Origin: Styela clava
Taxonomy: Eukaryota; Chordata; Ascidiacea; Stolidobranchia; Styelidae
Length of the DNA: 64,000 nt
NCBI RefSeq assembly: GCF_964204865.1
Contig: NC_135260.1
Span: 7,564,001 to 7,628,000 of the forward strand
Reading direction: 5' to 3'
Shown: positions 1 to 64,000 of the stretch, in pieces
Layout: every line of letters begins with the position of its first letter
How positions within the stretch are numbered: position 1 is the first letter of the stretch
Made by a program: the position numbers and the translations under genes
The notes under the pieces: model-generated
The model's input: the letters and a program-made list of their open reading frames with translations, nothing else
Databases searched by the model: none
Told to the model about the DNA's origin: nothing

Positions 1-2835
1 ATTTCCAAAACTGTTTCGACATAAGTGGAACCATGAAATTGGGCATGCTGTTGTTGGATCAATAATGTTCTTGCTTGGTTTATCGATGGTCACGCCGGTA
101 CGTATACAAATAGCGAATATATGGCGTCAGAGTTCGGCATGCTTTCAGTGGGTCGGAGTCGGAACTGGAGTTGTATTTGCAACTCTGTGGGGATTACATA
201 CAGTGTTCCCTCTAAGGTGTGCTCGTGTGCGCGCGCACACAGCTTTCAGAGGCTGCGCACACGCATGGATTTACTGCGCACAGACGTATTTCGATGTAAT
301 GTAACGATGTGCTCGGTTGGCAGGTTGAGAAAGTTTATTGTTGGCCCACCCATTACCCGGTTAGAACGCCAAAATTTCTTCATTGGTTTTTGCACAAACA
401 TTAGTCATTTCCAAAAAAGTGCGCACACACCAAAATTTCTGCGCACACATACTACAAAAATTAGAGGGAACATTTATTACATATAAGCTGTTGATTTGTT
501 GTGCTGACGAGTACAGGATGACTGACAAGAGGTTTCAAACTCATCTGCCGACTCAGTATCAATCATCGCAGTCCGTCCCCAACGCTAATAGGGATACGTT
601 AAAAAAAAATTTTTTTTTCAATTGTTGGTTTCGAATGTTTGATAATCACTGGACAAAAACATGATTCTTAAGCTTAAATATATATAATTTATTTCGCACG
701 AAAATCATCATTAGAATTTTTAAGAAACATAATTGTTTTGTCGATGACGTCACTATATGTATCCGGAGTGAAAATTCTGAATACCTCCACGTCGGTATTT
801 TAGAAATTTTAGAGTGATAATTTAAATCATAAATTCAAAATTATATAATATTCATAAATTTCCACCAGCCAAAAGTCGGGAGCCGGTATCGAAGTCAATT
901 TCAACCCGAGTCGGAATTCGTAGTCGATTGTGTATTTTTCCCAAATTTACAGATCTGGTAATATGTCATCGTCCCAATATACACTTTTCATCTCGAAACC
1001 ACCATTCTACTAAATGTCTTGATACATTTAAACTTGTTATACAATTGCGACTGTTCAGGATGTGCAATCTAGTACATGTCTTTCGCAAGAAGCAGATATT
1101 GCGGCTGACTGAGTTATGCGATTCATTGACCGCGCCGAGTTGCTATTGGATAAAATGGACGCCGTTATTAGGTATTGGCTGCATGTGGTTCTCTATGAAG
1201 TAAACACGAAACACGGCTAGACAAGTTGAATATGTGCTAATCAAACTCTTGGGTTACTTCATTCATTTGGATATTAATTGGCTAATGCTTGTCATAGTAT
1301 ATATAATTTTTATGTAACATGTGGTGAAATTGTAACACGGTGGTTAATGTCTACCAAAAGTAAGTTAGTTAGTATATTATTAAATACAGTAGCCTATCAC
1401 AAAAATTGAATGAATAAATCTTTATGTTTCAATTGAATTCGTTTGGGGCCTTGGAAAATACCCCCATACACACAAACCCCTCCCGTGTCTTTAACTAATA
1501 CGGAATTTCATATATATATATTCAATATCTCGCATTTTGCATACAGAAACTCAGTCAGGGTGATACTAAACCTAACACTTTTGTATCGAAGACCTGTATA
1601 CTTTTAAATTTAGGGAGGAATATACATATTTCATGTTATCAATACGTACTCTGTGGCGGGATGGTGCATCTACTTTATCGTAGTTTGCGAATGTACCACA
1701 ATTGCATGGTTATATGGAGCCTCCAAATTTTGCAGAAATATTCAGAATATGGTGAGAATGAGAATACCTCGTATTTGGCTCATTCCAAGCTGGACATTTA
1801 TTGCACCGTTATCAGTATCGGTAAGTACAAATAACGCATCTTAAAGATACCGAATTCTCAGATTTTCCTTATCTAAATATGTTCATTGACTCTTTCTATC
1901 TACGTATTTCAACTATCTACTTAATATATTATTGTGAAGTGCAAATACGCGAAACATAAATAGCAACATAATTTATTTGGTTCATATTATTGAAGGTTTT
2001 GATGTTCTACTCGCTGTATCAGTTCAAGCCTTTGACTTACGACAGAACCTATATATATCCAACATGGGCAAATGTAATCGCGTGGTGCACAGCTTTCAGT
2101 TCTGTTTTATGCGTTCCGGCTATTGCCGCGAAAGTTGTTTGGAATCAAAAAGGCAAATCATTTCGCGAGGTAATCTCTTTTGTATAGTCAGTATATTAAT
2201 AAATGCCAATACATATAAAAAGCACTTAATCAAAAGGAATCCTCCTACGGATAGCTATATGCTATAAGCTTTTATGCTCTATTCGAAAACCTGTATCCCA
2301 CTGGAATTTCACCTCTTTAGCAGTAATTATGATTTTCCCCTGGTGAAACTTTCTATAAAACAGTAAATAATCATTTTAGATTAAAAACACCGGTCGTCGT
2401 CTCTGAGTCAAACTTGATTTTTAATGGCGAAAGATTTTATTTTGTCTTTTTGTGCCTTATTTGAAGTTTTGATTCGATATTTTTCATTTTTTGCTTCGAG
2501 CATACAAAAGTGAGTTCGTTTACAGGATTACTATCATATACGATAGAATTCATATATTTATCCCGGGTGAGATGAAAGCCAATAAGACGGCTTAATCATA
2601 TGGCGAACCACGGCATCTCGTCTGGTTACTAGTCCGTGGGGATTAGATAGCCAGTTATGTGTTTTCAGATGCATAGACTTAGTATCTGTTGACCTCTTTC
2701 CGACAATTTATATTCCAACATAGTTGAATACTACCAATAATAAATTATATTCATCATTTTTAGAAACTGCGCAATGCAACGACACCCCGTGAGTATCATC
2801 ATAACCGGTGTAGTCGGTGTACTGTGGATGGATAG
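1..2835 (+). CDS. SLC6 sodium/neurotransmitter-type symporter, C-terminal part (4 exons, 5' end outside window)
   Basis: Partial gene. Coding exons by GT-AG junctions are 1-97 (reading frame from base 2), 1614-1820, 1996-2169 and 2764-2835 (TAG stop), all joined in phase 0, giving about 182 residues. Exon 1 ends in FLLGLSMVTP and exon 2 opens GGIYIFHVINTYS, the classic SLC6 junction leading into a late transmembrane helix. WLYGASKF and IPSWTFIAPL follow in exon 2. Exon 3 carries QFKPLTY and TYIYPTWANVIAW, the last SLC6 helix. Exon 4 is a short polar cytoplasmic tail. SLC6 proteins move amino acids, monoamines or osmolytes across the plasma membrane with sodium and chloride. The substrate-binding helices 1, 3, 6 and 8 lie outside the window, so the substrate cannot be named. 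Family assignment is firm; subtype is open. Confidence 0.9.
98..1613 (+). other. SLC6 intron with clustered GCGCACAC motifs
   Basis: Intron between the first two visible SLC6 exons. Between about 215 and 450 the word TGCGCACAC and its reverse complement recur several times, giving local foldback potential; this may be the remains of a small DNA element. The rest of the intron is AT-rich and shows no coding sequence I can support. Confidence 0.5.
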
Positions 2836-3170
2836 GGTAAGAAGCTTTCGTCCGCGGCCAATCAAACTCAGAGCTTCACAGATATATGAATGCAGTTCCA
2901 ATTTATAACGTATATATGTATATAGTGACATACACTGCTAGCAACACTTCAGACAGATTGAAAATAAAATAACTATTTTCAATCAATGCTTAGTTTTAGA
3001 TCGGGGCTAGAAGATTGGACGATGTAAACATGATGACAAACTCGGCATTACGCACATTCCTTATTCACTGAATAGTTGGGGTTGCAATAGAATTTCTTAT
3101 CGTGATAAAAAACATACTGCATTGAGTTCACATTGGAGGCGAATTATTCATATCAGTATGTCCTACCTTG
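2836..3170. other. Intergenic, SLC6 3' flank
   Basis: No gene recognised. It holds the 3' UTR of the SLC6 gene and AT-rich sequence up to the first foldback repeat. Confidence 0.5.
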
Positions 3171-3399
3171 GGTACTTCCGTAGTATGTGAACCAAGATGG
3201 CGGACACCGGAACGTAGTATGTGTACCGGGTTAGGGTTAGGCCCTAATTTCAGGTACAAATACTACGAGAGTCACTTGGCTAGTCCCCATCTCGTAATAG
3301 AACTAAAATAAGGAAAATTGGAATAAAATTATGGCCTAACCTGGTGCACATACCACGTTCCGATGTCCGTCATCTTGGTTCGCTTGCTACAGGAGTACC
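3171..3399. repeat. Foldback MITE, long form (copy a)
   Basis: Begins GGTACTTCCG and ends GGAGTACC. Both halves contain an inverted-repeat word (ACCAAGATGGCGGAC in the left half, a variant of its reverse complement in the right half) with ACGTAGTATGTGTACC arms, so the unit can fold on itself. Related units occur at 4207-4451, 15449-15552, 25533-25636, 28081-28222, 30279-30389 and 45090-45202. No coding capacity, so it is a non-autonomous dispersed element. Confidence 0.7.
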
Positions 3400-3808
3400 C
3401 TTCCTTGGCCTTAGAATAACATTATCAAGCTAGTAATGAAGTACCGAATTTATCGCAAAAATCAGGAAGTGTGAGCTGTAGCAATTGATGAACTGAACCT
3501 TATATAGCAAGTACAGGTGTTAATAATATAGAAAATCTAACTCGTCCTGTTTAGATTATTTTTTATTGGTAAAGAGCCATACGACTTCCATTTGTTTACA
3601 ACAGCAATTGAGGCGTCAGACAACATGAAATTATTATAAGTAAATCAATTTCAATAATAGTTATAAATTTATTCTTTGAGGATGTTATAAAATGACATCA
3701 ATACAAAAAAACAGTAGAGGCGACCCGGCACCAAGACTTGTACATGGCACAAAAACTTTTTGTTTCGTTCATGGAAGAACGAAATATTCCAGAGATCAAT
3801 TGCGCATG
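3400..3808. other. Intergenic, 3' flank of FABP gene A
   Basis: AT-rich sequence downstream of the minus-strand FABP gene. Nothing else recognised. Confidence 0.4.
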
Positions 3809-5930
3809 TCATTTTTTGTTAAAATATCTTGTGCATTCTGTTGATCCAATCTGCATTTTCTAAAAATATACATTACAAAATTAACTAAACATCCCTTTCA
3901 GACTTTAGTAGCACAATATTTGGTTTATTGTTTATGTGAAATAATACAAATAGCCACATAAAGGGCTGCTAATTCAATTAAAAAGCGAATTCATAAAATA
4001 AGAAAGGTAGTTATATCAATAATACCTGGATAAGTTGATCATTTTGTATTGTTCTCTTTATAGTAATTGCATCACCACAGCCATCTACGGACATAAATAC
4101 TCCCACCATGTCGTCGCCTTCTAAATTCCACGTACCCTGTCGAGCAAAACTTATAAATATATTCTCATAATAACGTTGATATAATTTATCTGTCTTAACA
4201 CTTTTCGGTACTCCCGAAGTATGTGAACCAAGATGGCGGACACCGGAACGTAGTATGTGTACCAGGATAGGGTTATGCCATAATTTTATTCCAATTTTCT
4301 TCAATTTAGTTCTATTACTGTATTACCAGTTTCGTGGACTAGCCAAGTGACTCCCGTTGTATTTGTAGCTGAAATTATTGCCAAACCCTAACCCGGTACA
4401 CATACTACGTTCCTGTGTCTGCCATCTTGGTTCACATACTTTGGGAATACCCACTTTTCACCAGATATTTCTATCTATAGCAATTTCAATTACTTAAAAT
4501 ATACTACAATATATTACAGTACCAGTAGTCTACCTCTTCAAAAAAGTCCCGACTTCGTTGACCACCAGATCGCTCAAATGCGATTGCGGTTGGTGCGCAA
4601 TTTTTTAACTTTGATGACGCCATCACACAAAACTTCTAAGTGGAAAATGAATCACACAGAGTCCAAAGAATATTTTGAAATAAAAGTAATAGCCTTTTAG
4701 CGACCGTAACAATCTTTAACCACTGGAAATTTTCAAAGCAATTAATTGATCCAGTAGTTAAAGAGAAGAGCGATTTTTCAAAACAACCATAAGAAGAATA
4801 CTAACAACAACAACAACGATTTTAACAAAACGATCCATAGGTCATCACGACGCATAGGTCACTCCGTGTCCAGTGCCAAGCAGTCCGGAATAGATTAAGG
4901 TACCTACTGTCGCAAAATGTAACTTGTTTGAATTCCTATCTCATCGTTCTAGATTGCTGATATAGGAAAATATAATCTAACGCGTAGACATTATAATTTG
5001 AATAAATTTACAACCACCTACCTTCATAGGCTTGCCTAGAGTAGATGATTCTTGTATTTCTTTCCCTATTTCAAATGTAACTTCCCTTGTTTTTGGACCC
5101 GTCGTTGATTTAACTATAAACTTTTGTCCGTCCGCACTCTGAATATTCAGAGTTGTTGTTAAGGTTTTTGCCATTCCCCGAGCTATCATTCCAACACCTT
5201 AAAATATTTTTATCAAGTATGGTATAGATTTAAATGCAATACTACCATTTATTTTTTCACTTAATACAATAGACTAATAGAGCAATGCTCAAATATATGG
5301 ACACGAAAGCCAAAACGAAATAGTATCAGATCGTTCACGGTACCGGTAGTCTGACTGCCTGACCGCCAGATCACTGAGACGTTATCACGGAACCACGGCA
5401 CCGATTTTTAATTTTGATGAAGTCGTTACATAAAACTTCGATTTTTCACAACAGCATAATAACAAAACGATCCATAGGTCCATTTCGTGTCCAATAATGT
5501 ACCTGGGTCACTGTTCGCCCTACGTGCATATTTAATACACAACAAAGGCAGAAAAAAATAGTTTTGAACACCTCGCTAAAAGTTTATCTTCAGCTTCTCG
5601 AGGTTTGTTAACATATTATATTTTATTTACTGGGCCTGAAATGACCGTGCGCGATTCACGAGATATCAACCAAAATATATTTGGTTTGCAAGCATTCGAC
5701 TAGAACGAACGTTGCAATTTGACTGAAATTAGAAAGAGTCGGCAAGCTCGGAAGCAACTGTTGTCATTCTGCTTCTATTTATTTGCAATGAATGTTCCTA
5801 AAATCGAGCAATTAAATTTTGTGACCACTTACAGAGAAAAATGGAGGGAGTTGTACATACCTAATTTTTTTAGAAACACGTCAAAGTTTTCATCTCTTGA
5901 GCAAACCCATTCTCCATTGAATCGACCCAT
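3809..5930 (-). CDS. Fatty-acid-binding protein family member A (complete, 4 exons, 135 aa)
   Basis: Exons on the minus strand are 5930-5861, 5197-5022, 4136-4026 and 3859-3809, of 70, 176, 111 and 51 bases. They join in phases 1, 0 and 0 to 135 residues plus stop. This four-exon layout, with the first intron after about 24 codons, is the conserved vertebrate and invertebrate FABP/CRABP gene structure. Seen motifs: N-terminal FNGEWVCSRDENFD, exon-2 VGMIARGMAKTL (the helix-turn-helix lid) and FEIGKEIQES, exon-3 GTWNLEGDDM, and C-terminal ECTRYFNKK. The R-x-(Y/F) at the C-terminus is the usual contact for the ligand carboxylate. Intracellular lipid-binding proteins carry fatty acids, retinoids or similar ligands in a ten-strand barrel in the cytosol. 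The ligand cannot be deduced here. Introns 1 and 2 are loaded with dispersed repeats. Start codon: first ATG in the exon, matching the family length. Confidence 0.9.
4207..4451. repeat. Foldback MITE, long form (copy b), in FABP-A intron 2
   Basis: Starts GGTACTCCCG and ends GGGAATACC. Arms carry ACCAAGATGGCGGACACC at the left and a near reverse complement at the right. Same family as 3171-3399, about 245 bases long. Confidence 0.7.
4540..4880 (-). repeat. SINE-like dispersed repeat, in FABP-A intron 2
   Basis: Contains TTTGATGACGCCATCAC, CACAAAACTTC, a run of AAC triplets, and AACAAAACGATCCATAGGTC near one end. Related blocks occur at 5290-5500 (same orientation), about 10290-10500, 47820-47950 and 54060-54420. 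The 54-kb copy matches this one in reverse complement over more than 200 bases by eye. No A/B-box tRNA promoter could be assigned with confidence. Confidence 0.5.
5290..5500 (-). repeat. SINE-like dispersed repeat, in FABP-A intron 1
   Basis: Shares AACAAAACGATCCATAGGTC, ACAAAACTTCGATTTTTCA-type words and a TTTTGATGAAGTC core with the 4540-4880 copy, in the same orientation. Confidence 0.5.
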
Positions 5931-6748
5931 CACAAGTGTCACGTGCGCGAGATGTTGTTAACTACCAAGCTAATAAACACTACCATTAACTAAGCTACTT
6001 CAAGCGAAAAGTTAGTAAAATAAATTAAAGCATGCCAAAAAGATCAGGCTATTAACCTATGCTGAACTCGAAACCACCACTACTATTGCTGTATTGTGAA
6101 AACCAATTCCCAATCAATCTATCTAGCCGCATAGCAAAGCTTCTATGTCCATTTGGTATTATATTATAGCATACTATAGGAGTACTCTACCTATATGCCT
6201 GTCTGTAATAAAGGGGATTATTGCTCGCATTGTCTGACCACAACTAGAACGATATAATGCATTGGAAGATGTGGACGGTAGAAATAACCCGACGACTGTG
6301 CTCTCCGAGTAATAAATAAATCGAACTGTCACGCATGACTTGATCACGCGATCTCGTTTGAGCCTGAATAAAACATCGTATATATTTTCTGTCACAATTT
6401 GCTGCCAGCCGATCAAATAACCTTTGAAATTTTATTGGCAAACATTAATATGAAGACGATGCATAGGTAAGTTGAGAAAGTAGAACAACATGAATGAGGT
6501 TGTTGTCGGGAAATATTTGATTACATATATTTGAGCACCGGGGCTCAAACATCCTCGGACAAGGTTGAAGCGTGGTCCAAATTATTACAGTTGCCGAGTT
6601 GTATTCTGTACATCGTGCGTTATAGCCAGTCTATTATTAGTAAGAGAAACATGTAAATATCGTACCTAACTCATACACGCCAAAAATTGTGTGTGCGAAA
6701 TGTTATTCCGCAAGATTTAGCAAGTGGATACAAGTGAAATACTATGTC
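5931..6748. other. Intergenic between FABP-A and the duplicated block
   Basis: Upstream region of FABP-A, presumably containing its promoter. No further gene seen. The left breakpoint of the 10-kb duplication falls at its end. Confidence 0.4.
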
Positions 6749-7066
6749 GCACAATATAAGTCGGAGTCTCGATCGATCAACGACGGACCAGTCGAATGCG
6801 ACCTCTACAAGTACCTATGCACTTGGAGGGGCTTATCTTAAACTTGCGTTGAAAGTAGTGCGTGGGTCAATTACCATGTAAGTCGTAAGTCGTCAAAAAT
6901 GTATAGCATTGGTCTACAAAATCGGTATCGACACCTTGAGTAGAAAGAGGAGGCGATTCAATTATATGTTAGTTGAATAACAAGATTAATAAGGCGAATA
7001 GCAATAACATGAATACGTGGTGTGTTTCATGCGTTGAAGAACTCTAAACATGAGATCAAGATTTTG

Positions 7067-8871
7067 TTATTTCTTCCTTTTAAAGGTTCTTTTTGACGAC
7101 TCCTTCCCAACCGTCATTATCTGCAAAGAATAATAATTGATTTCATCGGTCGACATTATCGGTAACGCCACAGTCTAATAACAATGGGCGGAATTGCTCT
7201 TGTTAGATACAATAGTAAGACGAAATAACAAAACCAGTATTTTTGATAGTTCCCTTTTTTATTTGCAATGTGCATTTCGTTATTGAGTAGCATGCCTCGT
7301 CTCAATCGTATAATCTGAAGGAATTACAACCCGGTGGCTTTTGACGCATTTATTACCTCCTTGTGGAGGAAGTTTGCGAAGTATTTTTCTAATCATCTTA
7401 CCTCAATTAGTTTATCGTCTTCATTGTATCGTTCTATAGTCATTTTCCTTTTATCTTTGTTGAAAAAAAAAGTTCCAACCATCCGTCCATTTTCAAGTTT
7501 CCATGAACCCTTCAAATATTATAACGACACCAGTAAATGTTATGAAACATTTGAAATTCCGGTGTGGTAAAATGCACCAAATCGCTTTAAAATTCTCCAA
7601 GCTACGATTTTTTTTCATTCAAATAATGTTTGCAATGAAAGCAAGTTAAGGGGTACTAGGTTATTGAACTGCAAATCATTTTCCACGTTTACTTTCTATT
7701 AGGATCCGTGTATGTTAGTCGTTGGGATCCGTATTATCAGTTAACATTAACACAAGATAAATTGAACGAAATAGTATTATAAATATAATTAGCATACCGT
7801 GAAAAGAGCTCATGCTATTCTTACAGAATGCTATGTTACAAATTTCTTACCGACATTTTCCCTCCAGTGGGCGCATCATCTTCAAACTCCACACCAAATT
7901 TCATCTGCCTCGTCTTTCGCACTGGACCTGTGACTGTTTTCAGTTCGTATTCATCGTCAGTCTTTTTCCTTATTTCAGCGTATGTTGTCAGACGCACTGC
8001 AATAGCTCGTTCAATCGCATTCACGCCTGAGAAACACGAGACAAGTAATTACATAGTTATACGGAAAGCACACTTACAATATAATAAGGAGGCTTAGGGT
8101 TGCTATTGAAGCACTTCAATATTCTGTTTCATAACGGTACCATACTAAGAGTAACAGGGGACAAAGGACGAGACATATATTATTCCACCGAACTATATAC
8201 CAAAAATTAAAGTTCCACGCATAATTTAAAAATTATTTTACACCAATTCCTACCAACAACAAAATTTACATTTGCACTGAACCAATATTTTCGTCATTCG
8301 TTACTCTTAAAATCGATGATACTTAACATTTCAATTATTTCAAATGGTTTTCTTTGCAGTTCATGGCTGGAACCGGTGAACAATAAACACAATACAATAA
8401 ATCACGACCTAACTATCGGATTTAATGGGTTCAGCAAATCAATCTAGCGCGCTGTTACCGGCACCGGCGGTTTTCGAAGTTACGCAATTACGTGCTCATT
8501 CATGCATGTTAAGACGTCTGGTACCGTATACTTGTACATAACTAGTCTGTACTTGCTGAAAATACTATTAGATTAAGCGGACTGTGTGTATAGTGTAAAT
8601 TTCCGATTCAGTATACCATGCGATTGTTCGTAGAGCAAAGATTACTTTCACAGTGTTTGGTTATAGCGTAATTCATATAACACGCAGGAGTAGCCAGCGA
8701 CGTTAAGAGAAATTCCATTTCACGCGGTATAATAACTAATTTCAATCGCCACACCCCACGACATTATATAGAATATTATTCATTGGTCTACAAAGTCTTA
8801 CCCAACTCCTTTAGCATTCCATCAAAATTCTCATTTTCTTCCAACACCCACTCTCCTACTATAGCTTCCAT
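7067..8871 (-). CDS. Fatty-acid-binding protein family member B, copy 1 (complete, 4 exons, 135 aa)
   Basis: Minus-strand exons are 8871-8802, 8026-7851, 7509-7402 and 7120-7067 (70, 176, 108 and 54 bases), with the same intron phases as FABP-A and again 135 residues. Visible features: N-terminal IVGEWVLEENENFD, exon-2 VNAIERAIAVRL and VTGPVRKTRQMKFGVEFEDD, exon-3 GSWKLENGRMVGTFFFNKDK, and the C-terminal MTVGKESSKRTFKRKK tail. All exon borders have GT-AG; the last intron ends in TTCTTTGCAG. The sequence is clearly diverged from FABP-A, so that split is old. The copy at 17151-18955 appears identical. Role: cytosolic binding of a hydrophobic ligand in the FABP barrel; ligand unknown. Confidence 0.92.
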
Positions 8872-11452
8872 TTTAAATTACTGCTGGAAAAACGCAGTGC
8901 GATGTTCTATATTATGCTTGTTGCAATTACTGATAGCACAAAAAGCCTGAAATAGTGTTCGCAACTTACTCTATAGTTAAACAGCGGTCCAAATCTAAGT
9001 ACAAGCTAATCAAGAATGACGGAAAACCGTGATCCGCTTAGCGATATCTCGGTGAAATTAGTAAATGATTGAACGTCTGATGTCAGTATAGTCATACTTC
9101 AGTAATAACTAAGTTAAACAAAGGCGGAGAAACCTTCGTTATGCGTTTGTCGTGTTGCGATAGTAGGCCTAAAATAGCTGGATTGCGCCATAAGAAAGCA
9201 TATCTTCCTTCGTAAAACGTAGAAATACAGGCGCTGTTTGCGCCTCACTACACATCAAAACTACGCACCTAGTTTCCATGCCAGCACACGTAATTGATGC
9301 AAAGTTTGTTCGCTAATGAACAGAAGATAAAATAGCGATATCAAACCAAAACAGTATCCAGAATATTATGGACCTAAATTTTCTTTAGATATTTTAATTT
9401 AATGAAGTCTATATCGTTTGCTGCTTCGCGTGAAGTTACCATCAAACATTGATCACAAGTAGTAATTACTTTAGTATATTTTACCGACTGCCTACGGGGA
9501 AAAGTCAAATAATTCTACAAATAGCGTTGATTAGAATACTCTATGCCAGTGGTCGAGTATTCTTTGCCGGACCTTGTGCGTTTCTGGTTTAGATAATGTA
9601 GCGTAATATTTTCGTAACGTAACGTAAGACACACGTTATACCGGACGTCATATGAAAATGAAACTTGATCACCTGATTTTTAACATCCTGCAGTTAAATA
9701 TTGTGATAGATTAGCAAGTTAAATAAAAACGTGAGGTCAGGAATTAGGTTCGATAAGCTACAAAGTAGAGCGAATCTATAGTAGCAGCTAAGTTTGTCAC
9801 TGAAACTTGACGCTCGACAGTTTGAATATTGCAAATTATAATGAGTAGAAATTAAAATCTATTTTGAAACGGTTTAACACCATCTGCAGAATCTGACATC
9901 GGAACGATGGGCTTATAACTGTAAAAAATAAAATGCTTTTAAGCGTCAATACCGCGACTGCAGAACAGACTACATTGTTCCATAATTCCAGGGTGGATGA
10001 TTTTGCTGGCGACTGGTCGGTTCGCAACAATTTTCTGTTTTGAAATCAGTCCGCGGCACAGAGAAGGGTTGCGACCACTGCTTTGTGCAAAAGAATTCCA
10101 CTTCACAAGGAAATTAAATCAAAGTTTTGCCATGAGAAACAATGTTGAATAATTTAATTCGTTCTTACGCATTACAAATTACCCAAATTATTAACAAAAC
10201 GTCTACCTAAATAAAAGTAATTAATTGAATGTGTACGTAATAAGGATCAAACATTTTAAAACTGAAAATTTAAAAAAAATTGTATCAGTCACTGTACGTT
10301 TGAGCAAATTTCTTTTGTCTCTATTGGATTCGTTTTTGTGTGTGCGATGACGTCATCAAAAATTGCGCACCTTGTGGCGGTTCCGTTTCTACCCGAGTAC
10401 CGCAGCATTTTTAATTAACTAGATTTTTTGGTCGACTACCAAGTTGATCGAATATCTTGTCGTTCGACTACTGAGGTCACACTGTATATTCTCTATCACT
10501 GAATTGTGAGTAGAGCAAAATAAAGACTATAGGCTCAAAATACTTTTGGAGCTCTGAGGCAATATATTTCAACACACATTATCCAAATCTTTAAATGTTA
10601 TCTTCAAGTGTGTTTGTATATATATATATTTCTCCCACAATAATGATGTTATTTGAAGTTTTCCTAATGCTAGCATGGCAAACCTTATAGGGGCTAACTG
10701 GCTCATTAGCGCAAATTTGAATATAAAATCACGTGACCTAGGTTTAGAATGTCGGTTGGGGTTTTATTTTGAAGTTTCTTCGATTACCTACCTGACAATA
10801 CCAGATCAAGCTTGATACGACAATTGAAAGCCAAAAAATAACGGCTTTATGTGAACACGATGACGCACAACCTTACAATTTTCACAGGTTGTGTGACATC
10901 TTTTAGCACATTCTTCAGGAGTACCAAAATAACAAAAAAAATGTTCTCGCGTGATTCATGCTTATGTTATTGTTACATAAAATACAAAACTAATTTCTAC
11001 GACTTCAAAAATAATGGACTTCGCGCCATACAACGACCTACTTTTGACATCTGGACGTGATAAAACGACGACACATGCTTTGCATGGACCGCATTACATC
11101 GTCTCAGCATGACGCTCTACCGATTGACATATATACGGCAAAAGGCACTATCTAGCGCGACTGACGGAAATGTGGCTCTATGCCGTGAATGCCCTTACAT
11201 GATTCATGTTCGTTCTATTGTTGCATGAACATGGAAACTAATTCTCTATGACCTCAAAATAAACAATGGCCTACATATGACATCAGAAAGTGATGAAGCG
11301 AAGACATTACACTCAGCAAGACACTATTGATTGACGACACATTTAGCTTTAGTAAAACAGCGGGTGCTCATCTCGTAAAAAGCAGAGCATTGTTTACGAG
11401 TCAAGATAAAATGATGAGAAACTTATAACAAAGTATTACATTACTTGCAACG
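8872..11452. other. Intergenic in duplicated unit 1
   Basis: FABP-B upstream region and the 5' flank of the piggyBac ORF. AT-rich. It holds a SINE-like repeat near 10290-10500 and a short TA run near 10617-10630. No coding exon recognised. Confidence 0.5.
10290..10500. repeat. SINE-like dispersed repeat, degenerate copy
   Basis: Contains GATGACGTCATCAAAAATTG, a GGTCGACTACCAAG word and a GGCGGTTCCG word resembling the 4540 and 47820 copies. Repeated at 20374-20584 in the second unit. Confidence 0.4.
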
Positions 11453-14419
11453 ATGACGACTAGACGATTTTTCGATTCAATTGAAGCTTTGAGACGCTTA
11501 GACGAAATAGAGGATGACGATGAAGTCATTGGTGAAATGGAAAGTTCAGGCGACGAAGTCGATGTATTAGAGGCACAATCTGAGAGCGAATATGAGGAGA
11601 GCTCAGATTCAGACGTACCCGGCCCTTCGAATGCGCCAGCCCGCAATGTTCGTGGTTCGCAGAGAAGCCGTCGAAGAAGAGCAGTGGCAGGTCGACAGCG
11701 AGGAAGAACGAGAACCACAACCCCATCAGGTCCACAACTAAACTGGCAGAAGGTGGTAAATCCCCGTGTGATGCGTCCATTTTCCGAGAGAATAGGGGTA
11801 CAAAAACGATTTCCCCCCCCCCACACTACAAGTTTGGATGTCTTTTCACAATTTATTACCGCAAATGTTATCGCACTAATTGTCGAGATGACAAATCTCA
11901 ATGCCGAGCGGAAGATTGCAGCTTCTGGAGGCAGCCAGACGTGGAAACCGACGACCGCGGAAGAAGTGAAAGCATTCCTTGGCCTAATTATTATCATGGG
12001 CCTAATAAGAATGCCACAATTGACCATGTACTGGCAGAAGAAGAACTGGATTTTCGACTGGCCCACACCAAACAAAATAATACCAAGAGATCGCTTCAAA
12101 CTTTTATGGAAATACCTTCACTTCTGTGATGAATCCAAATCCCCATCGCCGCAGGACCCACTAAGACAGGGGTCGGGAACCTTTTTGGTCAAGAGAGCCA
12201 TAAAATATACATATTTTCAATTGCATTTCCGTGCGAGCCATATAACATTTCTTCACTTAATCAGGCCTGAAATGTTTACTCAAAAGTCAACACATACAAT
12301 GTCAATATACATTTAATGTGATTTCTGATGCTGCATGTAGTCGCTGCGGGCCTTGAACGGTTGCTCACTTGCAGCCCAAGTTGAAATCTACGGTATGTTT
12401 ACTGTTATTTACAAATACTATGACCGTTTTTTTTCTCGTCATATTTTATCCCCCTTATTGCAAGTTTTATACACGTATAATAGGATACCGTACCGGTATT
12501 GTTTGCAATATATTATTCGCTGTAACTTAATCAGAGTGGTAATTTTCACTCTTTTCATTTGTATATAAGTTTTCAAAATTGTACTTGTTAGAAATATTTT
12601 GTGCAATTTGCATTCTCTCTAAGTTTTCCTTTATTTTTTCTTGTTGTCCTCTCATTTTCTCTCTTCAGTGCATTCTCTCGTGATAGTTATACATTTATTT
12701 TGTTAAATAATCTGCACAGTAGCCTCAATTATGTATACTGCCGCAACTACTGGTATTCAGTAGTTGTGTCTTATTTAGTTACTTTTTTATACTAACCTGC
12801 ATCAGCTAGGTGTCGCTGCTTGAAGACCTTTATAGGTCCCTCGCGACTCCAGTCACACAATTAACATGATCAGTATATTTCATTTATTGTAACAGTTTTC
12901 TATATGCTTGTTTTTTGTGTTGACAAATAAAAGATTGATTGATTGATACGGTACTCATCACCCTTTTTCGTTTAGGCATCTCCGTAGTGTTTTTAAAACT
13001 CTATCGCTTTGTGATGTCACAATATATGTTTCCAGAATCCCCTTGTTTGTCACAATGCCTGTCTGTCATAATCTTTCGTAACATAGACATCTGCTGGGCG
13101 CGCGTTCTCAAACGTATTGGGAATTTCCTGCCAAAATTGGCTATAAAAGTGTTTGAAATCTCGTAACAATAGTAAGCTTAGTCTTAGAATATTAGATTTT
13201 TCTGGGAGCCATATGCCGTCACCAAAAGAGCCATATATGGCTCGCGAGCCATGGGTTCCCGACCCCTGCACTAAGAGATAGACTCTATAAGATTCGACCA
13301 CTTCTTGAACTTGTGGAACCCACGTTCCTTTCAGTTTATACCCCAGACAAATATATAGCAATTGATGAATCAATGATACCATTCAAAGGTAGAATAAGCT
13401 TTCGGCAATTTATACCCTCAAAACGTGTTAGATTTGGAATAAAAGTCTGGGTTTTGGCAGAATCGAAAACAGGGTATGTTTCCAAATTCCAAATTTATAC
13501 TGGCAAGGATCCACGAGTTCAAGAAGTGGGATTAGCATCTAGGGTGGTATACGATCTAATTGATCCGTTCCTAGATAAGGGTTACCACCTATACGTAGAT
13601 AACTTTTATACGTCAACAGAACTTTTTAGAAAGTTATACGAAAACAATGTTTATGCATGTGGTACAATGCGCTTGGGAAGAAAAAACTTTCCAAGCGAAG
13701 TTGTACTTACAAAAAGAACTCATAGAAGAGGTGACAGTGAATGGACAATGGCCCACGAGCTTCTCTGTCAATCGTGGCTTGACAACAGGCCGGTATATTT
13801 TTTATCAACAATTCACAAGCCTGATTACGAGCCAGATGTTCCAATGGAACTCAGAACTGTGAAAAGAAGGGGTGGGCGTGGCATGCCATCGCAAGACATG
13901 CCATGTCCACCTCTTCTACATGATTATAATAATTATATGGGCGGGGTGGATTTCAATGACGCTATGCGAAAGTACTATAACATTGGAAGACGTTCCAAAA
14001 CATGGTACAGACGTATTTTTTTTTACCTAATCGAAGTAGCGTTACATAACAGTATCGTGGTGGCGAAGGCTATTTTGCCTGAAAATGAAAGGAAAAAATT
14101 CGTGCCATTAGAATGGCGAAAAGATTTGGTCACGAAATTGTTGGGTGATTTCAGGACCGTTCGCGTGCCACCACGTCGCTCTAGTGAACAACGTGAACTA
14201 AGACTTCAAAATGTAGGGCTTTATTTGCCGTCATTTCAAAATGCCTTGCGAATCTGCAAGGTTTGCTCTGTGAAAGAATCCCATAAGCAGAGAAGGGGTG
14301 GCCCTAAATATGTTACGAGATCGCGCGTAATTTGTCGAGAATGTGGCGTACATCTTTGTGTAGCTCGCGGAAAAGATTGCTTTACGCAATGGCACACAAA
14401 GAAAGAATTTTGGCGATAA
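11453..14419 (+). pseudogene. piggyBac-type transposase, interrupted by a hAT element (copy 1)
   Basis: Coding parts are 11453-12166 (238 codons) and 13277-14419 (380 codons plus TAA). They are in the same frame once the 1102-base hAT insert and one 8-base target-site copy are disregarded, so the ORF was a 618-residue piggyBac transposase before the insertion. Seen: acidic Ser/Asp-rich N-terminus, Arg-rich stretch around residues 70-90, catalytic-type aspartates in AIDESMIPFKGR, LYVDNFYTS and MGGVDFNDAMRKYY, and a C-terminal cysteine-rich domain (CKVC ... CREC ... CFTQWH). Established for the family: DDD chemistry and TTAA targeting. I could not identify this element's own terminal repeats or TTAA sites. 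Apart from the hAT insert I see no stop or frameshift, so it was interrupted while young. Alternative: a spliced intron; less likely because both ends are hAT termini with a target duplication. Confidence 0.9.
12167..13268. mobile_element. Non-autonomous hAT element inside piggyBac (copy 1, 1102 bp)
   Basis: Terminal inverted repeats are CAGGGGTCGGGAACC at the left and its exact reverse complement at the right. It is flanked by the perfect 8-base target duplication CACTAAGA (12159-12166 and 13269-13276), diagnostic of hAT. Subterminal GAGCCAT motifs lie near both ends. No ORF resembling a hAT transposase, so mobilisation in trans is inferred. A second copy, duplicated with the block, is at 22251-23352. 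Confidence 0.93.
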
Positions 14420-15690
14420 TCACGCCCTTTCTCTTCCATGTGATACCTTCACAGAGCAAACCTTTATAATTTTATGTAAAGTATTTGTTTTTCAGTTATC
14501 GTATTTGTAACCTTTATAATTTCATGTACAGTTTTTGTTATTTTGTTTGTCCGTTATAGTATTTGTAAATAAAATATATGTTATGCCAGCAAAATAGCAA
14601 TGTTTTTATACACGAAATATAAGGGAGTGATATTATCACAGACGATAAGGCAGCGTTAGGTCTAATCGATCGCTCAGACTCAACTGAGCCGAATGACAAT
14701 TTCGTTCACGACAGGCGTATTACTCGCTCAAAACACACCAGTCTTGTGTTGACAGAATCGTAGTAACAAAGCGCAGCGAACTGTAAAGACATAAACAAGT
14801 AAGATGCGAGAACACGCTGTTCACAGTTGACTGAATACCAGGCATGTAAATTTTTCTCTTCAATTTCCCGCGTTTGAAGCGACGTCATCGGAATGGCTTT
14901 TCGTTTACGGTCCTCCAGTGACATCTAGCGTAAAGATCTTGAAAAGACCTTTGCAATGATATATAATAATCGATATATTTAATAAATTTTGGGGTCTTTA
15001 GACTTAAATAAAAATGGGTATACAAATTGGGCAAGATTGATCGTCTGAATCAGGTTAAATGTAAAATTTGAACCTTTTACCAAAAGCTCAGCTTGACGCA
15101 ACGGATAGTGCAGAAATTGCGCTTCATTTAATCGCTGTACTAGGTAAAAGTCGTATGTAAGCACTGTGATTCATCCTTTATAAACAGTGAGAAACCTATT
15201 GTGCTATTTATTATAGACCAATGAATGATATGGATAATTTATTCAACAGTTCTTTACTTTAAAATAAGATATATCAAATCATATTACATATAAATGAACT
15301 CTATAAATCATATTTTTTACAATGAACACAGTGAAGTTTTATAATGGTAAGCCACAATTTTATAAGTCAATTGCTTTTTGATCAGAATCGGCATCGATAA
15401 TATTTCGACAAAAGACAATATTCACGAGCAAACATGATTAGTTTGGTCGGTACTTCTGAAGTATGCGCACCAATATGTCGCATAACCTTAACCTGGTACA
15501 GAACCTGAGTTCAGGTTGTGCGCCATCATGGTGCGCATACTTCAGGAGGTCCGTTTAGTCAATATGACATCTATAGAAAGGATAAACGTTTTTGAAATAT
15601 CCCGTGCAATTCTGAAACTAATTTCATTCTTGATGTTATAATTCACACGCGGGTGCTCATCTATAACTTAAACATCATAACGCAATCATA
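14420..15690. other. Intergenic between piggyBac and B3GALT 3' fragment
   Basis: AT-rich, with AATAAA-like signals at about 14567-14572 downstream of piggyBac and a foldback MITE at 15449-15552. No gene seen. Holds the only inter-copy difference I noticed (14867). Confidence 0.45.
15449..15552. repeat. Foldback MITE, short form (copy c)
   Basis: Starts GGTACTTCTGAAGTATGCGC and ends in a near reverse complement, with CAGGTTGTGCGCCATCATGG on the right arm. About 104 bases, a shortened relative of the 230-245-base forms. Duplicated at 25533-25636. Confidence 0.7.
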
Positions 15691-16518
15691 TCAAGTAAAG
15701 CATCTCGCCCAAAATTTGACATAAGGTTCATTTTGTCTTTGTATCCCATCTATGGACATTTTGTTAATCCTACTAGCTTCCATGTCATTCCACATTTTTC
15801 GTACCATTGTGTGATTTCCCCTGGTGTGACAAAATATCATATATGCCCTAGATATATAATTCAATGGAATCGATAACTTTGTTCGTAATATACCGGTAAC
15901 GTAGACGTCATCGAGGTAGATCTGTAAAAAAAAGGATAGTATTATGATTTATTTGCGTTTCCAACTAAATTGTAGAATGGTTAATTCTAACTTGACGTCA
16001 GACAATGACAAAATGTTTTGATGGGGAAACGGATGTCTAGAAAAGTTTGCTCTTTATTTACTCTTGAAATTTTGCGTACTTCCATTAAAATTAAGAAATC
16101 CAATACTATAAAGTGTTTACAAACAACCTGCTAACAATGACCGTTATCGCAAGTGATAACATGTGTTTCACATATAAGAGTTCAATATATTGTTCTTGTG
16201 TTTTGAGTATATTTATCGCTTTTATTGATATTTTGTTAGGACTTAAAAATCGTTCATTTTCAAACTATGTCTATCAATTTTCTGACGCTAAACTGTTGAC
16301 TCTACATTGACATGTCATCGTACTTACCTGCTTCGTTTTCAGTGAAACGTCGAACAAACGCCGAACGACGTCCATTGATGCGATCCAACATCCACCGAAA
16401 CAAAACGAAGGCCAGTAATCTTCTTCGTATAAAGATCTTGCAATAACATACTTTCCTTCTCTGGGTACATTTTTGAAGAAATGGATTTTGCAGATTATTA
16501 AATCTTTCTTCGGAAGCC
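15691..16518 (-). pseudogene. Headless 3' fragment of B3GALT-like gene (two last exons only)
   Basis: Contains exact duplicates of exon 6 (16518-16328) and exon 7 (15921-15691) of the complete gene at 25775-29843. The duplication endpoint at 16828 excludes exons 1-5 and the start codon. What is left encodes the C-terminal part of a beta-1,3-glycosyltransferase domain without its DDD site, so it cannot make an active enzyme. It would be expressed only if an upstream promoter and acceptor were captured; I see none. Confidence 0.88.
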
Positions 16519-17150
16519 CTATGAAAAAGAACAAACAGGATAATTTCAATTTAAGAAACCATGATAGTAAAATTATGGTCAATTATTCAAATAGAACCCA
16601 TTTCAAAATCGTGAATCAAAAAGGGTCCCGTTTTAATGCTGGCATGAGTAATAGGTGAAAACAACGGAACGGGCCAGAACCCGTCCGTTGTGCTACGTTA
16701 GTATATTCCCATATAATTATTTGTATATATCAGTAAATATCAATTGTTGATAAAATGAAAAAAGATAAGATATAAAAGTATCAGACCAATCGACCGAGTA
16801 ATTTTAACAATATCAAGTTTAGCTAAAGATAAGCACAATATAAGTCGGAGTCTCGATCGATCAACGACGGACCAGTCGAATGCGACCTCTACAAGTACCT
16901 ATGCACTTGGAGGGGCTTATCTTAAACTTGCGTTGAAAGTAGTGCGTGGGTCAATTACCATGTAAGTCGTAAGTCGTCAAAAATGTATAGCATTGGTCTA
17001 CAAAATCGGTATCGACACCTTGAGTAGAAAGAGGAGGCGATTCAATTATATGTTAGTTGAATAACAAGATTAATAAGGCGAATAGCAATAACATGAATAC
17101 GTGGTGTGTTTCATGCGTTGAAGAACTCTAAACATGAGATCAAGATTTTG

Positions 17151-18955
17151 TTATTTCTTCCTTTTAAAGGTTCTTTTTGACGACTCCTTCCCAACCGTCA
17201 TTATCTGCAAAGAATAATAATTGATTTCATCGGTCGACATTATCGGTAACGCCACAGTCTAATAACAATGGGCGGAATTGCTCTTGTTAGATACAATAGT
17301 AAGACGAAATAACAAAACCAGTATTTTTGATAGTTCCCTTTTTTATTTGCAATGTGCATTTCGTTATTGAGTAGCATGCCTCGTCTCAATCGTATAATCT
17401 GAAGGAATTACAACCCGGTGGCTTTTGACGCATTTATTACCTCCTTGTGGAGGAAGTTTGCGAAGTATTTTTCTAATCATCTTACCTCAATTAGTTTATC
17501 GTCTTCATTGTATCGTTCTATAGTCATTTTCCTTTTATCTTTGTTGAAAAAAAAAGTTCCAACCATCCGTCCATTTTCAAGTTTCCATGAACCCTTCAAA
17601 TATTATAACGACACCAGTAAATGTTATGAAACATTTGAAATTCCGGTGTGGTAAAATGCACCAAATCGCTTTAAAATTCTCCAAGCTACGATTTTTTTTC
17701 ATTCAAATAATGTTTGCAATGAAAGCAAGTTAAGGGGTACTAGGTTATTGAACTGCAAATCATTTTCCACGTTTACTTTCTATTAGGATCCGTGTATGTT
17801 AGTCGTTGGGATCCGTATTATCAGTTAACATTAACACAAGATAAATTGAACGAAATAGTATTATAAATATAATTAGCATACCGTGAAAAGAGCTCATGCT
17901 ATTCTTACAGAATGCTATGTTACAAATTTCTTACCGACATTTTCCCTCCAGTGGGCGCATCATCTTCAAACTCCACACCAAATTTCATCTGCCTCGTCTT
18001 TCGCACTGGACCTGTGACTGTTTTCAGTTCGTATTCATCGTCAGTCTTTTTCCTTATTTCAGCGTATGTTGTCAGACGCACTGCAATAGCTCGTTCAATC
18101 GCATTCACGCCTGAGAAACACGAGACAAGTAATTACATAGTTATACGGAAAGCACACTTACAATATAATAAGGAGGCTTAGGGTTGCTATTGAAGCACTT
18201 CAATATTCTGTTTCATAACGGTACCATACTAAGAGTAACAGGGGACAAAGGACGAGACATATATTATTCCACCGAACTATATACCAAAAATTAAAGTTCC
18301 ACGCATAATTTAAAAATTATTTTACACCAATTCCTACCAACAACAAAATTTACATTTGCACTGAACCAATATTTTCGTCATTCGTTACTCTTAAAATCGA
18401 TGATACTTAACATTTCAATTATTTCAAATGGTTTTCTTTGCAGTTCATGGCTGGAACCGGTGAACAATAAACACAATACAATAAATCACGACCTAACTAT
18501 CGGATTTAATGGGTTCAGCAAATCAATCTAGCGCGCTGTTACCGGCACCGGCGGTTTTCGAAGTTACGCAATTACGTGCTCATTCATGCATGTTAAGACG
18601 TCTGGTACCGTATACTTGTACATAACTAGTCTGTACTTGCTGAAAATACTATTAGATTAAGCGGACTGTGTGTATAGTGTAAATTTCCGATTCAGTATAC
18701 CATGCGATTGTTCGTAGAGCAAAGATTACTTTCACAGTGTTTGGTTATAGCGTAATTCATATAACACGCAGGAGTAGCCAGCGACGTTAAGAGAAATTCC
18801 ATTTCACGCGGTATAATAACTAATTTCAATCGCCACACCCCACGACATTATATAGAATATTATTCATTGGTCTACAAAGTCTTACCCAACTCCTTTAGCA
18901 TTCCATCAAAATTCTCATTTTCTTCCAACACCCACTCTCCTACTATAGCTTCCAT
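17151..18955 (-). CDS. Fatty-acid-binding protein family member B, copy 2 (complete, 4 exons, 135 aa)
   Basis: Exons 18955-18886, 18110-17935, 17593-17486 and 17204-17151 on the minus strand correspond base for base to those of copy 1 (offset 10,084). Same 135-residue product with VGEWVLEENENFD, GPVRKTRQMKFG, GSWKLENGRMVG and MTVGKESSKRTFKRKK. More than 1 kb of upstream sequence is duplicated too, so the promoter is probably included and both copies could be expressed. If the duplication is an assembly artefact, this gene does not exist separately. Confidence 0.88.
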
Positions 18956-21536
18956 TTTAAATTACTGCTGGAAAAACGCAGTGCGATGTTCTATATTATG
19001 CTTGTTGCAATTACTGATAGCACAAAAAGCCTGAAATAGTGTTCGCAACTTACTCTATAGTTAAACAGCGGTCCAAATCTAAGTACAAGCTAATCAAGAA
19101 TGACGGAAAACCGTGATCCGCTTAGCGATATCTCGGTGAAATTAGTAAATGATTGAACGTCTGATGTCAGTATAGTCATACTTCAGTAATAACTAAGTTA
19201 AACAAAGGCGGAGAAACCTTCGTTATGCGTTTGTCGTGTTGCGATAGTAGGCCTAAAATAGCTGGATTGCGCCATAAGAAAGCATATCTTCCTTCGTAAA
19301 ACGTAGAAATACAGGCGCTGTTTGCGCCTCACTACACATCAAAACTACGCACCTAGTTTCCATGCCAGCACACGTAATTGATGCAAAGTTTGTTCGCTAA
19401 TGAACAGAAGATAAAATAGCGATATCAAACCAAAACAGTATCCAGAATATTATGGACCTAAATTTTCTTTAGATATTTTAATTTAATGAAGTCTATATCG
19501 TTTGCTGCTTCGCGTGAAGTTACCATCAAACATTGATCACAAGTAGTAATTACTTTAGTATATTTTACCGACTGCCTACGGGGAAAAGTCAAATAATTCT
19601 ACAAATAGCGTTGATTAGAATACTCTATGCCAGTGGTCGAGTATTCTTTGCCGGACCTTGTGCGTTTCTGGTTTAGATAATGTAGCGTAATATTTTCGTA
19701 ACGTAACGTAAGACACACGTTATACCGGACGTCATATGAAAATGAAACTTGATCACCTGATTTTTAACATCCTGCAGTTAAATATTGTGATAGATTAGCA
19801 AGTTAAATAAAAACGTGAGGTCAGGAATTAGGTTCGATAAGCTACAAAGTAGAGCGAATCTATAGTAGCAGCTAAGTTTGTCACTGAAACTTGACGCTCG
19901 ACAGTTTGAATATTGCAAATTATAATGAGTAGAAATTAAAATCTATTTTGAAACGGTTTAACACCATCTGCAGAATCTGACATCGGAACGATGGGCTTAT
20001 AACTGTAAAAAATAAAATGCTTTTAAGCGTCAATACCGCGACTGCAGAACAGACTACATTGTTCCATAATTCCAGGGTGGATGATTTTGCTGGCGACTGG
20101 TCGGTTCGCAACAATTTTCTGTTTTGAAATCAGTCCGCGGCACAGAGAAGGGTTGCGACCACTGCTTTGTGCAAAAGAATTCCACTTCACAAGGAAATTA
20201 AATCAAAGTTTTGCCATGAGAAACAATGTTGAATAATTTAATTCGTTCTTACGCATTACAAATTACCCAAATTATTAACAAAACGTCTACCTAAATAAAA
20301 GTAATTAATTGAATGTGTACGTAATAAGGATCAAACATTTTAAAACTGAAAATTTAAAAAAAATTGTATCAGTCACTGTACGTTTGAGCAAATTTCTTTT
20401 GTCTCTATTGGATTCGTTTTTGTGTGTGCGATGACGTCATCAAAAATTGCGCACCTTGTGGCGGTTCCGTTTCTACCCGAGTACCGCAGCATTTTTAATT
20501 AACTAGATTTTTTGGTCGACTACCAAGTTGATCGAATATCTTGTCGTTCGACTACTGAGGTCACACTGTATATTCTCTATCACTGAATTGTGAGTAGAGC
20601 AAAATAAAGACTATAGGCTCAAAATACTTTTGGAGCTCTGAGGCAATATATTTCAACACACATTATCCAAATCTTTAAATGTTATCTTCAAGTGTGTTTG
20701 TATATATATATATTTCTCCCACAATAATGATGTTATTTGAAGTTTTCCTAATGCTAGCATGGCAAACCTTATAGGGGCTAACTGGCTCATTAGCGCAAAT
20801 TTGAATATAAAATCACGTGACCTAGGTTTAGAATGTCGGTTGGGGTTTTATTTTGAAGTTTCTTCGATTACCTACCTGACAATACCAGATCAAGCTTGAT
20901 ACGACAATTGAAAGCCAAAAAATAACGGCTTTATGTGAACACGATGACGCACAACCTTACAATTTTCACAGGTTGTGTGACATCTTTTAGCACATTCTTC
21001 AGGAGTACCAAAATAACAAAAAAAATGTTCTCGCGTGATTCATGCTTATGTTATTGTTACATAAAATACAAAACTAATTTCTACGACTTCAAAAATAATG
21101 GACTTCGCGCCATACAACGACCTACTTTTGACATCTGGACGTGATAAAACGACGACACATGCTTTGCATGGACCGCATTACATCGTCTCAGCATGACGCT
21201 CTACCGATTGACATATATACGGCAAAAGGCACTATCTAGCGCGACTGACGGAAATGTGGCTCTATGCCGTGAATGCCCTTACATGATTCATGTTCGTTCT
21301 ATTGTTGCATGAACATGGAAACTAATTCTCTATGACCTCAAAATAAACAATGGCCTACATATGACATCAGAAAGTGATGAAGCGAAGACATTACACTCAG
21401 CAAGACACTATTGATTGACGACACATTTAGCTTTAGTAAAACAGCGGGTGCTCATCTCGTAAAAAGCAGAGCATTGTTTACGAGTCAAGATAAAATGATG
21501 AGAAACTTATAACAAAGTATTACATTACTTGCAACG
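18956..21536. other. Intergenic in duplicated unit 2
   Basis: Duplicate of 8872-11452. Same content: FABP-B upstream region and a SINE-like repeat near 20374-20584; no gene. Confidence 0.45.
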
Positions 21537-24503
21537 ATGACGACTAGACGATTTTTCGATTCAATTGAAGCTTTGAGACGCTTAGACGAAATAGAGGATG
21601 ACGATGAAGTCATTGGTGAAATGGAAAGTTCAGGCGACGAAGTCGATGTATTAGAGGCACAATCTGAGAGCGAATATGAGGAGAGCTCAGATTCAGACGT
21701 ACCCGGCCCTTCGAATGCGCCAGCCCGCAATGTTCGTGGTTCGCAGAGAAGCCGTCGAAGAAGAGCAGTGGCAGGTCGACAGCGAGGAAGAACGAGAACC
21801 ACAACCCCATCAGGTCCACAACTAAACTGGCAGAAGGTGGTAAATCCCCGTGTGATGCGTCCATTTTCCGAGAGAATAGGGGTACAAAAACGATTTCCCC
21901 CCCCCCACACTACAAGTTTGGATGTCTTTTCACAATTTATTACCGCAAATGTTATCGCACTAATTGTCGAGATGACAAATCTCAATGCCGAGCGGAAGAT
22001 TGCAGCTTCTGGAGGCAGCCAGACGTGGAAACCGACGACCGCGGAAGAAGTGAAAGCATTCCTTGGCCTAATTATTATCATGGGCCTAATAAGAATGCCA
22101 CAATTGACCATGTACTGGCAGAAGAAGAACTGGATTTTCGACTGGCCCACACCAAACAAAATAATACCAAGAGATCGCTTCAAACTTTTATGGAAATACC
22201 TTCACTTCTGTGATGAATCCAAATCCCCATCGCCGCAGGACCCACTAAGACAGGGGTCGGGAACCTTTTTGGTCAAGAGAGCCATAAAATATACATATTT
22301 TCAATTGCATTTCCGTGCGAGCCATATAACATTTCTTCACTTAATCAGGCCTGAAATGTTTACTCAAAAGTCAACACATACAATGTCAATATACATTTAA
22401 TGTGATTTCTGATGCTGCATGTAGTCGCTGCGGGCCTTGAACGGTTGCTCACTTGCAGCCCAAGTTGAAATCTACGGTATGTTTACTGTTATTTACAAAT
22501 ACTATGACCGTTTTTTTTCTCGTCATATTTTATCCCCCTTATTGCAAGTTTTATACACGTATAATAGGATACCGTACCGGTATTGTTTGCAATATATTAT
22601 TCGCTGTAACTTAATCAGAGTGGTAATTTTCACTCTTTTCATTTGTATATAAGTTTTCAAAATTGTACTTGTTAGAAATATTTTGTGCAATTTGCATTCT
22701 CTCTAAGTTTTCCTTTATTTTTTCTTGTTGTCCTCTCATTTTCTCTCTTCAGTGCATTCTCTCGTGATAGTTATACATTTATTTTGTTAAATAATCTGCA
22801 CAGTAGCCTCAATTATGTATACTGCCGCAACTACTGGTATTCAGTAGTTGTGTCTTATTTAGTTACTTTTTTATACTAACCTGCATCAGCTAGGTGTCGC
22901 TGCTTGAAGACCTTTATAGGTCCCTCGCGACTCCAGTCACACAATTAACATGATCAGTATATTTCATTTATTGTAACAGTTTTCTATATGCTTGTTTTTT
23001 GTGTTGACAAATAAAAGATTGATTGATTGATACGGTACTCATCACCCTTTTTCGTTTAGGCATCTCCGTAGTGTTTTTAAAACTCTATCGCTTTGTGATG
23101 TCACAATATATGTTTCCAGAATCCCCTTGTTTGTCACAATGCCTGTCTGTCATAATCTTTCGTAACATAGACATCTGCTGGGCGCGCGTTCTCAAACGTA
23201 TTGGGAATTTCCTGCCAAAATTGGCTATAAAAGTGTTTGAAATCTCGTAACAATAGTAAGCTTAGTCTTAGAATATTAGATTTTTCTGGGAGCCATATGC
23301 CGTCACCAAAAGAGCCATATATGGCTCGCGAGCCATGGGTTCCCGACCCCTGCACTAAGAGATAGACTCTATAAGATTCGACCACTTCTTGAACTTGTGG
23401 AACCCACGTTCCTTTCAGTTTATACCCCAGACAAATATATAGCAATTGATGAATCAATGATACCATTCAAAGGTAGAATAAGCTTTCGGCAATTTATACC
23501 CTCAAAACGTGTTAGATTTGGAATAAAAGTCTGGGTTTTGGCAGAATCGAAAACAGGGTATGTTTCCAAATTCCAAATTTATACTGGCAAGGATCCACGA
23601 GTTCAAGAAGTGGGATTAGCATCTAGGGTGGTATACGATCTAATTGATCCGTTCCTAGATAAGGGTTACCACCTATACGTAGATAACTTTTATACGTCAA
23701 CAGAACTTTTTAGAAAGTTATACGAAAACAATGTTTATGCATGTGGTACAATGCGCTTGGGAAGAAAAAACTTTCCAAGCGAAGTTGTACTTACAAAAAG
23801 AACTCATAGAAGAGGTGACAGTGAATGGACAATGGCCCACGAGCTTCTCTGTCAATCGTGGCTTGACAACAGGCCGGTATATTTTTTATCAACAATTCAC
23901 AAGCCTGATTACGAGCCAGATGTTCCAATGGAACTCAGAACTGTGAAAAGAAGGGGTGGGCGTGGCATGCCATCGCAAGACATGCCATGTCCACCTCTTC
24001 TACATGATTATAATAATTATATGGGCGGGGTGGATTTCAATGACGCTATGCGAAAGTACTATAACATTGGAAGACGTTCCAAAACATGGTACAGACGTAT
24101 TTTTTTTTACCTAATCGAAGTAGCGTTACATAACAGTATCGTGGTGGCGAAGGCTATTTTGCCTGAAAATGAAAGGAAAAAATTCGTGCCATTAGAATGG
24201 CGAAAAGATTTGGTCACGAAATTGTTGGGTGATTTCAGGACCGTTCGCGTGCCACCACGTCGCTCTAGTGAACAACGTGAACTAAGACTTCAAAATGTAG
24301 GGCTTTATTTGCCGTCATTTCAAAATGCCTTGCGAATCTGCAAGGTTTGCTCTGTGAAAGAATCCCATAAGCAGAGAAGGGGTGGCCCTAAATATGTTAC
24401 GAGATCGCGCGTAATTTGTCGAGAATGTGGCGTACATCTTTGTGTAGCTCGCGGAAAAGATTGCTTTACGCAATGGCACACAAAGAAAGAATTTTGGCGA
24501 TAA
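21537..24503 (+). pseudogene. piggyBac-type transposase, interrupted by a hAT element (copy 2)
   Basis: Coding parts 21537-22250 and 23361-24503. Translations match copy 1 in full, including the three catalytic-type aspartate motifs and the C-terminal cysteine-rich domain. Interrupted at the same base by the same hAT element, so the copy arose by duplication of the whole block, not by a second transposition. Confidence 0.9.
22251..23352. mobile_element. Non-autonomous hAT element inside piggyBac (copy 2)
   Basis: Same CAGGGGTCGGGAACC inverted ends and the same CACTAAGA duplications (22243-22250 and 23353-23360) as copy 1. Confidence 0.93.
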
Positions 24504-25774
24504 TCACGCCCTTTCTCTTCCATGTGATACCTTCACAGAGCAAACCTTTATAATTTTATGTAAAGTATTTGTTTTTCAGTTATCGTATTTGTAACCTTTA
24601 TAATTTCATGTACAGTTTTTGTTATTTTGTTTGTCCGTTATAGTATTTGTAAATAAAATATATGTTATGCCAGCAAAATAGCAATGTTTTTATACACGAA
24701 ATATAAGGGAGTGATATTATCACAGACGATAAGGCAGCGTTAGGTCTAATCGATCGCTCAGACTCAACTGAGCCGAATGACAATTTCGTTCACGACAGGC
24801 GTATTACTCGCTCAAAACACACCAGTCTTGTGTTGACAGAATCGTAGTAACAAAGCGCAGCGAACTGTAAAGACATAAACAAGTAAGATGCGAGAACACG
24901 CTGTTCACAGTTGACTGAATACCAGGCATGTAAATTTTTCTCTTCAATTTTCCGCGTTTGAAGCGACGTCATCGGAATGGCTTTTCGTTTACGGTCCTCC
25001 AGTGACATCTAGCGTAAAGATCTTGAAAAGACCTTTGCAATGATATATAATAATCGATATATTTAATAAATTTTGGGGTCTTTAGACTTAAATAAAAATG
25101 GGTATACAAATTGGGCAAGATTGATCGTCTGAATCAGGTTAAATGTAAAATTTGAACCTTTTACCAAAAGCTCAGCTTGACGCAACGGATAGTGCAGAAA
25201 TTGCGCTTCATTTAATCGCTGTACTAGGTAAAAGTCGTATGTAAGCACTGTGATTCATCCTTTATAAACAGTGAGAAACCTATTGTGCTATTTATTATAG
25301 ACCAATGAATGATATGGATAATTTATTCAACAGTTCTTTACTTTAAAATAAGATATATCAAATCATATTACATATAAATGAACTCTATAAATCATATTTT
25401 TTACAATGAACACAGTGAAGTTTTATAATGGTAAGCCACAATTTTATAAGTCAATTGCTTTTTGATCAGAATCGGCATCGATAATATTTCGACAAAAGAC
25501 AATATTCACGAGCAAACATGATTAGTTTGGTCGGTACTTCTGAAGTATGCGCACCAATATGTCGCATAACCTTAACCTGGTACAGAACCTGAGTTCAGGT
25601 TGTGCGCCATCATGGTGCGCATACTTCAGGAGGTCCGTTTAGTCAATATGACATCTATAGAAAGGATAAACGTTTTTGAAATATCCCGTGCAATTCTGAA
25701 ACTAATTTCATTCTTGATGTTATAATTCACACGCGGGTGCTCATCTATAACTTAAACATCATAACGCAATCATA
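24504..25774. other. Intergenic between piggyBac copy 2 and the B3GALT gene
   Basis: Duplicate of 14420-15690. Contains MITE copy at 25533-25636 and the variant base T24951. No gene. Confidence 0.45.
25533..25636. repeat. Foldback MITE, short form (copy c')
   Basis: Duplicate of the 15449-15552 unit, same inverted-repeat arms. Confidence 0.7.
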
Positions 25775-28700
25775 TCAAGTAAAGCATCTCGCCCAAAATT
25801 TGACATAAGGTTCATTTTGTCTTTGTATCCCATCTATGGACATTTTGTTAATCCTACTAGCTTCCATGTCATTCCACATTTTTCGTACCATTGTGTGATT
25901 TCCCCTGGTGTGACAAAATATCATATATGCCCTAGATATATAATTCAATGGAATCGATAACTTTGTTCGTAATATACCGGTAACGTAGACGTCATCGAGG
26001 TAGATCTGTAAAAAAAAGGATAGTATTATGATTTATTTGCGTTTCCAACTAAATTGTAGAATGGTTAATTCTAACTTGACGTCAGACAATGACAAAATGT
26101 TTTGATGGGGAAACGGATGTCTAGAAAAGTTTGCTCTTTATTTACTCTTGAAATTTTGCGTACTTCCATTAAAATTAAGAAATCCAATACTATAAAGTGT
26201 TTACAAACAACCTGCTAACAATGACCGTTATCGCAAGTGATAACATGTGTTTCACATATAAGAGTTCAATATATTGTTCTTGTGTTTTGAGTATATTTAT
26301 CGCTTTTATTGATATTTTGTTAGGACTTAAAAATCGTTCATTTTCAAACTATGTCTATCAATTTTCTGACGCTAAACTGTTGACTCTACATTGACATGTC
26401 ATCGTACTTACCTGCTTCGTTTTCAGTGAAACGTCGAACAAACGCCGAACGACGTCCATTGATGCGATCCAACATCCACCGAAACAAAACGAAGGCCAGT
26501 AATCTTCTTCGTATAAAGATCTTGCAATAACATACTTTCCTTCTCTGGGTACATTTTTGAAGAAATGGATTTTGCAGATTATTAAATCTTTCTTCGGAAG
26601 CCCTATGAAAAAGAACAAACAGGATAATTTCAATTTAAGAAACCATGATAGTAAAATTATGGTCAATTATTCAAATAGAACCCATTTCAAAATCGTGAAT
26701 CAAAAAGGGTCCCGTTTTAATGCTGGCATGAGTAATAGGTGAAAACAACGGAACGGGCCAGAACCCGTCCGTTGTGCTACGTTAGTATATTCCCATATAA
26801 TTATTTGTATATATCAGTAAATATCAATTGTTGATAAAATGAAAAAAGATAAGATATAAAAGTATCAGACCAATCGACCGAGTAATTTTAACAATATCAA
26901 GTTTAGCTAAAGCTTACTTGAATTGATTAAAGTTGAAATCAGCATCTTTGAATTGACGAACATATCGTCGTCTGTCTTGACTACATATTTTGCATGTGGG
27001 CAACGTTGTGAAGCCCATTTCAAACCCATAATATTTTTTAAAGTTATATTCCGATATGTTTCAAAAAAATCTTCTTGTACGAGATCACCAAATTTCCGAT
27101 TTTCATCATTTACCATACCCTGCAATGTGACATTCTTTGGGTCACCGAGCAAAAACACAACCTAAAATGGAAAAATATGTTAAGGGTTTACGGAAAAATA
27201 TAGAATGAAAAAGGAGAAATAAGGAGAATGATGTGAAGATAAATAGCTAAGTCGATATGGAATTTCAAACAGTGTGACAGGAGAAAAAGCAAGTCGTGAA
27301 ATGGAAGGGATAAGAGATGAGTGGAATAATAGTAATGGGGAATAAAGAAGCATCGAATAAATCCAGAATTGCCTGAAATTTTGAATATCAGTAAACGTTC
27401 GTGAGTATACCTGTGTCAATCTTTTTGCAATTGAGCCCCATGTTTCACGAATTGCATTTCTATGTTCAAAATGTTCAGCCTTACTGTGAACAATGAATAG
27501 GATCAAGAGACGTTTTTTTGAATTTCCTTCATTCAACCTAAATATAAATGTTCTTAGTATACGAGAAAGAGAGTAACGTTCCTCAAAATCCTTAGGGATC
27601 GATGAAACAGGAGAATTTGATAGCAGTAATTGCACCTGTTAAGTTTTCACACAGCAAGCTATTTCATACTCTCAAAAGTTTTGTTTATTCATTTTTATTA
27701 CTACTGTTATTGTGGGGAAATTAGGCATTATTATTTGAATAAATGGTACTCCCCAATTATGGCGGTTGGTGCCGACGGTTTAAAAATGCGCTATGGCTTT
27801 CTCCATACCTTTCTGGTTGTCTGTATGAGCATATCTTCTCAGTATCTGGCCTGATAATATACTTATAATCGTGTGGTGATATATTTGAAAAATTCTGGAG
27901 ATATTCCTCTGGTATTTTTACTGCAGTATTTGATTCCTTCTGAATTAGAATTGGAAAATTCGTTTGTGACATCGTAGATCATGTAACGGAAACGCTAAAA
28001 TAGACAGGTACTGTGTCCGTCGGGTAAAAGGAGTAGATAACAACCTACAATTGTATATCGGACCACCATCGGTGAATAGGCGCTCTATAGAAGTGTGTGT
28101 ACCAATATGGAGGTAACTAATTTTGTTCGCCTACTTCACATCAAAATGTGTAAAGGGACTGAAACCTATGGGCAGGCAATTATGGCCTAGCCCTAACCTG
28201 GTACACACACTACGGGAGTACCGATAAATGTACTAATATAACTACGTTAAATGGATAATTTCAGGGGGATGTTCATACGACAGAATTTTATGCCTGTGAT
28301 ATACATAGAAAAAATTTCAAATCAAACTGCCCGTTCTGTGCAGTAAATTTTAGTGAAGCAAAAACCTGAAGATATATTTCTAATATTTTTCCTTTTTCTG
28401 CATACCTTGGATTTCGTATATTCTTTTGAACTTTCGGATTTCAAATTCTTCAAATACCTGCAATTAATGAAGAATTTCGAGAAAAGTTCATGGAAAATAC
28501 GACATTTGTATTTATGTGTTAACAACAGCTTAGGTGAAATTATCAATTATATATTTATCGATATCTACGTGCTGGAATGAAAGGGCGACTTGGTGAATAA
28601 GAAACGACGCATTATATGTTAATACGCTAGACCAGGGTGGTTCAAGATTGTCGTCTTCGCGGGCCACACTATTATTTTTGTATTGTTCGCGGGCCACAAT

Positions 28701-29843
28701 ACTGCCAAGAATAGGTAAACAGTGCAGTAGAAAACGAACACTGTTATGGTTTAAACACATTGATCAATATTTATCAAGCTAAGAAACGTAAAACACACCA
28801 AAAAACTTACTAAAACATGCAAAAATCTTACTATGCTATATCTAGCGTAAGACTTCAAACTCTTCAAAAGGGAGAAAGGGTCATAAAGCAAAAATGTCGT
28901 TTTAGATTGCACCAACACAACTTGCAGACATATTAAGCAAGCATTGTGGTATTTCTCCACCCATATCCAGTCAAAAATCTGTTTGAATTAGTCAGCTTTC
29001 TTTTCAAACTCATGTTTACAAAATCACTTACAAATAACTGCAGATTGATTGATTACCAAATGTAAGGTACAGAAGTGTAATTACTAAATTTTTTGACATA
29101 AAGGCAGCATTTTTTGTAATACTGTTTAGGCTGGTTGCAAAAAAAACACCCGTCAGAAATTATATTGATCGGCCATTACATTAATATTTAGTTATAAGAC
29201 ATAACCAACCTAGGCTAATAGGTTCCTCATTCGATATTTAGTGTTTTATGAAGCCTATTTTGTCAGCATATATTCCCGACAAGAAAAGTAAGCCAGTCTA
29301 CAATATAGACTGGCCTAGCAAACTATACAACTGCGCAAGTAGTCTCATCTAGCCATAACACTATAGTCAATTTACTAACATTAGTGATGTAACAATACGG
29401 CAGCAATTTCTATGACGAAACAACATCAAATTTGATTTTTTTGTTTCCCCGAATATTGCGACACGGGCCACAGATAATGAGACGGCGGGCCACAAGCGGC
29501 TCGCGGGCCTGGGTTTGGACCACCCTGCACTAGACATAATATCACTCTCAGCATTTGTCCAGTTGATCACCAAATGTGGAATATATAGTTTTTTGATTGA
29601 ATACATTTCTTGATATGAATAATATAGTCAATCCCGCCGTAATTGGCTAAACAGTTCCCTTTCTACTTATTGTGACTTTCAGAAACCGTAAAATTATTTA
29701 TTCTAATTATACCAATAAAGTGTACAATACTATACCAACCTTTGAGGCAGTAACACAAAATGAAGGAATAAAGATGCGAACGTACAAACGGAAAGAAGCA
29801 CAATGATTTTCCGCAGTGCGGGATTCGATGCTCGTATTTTCAT
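25775..29843 (-). CDS. Beta-1,3-galactosyltransferase-family glycosyltransferase (complete, 7 exons, 359 aa)
   Basis: Minus-strand exons: 29843-29740, 28457-28406, 27939-27809, 27537-27411, 27161-26918, 26602-26412 and 26005-25775. The phases fit and sum to 360 codons. Exon 1 encodes a type II anchor (MKIRASNPALRK then a hydrophobic run IIVLLSVCTFASLFLHFVLL), placing the enzyme in the Golgi membrane with a luminal catalytic domain. GT31 hallmarks follow: RNAIRETWG (about residues 122-130), VVFLLG, the metal-binding KTDDDMFVN (DDD at 202-204), FCFGGCWIAS, and LDDVYVTGIL near 286-297. B3GALT enzymes add galactose or GlcNAc in beta-1,3 linkage to glycans; donor and acceptor are not deducible here. 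The small 52-base exon 2 and the weak exon-1 donor (GTTGGT) are inferred from phase and consensus. Intron 1 holds a hAT element and a MITE. A partial copy lies at 15691-16518. Confidence 0.88.
28081..28222. repeat. Foldback MITE-related unit (copy d), in B3GALT intron 2
   Basis: Contains GTGTGTGTACCAATATGG and CCTAACCTGGTACACACAC, ending GGGAGTACC. A diverged relative of the 3171 and 4207 units, lying in the intron between exons 2 and 3. Confidence 0.55.
28633..29527. mobile_element. Non-autonomous hAT element in B3GALT intron 1 (895 bp)
   Basis: Ends CAGGGTGGTTCAA at the left and the reverse complement of CAGGGTGGTCCAAAC at the right. Flanked by CGCTAGAC (28625-28632) and CACTAGAC (29528-29535), an 8-base target duplication with one mismatch. 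Subterminal CGCGGGCCAC words sit near both ends, as in many hAT MITEs. No transposase ORF. Confidence 0.85.
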
Positions 29844-30410
29844 CAGAATTTCGAATCCTTTGAATTTTAACTCTTCACCGACTCAGACAACAGTTAGGTC
29901 TCAAATATCATTACCCTTGTCATATATATATACCATGTATGAATGTAATCTACTACAATATCAAAATACTACTGCTGACCACTAATCTCTAAAAGTTATA
30001 GCTGTTCTACATCGTCGGAAGCGTATCCCCTGTGCAGCACCTTTTCAGCTATAGCCCCCGGGCATTCTAGCAAAAATGTTACGGTTGAGATAACAGATAG
30101 TCCCCTCCAGCAATTTTGCACATTAGAAATTTTGCAAGCATATTTGATAATATGAGATAAAAAATTGTAATTAATTGTCAACGGAGAATAATATATTGAT
30201 AAGCTACGGTTTCATGCAATACCTTATCTATTCCTTTTTTTAGGTAAGAGATCGTGACTTTGGTATGAGAAAAAATTTGGTGCTCCAGAAGTATGCACAC
30301 CAAGATGTCGCACAACCTGAATCCTAACTGGTACACACATACTATGATCAGGTTGTGCACCATCTTGGTGCGCATACTTTTGGAGGTCCAAAAAGTTAGT
30401 AGAAAGCATC
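29844..30410. other. Intergenic; B3GALT 5' flank plus MITE
   Basis: Upstream of the B3GALT start codon, a likely promoter region with no recognisable TATA at a convincing distance. The foldback MITE at 30279-30389 ends about 20 bases from the stop of the next ORF. Confidence 0.4.
30279..30389. repeat. Foldback MITE, short form (copy e)
   Basis: Starts GGTGCTCCAGAAGTATGC and ends in a near reverse complement (GCATACTTTTGGAGGTCC), with paired GCACAACCTGA / CAGGTTGTGCACC words inside. Confidence 0.7.
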
Positions 30411-30932
30411 TTAGGGGATAATCTCCACAGCAGTAGCATAACGTTTATCTTTTGTTAATAAAATGCGTTTTTCTGAATGTATTATCAAAAACATTTCGCT
30501 AGCAACATGCTGAAGGAATTTTTTATCCGGGTCATGGAAATCATCTTGGCGAAGGCGAAAGTTCCTTGATCGGTATTTGGACTGAAACCTTGGTCGTCTA
30601 AAAAGAAAAGTCCGTGTTTCTAACATCAGTCCGTTGCGATATTTTATTATGTATAAGTTTATTTTGCTATTTTCAGAGTAAGACAGTTGAAAAACATCAT
30701 CCTGGCCAATAATTCGCCAGAGTCTCCATTTAGGCCTGCGATTGTTGGTCGTTTCAACCGATAATCGATTGTTTCCATTGACGCAAAAAGATGTTCCATT
30801 CCTCGGAAAATGCACTCTTACTTCTTCATACGTGTCGAATGTTTTCAGAACTCCATGTATTGAATGTTCTTGAGATCTGTGCGATTGATTTGGTGTCCTC
30901 GACATCATAATTCGGTGTATTGATCGGATCAT
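30411..30932 (-). CDS. Unrecognised 173-aa protein
   Basis: Open from ATG at 30932 to TAA at 30411, with an in-frame TAG 18 bases upstream and an A-rich start context (TTAAAATG). The product is basic, with no obvious signal peptide or membrane segment. It has alternating hydrophobic/polar stretches (VRVHFPRNGTSFCVNGN, FLQHVASEMFLIIHSEKRIL) that suggest a beta-rich fold. The last stretch vaguely resembles a beta-trefoil hairpin of the FGF/IL-1 type, but I would not assign that family. A polypyrimidine-AG lies inside the ORF near the CGACCAAGG at 30598-30604 (minus strand), so part could instead be intron sequence with another exon. Codon use looks genic. Function unknown. Confidence 0.5.
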   Translation of the reverse strand: MIRSIHRIMMSRTPNQSHRSQEHSIHGVLKTFDTYEEVRVHFPRNGTSFCVNGNNRLSVETTNNRRPKWRLWRIIGQDDVFQLSYSENSKINLYIIKYRNGLMLETRTFLFRRPRFQSKYRSRNFRLRQDDFHDPDKKFLQHVASEMFLIIHSEKRILLTKDKRYATAVEIIP

Positions 30933-33309
30933 TTTAATGATCTTTTTCTAGTAACAAACATATTAGATTGATGACTAGACACAAAAAAATGAGAATCGGT
31001 GAAAATATGACATTTTTACATGAACACAGTATCATAATCACGGGTCCCCGCTACAATTTAGCGTTCGAGATGGCGTATGATAAAGAAAATGATCTTGATT
31101 GAAGATTCGACACACAATTTTCACCAAACATCATATTGTAACACTAGTTATCTCCACTATAGCTGTTAATTAACACTTGGTGCGACGCTATAATGAATAA
31201 TTGTTATCACCTGCTATTGTAAGGGACACCTATATATATGACATCAGAACTTTAATATTTTATTCCATATCGTGGCCATGATCTGGACGAATTGAAATTT
31301 GTTTACTCTTGTTTAATCTACATTTACTACCGCAACGGTATTCTGAGTAAAAATATCCAATAACATAGTCAATGAATGAATTTTTATGAGTATAATACTG
31401 CATGAGAATGTACTAACGAATACCTAAACAAACCGTCCTTTTTGCAAACTTATCGAAAATCGTAACAATAATTTTGATGAGTTCATGTTTATATCCACCA
31501 ACAAATGTCAGTAGATAAACTATTAAGTCTTTACTCTGCTCTTAATTCCTTTTGCCTTGAAAAACTCCTATTGGCCAGCTCGGGACAAATATTTGGCTTC
31601 GTCAAATGTAAGCGGCCAGTCGCGTTATGAATGAATTATAAATTGTTTCAAGATTATCTGTTAGGCGAAAACTAGAGATATCACAGAACCAAAATGTGCA
31701 GCGTTCTGTGTATAATTGGGCATACTTACCAAATATTTCGGCCATTCTTTTTGAAATTGAATAAAATCTTTCCAGTTGGCTGTCATTAATGCGTGAGATT
31801 GGCCGTTAGGATTGAGACTTTACAGTCCCAATCGTTGATTATCGACTGTTTATGTACTATCATAAGCTTCCTATTCAATGTCGCGTAAACAGCGTTAAAA
31901 TCCGTGAATTTTTCGGGTTCGATTCATTGAACTCCAATGTGCCTATTATTGGTCGCGAAGGGTAACCTATGTATTTTTTTGCTACATTCTTGCTGTTTTG
32001 GTCTTGCTGTTGGAAAAAATCGATTTTTTTCGTAATTAATGGACTATCAGTTGCAATTTTTAAGTATTCAATAGTAAATACCTAATAATGGTGATTATAA
32101 TCCAGTACTTGATTCTAAAAATGCAAACACTATAGTAACTTGGATATATAGATAGGAATATCAACTAAGCCCCATCACTTAGTAAAGTAGGAGAAGGAAA
32201 TTTAACCATAGTATAATATAAAAAAGCTATACATATACTCATACAAGATAAATACATACGATACGATAAATACTCATATTATGAGATTTAAATATCCAAA
32301 TTGATTTAGATATCAAACCGCAATAATAAAGTTCACAAGGGACATGTAAAATCAGGCTGTCATGAAGAAGCGAGAACCGCTTTCATTGTTATCTAAAATC
32401 TCGAGCAAACTTCTTACTCTTATTCCTTCATGCACAATTACATAAAGTAACTATAAACATGTCAAGAGATAGGATAATAAATATATAATCGCAACAACCG
32501 TTTAACTCGTAAATAAATCATTTAAAGTGATGGGACCAAAAAACTAACAATTTTTATTTTTTTTAAAATGTTGCTTTTCTTTATGATTCGATATATTATC
32601 CAATAAAGATAGTAGCGATATAATTGTAAGTTTGGGGTTATCTTGTGATCCATGATAAGCGCAAGTGTAAACGCTGATCATCGCCAAACTGAAAAGTCAC
32701 AATATTTTTTTTGTTCTTTATACTCTATTCCTGGTTGACCAAATAAAACTTATGATTTCTTCTTGATTATAGATCAAAATGCAGTCTATATGTCATTTTA
32801 TGTTGAAAACGATGGCATAAAAATCACATAGCAGACCGGCACCCACGCTTTTTTATCCATAAATGTTCGTTACCAGAGCTCAACACAAACATGAAGATTA
32901 CGCGGCAAAGTGTAATATTTTGTTGACCAACTCTAGCATATTTCGGTCCTCTATGTTTAACTTTTCTCTCATTTATAACTACTTTCAATTTGATCATGCA
33001 GAAAAACTTCATGGTAATTAATTACCCTAACTATTTAGGATCTTTCCGCAGCATAAACAACAAAGTGTTTATGAAAAGCAAAGGTAACATGTTTGTGAGT
33101 AATTAAAGTTAACATAAAAAAGTCATAACAAGATTAATGTCATTTTCTTTCATTTTTTGAAATTTTGTCTCTTCCGTGAAACGCCGGGAATATTCTCTGT
33201 ATATTTTTGTGTGTGCTACTCGTTTCCTCCGAATTTTGCCCGTTTTCTCTAATGTGCAGTGACATACGTGTTTAGGGAAAAAGCTATTTGGTTTGAACAA
33301 AAATATTTT
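30933..33309. other. Long AT-rich intergenic region
   Basis: About 2.4 kb with only short ORFs on either strand. I see no exon, tRNA-like B box or transposon end that I would defend. Confidence 0.4.
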
Positions 33310-33730
33310 GCTATACAAGTAGGGTGGCCAACACGCAATGTGACTTCTGGAGTTGTCGATCGCGTATGATTTTAAGCAACTAAACAAAATGCCCATCATT
33401 TGTTCTGCGTTCGAAAAAGAAGGAATTCGATACTCTACTTGCCCAAAAAGCGGTGTGTCTGAGGACACGCTTGATGAAGCACATTAGCGTGCATCAAATA
33501 CACGTTTTGTCGCTGTCAAGTTTAAGAAACGAACGGGCCGAGAGCGACGAAAAATCTAACATCTATTCGGATATGCTACGCTTTGCCCGTAACTTCTACG
33601 GAATCCCAAACTTTCTGTTCGCCCTGTTTTATTCGCAATAGTACCAGTGACTTCGAAACGTCCATTTTTATTTATTCTGAGCGAGTAAATGATTGTTACT
33701 ACTCATTTATTTGTATGTGGTTATGGGATT
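33310..33730. repeat. 420-base direct repeat, copy 1
   Basis: Matches 34088-34500 at roughly nine bases in ten by eye. It begins near GGGTGGCCAACAC, which resembles a hAT terminus, and includes GTGTGTCTGAGGACACGC and TGTCGCTGTCAAGTTTAAG. No matching right terminus was found. Confidence 0.65.
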
Positions 33731-33799
33731 TCTATCGGTCGCACTTTTAGAATTCGACAAATTCCATTAGTCGCCACTGTGAGACATGAAGTGATCAGT

Positions 33800-34085
33800 C
33801 TTCTTTGATTCAAGTGAGGGCGGTCAACTTCATTGTGGCACCAAATTCATTCATAATTTGTCCCATACCAAAAAGTACCATGTTTCTTCTAGTAGAATTT
33901 ACACCGGCGGTGCCAGTTGAACCAAGCGCAAGTGAGCGAAAATTAAATTGTCCTCCACCCATTGCTAAAACGAACCCGAAAACGCTTCTTGACATCATAT
34001 TTATCGTCGACAAAAAGTCGGTTGTTGCTGGGTTTGTTTAGAAATACTCTGAAGTAACATCATTGATAAATCCGAAAAATGCTAT
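33800..34085 (-). pseudogene. Truncated MFS transporter fragment 1
   Basis: On the minus strand it encodes pieces of the N-terminal half of the neighbouring MFS proteins: SRSVFGFVLAMGGGQFNFR, then a deletion that removes a helix, then RRNMVLFGMGQIMNEFGAT. Upstream of that, toward 34085, the frame is broken (an in-frame stop in the FINDVTSEYF-equivalent stretch). It ends just after the LTAL-equivalent codons at the same point as the fragment at 37006-37520. Not a functional gene. Confidence 0.8.
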
Positions 34086-34087
34086 AT

Positions 34088-34500
34088 GCTATACAACAGG
34101 GATGGCCAACACATCAATCGTGCCTTCTGGAGTTGTCGATCGCGTATGATTTTGAGAAACCAAGCAAAATGCCAATCATTTGTTCTGCGTTTAAAAAAGA
34201 AGGAATTTGATACTCTACATGCCCAAAATACGGTGTGTCTGAGGACACGCCTGATGAAGCACATTAGCATTCATCAAATACACGTTTTGTCGCTGTCAAG
34301 TTTAAGAAACGAACGGGCCGAGAGCGACGAAAAATCTACCATTTATTTAGATATGCTACGCTTTGCCCGTAACTTCTACGGAATCTCAAACTTTCTGTTC
34401 GCTCTGTTTTATTCGCAATAGTACCAGTGACTTCGAAACGTCCATTTTTATTAATTCTGAGCGAGTGAAGGATTGTTACTACTCATTTATTTGTATGTGG
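34088..34500. repeat. 420-base direct repeat, copy 2
   Basis: Second copy of the 33310-33730 block in the same orientation; starts at CAGGGATGGCCAACAC. It lies just upstream of the MFS-A gene. Confidence 0.65.
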
Positions 34501-34783
34501 GACTTTATTACCATTCAGTCGTTCGCAAGGTATTCCAATATATTATTAGCCTTAGTCAAAAATAGGTTGGTATTTCTGGCTGTACAGCAATAATAAGTAA
34601 AATTATTTGCTTTTGCCATAATTAATTGAAACAGGAAATATCATTCTTTACGAAAGGTACGAAAGGAGCAATAAGTTATTACCTATTGCCTTACATTGTG
34701 TCAAATATGTCAAACGAAGTCTGAGTGTGCTTGGTTGCACTGCTTGCAAATTTCAAAGAAATTTAGTTGCATCAAGTTGTAGA

Positions 34784-36166
34784 ATGTCTGACAGCGAAAG
34801 CCTCCGACTATTATTCAACACCCCGTACATTCTCACGCCCAAAAGATGGTGGATTTTAATCATCGTCAGTTCGATTTTATTTTTGGATAGCTTCAGTGCT
34901 TCATTTTTCGGATTCATCAACGATGTTACCTCGGAGTATTTCGAAACAACCCCAGCAGCAACCGACTTTTTGTCAACTGTAAATATGTTGTCAAGGAGCG
35001 TTTTCGGGTTCGTTTTAGCAATGGGTGGAGAACAATTTAATTTTCGATCACTTGCACTTGCTGCAACTGGCACTATAGTAGCCGGTGATTTGCTTATTAC
35101 AGCCGGCGTGTCTTCTAGAAGAAACATGGTGATTGTTGGTATGGGACAAATTATGAATGGATTTGGTGCCACAATAACATTGACATTATCTCAAATGGCT
35201 CCCAGCAATTGGTTTCCTGAAAACGAGCGTGGAAGAGCTGTGGCACTACCGTGGATATTACGTCGATTATCACCGGTGATATCAAACATTGTCGCAACGC
35301 GAACAATACGACAAGGTTATGATAGCATTGATAATGTTAACACAACGACGAGGTATTTTGACAACAATGATTTGATGACAAATTTTAGAACATCTTTCCA
35401 AATCTCATATCTTGTGCTTACTGGAATAGCGCTGGTCGGATTTGTATTAGCACAATTGTATGTTACTGACTACCCGCCTCGCGCAGATGGACAAAAAATG
35501 CCACCACGTGCAAACAACTATACGTGGAGACCACTTACAGAGATCAAAGGGATTTTTAGTTTATTCGCCAACGGCCAGTATGTACTTTTATTGTTTATGT
35601 TCGTTTTGCAACTTTCACTTAGACCAATGGTTGAATGGATGCTTTCATCTATAATAATTGTGGCTTTTCCAGAACTCGATGATGGTACTGCAGGCATGGT
35701 ATTTATAGTGTCCTATGTTGTAGGTGCATTCGGGTCACCCACGGGTGGCTTCATTCTTGATAAGTTCCGTAGACCTAAAGTCACTCTTGTGTTTGGACAA
35801 TGTGCTGCTATCGTTTCATGTTGCATGTTTTCGCTTGGTGTGTATCTAGGAAGCTTTCCCTTGGTTTTTGTAAGTGACGTTTTGTCTGCGTTTTTCAGGG
35901 ATCTTTGTTTTGTTTGCATATCACATTCTTTGATTGAAACCATGTATAACGAGCCGGCAGACACAAAAGTCCGCGCATTCAGTATTTCTGGTTCTGTGCC
36001 GTGGTTTTCCCTAGCGCTTTACACTGGCATTGTCCGGTATGTATTGCAACACGGTGGAGCGGCTTTAAGTGTATTGATTCCCATACCTTTTCATGTAATA
36101 GCTGGAATATTGTACATACTCTATTATAAGGTACCACAGAAGAATAATGAAAATGATTTCAATTGA
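34784..36166 (+). CDS. Major facilitator superfamily transporter A (460 aa, intronless)
   Basis: The reading frame is open from 34727, but the first ATG, and the one matching the paralogue at 43611, is at 34784, giving 460 residues. About 12 hydrophobic segments start with TM1 near residues 22-45. The loop between helices 8 and 9 (about 321-332) carries GGFILDKFRRPK, an MFS motif-A variant; NWFPENERGRA lies at about 142-152. MFS proteins move small solutes across membranes by rocker-switch movement. I cannot assign a substrate or subfamily (SLC49-like and SLC17-like were considered and not decided). It pairs with a 460-aa paralogue in opposite orientation at 42229-43611 and has two truncated relatives nearby. 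Lack of introns suggests a retrocopy origin or ancestral intron loss. Confidence 0.85.
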   Translation: MSDSESLRLLFNTPYILTPKRWWILIIVSSILFLDSFSASFFGFINDVTSEYFETTPAATDFLSTVNMLSRSVFGFVLAMGGEQFNFRSLALAATGTIVAGDLLITAGVSSRRNMVIVGMGQIMNGFGATITLTLSQMAPSNWFPENERGRAVALPWILRRLSPVISNIVATRTIRQGYDSIDNVNTTTRYFDNNDLMTNFRTSFQISYLVLTGIALVGFVLAQLYVTDYPPRADGQKMPPRANNYTWRPLTEIKGIFSLFANGQYVLLLFMFVLQLSLRPMVEWMLSSIIIVAFPELDDGTAGMVFIVSYVVGAFGSPTGGFILDKFRRPKVTLVFGQCAAIVSCCMFSLGVYLGSFPLVFVSDVLSAFFRDLCFVCISHSLIETMYNEPADTKVRAFSISGSVPWFSLALYTGIVRYVLQHGGAALSVLIPIPFHVIAGILYILYYKVPQKNNENDFN

Positions 36167-37005
36167 CACCTTCATTATACTTATTTCAACATTGTGTTTT
36201 CAACTAAATTAGGCAGAATTATCCAAATCAATCCTGATTGAAATTTTAACAATATTTTAGGCTTTAGAATCGTTAATTTTTGTGTTACGGATATCATGTG
36301 TGCTTTCTTACTATAAAAATAAAGACAGAATGAGATGAATAAAATCGGTCACTACAACTGTTTGTAAGTTATGTTCTTCCTACAATACTACGTGCTTATT
36401 TATATTAGTGTCCTCATTTGTCCAAGAAGGGTAAGTCTTTGACTCTATTTCAAAAAGAGCGCATTCATGCGCAAAAATTAAAAGACACATTGTGACATCA
36501 CAATAAGTCAGTTTCTACGATGTTATACGGAATGGTGATCGTACATTTGAACCCATGTGTATATCCGCGGGTTCAATCAATATGCGGGTGCTAAAACCCA
36601 TGGGTTAGGTTAGTATGGGTACAAATATCCGTAGAACCAAAAAAAATCCCATAGGTGCAATGGCATGCAGGTGCAATTGTCGTGGGTTCAAATGTATGTG
36701 GGCTCAAATGTAATGGAACCATACGGAATATATCAATGATATTTGAAAGGGAATTAACACGAAATACATTTTATATTTGTGAAAATCGAAGTAGAAGTTG
36801 GAAGAAAAAAAACTGAACTACTACTATGTACAAAACATGATGTGAAGATGACTGTCAAACTATCTCATAATTTTCGTGGTTTTGATTTAATTCTCTATTC
36901 AGTTTCCAAAATCTCAAATTTCTATACAAAACGATTTATTCACAATTCATGCCATTTTTAGAATTCGGCAAATTCCATTAGTCGCCACTGTGAGACATAA
37001 AGTGA
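36167..37005. other. Intergenic, MFS-A 3' flank
   Basis: Contains AATAAA-type sequence near 36320 and an inverted-motif repeat at 36540-36720. No gene. Confidence 0.4.
36540..36720. repeat. Dispersed repeat with GGGTTCAAAT motifs
   Basis: Contains ACCCATGTGTATATCCGCGG, GCGGGTGCT, CCATGGGTTAGG and CGTGGGTTCAAATGTA. A related unit in reverse orientation is at about 49370-49515. Probably a MITE family; terminal repeats not resolved. Confidence 0.5.
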
Positions 37006-37520
37006 TCAGTCCTCTTTGATTCTAAGTGAGGGCAGGGCGGTCAGCGTCATTGTGGCACCAAATCCATTCATAATTTGTCCCATACCAAAAATTACCATGT
37101 TTCTTCTAGTAAATGATACACCGTCGTTGCCACTATAGTGCCAGTAGGTTGCTGCAGGGTTTGTTTCAAAATACTCTGAAGTAACATCATTGATGAATCC
37201 GAAAAATGAAGCACTGAAGCTATCCAGTAATAAAGTTGAACTAACGATGATTAAAATTCCCCATCTTTTGGGCGTGAGAATGTGAGGGTATTGGACAATA
37301 GTTGCTGGCTTTCGCTGCAAGACATTCTACAACTAGATACAAACTATATTTTATTGAAACTTGCAAGCAGTTCATTCAAAAACACTTCGTTAACGTTAGT
37401 CGACATAATGTACGACAATAGGCAATGAGTTGTTTCACCGTAATTCAGAAGAAATGGCATTTCCTGTATCAATTAATTGTTGCGAAAGCAAATGTTTCTA
37501 CTGATTATTGCTGTACAGCA
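37006..37520 (-). pseudogene. Truncated MFS transporter fragment 2 with its 5' flank
   Basis: Minus-strand copy of the MFS N-terminal region (ILTPKRWGILIIVSS, FSASFFGFINDVTSEYFET) with an internal deletion that jumps to RRNMVIFGMGQIMNGFGAT. It ends at the same point as fragment 1. Beyond the start codon, toward 37520, about 200 bases are recognisably homologous to the region upstream of MFS-A (shared GCTGTACAGCAATAAT and ACTGCTTGCAA words). The copy therefore includes promoter-proximal DNA and is a DNA-level duplication, not a retrocopy. Confidence 0.8.
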
Positions 37521-37580
37521 AGAGTGGCCAACTTGTCTTCGACTGTTTGTAATATTTGATTGACATGTTGGCTACCCCTG
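37519..37580. repeat. Very short hAT-like inverted repeat
   Basis: Left CAAGAGTGGCCAACTTGTC and right end whose reverse complement is CAGGGGTAGCCAACATGTCA. Imperfect terminal repeats around a 62-base unit; flanks CTGTACAG / TTGTGTAG match in five of eight positions. Confidence 0.4.
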
Positions 37581-38725
37581 TTGTGTAGCATAATTACTTA
37601 ATGGCCGGATGTCATAAACTTTTTTCAAACAAAATAGAGCTTGCTCTAAACGCGTATGTCATTGCGCAATAAATAAGGCGGACGAAGTTCAAAGGAATAA
37701 TAGCGCGCACAAGTAACTATAAACTGAAATATGTATATATAAAGATTATTCCCGGCCTTTCACCGCAGGGAAAATTTTTCTAAACTTTGAGAAAATGGAA
37801 ATAATTTGGACCACTCATGGAAACATATTTTCATGCTTTTGTCATCTTTAATTATTCACAAACATGTTGTTACTTTAGCTCTACGATCCAGACAGTTGTT
37901 GGGTTTTCATCATTATTATCCATAATTTAACTTGTTTACAGCTACTTCAACTAATTGTACAATAGAGCAGGACGAGGTGAGAGTATGAAGTTTGGCCGGG
38001 ATTTCAGCTAACAATTACAGCGATTCTCGCTCATTGATGATAGTCTGATTTAATACGTCGCTAGTGTCGTTTAATATCGTGGTTTACTATCTAACTTGCT
38101 TTAGATTGTTGAGTATGTTATAAGTATTTGGTGAATTGTACTTATTTAACTTAGGGTGTGCATGGACTCCATGAAGCCTATTATTTTATATATATTATAC
38201 GGTTCAATTTATTCTGTTGTGTGGCATTATTGATCGTGAATCCGTGTTTGCTTAAGTCGGGTTCTTCCGTAATAACTACACTGTAGCAACATTTACGATG
38301 ATGCAACCTGTAACGCTGTTCCGATTTACATTAAGCAACGACGGCTTTTATAAAAATTCGGAAGCGCAAATTGATGTGAATTGACTTGATGTATGATGAT
38401 GGTTTCCGACGCTCTGTCGTGTTAATGTTGTGCTAGAAGCCTGTGACTTTGTCAGCTTCCGTTACCAAATATTCTGGTAGTAGCAAATTCAGAAAAATCC
38501 GGAAGAATGAATTGATTGTGACTTGATGTATGATAACGGTTTCCTACGCTCTGTCATGTTTAGTTTTGCGGTAGAAGCCTGACTGACATTGTCAGCTTGC
38601 TCCCGATTCCATTTTTAAACATTCTAATGTTTGCAAATTCAGAATCATCCGGTAATTTTAACAAGGAAATAGCAGTTTAATTTAGTTCCCTGTTTTTGCG
38701 ACGCCGTAAAATATACTGGGAATTT

Positions 38726-39117
38726 CTTTTTGAGAATAAGTTTGCGTACCCCCCTGACAATGCCTGTGATTTTTATGACTGCTTTTTGAGAATAACTTTG
38801 CGTACCCCCCTGAAAATGCCTGTGATTTTTATGATTCCTTTTTGAGAATAAGTTTGCGTACCCCCCTGACAATGCCTGTGATTTTTATGACTGCTTTTTG
38901 AGAATAACTTTGCGTACCCCCCTGAAAATGCCTGTGATTTTTATGATTCCTTTTTGAGAATAAGTTTGCGTACCCCCCTGACAATGCCTGTGATTTTTAT
39001 GACTGCTTTTTGAGAATGAGTTTGCGTACCCCCCTGACAATGCCTGTGATTTTTATGACTGCTTTTTGAGAATAACTTTGCGTACCCCCCTGATAATGCC
39101 TGTTGCTTTTGTTTACC
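38726..39117. repeat. Minisatellite, 7 units of 56 bp
   Basis: TGAGAATAA starts at 38731, 38787, 38843, 38899 and 38955, a variant TGAGAATGA at 39011, and TGAGAATAA again at 39067: exact 56-base spacing. Each unit contains TTTGCGTACCCCCCTGA and ATGCCTGTGATTTTTATGA (last unit diverges). Units alternate (AATAAG with ATGACTGC, then AATAAC with ATGATTCC), making a 112-base higher-order period over the first units. Fifty-six is not a multiple of three, so the long minus-strand frames through it are not coding. Confidence 0.93.
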
Positions 39118-39825
39118 TGCCATACACGCTTGGGAGGTACTTAGGGATTACACGGAATTCCAAGTTGCATATACAGGGAAATTCTATCACGCATTTTACA
39201 GGGACATCCGTGTCAGGTATACATGTAAGTTGTGCATTTTCTACAGGGAAAAACAGGTCGGTTTCACTTGGAATTGAGGTGAAATCGACTTGGAAAGTCG
39301 GATAAATATCACTGGTAATTCCCGATAATTTGGGTTGTGAAAACGGGATTGTCCTGTCATTTTTAAAAGGAAATTTGAGTAATTTTGAGCGGAAAATCCC
39401 GTAAAAATTGCTGCCATGGAATTCCATGTAAAATTTTTTTTACAGTGTACGTACTTTAAATAAGTGCAACACATCTAAATCAATCAATTGGTACTTTAAT
39501 CCAGACGGGTACACTGGTTCTTTCAATGCAAAATATTTCAAACTAAATTTGGGTAAACTTGTTAGGTTATTAAAAAATCGATGAGATATGCTTCGAATCT
39601 GAGAGTCCTCTGTCCAGGTTTTATCATTTTTCGTTCAATTCAAAATATAAATTCAAAGTGGTTATATTGATATTAATTCATAGTTTAATAAAATCAGTCT
39701 ATTGGATTTTGCTGTATACAATATCAAAATGGATTCGGGTGTTTGGTTGCAATTCTACAATAGCTTATAAAATATTAAAGAATTTACAAAACTTCCAAGT
39801 TGATTTTACTTTATCCTCCAAAAAA
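39118..39825. other. Intergenic with TACAGGGAAA words
   Basis: Between the minisatellite and a TIR element. The word ACAGGGAAA or ACAGGGACA recurs at about 39170-39250, and the block stops at TTTTTACAGTGTA (about 39428-39450), which looks like a Tc1/mariner-type end. The other end is not certain. Confidence 0.35.
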
Positions 39826-40656
39826 CATATCGTCACGCTAATAACCGAATTGCGTAAGTCATTTTTGACGATTTTGAGTTTTTAATAAAATAGGTATTTA
39901 TGTAATGCTGCGCACCTGTCTGTTAACTCAGATTTTATTTTAGGAATTCCGAAACCCATAAAAATGGAGATTTAGTATGACATGCACATTTGTGCGATTG
40001 TTTCGTCATAATGAATTATCCTTGTTACCGCAGTACTATTGTGACGTCACAAAGGCAAAATAACCTCGGCGAAGTATTTTCGAGTTTTTGCATCTCGGAT
40101 TCTAGCTTAGCGCGTATTAATTTGAATTTTTACTACAGTATAGGAAGACGTACACTTGTGATATTCACTGTCCGAGTCAAATTTACCTTGGTTGGCTTTT
40201 ATATTGGGTGCATTGCTGTTTTATTCTTTATATTTTATCTTAGTCCTATTTCGGTGGGTGTGCAGAACGTGTTATATTGATGAAATATATATTTTTAAAC
40301 ATAAAAAATGATTTAATTGAAACTGATTAGCTATTTTGGGGATTAGACATTGTAGATACTGAGAATTACATTCGTTTTTGGAATGTTTAGTTTTCAGGAC
40401 TGGTGCATATAGTGAAGTTGCAAATTGCGTATGTCACCAAGTCATAGACACATTTCTGCCTAAGTCACAGTGCGCCATTATGATGTCACTTAACTGCGTC
40501 ATACAAATTAACTTAAATCCGGCTACGATCAAAAAATTGAACCATGGCAAATTATTGACTCTCAATTGCATAACAAAATCATTAGGAAGTTTTTTACGTT
40601 TTTCTCAAAACTGCTAAAAATGACTTACGCAATTCGGTTATTAGCGTGACGATATG
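39826..40656. mobile_element. TIR element, 831 bp, non-autonomous
   Basis: Left end CATATCGTCACGCTAATAAC continues inverted at the right end (GTTATTAGCGTGACGATATG). Pairing extends about 40 bases through GAATTGCGTAAGTCATTTTT and is looser after that. No ORF of note; TGACGTCA-type words are inside. No clear target duplication, so the superfamily is unassigned. Confidence 0.75.
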
Positions 40657-40749
40657 CAACAGCAAATATGATCAAAAACAATCCACAAATATATGGACAC
40701 ATAGGTCAAATAGACTATCACACGATGAAATTATCTAATTACTTTAATT

Positions 40750-41310
40750 CAGGGGTCGGCAAACTGCGGCCCGCGAACTAATATTTTGCGGCCCTCAAAC
40801 AACCCGACTTTAAATGCATACAAATCATATATTGATCCTACATTCATTATTGACTCCACACGAATTTATGTGGTAACAAGTGCTGATATACGGCGTTTGT
40901 TTTGTAGTAAGTAGCATCAGTTGTGTGTGGTTTACTTGATGAACGTCCATTTATAAGTTCAGTTTATTTTGATTTTTGAAAAATGTCTGGTAAACGGAGC
41001 AAAGATTCCGACGACGGTTGTACATGATTTTCTACATTTTTCTTTCCTGCGCATTTTAAAATCCGTTTGCATGATATGCCAAGTCAGCATCGCAGTTATT
41101 AAGTGACAGTGCAAAACTGGTGTAAGACACTGTAAGTACGCGTTCGAAAGCACATATTGCTGTGAGCAGCCTTATCTGAAATGCACTAAACTAAGAATAA
41201 ACTTCGTACTAATTTGCGAGCGAATATCTCACTGAATAAATTTATCACCTAATCCGAATATTTACCCTCGTCTGTATGTATATACAATATACATCAGTTG
41301 AAAATCCCTG
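40750..41310 (+). mobile_element. Internally deleted hAT element with transposase remnants
   Basis: Starts CAGGGGTCGGCAAACTGCGG, a common hAT terminus. At about 40983 a start-like MSGKRSKDSDDG appears, then a short VCMICQVSIAVI stretch resembling a BED-type zinc finger, then a FESTYCCEQPYLKC stretch resembling the hAT C-terminal dimerisation region of GTF2IRD2-like elements. Large internal parts are missing and frames are broken. The right end is tentative (AAAATCCCTG at 41310, flanks matching 6 of 8). Confidence 0.5.
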
Positions 41311-42228
41311 ATTTATTTTTATATATTGCGTTAATTCAAGATACTTTTTTATCGTAGTTTTTACCTATAGTTGAACAGCGGTTTCTCTGTTGTGTGTAAT
41401 CATATCACCGATTTGAAATTTGATATATATATATCACTAATCAAAAATTTTGTCGTTACCCGTATACAGTTTAACGTACGGAGAGACGTGTATATTGCTC
41501 GTTTCCGGGAGACCGGAAAAAAGTTTATGACTTATTATATTGGATTTTAATGATACAGAGTGAACCTGTGGATAGCCCGTTTTTTGAATGTTGTGATACT
41601 TGCCAAACCCGTGCTTGTTTATAGACGTTAAAAGACGCAGGAAATGGGATACGTGAATTTGACGTCATATTTTGCGTTTTGAAAGTTATGTAAAAGATTT
41701 ATGTAAAGCATGTCATATTATTGTGACATAAAATACCTAGTGACCCACCTAGTGACATAAAATAAATTACCTAAATTGAGGGAACCTGATGTTGGTGAGT
41801 CCGATACAAAAGAGAACCCGTTTGAAACTTTCAAATCCCATCACTGCATGTAGTCAATCTGTGATAGATTTTGTATCCCTATATTTATGCATTGCTGTTT
41901 TGTTTGATTTTAGTTTTTAAAACTATCATCAAAATTGAATGATCTTTGGATGAATACTAGAGAAATTATTCAATTCTCTGGGCAAATCCTTTAAACTACC
42001 CGAGGATTCTATAAAGTCCCTGACCTCTCAATTAATAAAATTAAATGCACAAAGATTAATCTCAATGAATGCTTTTATTCAACATAAGTTCTCTATTCGT
42101 ACTGTAAAAAATAACTTGAAGTCATAAAATATCTGCAAAAATTCTATATGTGCAACTTTTTAAAATAGAAATATCTTGAAAAAATCGTAGAACCATAGTG
42201 CAACAAATAATGCATATGAATGAATGAA
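41311..42228. other. Intergenic, MFS-B 3' flank
   Basis: AT-rich; no coding or repeat feature recognised apart from short TA runs. Confidence 0.35.
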
Positions 42229-43611
42229 TCAATTGGAATCTTCGTCATTATTTTTTCCCGGTATTTTGTAAAAAAATATGTACAATACCCCGGCTATAAC
42301 GTGAAAAGGTATTGGTATCAAAACGCTGAGGCCCGCGCCACCGTTTTGCAAAACATACCGGACAAAAGCTGTGTAAAGCGCTAAAGAAAACCATGGAACA
42401 GAGCCAGAAATGCTGAATGCACGAACCTTTGTGTCTGCTGGCTCGTTATACATCGTTTCAATCAAGGAATGAGATATGCAAACAAAACAAAAATCTCTGA
42501 AAAATGCTGTTCCCACATCACTTATAAAAACCAGCACAAAACTTTGTAGGTAAACACCAAGTGAAAACAAGCCGCACCAAATAATAACAGCGCATTGACC
42601 AAACACAAGAGTGACTTTAGGTCTCCTAAATTTATCAAGTACAAATCCACCCGTGGGTGATCCAAATGCACCTATAACGTAAGATACAATAAATACAATG
42701 CCTGCAGTGCTGTCATCGAGTTCTGGGAAAGCGTCTAAAATTATGGATGAAAGCATCCACTCATTCATTGGTCTAACTGAAAGCTGCAAAACGTACATGA
42801 ACAATAAAAGAACATACTGGCCATTGGCGAATAAACTCAAAATTCCTCTAAGCTCCGTAAGTGGTCTCCATCCGTAGGTATTTGTTCCTGGAGACGCTTT
42901 TTTCCCATCTGCGCGAGGCGGGTAGTCTGTAACATACATTTGTGATAATACAAATGCGACAAGCGCTATTCCAGTAAGCGCTATGTACGAGATCTGAAAA
43001 GATGTTCTAAAATTTTTCAATAATTCATCGCTCTCAAAATACGCGGATGTTGCGTTAGCACTACCAACGTTAGCATAACCTTGTCGTATGGTCCGCGTTG
43101 CAACAATGTTGGATGCCACGGGAGATAATCGGCGTAATATCCACGGTAGTGCCACAGCTCTTCCACGCTCATTTTCGGGAAACCAGTTGCTGGGAGCCAT
43201 TTGAGATAAGGTCAACGTCATTGTGGCACCAAATCCATTCATTATTTGTCCCATGCCAACAATCACCATGTTTCTTCTAGAAGATACACCGGCTGTAATA
43301 AGCAAATCACCGGCGACTATAGTACCGGTTGTAGCAAGTGCGAGTGATCGAAAATTTAACTGCTCTCCGCCCATTGCTAGAACAAAGCCGAAAACACTTC
43401 TTGCTATCATATTTATAGTTGACAAAACGTCCGTCGCTGCTGGGGTTGTTTCAAAATACTCCGAAGCAATATCGTTGATGAATCCGAAAAATGAAGCACT
43501 GAAGGTATCCAGAAATAAAATCGAACTTACGATCATTAAAATTCCCCATCTTTTGGGCGTGAGAATGTACGGGGTATTAGTCAGCAGTTGCTGGCTTTCG
43601 CTTCTAGACAT
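42229..43611 (-). CDS. Major facilitator superfamily transporter B (460 aa, intronless)
   Basis: Same length as MFS-A and closely similar along its whole length. It begins MSRSESQQLL (ATG at 43611; the frame extends upstream from a GTG but MFS-A supports this start). Seen: ILTPKRWGILMIVSS, NWFPENERGRAV, the motif-A-like GGFVLDKFRRPK, and the EPADTKVRAFSISG segment shared with MFS-A. Divergence is concentrated in the loop near residues 178-200 and at the C-terminal end. Encoded on the opposite strand 6 kb from MFS-A, with a fragment of the family between them. Substrate unknown; membrane location inferred from about 12 hydrophobic segments. Confidence 0.85.
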   Translation of the reverse strand: MSRSESQQLLTNTPYILTPKRWGILMIVSSILFLDTFSASFFGFINDIASEYFETTPAATDVLSTINMIARSVFGFVLAMGGEQLNFRSLALATTGTIVAGDLLITAGVSSRRNMVIVGMGQIMNGFGATMTLTLSQMAPSNWFPENERGRAVALPWILRRLSPVASNIVATRTIRQGYANVGSANATSAYFESDELLKNFRTSFQISYIALTGIALVAFVLSQMYVTDYPPRADGKKASPGTNTYGWRPLTELRGILSLFANGQYVLLLFMYVLQLSVRPMNEWMLSSIILDAFPELDDSTAGIVFIVSYVIGAFGSPTGGFVLDKFRRPKVTLVFGQCAVIIWCGLFSLGVYLQSFVLVFISDVGTAFFRDFCFVCISHSLIETMYNEPADTKVRAFSISGSVPWFSLALYTAFVRYVLQNGGAGLSVLIPIPFHVIAGVLYIFFYKIPGKNNDEDSN

Positions 43612-44780
43612 TCTACAACTTGACACAAACTAAATATCTTTCAAAATTTTAAGCAGTTGCTTCTTCCACGGCCACAGTTTGTTTGAAGTCAGTCAGACAT
43701 ATAACACCACAAGAAGCAGATCAATCGTCATGCTTATTTCCGTCTTCGTACCTGAGCAACAGGCAGTTTCCTGCTTCGATAGCAATTAAAATGCGAGCAT
43801 ACACTTCCAGTGAGTAACGTTGTTTCACTTTTTCACGGGGTTCCCAGGCTGTATGAAGTTTTGTTGTGAGACGACCTCGTCTGTAATTCTGTTTTATTTT
43901 GTATGTCCATTCTCATTAATACCACTTGAGTTGCCATTGAGCAACTTCCTTTTTAGCTGGTTTGTCAGACTGCCGGCAGTGTGGAAGTTCCTGTGTGATT
44001 TGCGTATCTCTATTGTATTTAGTACTGTATTTTTATTGTTTATTGTGTTTTTCATTTGAATATTTGGTTGTATTAAGTTCTTACATGTGTATAATTAATA
44101 TATGTAAATTAAGTTAGTTATTCTGCTGCAGTTGAAACCGCAACCGCTACCAATACTGGTACGCCACATTTACGGAAAATTGGCGACACGCCAGGATATA
44201 TTATTCGACACAGGGATTATCAAGACTAAGTCGAATGAATAGGTAGGCTGGTCTGTGACGGATATTATTTGGACAATATCGGATATTAAGATTGTCGAAA
44301 TTTTTTTTTCAAATTGCGGTTGCCTGATATTTCGGAATACGAAAGAGAATACGAAATTAGACTCGTCAGTTTATCATATTAACGACACACTGCGAGATAT
44401 TTCTGGCATGATGAAATCTGGTGAAGTTTATGATCCTGATGAAACCAAGCCCATGTGTCAGCCTGATTACTTCAACACTAGCAATGGTTGTCCTTGAAGC
44501 ACTGCCTGTTCTGATGATTTGAAATATCCGATTTTAGATCTGAAGATGGACAGTCAGAAGGAAAGCCTAACGCACTCTCGCAGACAATAGAAGTAAAATT
44601 TTCGGAGGAAGGTGATGTGAGTTCCCTTTCTTAGTTATAATGGTAAAATTAGATATTGATTTCAGTGGCTACACAATCTGTTCCCTCAGTGAGTGCTAAC
44701 AGTGCCCCAAAGGACAATGTTAGCAGCAGTGTTCTCAATAACACAGCCAATGCTACGATGATGTCAAGAAAGTCAATGTA
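43612..44780. other. Intergenic, MFS-B 5' flank
   Basis: Contains the presumed MFS-B promoter (first about 200 bases). An 80-codon open frame at 44255-44497 begins at a non-ATG codon and has no recognisable family. It may be retroelement debris. Confidence 0.35.
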
Positions 44781-47320
44781 TTTCGATGGGTCAACAACTG
44801 TCATGACATGACCACAGTATTTGTGCCATTTTGAATTGGTTATCAGGTATAATCAGTGGAATGATGGCACTGCAGGATTGGCTACTTCTATGACAGGGCA
44901 GACTCTCAATGTGTTGAAAGATTTACCAGATTTGAAGCGTACTATGCTTGGATATTGAGGCTCATTTTGATCATTTCTTTAAATCTGCCGGAAATGAGAG
45001 CTCATATCGTACTCCATTCACTGTCGTAGGATTAAGCCAAATGGCGCGCCACGGAATGACGGTAACAGTTTTTAAAGAGATTGTTATTCGGCGCTCTGGA
45101 AATATTTTTACCAAGGTAACGCACAACCTAAACAACCCTAACCTGGTAAACATACTATGTTCAGGTTGTGCGCCAGCTTGGTACGAATACTTCGAGAGCA
45201 TCTGTCACTCTTGCTTACTCAAATCTTGAAGATGAAGATGATTTTGTGAAAGGGGTTCACGAGCAGATTTCCAGGGGTACTTGGATGGCAGTCGAGTTTT
45301 CGTGTGTTGCTTTTTTAACATCCTTTAACAAACAAAAAACTTCTATCAGATGAAAATGCTCAGCGTAGATTTTTCCTGATCTTGCGTTGTTGTGGTTGTG
45401 ACGCAACAATATGAAATGCACGACTCTTGGTGTCTAATTACTGGGGGTTCGCGTTGATTTTTTTGTGACTCGGGGGGGGTACTTAACAGAAAAAAGGGTG
45501 AGAACCCCTGACTTAACCGATGAAAGCATGATTAAACATGTTACCATGCAACAGTGATACTTTTGGAGGAGCTTTCTCTCTTGCGACACTGTATTACTCT
45601 TTTGATACTAATCAATCTGAAAGAAAAGATATGTCTAAACCGCGCATTGCAGCAGTGCAACAGAGTAAAACCGGCAATATAGCTAATCTAGGGTTGCCAT
45701 ACGCCATATTTTTCTAAAGGTGTCAGTTGTGTCCCTGGAATATTGCGGCGATCAAAGAATGAAAAACGCACAACTGTGTTAGTGATATTCGGAGTTTTCT
45801 TGGTACAGCAAACTACTACCGAAAGTTTATCGAAGATTATCCAATGATTGCTGGACCTCTTATTCGATTACCCAGGAAGAATATTCCCTTTGTTTAAGGT
45901 AATGGATGACAAAAGGCTTTTGAAACATTGTCTGACATTAACCCCAATCCTTAGTTTTCCTAGACTAGATAGAACAATCGGCGAGTTTGTATTAGTTACT
46001 GATGACAGGGGTTTTGGAATTGGTGCGGTGTTATCCCAAGTGCATGCGCGTGTGTGTACTTGCGTATGTCAGTAAAATTTTGTCCAAGTCTCAGCGTAGA
46101 TACTGTTCTACACACCGCGAACTATTAGCCGTGGTGTGGACTGTTCGTCAATCAAGCCATTTTCTTCTCGGAGGACCTTTATGAATCCGCACAGCTCATG
46201 CTGCTCTCAAATGGTTGATCAATTTTCGTGAACCACAAGGAACGTTAACAGGATTGACGTTAATTTCACTGGGCGCTTATGACTTTAATATTGAACAGAG
46301 ACCTGGGGTGAAACATGGCAATGCTGATGGATGGTCACGCCAAATTCGCAAATGCAAACGATAAGATTGTTCAAATTTCGGTAACAATAGAAAAGTAACT
46401 CTGAGTAAACTCATTGTAAGTGCAATCTCAAAACAGGTGGTCATTTATCTTCAGATTGTAATTTGATAGATACATACACAGATGAGCAAATTAAATCTTG
46501 GCAAAGTGAAGATCCTGATATTTCTGCTGCTGTTTTGAAATGGGTACAAATTTCAGCTCACAAACCTGACGTTCAAGAATGCCTGAATAAACAGTGACCA
46601 AACGTTTAATTCCGAAATGGGATTCAAGTTTTGTAGACAATGGACTTCTTTATCGCCATTGGATTCCTGATTGTAACTAGAACTTCTTTTCAGGATTTAG
46701 GATACCAAGAATTCTTCATTCATATCAGAGAAGAGACTTTAAATTCGAATTATTTTCTGAGTGGTGTGCCATTTGTACGACATTCAAAAGGCTCGAACAA
46801 GTAGATATCATCCCCGTTCGGATGGACACGTTGAACGTTTTAACATGACAATACAGCAAATGTTGAAAGCTTTTGTAAAGGAGAATCAAAATGATTGGGA
46901 TGACCATCTTCCATATCTTTGCATGGCATATTGCTCCACTGTACATGATAGTATAGGATATTCACCGAACAAGTTAATGCTTGGACGAGAAATTGAGATG
47001 ACCGTTGATGTTATGTTTGGCAAATCAAGACCACCTACTCATCCTTGTTACACTGAGTTTGTCGAATGGTTTTCCTGTGCAACTGATAAAGCTTCCCTTC
47101 ATGCTAGGCAACATCTAAATGCTGCTGCAACTAGACAAAAGCGAAATTTTGATCTGACAATTTTGATTTGACAATTTACCTGATGTGGAAACTAATATGG
47201 AAATGATGAGCAGGTTGCTTATGATATCTTTGAGGCTTGAGAGGTAACAGTAAATGCGACCTCTGAAAATGGCCAACGTACTAGGCGAAGGCCTAGACCT
47301 AGATATTTGGATGATTACAT
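44780..47320 (+). pseudogene. Decayed Ty3/Gypsy-type LTR retrotransposon, gag and pol remnants
   Basis: Plus-strand pieces in order. A Gag-like patch at about 44790-44940 shows CHFELVIRYNQWNDGT. The end of a reverse transcriptase at about 45780-45870 shows FLGTANYYRKFIEDYP. An RNase H-like stretch at 45960-46360 includes VLVTDDRGFGIGAVLSQ and RYCSTHRELLAVVW. An integrase C-terminal half at 46761-47171 includes SRYHPRSDGHVERFN, which holds the catalytic glutamate. Frames shift repeatedly, stops interrupt, and the first part of the integrase core and most of the RT are missing. No LTR pair was found. A foldback MITE sits inside at 45090-45202. Nonfunctional. Confidence 0.85.
45090..45202. repeat. 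Foldback MITE, short form (copy f), inside retroelement debris
   Basis: Starts GGCGCTCTGG and ends near CTTCGAGAGC, with GCACAACCTAAAC and CAGGTTGTGCGCC inverted inside. Same family as 15449-15552 and 30279-30389. Confidence 0.6.
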
Positions 47321-47819
47321 TTGATATGACTGTGATAATGCTTTTATCAAGCTTTTAACAATTGATTTCTTTATTTGATTGTACATTTTTTTGTGTTTCT
47401 TTACAGATTCTTCAGAATATAGAATACTACTAGGATTTAATATAATATCCTTTTAAATTTGGCCAAACATTTCACTTGCCTTACTTCTCCAGAGCACGAG
47501 TTCTCCAGCTAGTGAAAAGGCCAAATTCATGATGTATATACATGGTATAATTCAAAACCCATCGCGCTAGTTTTGCTGATCCGAATATAAAAAAATGACT
47601 ATCGAAATTCTATCGGCGTGTTTGGTTCTTATACGGACGTGATTATCTTTCCAAGACGAACAGCCCGAATTCTTTCAATTAACACTATTTTGACATTTCT
47701 TTCGTCCTCATATCCTGCTGTTGGTTTACATCCGAAAGCTGGATTAATTGGTTCGAATGGATTATCAACAAAAATACAACGCTTCCCGTGCGAGTTTCCT
47801 GAATTTCAGTTTCCTTTTT

Positions 47820-47940
47820 AAAGTACCGATAGTCTGTCGACCAGATTAATGAAAATATTTCACAGAACCACGGTACGCAAATTTTATTTTTGATGAAGTA
47901 ACCGCACAAAACTTCGAAGTGAAAAACGGATCCCAATCTG
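47820..47940. repeat. SINE-like dispersed repeat fragment
   Basis: Contains CTGTCGACCAGATTAATGA, GAACCACGGTACGCAAATTT, TTTTTGATGAAGTAACCGC and CAAAACTTCGAAGTGAAAAA, matching words of the 4540 and 5290 copies. Confidence 0.5.
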
Positions 47941-47945
47941 ATATA

Positions 47946-48155
47946 CAGGGTGTTAAAAAGTAACGTAAAACTAACAGAAGTTAAGATGAAATGCTACTTA
48001 AAACATTTAACGACTGACAACTTTTTAACAGCATTGAATTACGGTGAAAATGCCATTTGACCATTTCACGACTGACGCTGTTTAACAGTTAATTTTTCAA
48101 CGTTGCCACGAAGAGAAATTTTACCTTAATTTTGCGTAACTTTTTTAACACCCTG
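47946..48155. mobile_element. TA-flanked MITE, 210 bp
   Basis: Begins CAGGGTGTTAAAAAGTAACG and ends CGTAACTTTTTTAACACCCTG, inverted with two or three mismatches. TA flanks at 47944-47945 and 48156-48157 fit Tc1/mariner-type insertion. Interior arms (TTAACGACTGACA / CGACTGACGCTGTTTAAC) are repetitive. No ORF. Confidence 0.85.
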
Positions 48156-48630
48156 TATATACACTTCATAGTATGTAACAGGCTACAATATTCCGATAGC
48201 AGAATGAATATCAAACACAAGAGAAATATATTTTTTGCTGATAGAAAGTTGAGACACTCTTCACCTGCACAGAGTTATTTTCATGGTAGTGAAAGTTGAA
48301 CAAATATAATATTGCTATTGTGACTACTAATTATTGTATGACACTATCGTATGAGTTTATCTCCTTCACATTTCACTAAATTATATAGCTAGTACTGTCA
48401 CATGTGAGCACGACATGTTTGGCTGGTTATGTTTGCCTTATACAACAGTAATTGACATACTGGAATAAAGTTTTTTCAAATAGCTGTTCAAATTCTGACT
48501 TTTGCATGTGCATGTTTCTTTATTAATTTATTACACATGCATGGTTTATGTTTCACATTTGAGTGGTGAAGTTCCTTATGAGGGTTGTAGATAGTATATA
48601 TAATATATTTTATGCAATAATTATTGTAAT
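48156..48630. other. Intergenic
   Basis: AT-rich sequence with no feature recognised. Confidence 0.35.
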
Positions 48631-48634
48631 TAGG

Positions 48635-49232
48635 CGAGAAGTAGAGCTATATTGGTTGGGATGACCATGTCAATGATATTCGTAACAAATTTCCCGTTCT
48701 GTAGGGATGTTGAGTAAACTTCGACATTATGTTGATATATCTACTCACAAAGCGGTAAATTTTTCACTCTTCCAATCCTATATTTAATACGCAATTGCAG
48801 CATGTGGAGGATCGGCATCGCGATCAATTTTGCATAGAATTAAACTACTTCAGAACAGAGGCGTTGAAATTCTTTATAGTTTTTCCGCTCGTTTAAATCT
48901 CAACATAATATATAACAAAACCATCATTCTAAAGCCTGAAGATCTTCACAAATTAGAGGTTTGTAAGCGCATGCACAGATATCACAATCATTGCCTACCT
49001 GCTGCATTTGGTGGCTTTTTTACCAGACAAAGTAACATCCATACATACAAAACAAGATAAGCATCAACACACTCTCTATTCACCTCGTTTGTCGCGTTCC
49101 AAAACTCAAAATTGCCTTAGATACAAAGGAGTAAAAATGTGGAATGATATACCAAGTGAATTAAAAAGCATGCCTCACTATCTTTTCAAAGACAAGTTTG
49201 AAAAACATTCAATATCACAATACATACTGTAG
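48635..49232 (+). pseudogene. LINE 3' end (C-terminal region of a reverse transcriptase ORF)
   Basis: Across shifting frames the plus strand encodes stretches typical of the C-terminal end of non-LTR retrotransposon ORF2: GMLSKLRHYVDIS, a CGGSASRSILHRIKLLQNRG segment, LEVCKRMHRYHN and KMWNDIPSELKSMPHYLFKD. The catalytic YADD part is absent, as expected for 5'-truncated copies. Clade uncertain (Jockey/CR1/RTE-like not distinguished). Stop codons and frame changes make it nonfunctional. Confidence 0.75.
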
Positions 49233-49369
49233 GTAGCATGGAATGTTTGTGATCGATCAACATGGTCCCTAATCAATTTTTGATGATATTCATAGTTCAT
49301 ACTTCAACTGTGCAAATCCTATCCTACTCACTTGTACTAATGTTTCATATACAACTTCCAAGATAATGA

Positions 49370-49515
49370 TGTAATGCCAGGTTCCATTATATTTGAACCC
49401 ACGACAATTGCATCTATGGAAATTTTTTGTTTTACGAATATTTGAACCCATACTAATCCTATTCCATGGGTTTCAGCACCCGCATATAGATGAACCCGCG
49501 AATATACACATGTGA
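49370..49515. repeat. Dispersed repeat with GGGTTCAAAT motifs, reverse copy
   Basis: Reverse-complement relative of 36540-36720, sharing TTTGAACCCACGACAATTGC, CCATGGGTTTC and AGCACCCGCATA words. Confidence 0.5.
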
Positions 49516-49577
49516 TGATCAATCAACGCAACATCTGGCTTGTCCAACAATGATTATAACCGCAGCATAGTGTATCA

Positions 49578-49772
49578 GCTGTGGCCGATCTCGTGTGCAA
49601 AACTTGTACCCGAGATTTAGGTCTGGAATTTTGGAGAGGGTCACTTCCCTTATAAGAAAACCTTGGTTACCATTCCTGAAACCCGGCAATTAGCGAGAAC
49701 TTTGTATTTATAACTTGCGTAACCGCCCATACATTTCGACCAATAAATAAGGGGTAGGAAAAATAGAATGTC
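49578..49772 (+). repeat. Left terminal inverted repeat of the long-TIR element
   Basis: Starts GCTGTGGCCGATCTCG and ends AAAATAGAATGTC. Inverse of 52805-53000. Confidence 0.9.
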
Positions 49773-50692
49773 AGATATCTTTGAAGTTTCTCATCCTAAC
49801 ATCCTTGAGAACCACGTAAATTAGTGATCTTGACATGGTTTTTCGTCGCAATATTTAATTAGACTTGAATGACTTCAAATGACGTCACGAGAGGTCAAAA
49901 GGTCAAGAAAATAAGAGCTCAGGTGAATATACGAGCGACTAACAGTCTTTCCCTACGGATACAAAAGTGGCAATCTGTACTGGATTCGAGTAGATATTAC
50001 CCAATAAATTGTAATCAAATCAAGAATGTCGATGCAATGCATTTTACTGCCACAATACAAACGAATACAAATAAATGAATAATTGGATTTTTACAGTAAT
50101 GAAACATTAAAACGAACGAAAATATAACGCAATGTAAAAAAAAACTTTTTGCATTGGCAAAACAAACAAGTCGAGTTATCCAATAAGTTTATCACAAAAT
50201 CAACATGTACCGAATGCGTTCTGGCATTCGTTATTACCACTCGAGAAGCTACTATGACAAGCACAGAATGAAACAGCAGGGCTTTCCTAAGCTGCGACAA
50301 GGGCATCGTTTTGTCCCGCACGCTTTTGCGCATGAGATCGATAGGTATTCAGGAATCGGATTATTGCCTCTAACTGGGATCAAAAGATCTTCATCGAGTT
50401 CAAAGCCAAACTCTCTGGAGTCAAGAGTAACCTGAGATGACGTTATGGACATCATCTGATGCGTTGCAATATGCGCTCTGCTGATATGCATTCTAATAGC
50501 GTGACTTGTGGGGGGTAGAGTTTCCAACGATGCTTGCTTCGAATGATGACATTTGTAGCTTCGAAGCTTATCCATTGTTTTCAAGCTGAATCCTTTCTTA
50601 AGAACATGAGTTAGATAGGCTTCTGCCTTATCTATAACTTTCTCCAGACCATTACTCAGCACATGAAAATCTTTAAAATATGCCGCTGTCGA

Positions 50693-50730
50693 GGAGAATA
50701 ACATTCAGGATAGATTGAATGTTATTCTCC
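50693..50730. repeat. Perfect 15-bp hairpin at the internal deletion
   Basis: GGAGAATAACATTCA at 50693-50707 and its exact reverse complement at 50716-50730, with an 8-base loop, lying exactly between the two C-terminal open stretches. Confidence 0.9.
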
Positions 50731-52200
50731 ACGAATAAAGTCCATGCTTTAAGCGACCCGGATTTTCTTTTGATAAATCCATTCTACACAGGTGCCATGC
50801 TATTTCTTTTGATTTTACGTCATTGAACATATCGTGATCTAGCGTATGAAACGTGGTAGTCGGCAGAGAGAGATGTTTTTTTTGTAGGCTTATAAAATTC
50901 TCTCAGCGATTGGCACTTCAGATCAAATGCAAAGGTGCGGGATCCATGTTTAACACTAGTGTTCGACCGAAATGGTTTTCGACCAATCTCCTCCCCGTCA
51001 TCCTGAAACATAACTGACACAGTGTCACGACTTCCACCTAGTCCGGAGAGATTCGCTTCATCATGGTCGAAGTTATCAAAAGCAGCTACTGTAAACATTG
51101 ATTTGTCAAAGTTGCTCGGAAAAGGGACTTTGTCTGAGCTACACTCAACAATGAATGAAGCCATGTCGTTTTGGTGACGCATAAGCTTATCATAACTGCT
51201 ACACAAGCCAAATCGATTGAAGCTAGTTATAAGGGTTGCACTTTTACAAGCATCATATATGGATTGGCTATTCATAATATGGAGGGGAGTTCTTCGTCTA
51301 CCACGATGTAAATCATAATACATAACATGGAACAGACAATGCATTTGTCTGAATCGATACTCCGAAATGCCTCTGTTATCATCACTTGGCCTACCATCTT
51401 CATCATCTAGAAATTGGGGACCTGCAGAAAACTCTGCTGCATTAAAATTAAATATAGTAGCCAAGAATGTAAGTAGTGGTTCGGGAACTTGTACGGCTTC
51501 CCACGCCGTTTTCAGGACATTTGCGTCACAGAATCTGTAGACCAAAGTCTACTTCTAACAACGACTGTCTGATCATTCGCGCACACTTCCGAATAGGATC
51601 ACTTGACCAGATAATTTCTGCCATGTCCTCAGTTTTAACTTCTTTGCTAAAGATTAATTCTGACTTGTTCATTTGCCTTGGCCTTGTGAAGCTGACGCTA
51701 TTGCCAAAGTGGTTTAGTAGGAGAATTTTCACCTCTGTGTTATTAATACAACCTTCGGCATAATAGCTGTTCATTTGATCCCCAACATAGCTTAGTTCGT
51801 ATTCTTCGCCATTTTCAAAACCTCTTTCAATGTCGGTAACAACTTTTTTCCATGCTCCCTTCTTCCAGTTACTCTCTTTATGAACAATTTACTGTCTACG
51901 ACTCGCTTATATTCAATAAGATACCTATTGATGCACTGTTTATGGCAGTATAAATCTGCACCAAAAACTGCATGTATGTCTTGCAAATCACAAGTTCTGG
52001 TATAAACGTCATCCTGATTAAATACTGTGGCCCGAAGAAATTTCATTGCTCGATTCAACTCGGATATTTGATATTTTTCATAAACAACTTGATTTTTAAC
52101 ATACCCGCACACAACGCAGTTTTTCTCATAAATGGCTCTGTTGAAACTTGGCCTGGGCCGTGGTAGACTACCTGAACGTGGAGAACGGTTCTGATAACTC

Positions 52201-52380
52201 TCTCCGTCGCGTAGATCAGCTGATGTGCTTTTCAAAATCCTTTCAAGATGAGATTTCATCGTGTATGCTTTGTAGCTTGATAGACAAATTTCTCCGTCTC
52301 GTAGATTAGCTGATGTGCTTTTTAAAATCCTTTCAAGATGAGATTTCATCGTGTATGCTTTGTAGCATATGATAGACAAA
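52201..52380 (-). repeat. In-frame 90-bp tandem duplication
   Basis: TCTCCGTC(G/T)CGTAGAT starts at 52201 and 52291. The unit of 90 bases encodes 30 residues (YKAYTMKSHLERILKSTSA) twice in the N-terminal ORF. Confidence 0.9.
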
Positions 52381-52804
52381 TTTACTCTGACCAACAACTT
52401 TCAGTCGCTTGCTTACAACGTCATCTCTAATTAATCCTGCATTTCATACCCGTTTACGGCCAATTTCGGTTCCTACTATTTTCTCAGTAGAAGTCTCTTG
52501 GCGGATTATACATTTTGAATCATATACTAGGACGGTCTGGTCAACAACTCCTGTAGACAGATACACGGGGTTCCTGCTGGTCGCTATGTTTTCCCTAACT
52601 GAAGTCAAAAAACAGTCGCCAGAAAAATGTGCATATTACAAAGTTAAATGGAATCGCGTTGGAATTTCGTGACCTTTTGACCCCTGGTAACCTCAGTTGA
52701 ACTCGTATCACCCCCAAAAAATAATTGGAATGAAATAGCATGCCAAGGAGAATAATTTGTGAAATGTGCAAGATTGTTAGAAAAAAAAAAACTACTAAGA
52801 TAAT

Positions 52805-53000
52805 GGACATTCTATTTTTCATTCCCCTAATTCATTGGTCGAAATGTATGGGCCGTTACGCAAGATATAAATTCGGATTTCTCGCTAATTGCCGGATTTC
52901 AGGAATGGTAACCAAGGTTTTCTAATAAGGGTAGTGACCCTCTTCAAAATTCCAGACCTAAATCTCGGGTACAAGTTTTGCACACGAGATCGGCCACAGC
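52805..53000 (-). repeat. Right terminal inverted repeat of the long-TIR element
   Basis: Starts GACATTCTATTTTT and ends CGAGATCGGCCACAGC; inverse of the left repeat. Confidence 0.9.
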
Positions 53001-53567
53001 GGATGCATTAAGCAGCACCATACAATGGTGATGTGCACGTTCTGACCAATTGGAATAGATGTTTGCACAAGCACTTTATTCTTGTTGACGCGGCTCTATC
53101 TGATATGGTTTTTTCAAAATCCGAAACGATTGTCCAAAAGATGTTTATTGTTGAATAATTTAACATAGGAAACAGTCAAAAGTTGGTGAAATAGTAGTCA
53201 AATAGAAATCCGGTGAAATACAGTTCTTTCGCACAGAAGGGACCAATTATATATATCGATATGAAACAAGGAAAACATAATTATTGAATGTAAATTTTAA
53301 GTAACTCTAATTAAGGATACTAAGCACCCCCGATTAGTTAATATACAAATTTACGCGTCCCACATCCAAGCGGCTCACGCCGAACAGATCGTGCCAACGC
53401 CAAAATGGTCAGAGTTCAATGCCCAAAGTTACCGTTGCCAGTTTATTTATATAAGTGAAATAATAAAAGCGGTTGCTGTTTAGAATCATGGCCGATACAA
53501 TGATGGAGCCAACATCGATAAAATTTGCAAAGAGTGACGTTTCATATATGATAAGTTTGGAATGACC
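53001..53567. other. Intergenic
   Basis: No gene or repeat recognised. Confidence 0.35.
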
Positions 53568-53699
53568 CTAGTAATCGACAACCTCAATTAAATTTCCTTG
53601 TCTATGCATCCATTTATCCATGAATAAAAACGGGACATCCTTGCTTGATCCTGTAAGAACCTGTGTATTCTCATAACCCAGCGTTTCCCAAAGGATGCT
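53568..53699 (-). CDS. Possible terminal exon of an unrecognised gene
   Basis: After a good acceptor (TAATTTTTGCAG) the minus strand stays open for 43 codons to TAG at 53568, with a composition unlike the AT-rich surroundings (ILWETLGYENTQV, DVPFLFMDKWMHRQG). A second possible exon ends near 53843-53857, but its phase fits only if an alternative donor is used. Without a family match this stays tentative. Confidence 0.3.
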   Translation of the reverse strand, partial: SILWETLGYENTQVLTGSSKDVPFLFMDKWMHRQGNLIEVVDY

Positions 53700-54059
53700 C
53701 TGCAAAAATTAACAAACTTGTGTTAAACATAACCAATATATGATTGAATATTTGCCATATTGTATTTATTATAAATGTTTCATTTTTTCTTAATCTAAAT
53801 GCTCTGTATATGAATCAATAAATTCATTTGACCTTCCTATGTCGTTTACCTTCTGTTACGTAGAGTCTGCCTCTATTGTAACAAGGGAGATATACACTTC
53901 TTGCCTCAATTTCTTGAGCTGCAGTTTAAATATCTGCTGAATCGTGTTTAGCGAACATGAGTAATTTTTTCAGCCAATCAGGCAGAGAAGAGTTGACCTT
54001 TTGTCTTTATTCCTTAGTCCTGCATGTTTAAAAACATGAAGTGCACATTATTGATCACA
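53700..54059. other. Possible intron and upstream sequence
   Basis: A short open patch around 53855-53930 on the minus strand (EARSVYLPCYNRGRLY) could be a preceding exon. Not certain. Confidence 0.25.
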
Positions 54060-54420
54060 AAATTGAGTTTTTGGACACGTTTAGTGGACATAACGATCGT
54101 TTTGTTGTTATGTTGTTCTTGTTCTTGTTGTTCTTTGACAATTTTCGGATACCTAGTGGAAATATTAAAAAACCGCTTTTCTCTTTGATCACTAGACCAA
54201 TTGCTTTGAAATTCCTAGTGGTTAAAGATGAAATTTCTCCAGAAGGCTATTACTTTTATTTATTTCAAATATTTTTGTTAGCTCTGTGAGATTTGTTTTT
54301 GTTTTCTATGACGTCACCGAACGTTCTGCGGACATCGGACGCCATTTTGTGTCCTACTGTACTGCTTCGCTTGGTGTAAATATATTTGTAGACTGTGATC
54401 TGATGGTACGGTAAACCGTA
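54060..54420 (+). repeat. SINE-like dispersed repeat
   Basis: Opposite orientation to 4540-4880 and alignable with its reverse complement: shared AATTGCTTTGAAA, AGTGGTTAAAGAT, AAGGCTATTACTTTTATT and TGACGTCA-type words. The longest copy in the window. Confidence 0.55.
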
Positions 54421-55072
54421 CTGTACTGCGAACAGACGTGTCCATATATTTGGGCGTAGCTCTCTTGTATTTAAAAGCAGCATTTTTTCGTGTGAGTGCG
54501 CCGTGAGTTTTTTCCCTGATAATTTGACGCCGCACAAATAAAAAGTTGGGGAACTGCAGCCATTATCCTATCTCAGTAATCAGTAGTTTATTTCTTCAAC
54601 ATGCTGAAAGTACGAACTCGGTACCATACATTAATTAATTTTAATTACTTATACTGATTAATAATATTTGGTACAATCTGAACTCTAATTTGGCTATATT
54701 CCCACTTTGGTGAAGTGGTTTTCTTTTAGAAATATTTTTCCTATACGTTTCACTCCTGTTAACTAATTCGTTATCCAATTTGGCTATACTTAGAAAATTA
54801 TCAATACGTTATGGCAAATTTTTTTTTTCAGTTTTATATTTTGTTTGTATATTTTTCTTTTTACGAAGTTATATATCTTATGTTACTCTTTTTTTTATAT
54901 CTCTCCCATCTTAGTTTGTCTGCGTGATTCTGTGTATGCGTGCGTGTTTTAATCAACTTAATGTCAACCACGCGTCACTCCTCTTGACAACACCTTTCAA
55001 TCCAAAATATGTACGTTTTGAACCCTATTTTTTCATTTTTCTGATTCTGTAATCAGTTTATTTATTTAATTC
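54421..55072. other. AT-rich intergenic region
   Basis: Long T-rich runs; no gene recognised. Confidence 0.4.
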
Positions 55073-56008
55073 TATCAATTATTTTATCGTCCTTCATGAT
55101 GATTATGGGGTAATAATAAAGGCATATTCACAAATATTCACAGTAAGCTTTGTAAATTCATAGGTTGGCAATATTACTGGTCCTTGCATAAGATGTTTTC
55201 TCAAATATTACCAAACCTAAAAATGTACCTCAGGATGCCCTAAGAAAAGTGGAAAGATACTAATACAACAACAACTATAATGCAATTTTCTTGCTCCTTT
55301 TTTCTAGTTGACAAAAAAAAAACTAGACACATGGCAGAGAGTCACAAGATGTCAACATTGAGTAAAGTTCTGGTTGTCGTTATATTTGCATGTCAACGGT
55401 ACCGCAACTGACCATGGCATGTGTGTGTTTACCGTAGTACCGTACTGTAGTATATGTACGGTAACTTAGGTTTATTTCCATCACTGCTTGTTTTCATAAC
55501 AAAAGTAAGCATACCGGTACCACAACAATATCACTCAATGTATCAATTATTTTATCGTCCTTTATGATGATTATGGAGTAATAACAAAGGCATATTCACA
55601 AATATTTACAGTAAGCTTTGTAAATTCATAGGTTGGCAATATTACTGGTCCTTGCATAAGATGTTTTCTCAAATAATACCAAACCTAAAAATGTACCTCA
55701 GGATGCCCTAAGAAAAGTGGAAAGATACTAATACAACAACAACTATAATGCAATTTTCTTGCTCCTTTTTTCTAGTTGACAAAAAAAAACTAGGCACATG
55801 GCGGAGAGTCACAAGATGTCAACATTGAGTAAAGTTCTGGTTGTCGTTATATTTGCATGTCAACGGTACCGCAACTGACCATGGCAGGTGTGTGTTTACC
55901 GTAGTACCGTACTGTAGTATATGTACGGTAACTTAGGTTTATTTTCATCACTGCTTGTTTTCATGACAAAAGTAAGCATACCGGTACCACAACAATATCA
56001 CTCAATGT
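55073..56008. repeat. Tandem duplication of 468 bp (two copies)
   Basis: Copy 1 is 55073-55540 and copy 2 is 55541-56008, starting at TATCAATTATTTTATCGTCC; they differ at only a few positions. Both end in a stretch rich in GGTACCG, TACGGTA and ACCGTAGTACCG words. No coding sequence. Confidence 0.92.
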
Positions 56009-56327
56009 AGCCGAACTCATACCACAGTACCGCCACCGGTAGTACAAAATCGGTTCAAAATGCTACTGGTAATGTCAGATTGTTCTAAAGTCATATAGCT
56101 GTATAGGCTATTACCGGTACGGTTTAAAGTGCTAATGTCAGATTGTTAAGTTCCAAAGTTACATATCACCATATTATGATATTGCAATAATAGTGACGAT
56201 GTTCGCTTACGGTATCTTGCAAGTGAAAACAGTATTGCATGTATCAAAATCAACACGAAAAAGAAACTCATAGCCTACTTATCAAGCAATAATGAAAACT
56301 CATCAATTACCGTACCTTACTGTAGGT
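56009..56327. other. Intergenic, GGTACCG-rich
   Basis: Further CCGGTA / ACCGGT words; no gene. Confidence 0.4.
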
Positions 56328-56759
56328 CAGGCCTACTCAACTGACGGACCACCTCGAACCTTTTGGGTATTCGATTCGGACCGCGACTAATTCTTATTTT
56401 GGATCATCAGTCCCACTTTTGAAGTTTCCTTTTATTAAATCACTTTTATAGATTTGAATATATATGAAAAGAACTATAACGCCATAATAAACAATCTTGA
56501 TTAACTAATAATCATTAGCCAGCCAAGGAAGCGCATGTTTAAGGATGCTGAAATATAATTTCTGAAAAGACCGGAATGGGCAATTCCAGCGTTACTTTCG
56601 TTACATCTGTGCAAATTTTAAACTGACTTGGCCAAAAGCCTATTACAAGCATTCAAGTCATAGTGTTTGTAGTTGTATATGGCCCTGGGCTTGTAACATA
56701 GGCACCATAAAAATGGCTCTACTATGGACTACTTTCACATAGACGAGTCGCGAAGCGTC

Positions 56760-56984
56760 GTTACTTGCGTTACAGAAAAAGGACACTAGTTTTTTGGACA
56801 AAACTTTGACATGCTCCCCATCTCAAGATAATACCACTAACTAACTACTTTTTCCCATGTCCGAAGAGATTATATTTCAGATGTAAAATCACAAAAAATT
56901 ATGTGAAAAACTTTCATTTGAATATTAAAATTTTCATAAGGAACAAAAAATGGTCCGTTACTTGCGTTACGTTACTTACGTTAC
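56760..56984. promoter_or_regulatory. Cluster of 14-bp motif, 3' side of the 687-aa ORF (3 sites)
   Basis: GTTACTTGCGTTAC at 56760-56773 and 56957-56970, and GTTACTTACGTTAC at 56971-56984. The same motif in the same orientation recurs on the other side of the ORF. Subterminal binding sites for the encoded protein are a reasonable inference. Confidence 0.7.
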
Positions 56985-57370
56985 AATCATGGTCCAATTT
57001 TTAGTTTATTGCCAAGTTTGACATTTAGTCAATATTTAACATTTAATTTCTTTAAATTTCTATGTTTAAATTATAAATCCATAATTAGAAGATAAATTCT
57101 GAAAATAAAATAGTGTTTTAAGAACAAACTAGCAATATAGAACTATTTGCTTGGCAAAGAACAATAACATGAAAAATAAAACAAAAAATGAATGAAACTA
57201 ACAAACAGTCAAAGGTAATGCATTTGATATTTTTACTATAGCAGGGTTTATTTTTATTTATATTGCCAGAAAGAGGTATATGCTAAACATTTCAGTTCTT
57301 TTACGTGTAGTAACATTATAACAAAATATATTATGTTAAATGAAATTGCAGACAATGTAAAAAAATCGAA

Positions 57371-59434
57371 TTAATGTAGAATAGCTTTTACTCTATGCTC
57401 GAGTTCACTGAAGTTCGCAATAACATAGTGCCCTCTATTGTTGATTGGAATCGGCTTCTCCAGTTGTTCAACTATGTCTGTGTTCATATAGAAAATGGAA
57501 TCTTGGGTAATTGGCCATTTCCAGTTCTTACCAGCCCTCTCCATTACCGAGACCTTGAATTCGTTCTTCTGTATACAAGTAACTTCACCTGGGTATAAAT
57601 TTCCTTCGTAGCGAACAGCTACCCAATCTCCTATTTTTACACTAGAGCCTTGCGTACTTCTTTCAGCTGCATCCACATTAATATCTCCTGTTAAAAATGA
57701 TGTGAGGAGTTGACCATTTTTAACCTCCATGTGGTGAATTTTGCTTATACCATGAACAGACGAGGCTTCAGCAAAAATTTTTTCTAAATCCAGTTTATAG
57801 CTTATCTCTTTAATTTGCTCACGCGTAATTTCCATGCATTTTATATTTTGTATTGCCATGGTAGCTTCTGTAAAAGATTTTGCATCAATGACATGATGTT
57901 TTCTGCATCGGACTTGATTCCATACATATCTTTTAACTGAACCACCGATACCATCGACTGGACCTTTACCGTGCGATGTAGCAAAAAAATTCCAGGATAT
58001 TGATATATTGTGCACACTTTCCAAGGCCGGCAAAGACGCTAAAATATATTTGTTTTTGAATTGGGAGCTGGGACCATCTGACCAAATTTTGACAGATTTG
58101 ATAAAACTAGGTAATGTGGACAAAATTTTGCTCAGAATTGGAATTACTGCTTCTTTTGAGTGACAAAGATAATCTGACACCACTGCCATTGAATGAATTT
58201 TTCCCCCATACCACGCTGCAGCTGTAAAAATACTAATTTGCTGTTGCTGCCAATGTGCACTCTGTATCTCATCTTGGTTAACGCAAGTATAATTTTCAGC
58301 AAAATCAATTTGAATTAATGCTTCACTATTACTGTACGATGCCGAAGTTGATAAAGTATTATCTCGATCTAACTTGTAACGCATAGACTGCTGCCTTTTA
58401 ATATACGAGTGTTCCAAAAACTGCGGTAACATTTGATATACATGCTCCAGAAGATCATTTACATCACCCTCCTCCTGAACCTTTTTCAATCTAGAATCAC
58501 TGACACTATTCTCCCACACATACCAGCTCACAAACTTATTTTCAAAACCTTCCAGTACTGCACCCCAACTCATTTTAAATCCTGCACCATCCTTGCATCG
58601 CATACATTCATTTTTCCAGCATTCTAAATTTGGACTAGCACAGACAAATGTGTTTACAATATTTGTGGTATACGATGGAAATTCCGGAATCACTTTATGC
58701 AAAGAATTAATTGCACAAATAAAATTCTCATGATATTTGCAAAGGCAAACATTATGAGGCAATCTGGAACTTAAAAACACATTTTTTGGTCTAAGTTCTG
58801 CAAACTTACTTCGTCCTATTTTTAAATGCGGGAATTCATCACGAAAAAGTTGATATACTTCTGCGATGCTAGATGTTAAATGACGTGTTTGTAGCCTTTC
58901 TGTAAACCCATCTTTTTTTATTGATATCACATCCTTTTTTCCAGGTGCTTGCCGGCTGATATCGTCTCGCCTATAAAAATCTGCAACAGCATTAACTGTA
59001 GATTCTAATATACCGGTACGACGTTTTCTATCAGTTGATGGATTGCCCTGTTGTTCTTTATCCAAAATTTCCCAATATAGTTTTCGAACTACTGCCTTTT
59101 GTCTATTTGGAGTACTAGGCAGTGCAGTACGCATCATTCGCTTTGCCCTTGCAGAAGCCTTTGCAAATGCCAAAGCACTCTTGAATGGAGCATGGTTTTC
59201 TTTGGCCTGCTTTTTCATCAACCTGTGTTTGGCAACACGCATCTTTACTGCATTTCTTCGCTTTTGCTTAATCATATTTTGCTCTTTCACAGATAAATTA
59301 TTTTCCTTGTTTCGTGACTTTTCTCTACTTCTCCGTACATATTCTTTCTGTTTTAACTTAAATTCTCCTATTTTCCCTTCTGCCTTTTGTCTCTCCCTGA
59401 ACCGCTTCTGTCGCTCTGCTGCAGTCAAAGGCAT
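57371..59434 (-). CDS. Uncharacterised 687-aa transposase-like protein
   Basis: Single open frame, ATG at 59434, stop at 57371, no interruption. Residues 1-120 are extremely Lys/Arg-rich (RQKRFRERQKAEGK), a likely DNA-binding and nuclear-targeting region. Residues 228-280 hold a Cys/His cluster (CLCKYH, C240, C265, C272, CMRC), a probable zinc site. A core of IQIDFAENYT (D377), KIWSDGPSSQFKNKY (D453) and SHGKGPVDGIGG (H488, D494) has the spacing of an RNase H-like catalytic core; the acidic triad is inferred. Residues 598-656 (KIGDWVAVRYEGNLYPGEV) look like a Tudor/SH3-type barrel. I recall similar proteins from many animal genomes as uncharacterised, but cannot name a family. Seven copies of a 14-base motif flank the ORF, which points to a mobile element. 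Confidence 0.75.
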   Translation of the reverse strand: MPLTAAERQKRFRERQKAEGKIGEFKLKQKEYVRRSREKSRNKENNLSVKEQNMIKQKRRNAVKMRVAKHRLMKKQAKENHAPFKSALAFAKASARAKRMMRTALPSTPNRQKAVVRKLYWEILDKEQQGNPSTDRKRRTGILESTVNAVADFYRRDDISRQAPGKKDVISIKKDGFTERLQTRHLTSSIAEVYQLFRDEFPHLKIGRSKFAELRPKNVFLSSRLPHNVCLCKYHENFICAINSLHKVIPEFPSYTTNIVNTFVCASPNLECWKNECMRCKDGAGFKMSWGAVLEGFENKFVSWYVWENSVSDSRLKKVQEEGDVNDLLEHVYQMLPQFLEHSYIKRQQSMRYKLDRDNTLSTSASYSNSEALIQIDFAENYTCVNQDEIQSAHWQQQQISIFTAAAWYGGKIHSMAVVSDYLCHSKEAVIPILSKILSTLPSFIKSVKIWSDGPSSQFKNKYILASLPALESVHNISISWNFFATSHGKGPVDGIGGSVKRYVWNQVRCRKHHVIDAKSFTEATMAIQNIKCMEITREQIKEISYKLDLEKIFAEASSVHGISKIHHMEVKNGQLLTSFLTGDINVDAAERSTQGSSVKIGDWVAVRYEGNLYPGEVTCIQKNEFKVSVMERAGKNWKWPITQDSIFYMNTDIVEQLEKPIPINNRGHYVIANFSELEHRVKAILH

Positions 59435-59846
59435 TTTTTCGGTACTGGTACTTTTTGACTAACTCCCAACAGCTGAATCTAGATTCTAGACTATATAATT
59501 TACTGCAATAAATGGGATAAAAACATCTAAAATAGCCAAAAAGTGCAGGGTAATGTACCTGGTAATGGTCTTTGTGTACCGGTAAGGTTTCCACCACCAC
59601 AATATACAAATAATATCTACAATTTAGGGTTGCCAGATATCATGCATTTTATTGTGGCCAGTGGCAACCTATTTCTTCTAACTTGTTTAAGTGATGTGCC
59701 AAAAATTAGGTATTCTCTGAAATTAACTATAAGGAAATATATAAATAATAATTCAAAATAAACTATCTATTTATAACTTATGTTAAAACCATAATTTTCC
59801 ATATATTATATCTTTTTGATTACTAGAGTCTGATTTATAAGATTTT

Positions 59847-60061
59847 GTTACTTACGTTACAATTGTTACTTGCGTTACATTGTTACTTGCGTTACAAAAT
59901 TTGACATTGAATATTAATTAATATATACAATCATAGTAAGTTAAAATGCACACATATTGGCTGTGTGTGTGTACATAGGATGATGGTATATTGGCAAAAA
60001 ATGAATTTCAGTATTTTTTTACAAACCGTAAAAAATGTCGAAAAAACGTTACTTGCGTTAC
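59847..60061. promoter_or_regulatory. Cluster of 14-bp motif, 5' side of the 687-aa ORF (4 sites)
   Basis: GTTACTTACGTTAC at 59847-59860, GTTACTTGCGTTAC at 59865-59878, 59882-59895 and 60048-60061. All are in the same orientation as the three sites at 56760-56984. They lie 400-630 bases upstream of the start codon, so a role in promoter control is also possible. Confidence 0.7.
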
Positions 60062-60508
60062 CAAAAAATCGATATCAGTAAATTGCTCCCACAGATACCA
60101 AGGGGCAGTATTATACAAAACTGAATGTATCCTGAGAATGGTGATAGCCCTCTAGTATAGCAAATAATTCATGTTCATTTGTGTTTGAATTATTTAGGTT
60201 AAAACTTAAGTTTTGTGCCAATGGCTCAAAAAGCTAGAAATTGAGGTCAATGCCCCACCTACTTTCAACAAGCTTCATTTTTTTTATTATCGAATATAGT
60301 TGTGAAATAAATTAAGTTAACAAAACTCCAAGATATATTTCATGATAATATGGGTTGTTTCTTTGGGATTGGACACTTTTATTTTTTTCAAGTTTGTCCC
60401 TAGTTCCGTGGAATTGCCCGAATGAGTTAATTTCTGGAAAGACCCCAATATTTTTGAATTTTGTATGCGGATCTTCGATAAAAATAGTTGAGTAGCCCTG
60501 CCGTAGAT

Positions 60509-60838
60509 CACCAAGTGAGGCACAACTTTTCGTGATAACGGTACCTACTGGCTACTGTGGCAGTTATTGTTTGTAGTTTAGGATACTGGTATGGTACGGT
60601 CCCTCTGCGTACAGTACAGCAGTAGTATACAAACTTCCATAGCTGCATATGTACCATAGTCTAGTTTGAATAAAAAGTTAATGTCCAAAGTTCACTTGCT
60701 GACAATTATTTGAAAATGTACGGTGATGTTTGTCTGATTTGAGTGTAATTTTCATGATTAAATGCTTTTTTTGTTTGATATATAATTCCTACTGATTTTG
60801 TTCTGCGCGACTAGATCGGCATACCATATCTCTTACAG
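60509..60838. other. Intergenic
   Basis: GGTACGGTA-type words near 60590-60600, otherwise nothing recognised. Confidence 0.35.
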
Positions 60839-61020
60839 CAGGCCTGCCCAACCTTTTTTGCCTCGCGGGCCACTTTCATGTGACAAAATTCGTTGCGGGC
60901 CGCAAACGTTTGTACCAAACATTAATACAGCTAAGTCCGGATTTTGGTGTAGGTAATTTACATAATACATAAAACGCAAGTTTATCAAAAAAAATCAATC
61001 AATTTAATAATTGCTTTCTG
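60839..61020. mobile_element. hAT-like left end fragment
   Basis: Begins CAGGCCTGCCCAACC followed by CTCGCGGGCCAC, the subterminal word shared with the 28633 hAT element. No matching right terminus found; length uncertain. Confidence 0.45.
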
Positions 61021-62101
61021 GTTACTGAGTAGGGCTGGCAAATTATTCGAATATCAGAATAGCAGTTTACTATCGAATATCTGGTAACACGGGTCGTGGA
61101 CATGACACTTGCGGTTTTCTGACGACCACGCGAGAACATACACAACACGTCGACATCGAGGGGTATATTTGCGTTAAAGTGTTTCTATTCATTACTTTTC
61201 AGTAGCAATGTTTAAATGAGCGTCGCGGGAATATCAGGTTATGTGGGCCGTTCTGTAAAATTTGAAACACCAATTACAAGTATTTATTGAAGTAACATTA
61301 CAAAGATTTCTGGACGAACAGCCTATATATGCTGATTTGTGACCAATATGCAGCAATGCAATTAAGTCAATTTCATCTGAATTATTGACGGATACGCAGT
61401 GACGACATTTCCGAAATCTTATTCAACCCAAACATTAGATAAAAAATACTAACATAAAAGGACAACAAGTCCCAGTACCAAAGAAATTGTTGACTTTTTA
61501 TTTTACGTTGGACAGCCTTGCCCTTACAGTCTTATGACAATTGGGGTCTCAAACAAGCTAATAAGACTTCCCCCAAAATATATTGCCAAACTTTATCTTA
61601 GTTCATTTTTACCACATGAAATTCTTGATTGGTAACTGAGAGTTGTATGCCGCTACTGAGAACAGAAAAATAAAAGCGATACTTAGGAGAAGCAGTTTGA
61701 GATCCTATCATAAAAAACTGAAGTAACTAAAAAGTTTTGATTTTTATAAAGCCAATATAATATGCATGTTCATTGTTCAACTACAAAAAATTTTTATTCG
61801 CCGCAATGACTCTATATTGCAGATATATATTGCACTTTTGAGTTTATTGAGATAATTCAAATCAATTCAAGATTAAGTAAATTTAACATATTAGATGCTT
61901 GATTCCAGGAATACTTTTAACCAGTTTTATTTATAACAAAAAACTACCAATCTAATCAATTGAAATCTTTGAATATTACCAAAAAATGCATCGACTTCCA
62001 CTTGCAGACTTGTCTCCTTTTAAACATTACCCATTTTCAATATGACAATATTATTTTGGGATTTATGGTAAATTATTCATGCTGCATCTAAACTAAATAT
62101 T
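61021..62101. other. Intergenic or intronic AT-rich region
   Basis: If the ORF at 62102-62302 is a first exon, this would be its intron. No second exon recognised. Confidence 0.3.
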
Positions 62102-62302
62102 TCACCTTAGAACTGGATTTTGGCTCCATAGCCATTTTAGATGTTTTTTGATACAACAACGAAACATCCTTAATGCAGTTTTGTGGCTGTGGCTAGAGAT
62201 AATCATGTAACTATTCATTGGTGATCCTGTTGTGGTCACCCTCAGCATACTGTGGGTTCCACTGTAACTCTGCACCATCACAATCTTAGGTTTATTGCCC
62301 AT
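62102..62302 (-). CDS. Small ORF or first exon, 66 aa, unrecognised
   Basis: ATG at 62302 (AACAATGGGC) opens a frame beginning MGNKPKIVMVQSYSGTHSML and ending at TGA 62102. A splice donor (CTAAG|GTGAAA) overlaps the last codons, so it may be a first exon instead. The MGN start would suit N-myristoylation. It lies divergently to the PFDN5 gene, with about 765 bases between starts, so the two could share a promoter region. No family recognised. Confidence 0.35.
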   Translation of the reverse strand: MGNKPKIVMVQSYSGTHSMLRVTTTGSPMNSYMIISSHSHKTALRMFRCCIKKHLKWLWSQNPVLR

Positions 62303-63067
62303 TGTTAGACAATGCACATATCACAATGTATTGTTGTTATATAGCTCACTGCTTTCATCTCCTTGGTTATCGAGTTAGTGGTGCTCGAGGTCGTATTTTC
62401 TTTTGGTGAAGTGAACGACTGCTGGTTATAGCAGATAGCTTCGTGATATTTTGTGTTTTTTTTTTCAATATACATATACTTGGTTCCACTTTTTCTTCAT
62501 TATAATATAGTGTTAGACTTATTTATGGGTGCCGCTGCTCGATAACCAGTAGCCTACTGTTTTTCCGCATTTCCTCCACCCTGCAATATGGCCTGTTTAT
62601 AATTGATTGCAGTTTGTATGTTTGTGCCTATTTTCAGTATGGTAAAATATAAACTACTGGTTACTGAACTATTTTCCTAGTGTCAAATATAAGCACCTAG
62701 TCAACAATTCACTTTTATAGTGATCTCATAGAAATTGCATACAGATTAAAAATAAGTATAATATCCAACTTATGATGAGAATCCTTGTACATGTTCACAA
62801 CACGAACCAAAAATTCTTTACAAGAAGTGTAATAGAAGAGAATTGAGATTGGCATGGAGCAAGTATCACAATGATTGTAAAAGCATAATCTTTCTAAGTT
62901 AATTCAACTTAAACAGAGCTATATCTACTCTTCTAACTTTTTATACTACTTGCTGATACCAGTCTCTAAAACCCAAATTTTCTCTCTAATCAGGGGCTTG
63001 TGTTTTATTTTACAGGATCAAAAAAATAATATTTACTTGCTTATTTATATATAGCGGAACTGGAATT
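62303..63067. other. Intergenic between the small ORF and PFDN5
   Basis: Divergent intergenic region. Near its right end TTTATTTATATATAG stops 14 bases before the PFDN5 ATG, a possible splice or spliced-leader acceptor. No core promoter could be assigned. Confidence 0.4.
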
Positions 63068-63517
63068 ATGACTAGTGCTCCACAGCAGATAAATTTGGCA
63101 GCATTGCCAACACACGAACTAAAACATCTTGTTGAGCAAATGCAGCAAGAAGTTGACATATTAAGTAACAGTCTTCAATCACTGAAATCTGCACAATCCC
63201 AGTTTGCAGAATCTAAATCATGTTTGGAGCTTTTGCAGAAATCTGAAAAAGGTAAAGAAATTTTGGTGCCGATGTCCGGTTGTCTCTATGTCCCAGGAAA
63301 TCTCAATGAAACAGAAAATGTCATGGTTGATATTGGAACAGGATATTATGTTGAAAAGAAAACAAAAGATGCTGAAGAATATTTTAATAGAAAAGTTGAT
63401 TACTTGAAGCGACAAATGGAGTCTTTGCAAACTATTTTGCAGCAAAAATTTCAAAATAAGCAAATGGTTACAGAAGTTCTTCAAACAAAACTCATACAAC
63501 AATCGCAGCAAAAATAA
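63068..63517 (+). CDS. PFDN5: Prefoldin subunit 5 (149 aa, complete, intronless)
   Basis: One open frame of 149 residues, the usual length of this subunit. It starts MTSAPQQINLAALP and has two heptad-type helices at each end (HLVEQMQQEVDILSNSLQSL and RQMESLQTILQQKFQNKQ) around a beta hairpin with ILVPMSGCLYVPG and MVDIGTGYYVEKK. This coiled coil-hairpin-coiled coil plan is the alpha-class prefoldin fold. Six subunits assemble into a jellyfish-like cytosolic co-chaperone that delivers unfolded actin and tubulin to the CCT chaperonin. No intron is visible in the coding part. The ATG is the first in frame after a polypyrimidine/AT tract ending AG, so trans-splicing is possible. Poly(A)-type AATAAA words follow within 350 bases. 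Confidence 0.95.
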   Translation: MTSAPQQINLAALPTHELKHLVEQMQQEVDILSNSLQSLKSAQSQFAESKSCLELLQKSEKGKEILVPMSGCLYVPGNLNETENVMVDIGTGYYVEKKTKDAEEYFNRKVDYLKRQMESLQTILQQKFQNKQMVTEVLQTKLIQQSQQK

Positions 63518-64000
63518 AAATATTGTTTCAAATGTAGTAGTTTGTGGTGCACATCATGGACTGCAATATTAGTAGCCATCACAGTGTCATGGGTTTGCTT
63601 CTAGATCATTGACCATATCACATGTCTTTTCACATTTATCATTTTGTTTTCATATGTAAACAGGGAGCAAAACAGCAACAACTTTTTTTTTCTGGCAGTA
63701 TATTGAGGATATTACTTTTTGCCTATGATGTCATAGAATGTCATGTTATTCCAGTGGACAAAAATCTCATTCTGCCCATTGATTTGAGTTTTGTCAGATG
63801 AATGATATCTGCTATTCACAATAATAAAAATAGTTTAAAATGTAAAATATTCAGATATTGTCGACGAATCTTTTAGCTATGTGAAGTAAATTGCTACTGA
63901 AAATATGTTGCTAATGCTAATTTTGAACTTTTTCCACACAATTTCGCTTTCAACACGGAAATATTTCCATTGCTGAAATTTAAATGATAAAAAACGCTTC
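63518..64000. other. PFDN5 3' flank
   Basis: 3' UTR and downstream sequence, with AATAAAAATA around 63823. No further gene before the window ends. Confidence 0.5.

Follow-up and report, generated by a model that had tools for sequence, protein, structure and literature searches.

The window (the whole 64,000-nucleotide stretch analysed) carries a 3842-bp element that we consider, with a probability of about 0.9, to be an autonomous cut-and-paste DNA transposon encoding a DDD protein and furnished with eight recognition sites (Table 1). That it is a DNA transposon is demonstrated by its ends, a 4-bp target duplication, near-identical copies, derivatives without an ORF and a target repeat that is interrupted by the insertion, and it has likely been active recently because three near-identical copies with open ORFs exist.

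Table 1. Element, target repeat and coding features, by position in the window.
Feature	Position	Strand	Remark
MITE left part	56328..56577	+	left terminal repeat 56328-56342; 8-bp duplication CTGTAGGT 56320-56327
Target site duplication GAAT, left copy	56574..56577	+	identical to 60420-60423; other copies have other 4-mers
Terminal inverted repeat GGGCAATTCCA, left (3' end in coding sense)	56578..56588	+	similarity to C5 copy starts here
14-mer copy 1, GTTACTTTCGTTAC (1 mismatch)	56591..56604	+	13 bp from element end
14-mer copy 2	56760..56773	+	
14-mer copy 3	56957..56970	+	
14-mer copy 4	56971..56984	+	
Candidate AATAAA polyadenylation signal, downstream of ORF	57247..57252	-	sequence reading
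687-aa ORF, putative DDD transposase, single uninterrupted frame	57371..59434	-	open in 3/3 full-length copies
C-terminal Tudor/SH3-like module, aa 598-676	57407..57643	-	also fused to pogo-type transposase, same genome
Putative catalytic region, aa 370-510, including TSHGK	57905..58327	-	three D invariant in three proteins
D494 codon	57953-57955	-	codon checked
D453 codon	58076-58078	-	codon checked
D377 codon	58304-58306	-	codon checked
Putative zinc-binding Cys/His module, aa 227-280	58595..58756	-	invariant residues
Basic N-terminal region, aa 1-130, possibly DNA-binding	59045..59434	-	net charge; function inferred
14-mer copy 5	59847..59860	+	
14-mer copy 6	59865..59878	+	
14-mer copy 7	59882..59895	+	
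14-mer copy 8	60048..60061	+	
Terminal inverted repeat GGGCAATTCCA, right (5' end in coding sense)	60409..60419	-	same 11-bp pair
Target site duplication GAAT, right copy	60420..60423	+	matches left copy
MITE right part	60424..60500	+	right terminal repeat 60486-60500; duplication CCGTAGAT 60501-60508

Extent, copies and insertion site

The earlier note had implied that the element reaches from the first to the last of its 14-mers, limits that proved too narrow: the window sequence together with the genome copies gives a larger element, since the sequence shared by the copies extends to 56578-60419, and the 14-mers were thus rejected as element ends. The actual termini are GG..CC and carry perfect 11-bp inverted repeats (GGGCAATTCCA). 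These ends had been called from the window alone and were later matched by the genome copies; in the terminal-repeat chance control, 102 further positions in the window were scored with the same geometry and one of them reached >=15 (16 bp, without duplication), so that the window alone was only suggestive and it was the genome copies that decided the matter.

The host genome (376.6 Mb) contains three near-identical full-length copies (C14, C5 and C18), together with shorter derivatives and decayed copies. The three lie at unrelated sites and have the element alone in common, with nothing shared outside it; the match to the C5 copy covers element positions 1-3842, that to the C18 copy positions 4-3842, and both stop there. 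The C14 copy differs by 4 substitutions from the C5 copy and by 21 from the C18 copy. Exact 4-bp duplications (GAAT, TGTA, ATTA, TGTT and AACT) surround five of the six copies with both ends recognisable, the chance match of a 4-mer having a p of about 0.005, and in 4/5 of these duplicated copies (C5, C8, C17 and C4) the ends were set by alignment, independently of the duplication. Two of the three full-length copies have such a duplication, and in the third (C18) the left end is damaged, the duplication is missing, and 7/8 sites are present at two or fewer mismatches. The duplication count leaves out loci with no more than one end recognised or sought (L035/L071, L036/L004/L047/L072, L038/L061, L039/L043/L062, L041/L049/L056/L068, L057/L067, L052/L069 and L053/L070), fragments (L006, L007, L009, L011, L027, L029 and L030), further fragment matches (L028, L040, L042, L051, L058, L060 and L063), and genome matches without a locus. 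Derivatives of 1701 and 1638 bp have no ORF and keep both ends and the motifs; no 14-mer was found in the C4 copy at two or fewer mismatches. The proposal of the earlier note, a DNA transposon with subterminal repeats, is thus borne out by the copies at unrelated sites, the 4-bp duplications, and these ORF-less derivatives.

Alternatively, the ORF might have been domesticated as a host gene, with the 14-mers as its regulatory sites, as the intact frame and the conservation of key residues between two sources could suggest. However, the ORF is neither single-copy nor lacking in motif-flanked relatives: near-identical copies occupy three unrelated loci, a target duplication is present at two of these, 14-mers are kept in copies without the ORF, and nonsynonymous/synonymous differences in the ORF (3/0 for C14/C5, 7/2 for C14/C18 and 10/2 for C5/C18, which are small counts) give no sign of constraint. 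Hence, we regard domestication as very improbable.

The insertion target of the window transposon is a hAT-type MITE. The flanks of the element join into one repeat, which is uninterrupted in 40/40 other matches listed (40 of 1180 candidates were scored); at the junction the window MITE is longer by about 21 bp, some of which repeat a 17-bp stretch, and both MITE copies aligned base by base lack this addition. Its 8-bp duplications, CTGTAGGT and CCGTAGAT, are alike at 6/8 positions. Being enclosed by these duplications and by a 15-bp outer inverted repeat (1 mismatch), the element could in principle be the autonomous partner of the MITE, with the outer CAGGSCTACTCAACT repeats as its true ends. 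Yet the other full-length copies have nothing in common beyond the limits given above, and the outer repeat belongs to a separate MITE that is found uninterrupted; these two observations rule out the outer hAT repeats as element ends and leave this alternative with a negligible chance of being correct.

The encoded protein and its affiliation

Several features that the earlier note had read from the protein hold up. The uninterrupted 687-aa ORF is present on the minus strand, D377, D453 and D494 lie exactly at the positions that had been assigned to them and are invariant, together with H488, in an alignment of three proteins, and the Cys/His cluster is real, with seven residues (C230, C232, H235, C265, C272, C277 and C280) invariant in the same alignment. 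The N-terminus is basic as well, with a net charge of +10 in aa 1-50 and of +14 in aa 51-100. Judged by this sequence pattern, the protein would be a transposase of the DDD type, with the three acidic residues in an RNase H-like core, and its C-terminal part is a conserved module of putative Tudor/SH3-like fold.

The relative L073 encodes a 690-aa protein that is 34% identical, and has the same 11-bp ends; it was found via a two-member alignment, as one of 143 pattern-matching stretches. Both of its ends are present, without a 4-bp duplication (AAAT vs. TTCT). Its 4-kb contig is labelled 'MAG: bacterium isolate Cli_8' but has a GC content of 35% and eukaryote-like content, and is probably mis-binned host DNA. 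A further, divergent relative (L005/L064) measures 5015 bp at L064, with long inverted arms and a TATA duplication.

No profile or sequence search in Pfam, NCBIfam or PDB ties the 687-aa protein to a known transposase; as a control of the search, the window's own piggyBac ORF matched PF13843. Pfam yielded no usable match for the window protein, its pieces or L005, one scan of two members returning no family for either, and for L073 it returned two sub-threshold matches (E 0.042 and 0.13). NCBIfam returned one weak match, at the C-terminus (E 0.0096, 15 bits vs. a cut-off of 201) and none in a second scan. The best PDB match by sequence (E 0.17; 4py5, a chain named Ribonuclease) lies at aa 176-321 of L005 and does not touch the catalytic region, and the other PDB matches bear unrelated names. 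Searches of viral contigs and phages, and of prokaryote genomes with the single protein, yielded nothing usable. In literature text searches, the peptide words tried were not found in any paper, and the 14-mer was in none of the 20 papers listed among 84 matches; this is not to say that the family is new to the literature. Comparable proteins of unassigned function are frequent in the gene sets of fish and cnidarians.

In hAT elements (Ac, Hermes) the transposase binds subterminal repeats near the ends, and the element resembles them in having such repeats, binding being the hAT feature. However, its duplications are 4 bp in 5/5 duplicated copies and there is no Pfam match, whereas hAT duplications are usually 8 bp, and 5-7 bp in some groups (excerpts of PMC12730594). 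Kolobok elements, according to excerpts of PMC9587614, have TTAA duplications, purine-starting termini and a zinc-finger DDD/E transposase with a C/DxxH signature; the likeness extends to 4-bp duplications, purine-starting termini and an apparently zinc-finger-bearing DDD/E transposase, but 0/5 duplications of our element are TTAA and C/DxxH is absent between the second and third acidic residues, where A485-T-S-H488 is present in 3/3 aligned proteins. Dada, which resembles our element as it is read here in being an animal/eukaryote DDE-type transposon with zinc modules, makes 6-7 bp duplications in multicopy small-RNA genes, and its U6 and U1 groups have no terminal inverted repeats (PMC3706591, in part), as opposed to a 4-bp duplication here and a MITE as target of the window copy. 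IS481EU has TG..CA termini (excerpts of PMC10045372) instead of the GG..CC of our element. From piggyBac, the element differs in having no TTAA duplication and no PF13843 match for the 687-aa protein.

Bao et al. 2009 is reportedly the founding paper of the Sola superfamily. As described in excerpts of PMC10741241, Sola is present in bacteria and metazoans and has a DDD transposase, 4-bp duplications, a size of mostly 2-9 kb, and terminal repeats of 11-1124 bp. Both the window element (3842 bp with 11-bp repeats) and L064, with its greater length and long arms, agree with this partial description in size and terminal repeats; the 4-bp duplication is present in 5/6 two-ended copies and in L064 (none in L073), the host is a metazoan, and the three invariant D in three proteins would fit the DDD feature as a sequence pattern. 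Hence, the 'unclassified superfamily' of the earlier note is unsupported, and the element probably represents a new Sola family, its subterminal array then being an ordinary trait of that known superfamily; the agreement is one of feature descriptions. This affiliation departs from our best explanation in filing only. It is doubtful that the element founds a superfamily not yet in Repbase: its three divergent members have no convincing match in Pfam, NCBIfam or PDB, but known transposase superfamilies may also be without Pfam models, and the feature-level agreement with Sola counts against a new superfamily. Should Sola homology be shown, the element becomes another Sola member and the register of its subterminal sites remains as the surprise.

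The subterminal sites and their possible reader

The seven exact copies of the 14-mer GTTACTTRCGTTAC in the element, all on the plus strand, are as the earlier note had reported; an eighth, with one mismatch, had been overlooked, so that there are four sites per end. All have one orientation and lie at fixed distances, 13, 182-190, 379-387 and 393-401 bp from the 3' end and 358, 524, 541 and 559 bp from the 5' end; therefore, the two ends are not mirror images. At two or fewer mismatches, the window holds 10 14-mers, 8 of them in the element, vs. a chance expectation of 0.81 per window (100 shuffles, with a maximum of 3 in any shuffle). Across the genome, 38 exact copies occur in the 376.6 Mb (12 for the reversed-pattern control), 36 of them inside copies of the element and the remaining two on C19, without the element around them.

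In the L073 relative, another word, a 13-mer, occurs eight times (seven direct and one inverted), at 364, 519, 541 and 555 bp and at 13, 182, 370 and 391 bp from its two ends. With the window copy as reference, these positions have a summed offset of 26 bp, which none of 200,000 placements reached under a null of uniform placement; the window copy is closer to the L073 distances than is the C5 copy (3' distances of 190, 387 and 401 bp). No comparable array was found in the end regions of L005/L064 that were searched. We tentatively suggest, though at clearly less than even odds, that this lineage, known from two distant sources or more, has ends defined by a fixed register of eight same-orientation sites and not by mirror-image ends, the words drifting with the enzyme while the distances are held.

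The 687-aa protein itself presumably binds the 14-mers. The basic N-terminus and/or the zinc module would recognise the eight sites, four per end, which would let the protein pair the ends and cut at GGGCAATTCCA, and staggered joining would then make the 4-bp duplication. Ends that are not mirror images should give the protein-DNA complex an inbuilt polarity, the 5' sites, which are upstream of the ORF, could also allow self-repression of the gene, and the Tudor-like C-terminal module may anchor the enzyme on chromatin. Alternatively, the sites might bind a host factor: a symmetric transposase would be expected to need sites inverted between the ends, as opposed to the single orientation seen here, and the site spacing near 170-200 bp approximates a nucleosome repeat. 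However, the motif sequence differs between the two related elements with positions kept, and another element family in the same genome has no exact 14-mer, both of which suggest that each element is read by its own protein. The two elements have differing hosts, and this argument is thus not decisive; overall, we find a host factor unlikely.

If the fixed register holds, the transpososome would be asymmetric and polar, each family would have a short address word of its own, and the Tudor-like tail would be a chromatin-targeting module swapped between unrelated transposases. With three near-identical open copies, the mechanism is testable on natural sequence, how a transposase distinguishes two non-mirror ends becomes directly testable through the conserved site register, and two related elements with one layout and different words amount to a natural swap experiment for DNA recognition. 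Finally, the same C-terminal Tudor/SH3-like module occurs in L012, a pogo-type DDE_1 transposase from this genome (43% over 76 aa), the catalytic domain of which differs (Pfam PF03184), with significant alignment to the 687-aa protein confined to the tail. That two different transposases carry this tail suggests a module that can be reused.

Ends, target duplications and copies of the element

The earlier note took two groups of a 14-bp motif (the 14-mer) to bracket the element, but the true ends lie outside these groups: a search for inverted repeats bordered by duplications found the terminal repeats GGGCAATTCCA (table), both adjoined by GAAT, and this sequence has just two matches in the whole window at up to one mismatch. 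From the window alone the end prediction is suggestive at most (in a sliding control, an equally high score was reached by 1 of 102 alternative placements), and the ends are settled because the genome copies decided the matter, DNA similarity stopping at the predicted positions. Similarity covers element positions 1-3842 in the copy on C5 (4 substitutions relative to the window copy, C14) and 4-3842 in that on C18 (21 substitutions). A translated search of the assembly (376.6 Mb) returned these three as open full-length copies, together with decayed copies and a divergent relative. Copies on C8 (1701 bp) and C17 (1638 bp) have no ORF but retain the ends and 14-mers, as expected of non-autonomous derivatives; in each, part of one end region is also repeated. 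Motif-flanked copies with and without the ORF, which the earlier note proposed to look for, are both present. In a 1281-bp copy on C4 both ends remain, along with subterminal stretches that have diverged, and no 14-mer occurs at up to 2 mismatches.

An exact 4-bp duplication flanks five of the six copies with both ends recognisable (C14 GAAT, C5 TGTA, C8 ATTA, C17 TGTT, C4 AACT); the sixth, C18, has a damaged left end and no exact 4-bp duplication. The ends of the C5, C8, C17 and C4 copies were taken from the alignment, independently of the duplication, and in their printed flanks the 4-bp repeat alone is visible (the probability of a random 4-mer match is ~0.005).

Put together, the two flanks of the window copy make up a single MITE of ~327 bp, whose ends are of hAT type (CAGGSCTACTCAACT) and whose 8-bp duplication is worn. 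When 40 of 1180 candidate places in the genome were scored, 41 matches were reported. One is the left part of the MITE in the window itself; of the 40 others, 39 have 78-83% identity and one is a weak match (63%), and the junction is uninterrupted, without the insert, in all 40. About 21 bp at the window's junction, partly repeating a neighbouring 17-bp stretch, are absent from the two MITE copies aligned base by base; a 22-bp direct repeat (86%) on either side of the insertion is single in those two. A small duplication in the window's MITE copy may have predated the insertion.

Subterminal sites and distant relatives

The seven 14-mers in one orientation reported earlier are all exact and on the plus strand; an eighth, with one mismatch, had been overlooked. 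At up to 2 mismatches the window holds 10 matches vs. 0.81 by chance, eight of them in the element. Genome-wide there are 38 exact matches vs. 12 for the reversed control, 36 of which fall inside copies of the element with uniform orientation per copy, while the other two, both on C19, stand alone.

A pairwise protein alignment of the putative catalytic region, run on a prokaryote collection, found one relative (L073), a complete eukaryote-type transposon within a 4-kb contig filed as bacterial (MAG Cli_8), which is probably mis-binned host DNA or host contamination. Its 690-aa ORF shares 34% identity with the 687-aa protein over the whole length and its 11-bp ends are identical to those of the window element; no 4-bp duplication was found at these ends. 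L073 carries eight copies of a different word, GTAYGTCCAACAC, seven in the coding direction and one inverted (simple base shuffles give 0.09 by chance, with at most 1 copy in any of 200 shuffles). Counted in the coding direction, the distances from the 5' end are 358, 524, 541 and 559 bp for the window sites and 364, 519, 541 and 555 bp for those of L073; from the 3' end they are 13, 182, 379 and 393 bp for the window and 13, 182, 370 and 391 bp for L073. The differences sum to 26 bp, which 0 of 200,000 uniform placements equalled. The corresponding 3' distances in the C5 copy are 190, 387 and 401, the window copy having 8 bp less in this part; the L073 register therefore fits the family slightly more loosely than it fits the window copy.

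The divergent relative on C17 (L005; 792 aa, 28% identity over 552 aa) lies within a 5015-bp element (L064:2376-7390) whose ends are GGCCAATTCC and which has long inverted arms and a target duplication, TATA. The left arm repeats the element's own right end in inverted orientation, taking in parts of the 3' portion of the ORF. A second C17 copy, L065, has the right end in common with this element; a left end was looked for and none was found. The genome-wide exact search placed no 14-mer in this family, and searching both end regions for repeats revealed no comparable subterminal array.

The protein, its putative role and classification

The uninterrupted ORF was borne out as open and intact, with D377, D453 and D494 exactly where the earlier note had placed them; their conserved look holds in an alignment of three proteins, where the three aspartates, H488 and the Cys/His module are invariant. 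Judged by eye, the pattern of hydrophobic residues would allow the first D to lie on a strand, the second after the next core strand and the third before a helix, the order described for DDE/D transposases in PMC8230255. Profile libraries and PDB sequences gave no convincing match to the protein. Between the ORFs of the three full-length copies, nonsynonymous and synonymous differences number 3 and 0 (C14/C5), 7 and 2 (C14/C18) and 10 and 2 (C5/C18), small counts that show no sign of host constraint.

We infer that the protein is the element's transposase, with the three aspartates as its predicted catalytic residues, and that it would bind the subterminal sites, whose shared orientation would give the protein-DNA complex a polarity; the 5' sites, upstream of the ORF, may double as self-repression sites.

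Sola elements, as summarised in PMC10741241, have a DDD triad, a 4-bp duplication, terminal repeats from 11 bp to long and a length of 2-9 kb. The duplication, terminal repeats and length seen here agree with this description, and the putative DDD triad would fit it too. Since, moreover, a tested trait speaks against each of Kolobok, piggyBac, hAT, Dada and IS481EU, we favor membership of Sola (probability about 0.6) and consider a separate superfamily less likely.

The C-terminal Tudor/SH3-like module also occurs, with 43% identity over 76 aa, on a pogo-type DDE_1 transposase (Pfam PF03184). This tail was found at 15 places (L012-L026, on C2, C3, C4, C6, C8, C9, C13, C17 and C19), the transposase identity beside it being read at L012 alone; six matches on C6 form a head-to-tail array with a spacing of 2937 bp.

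Features of the window

Coordinates of the element and of other features in the window
Feature	Position	Strand	Remark
piggyBac-type element, two copies	11401-14419; 21485-24503		10,084 bp apart, same ORF translations; suggests ~10-kb tandem duplication or assembly artefact
PF13843 match	13313-14419		in piggyBac-type element
Two similar MFS transporter genes	34727-36166; 42229-43626	opposite	
Tandem repeat	38726-39103		56-bp unit, 6.8 copies
Three ORFs	50252-52397	minus	no Pfam match above cut-off, one sub-threshold CheR_N; resemble a degraded transposon gene with several exons
Tandem duplication	55073-56009		467-468 bp, 98% identical, left of MITE
hAT-type MITE, two parts	56328-56577; 60424-60500		
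22-bp direct repeat	56556-56577; 60428-60449		
Element	56578-60419		3842 bp
Terminal inverted repeats	56578-56588; 60409-60419		
Eighth 14-mer	56591-56604	plus	one mismatch
ORF	57371-59434	minus	687 aa
Prefoldin subunit (PF02996)	63068-63517		single ORF; presumably a host gene
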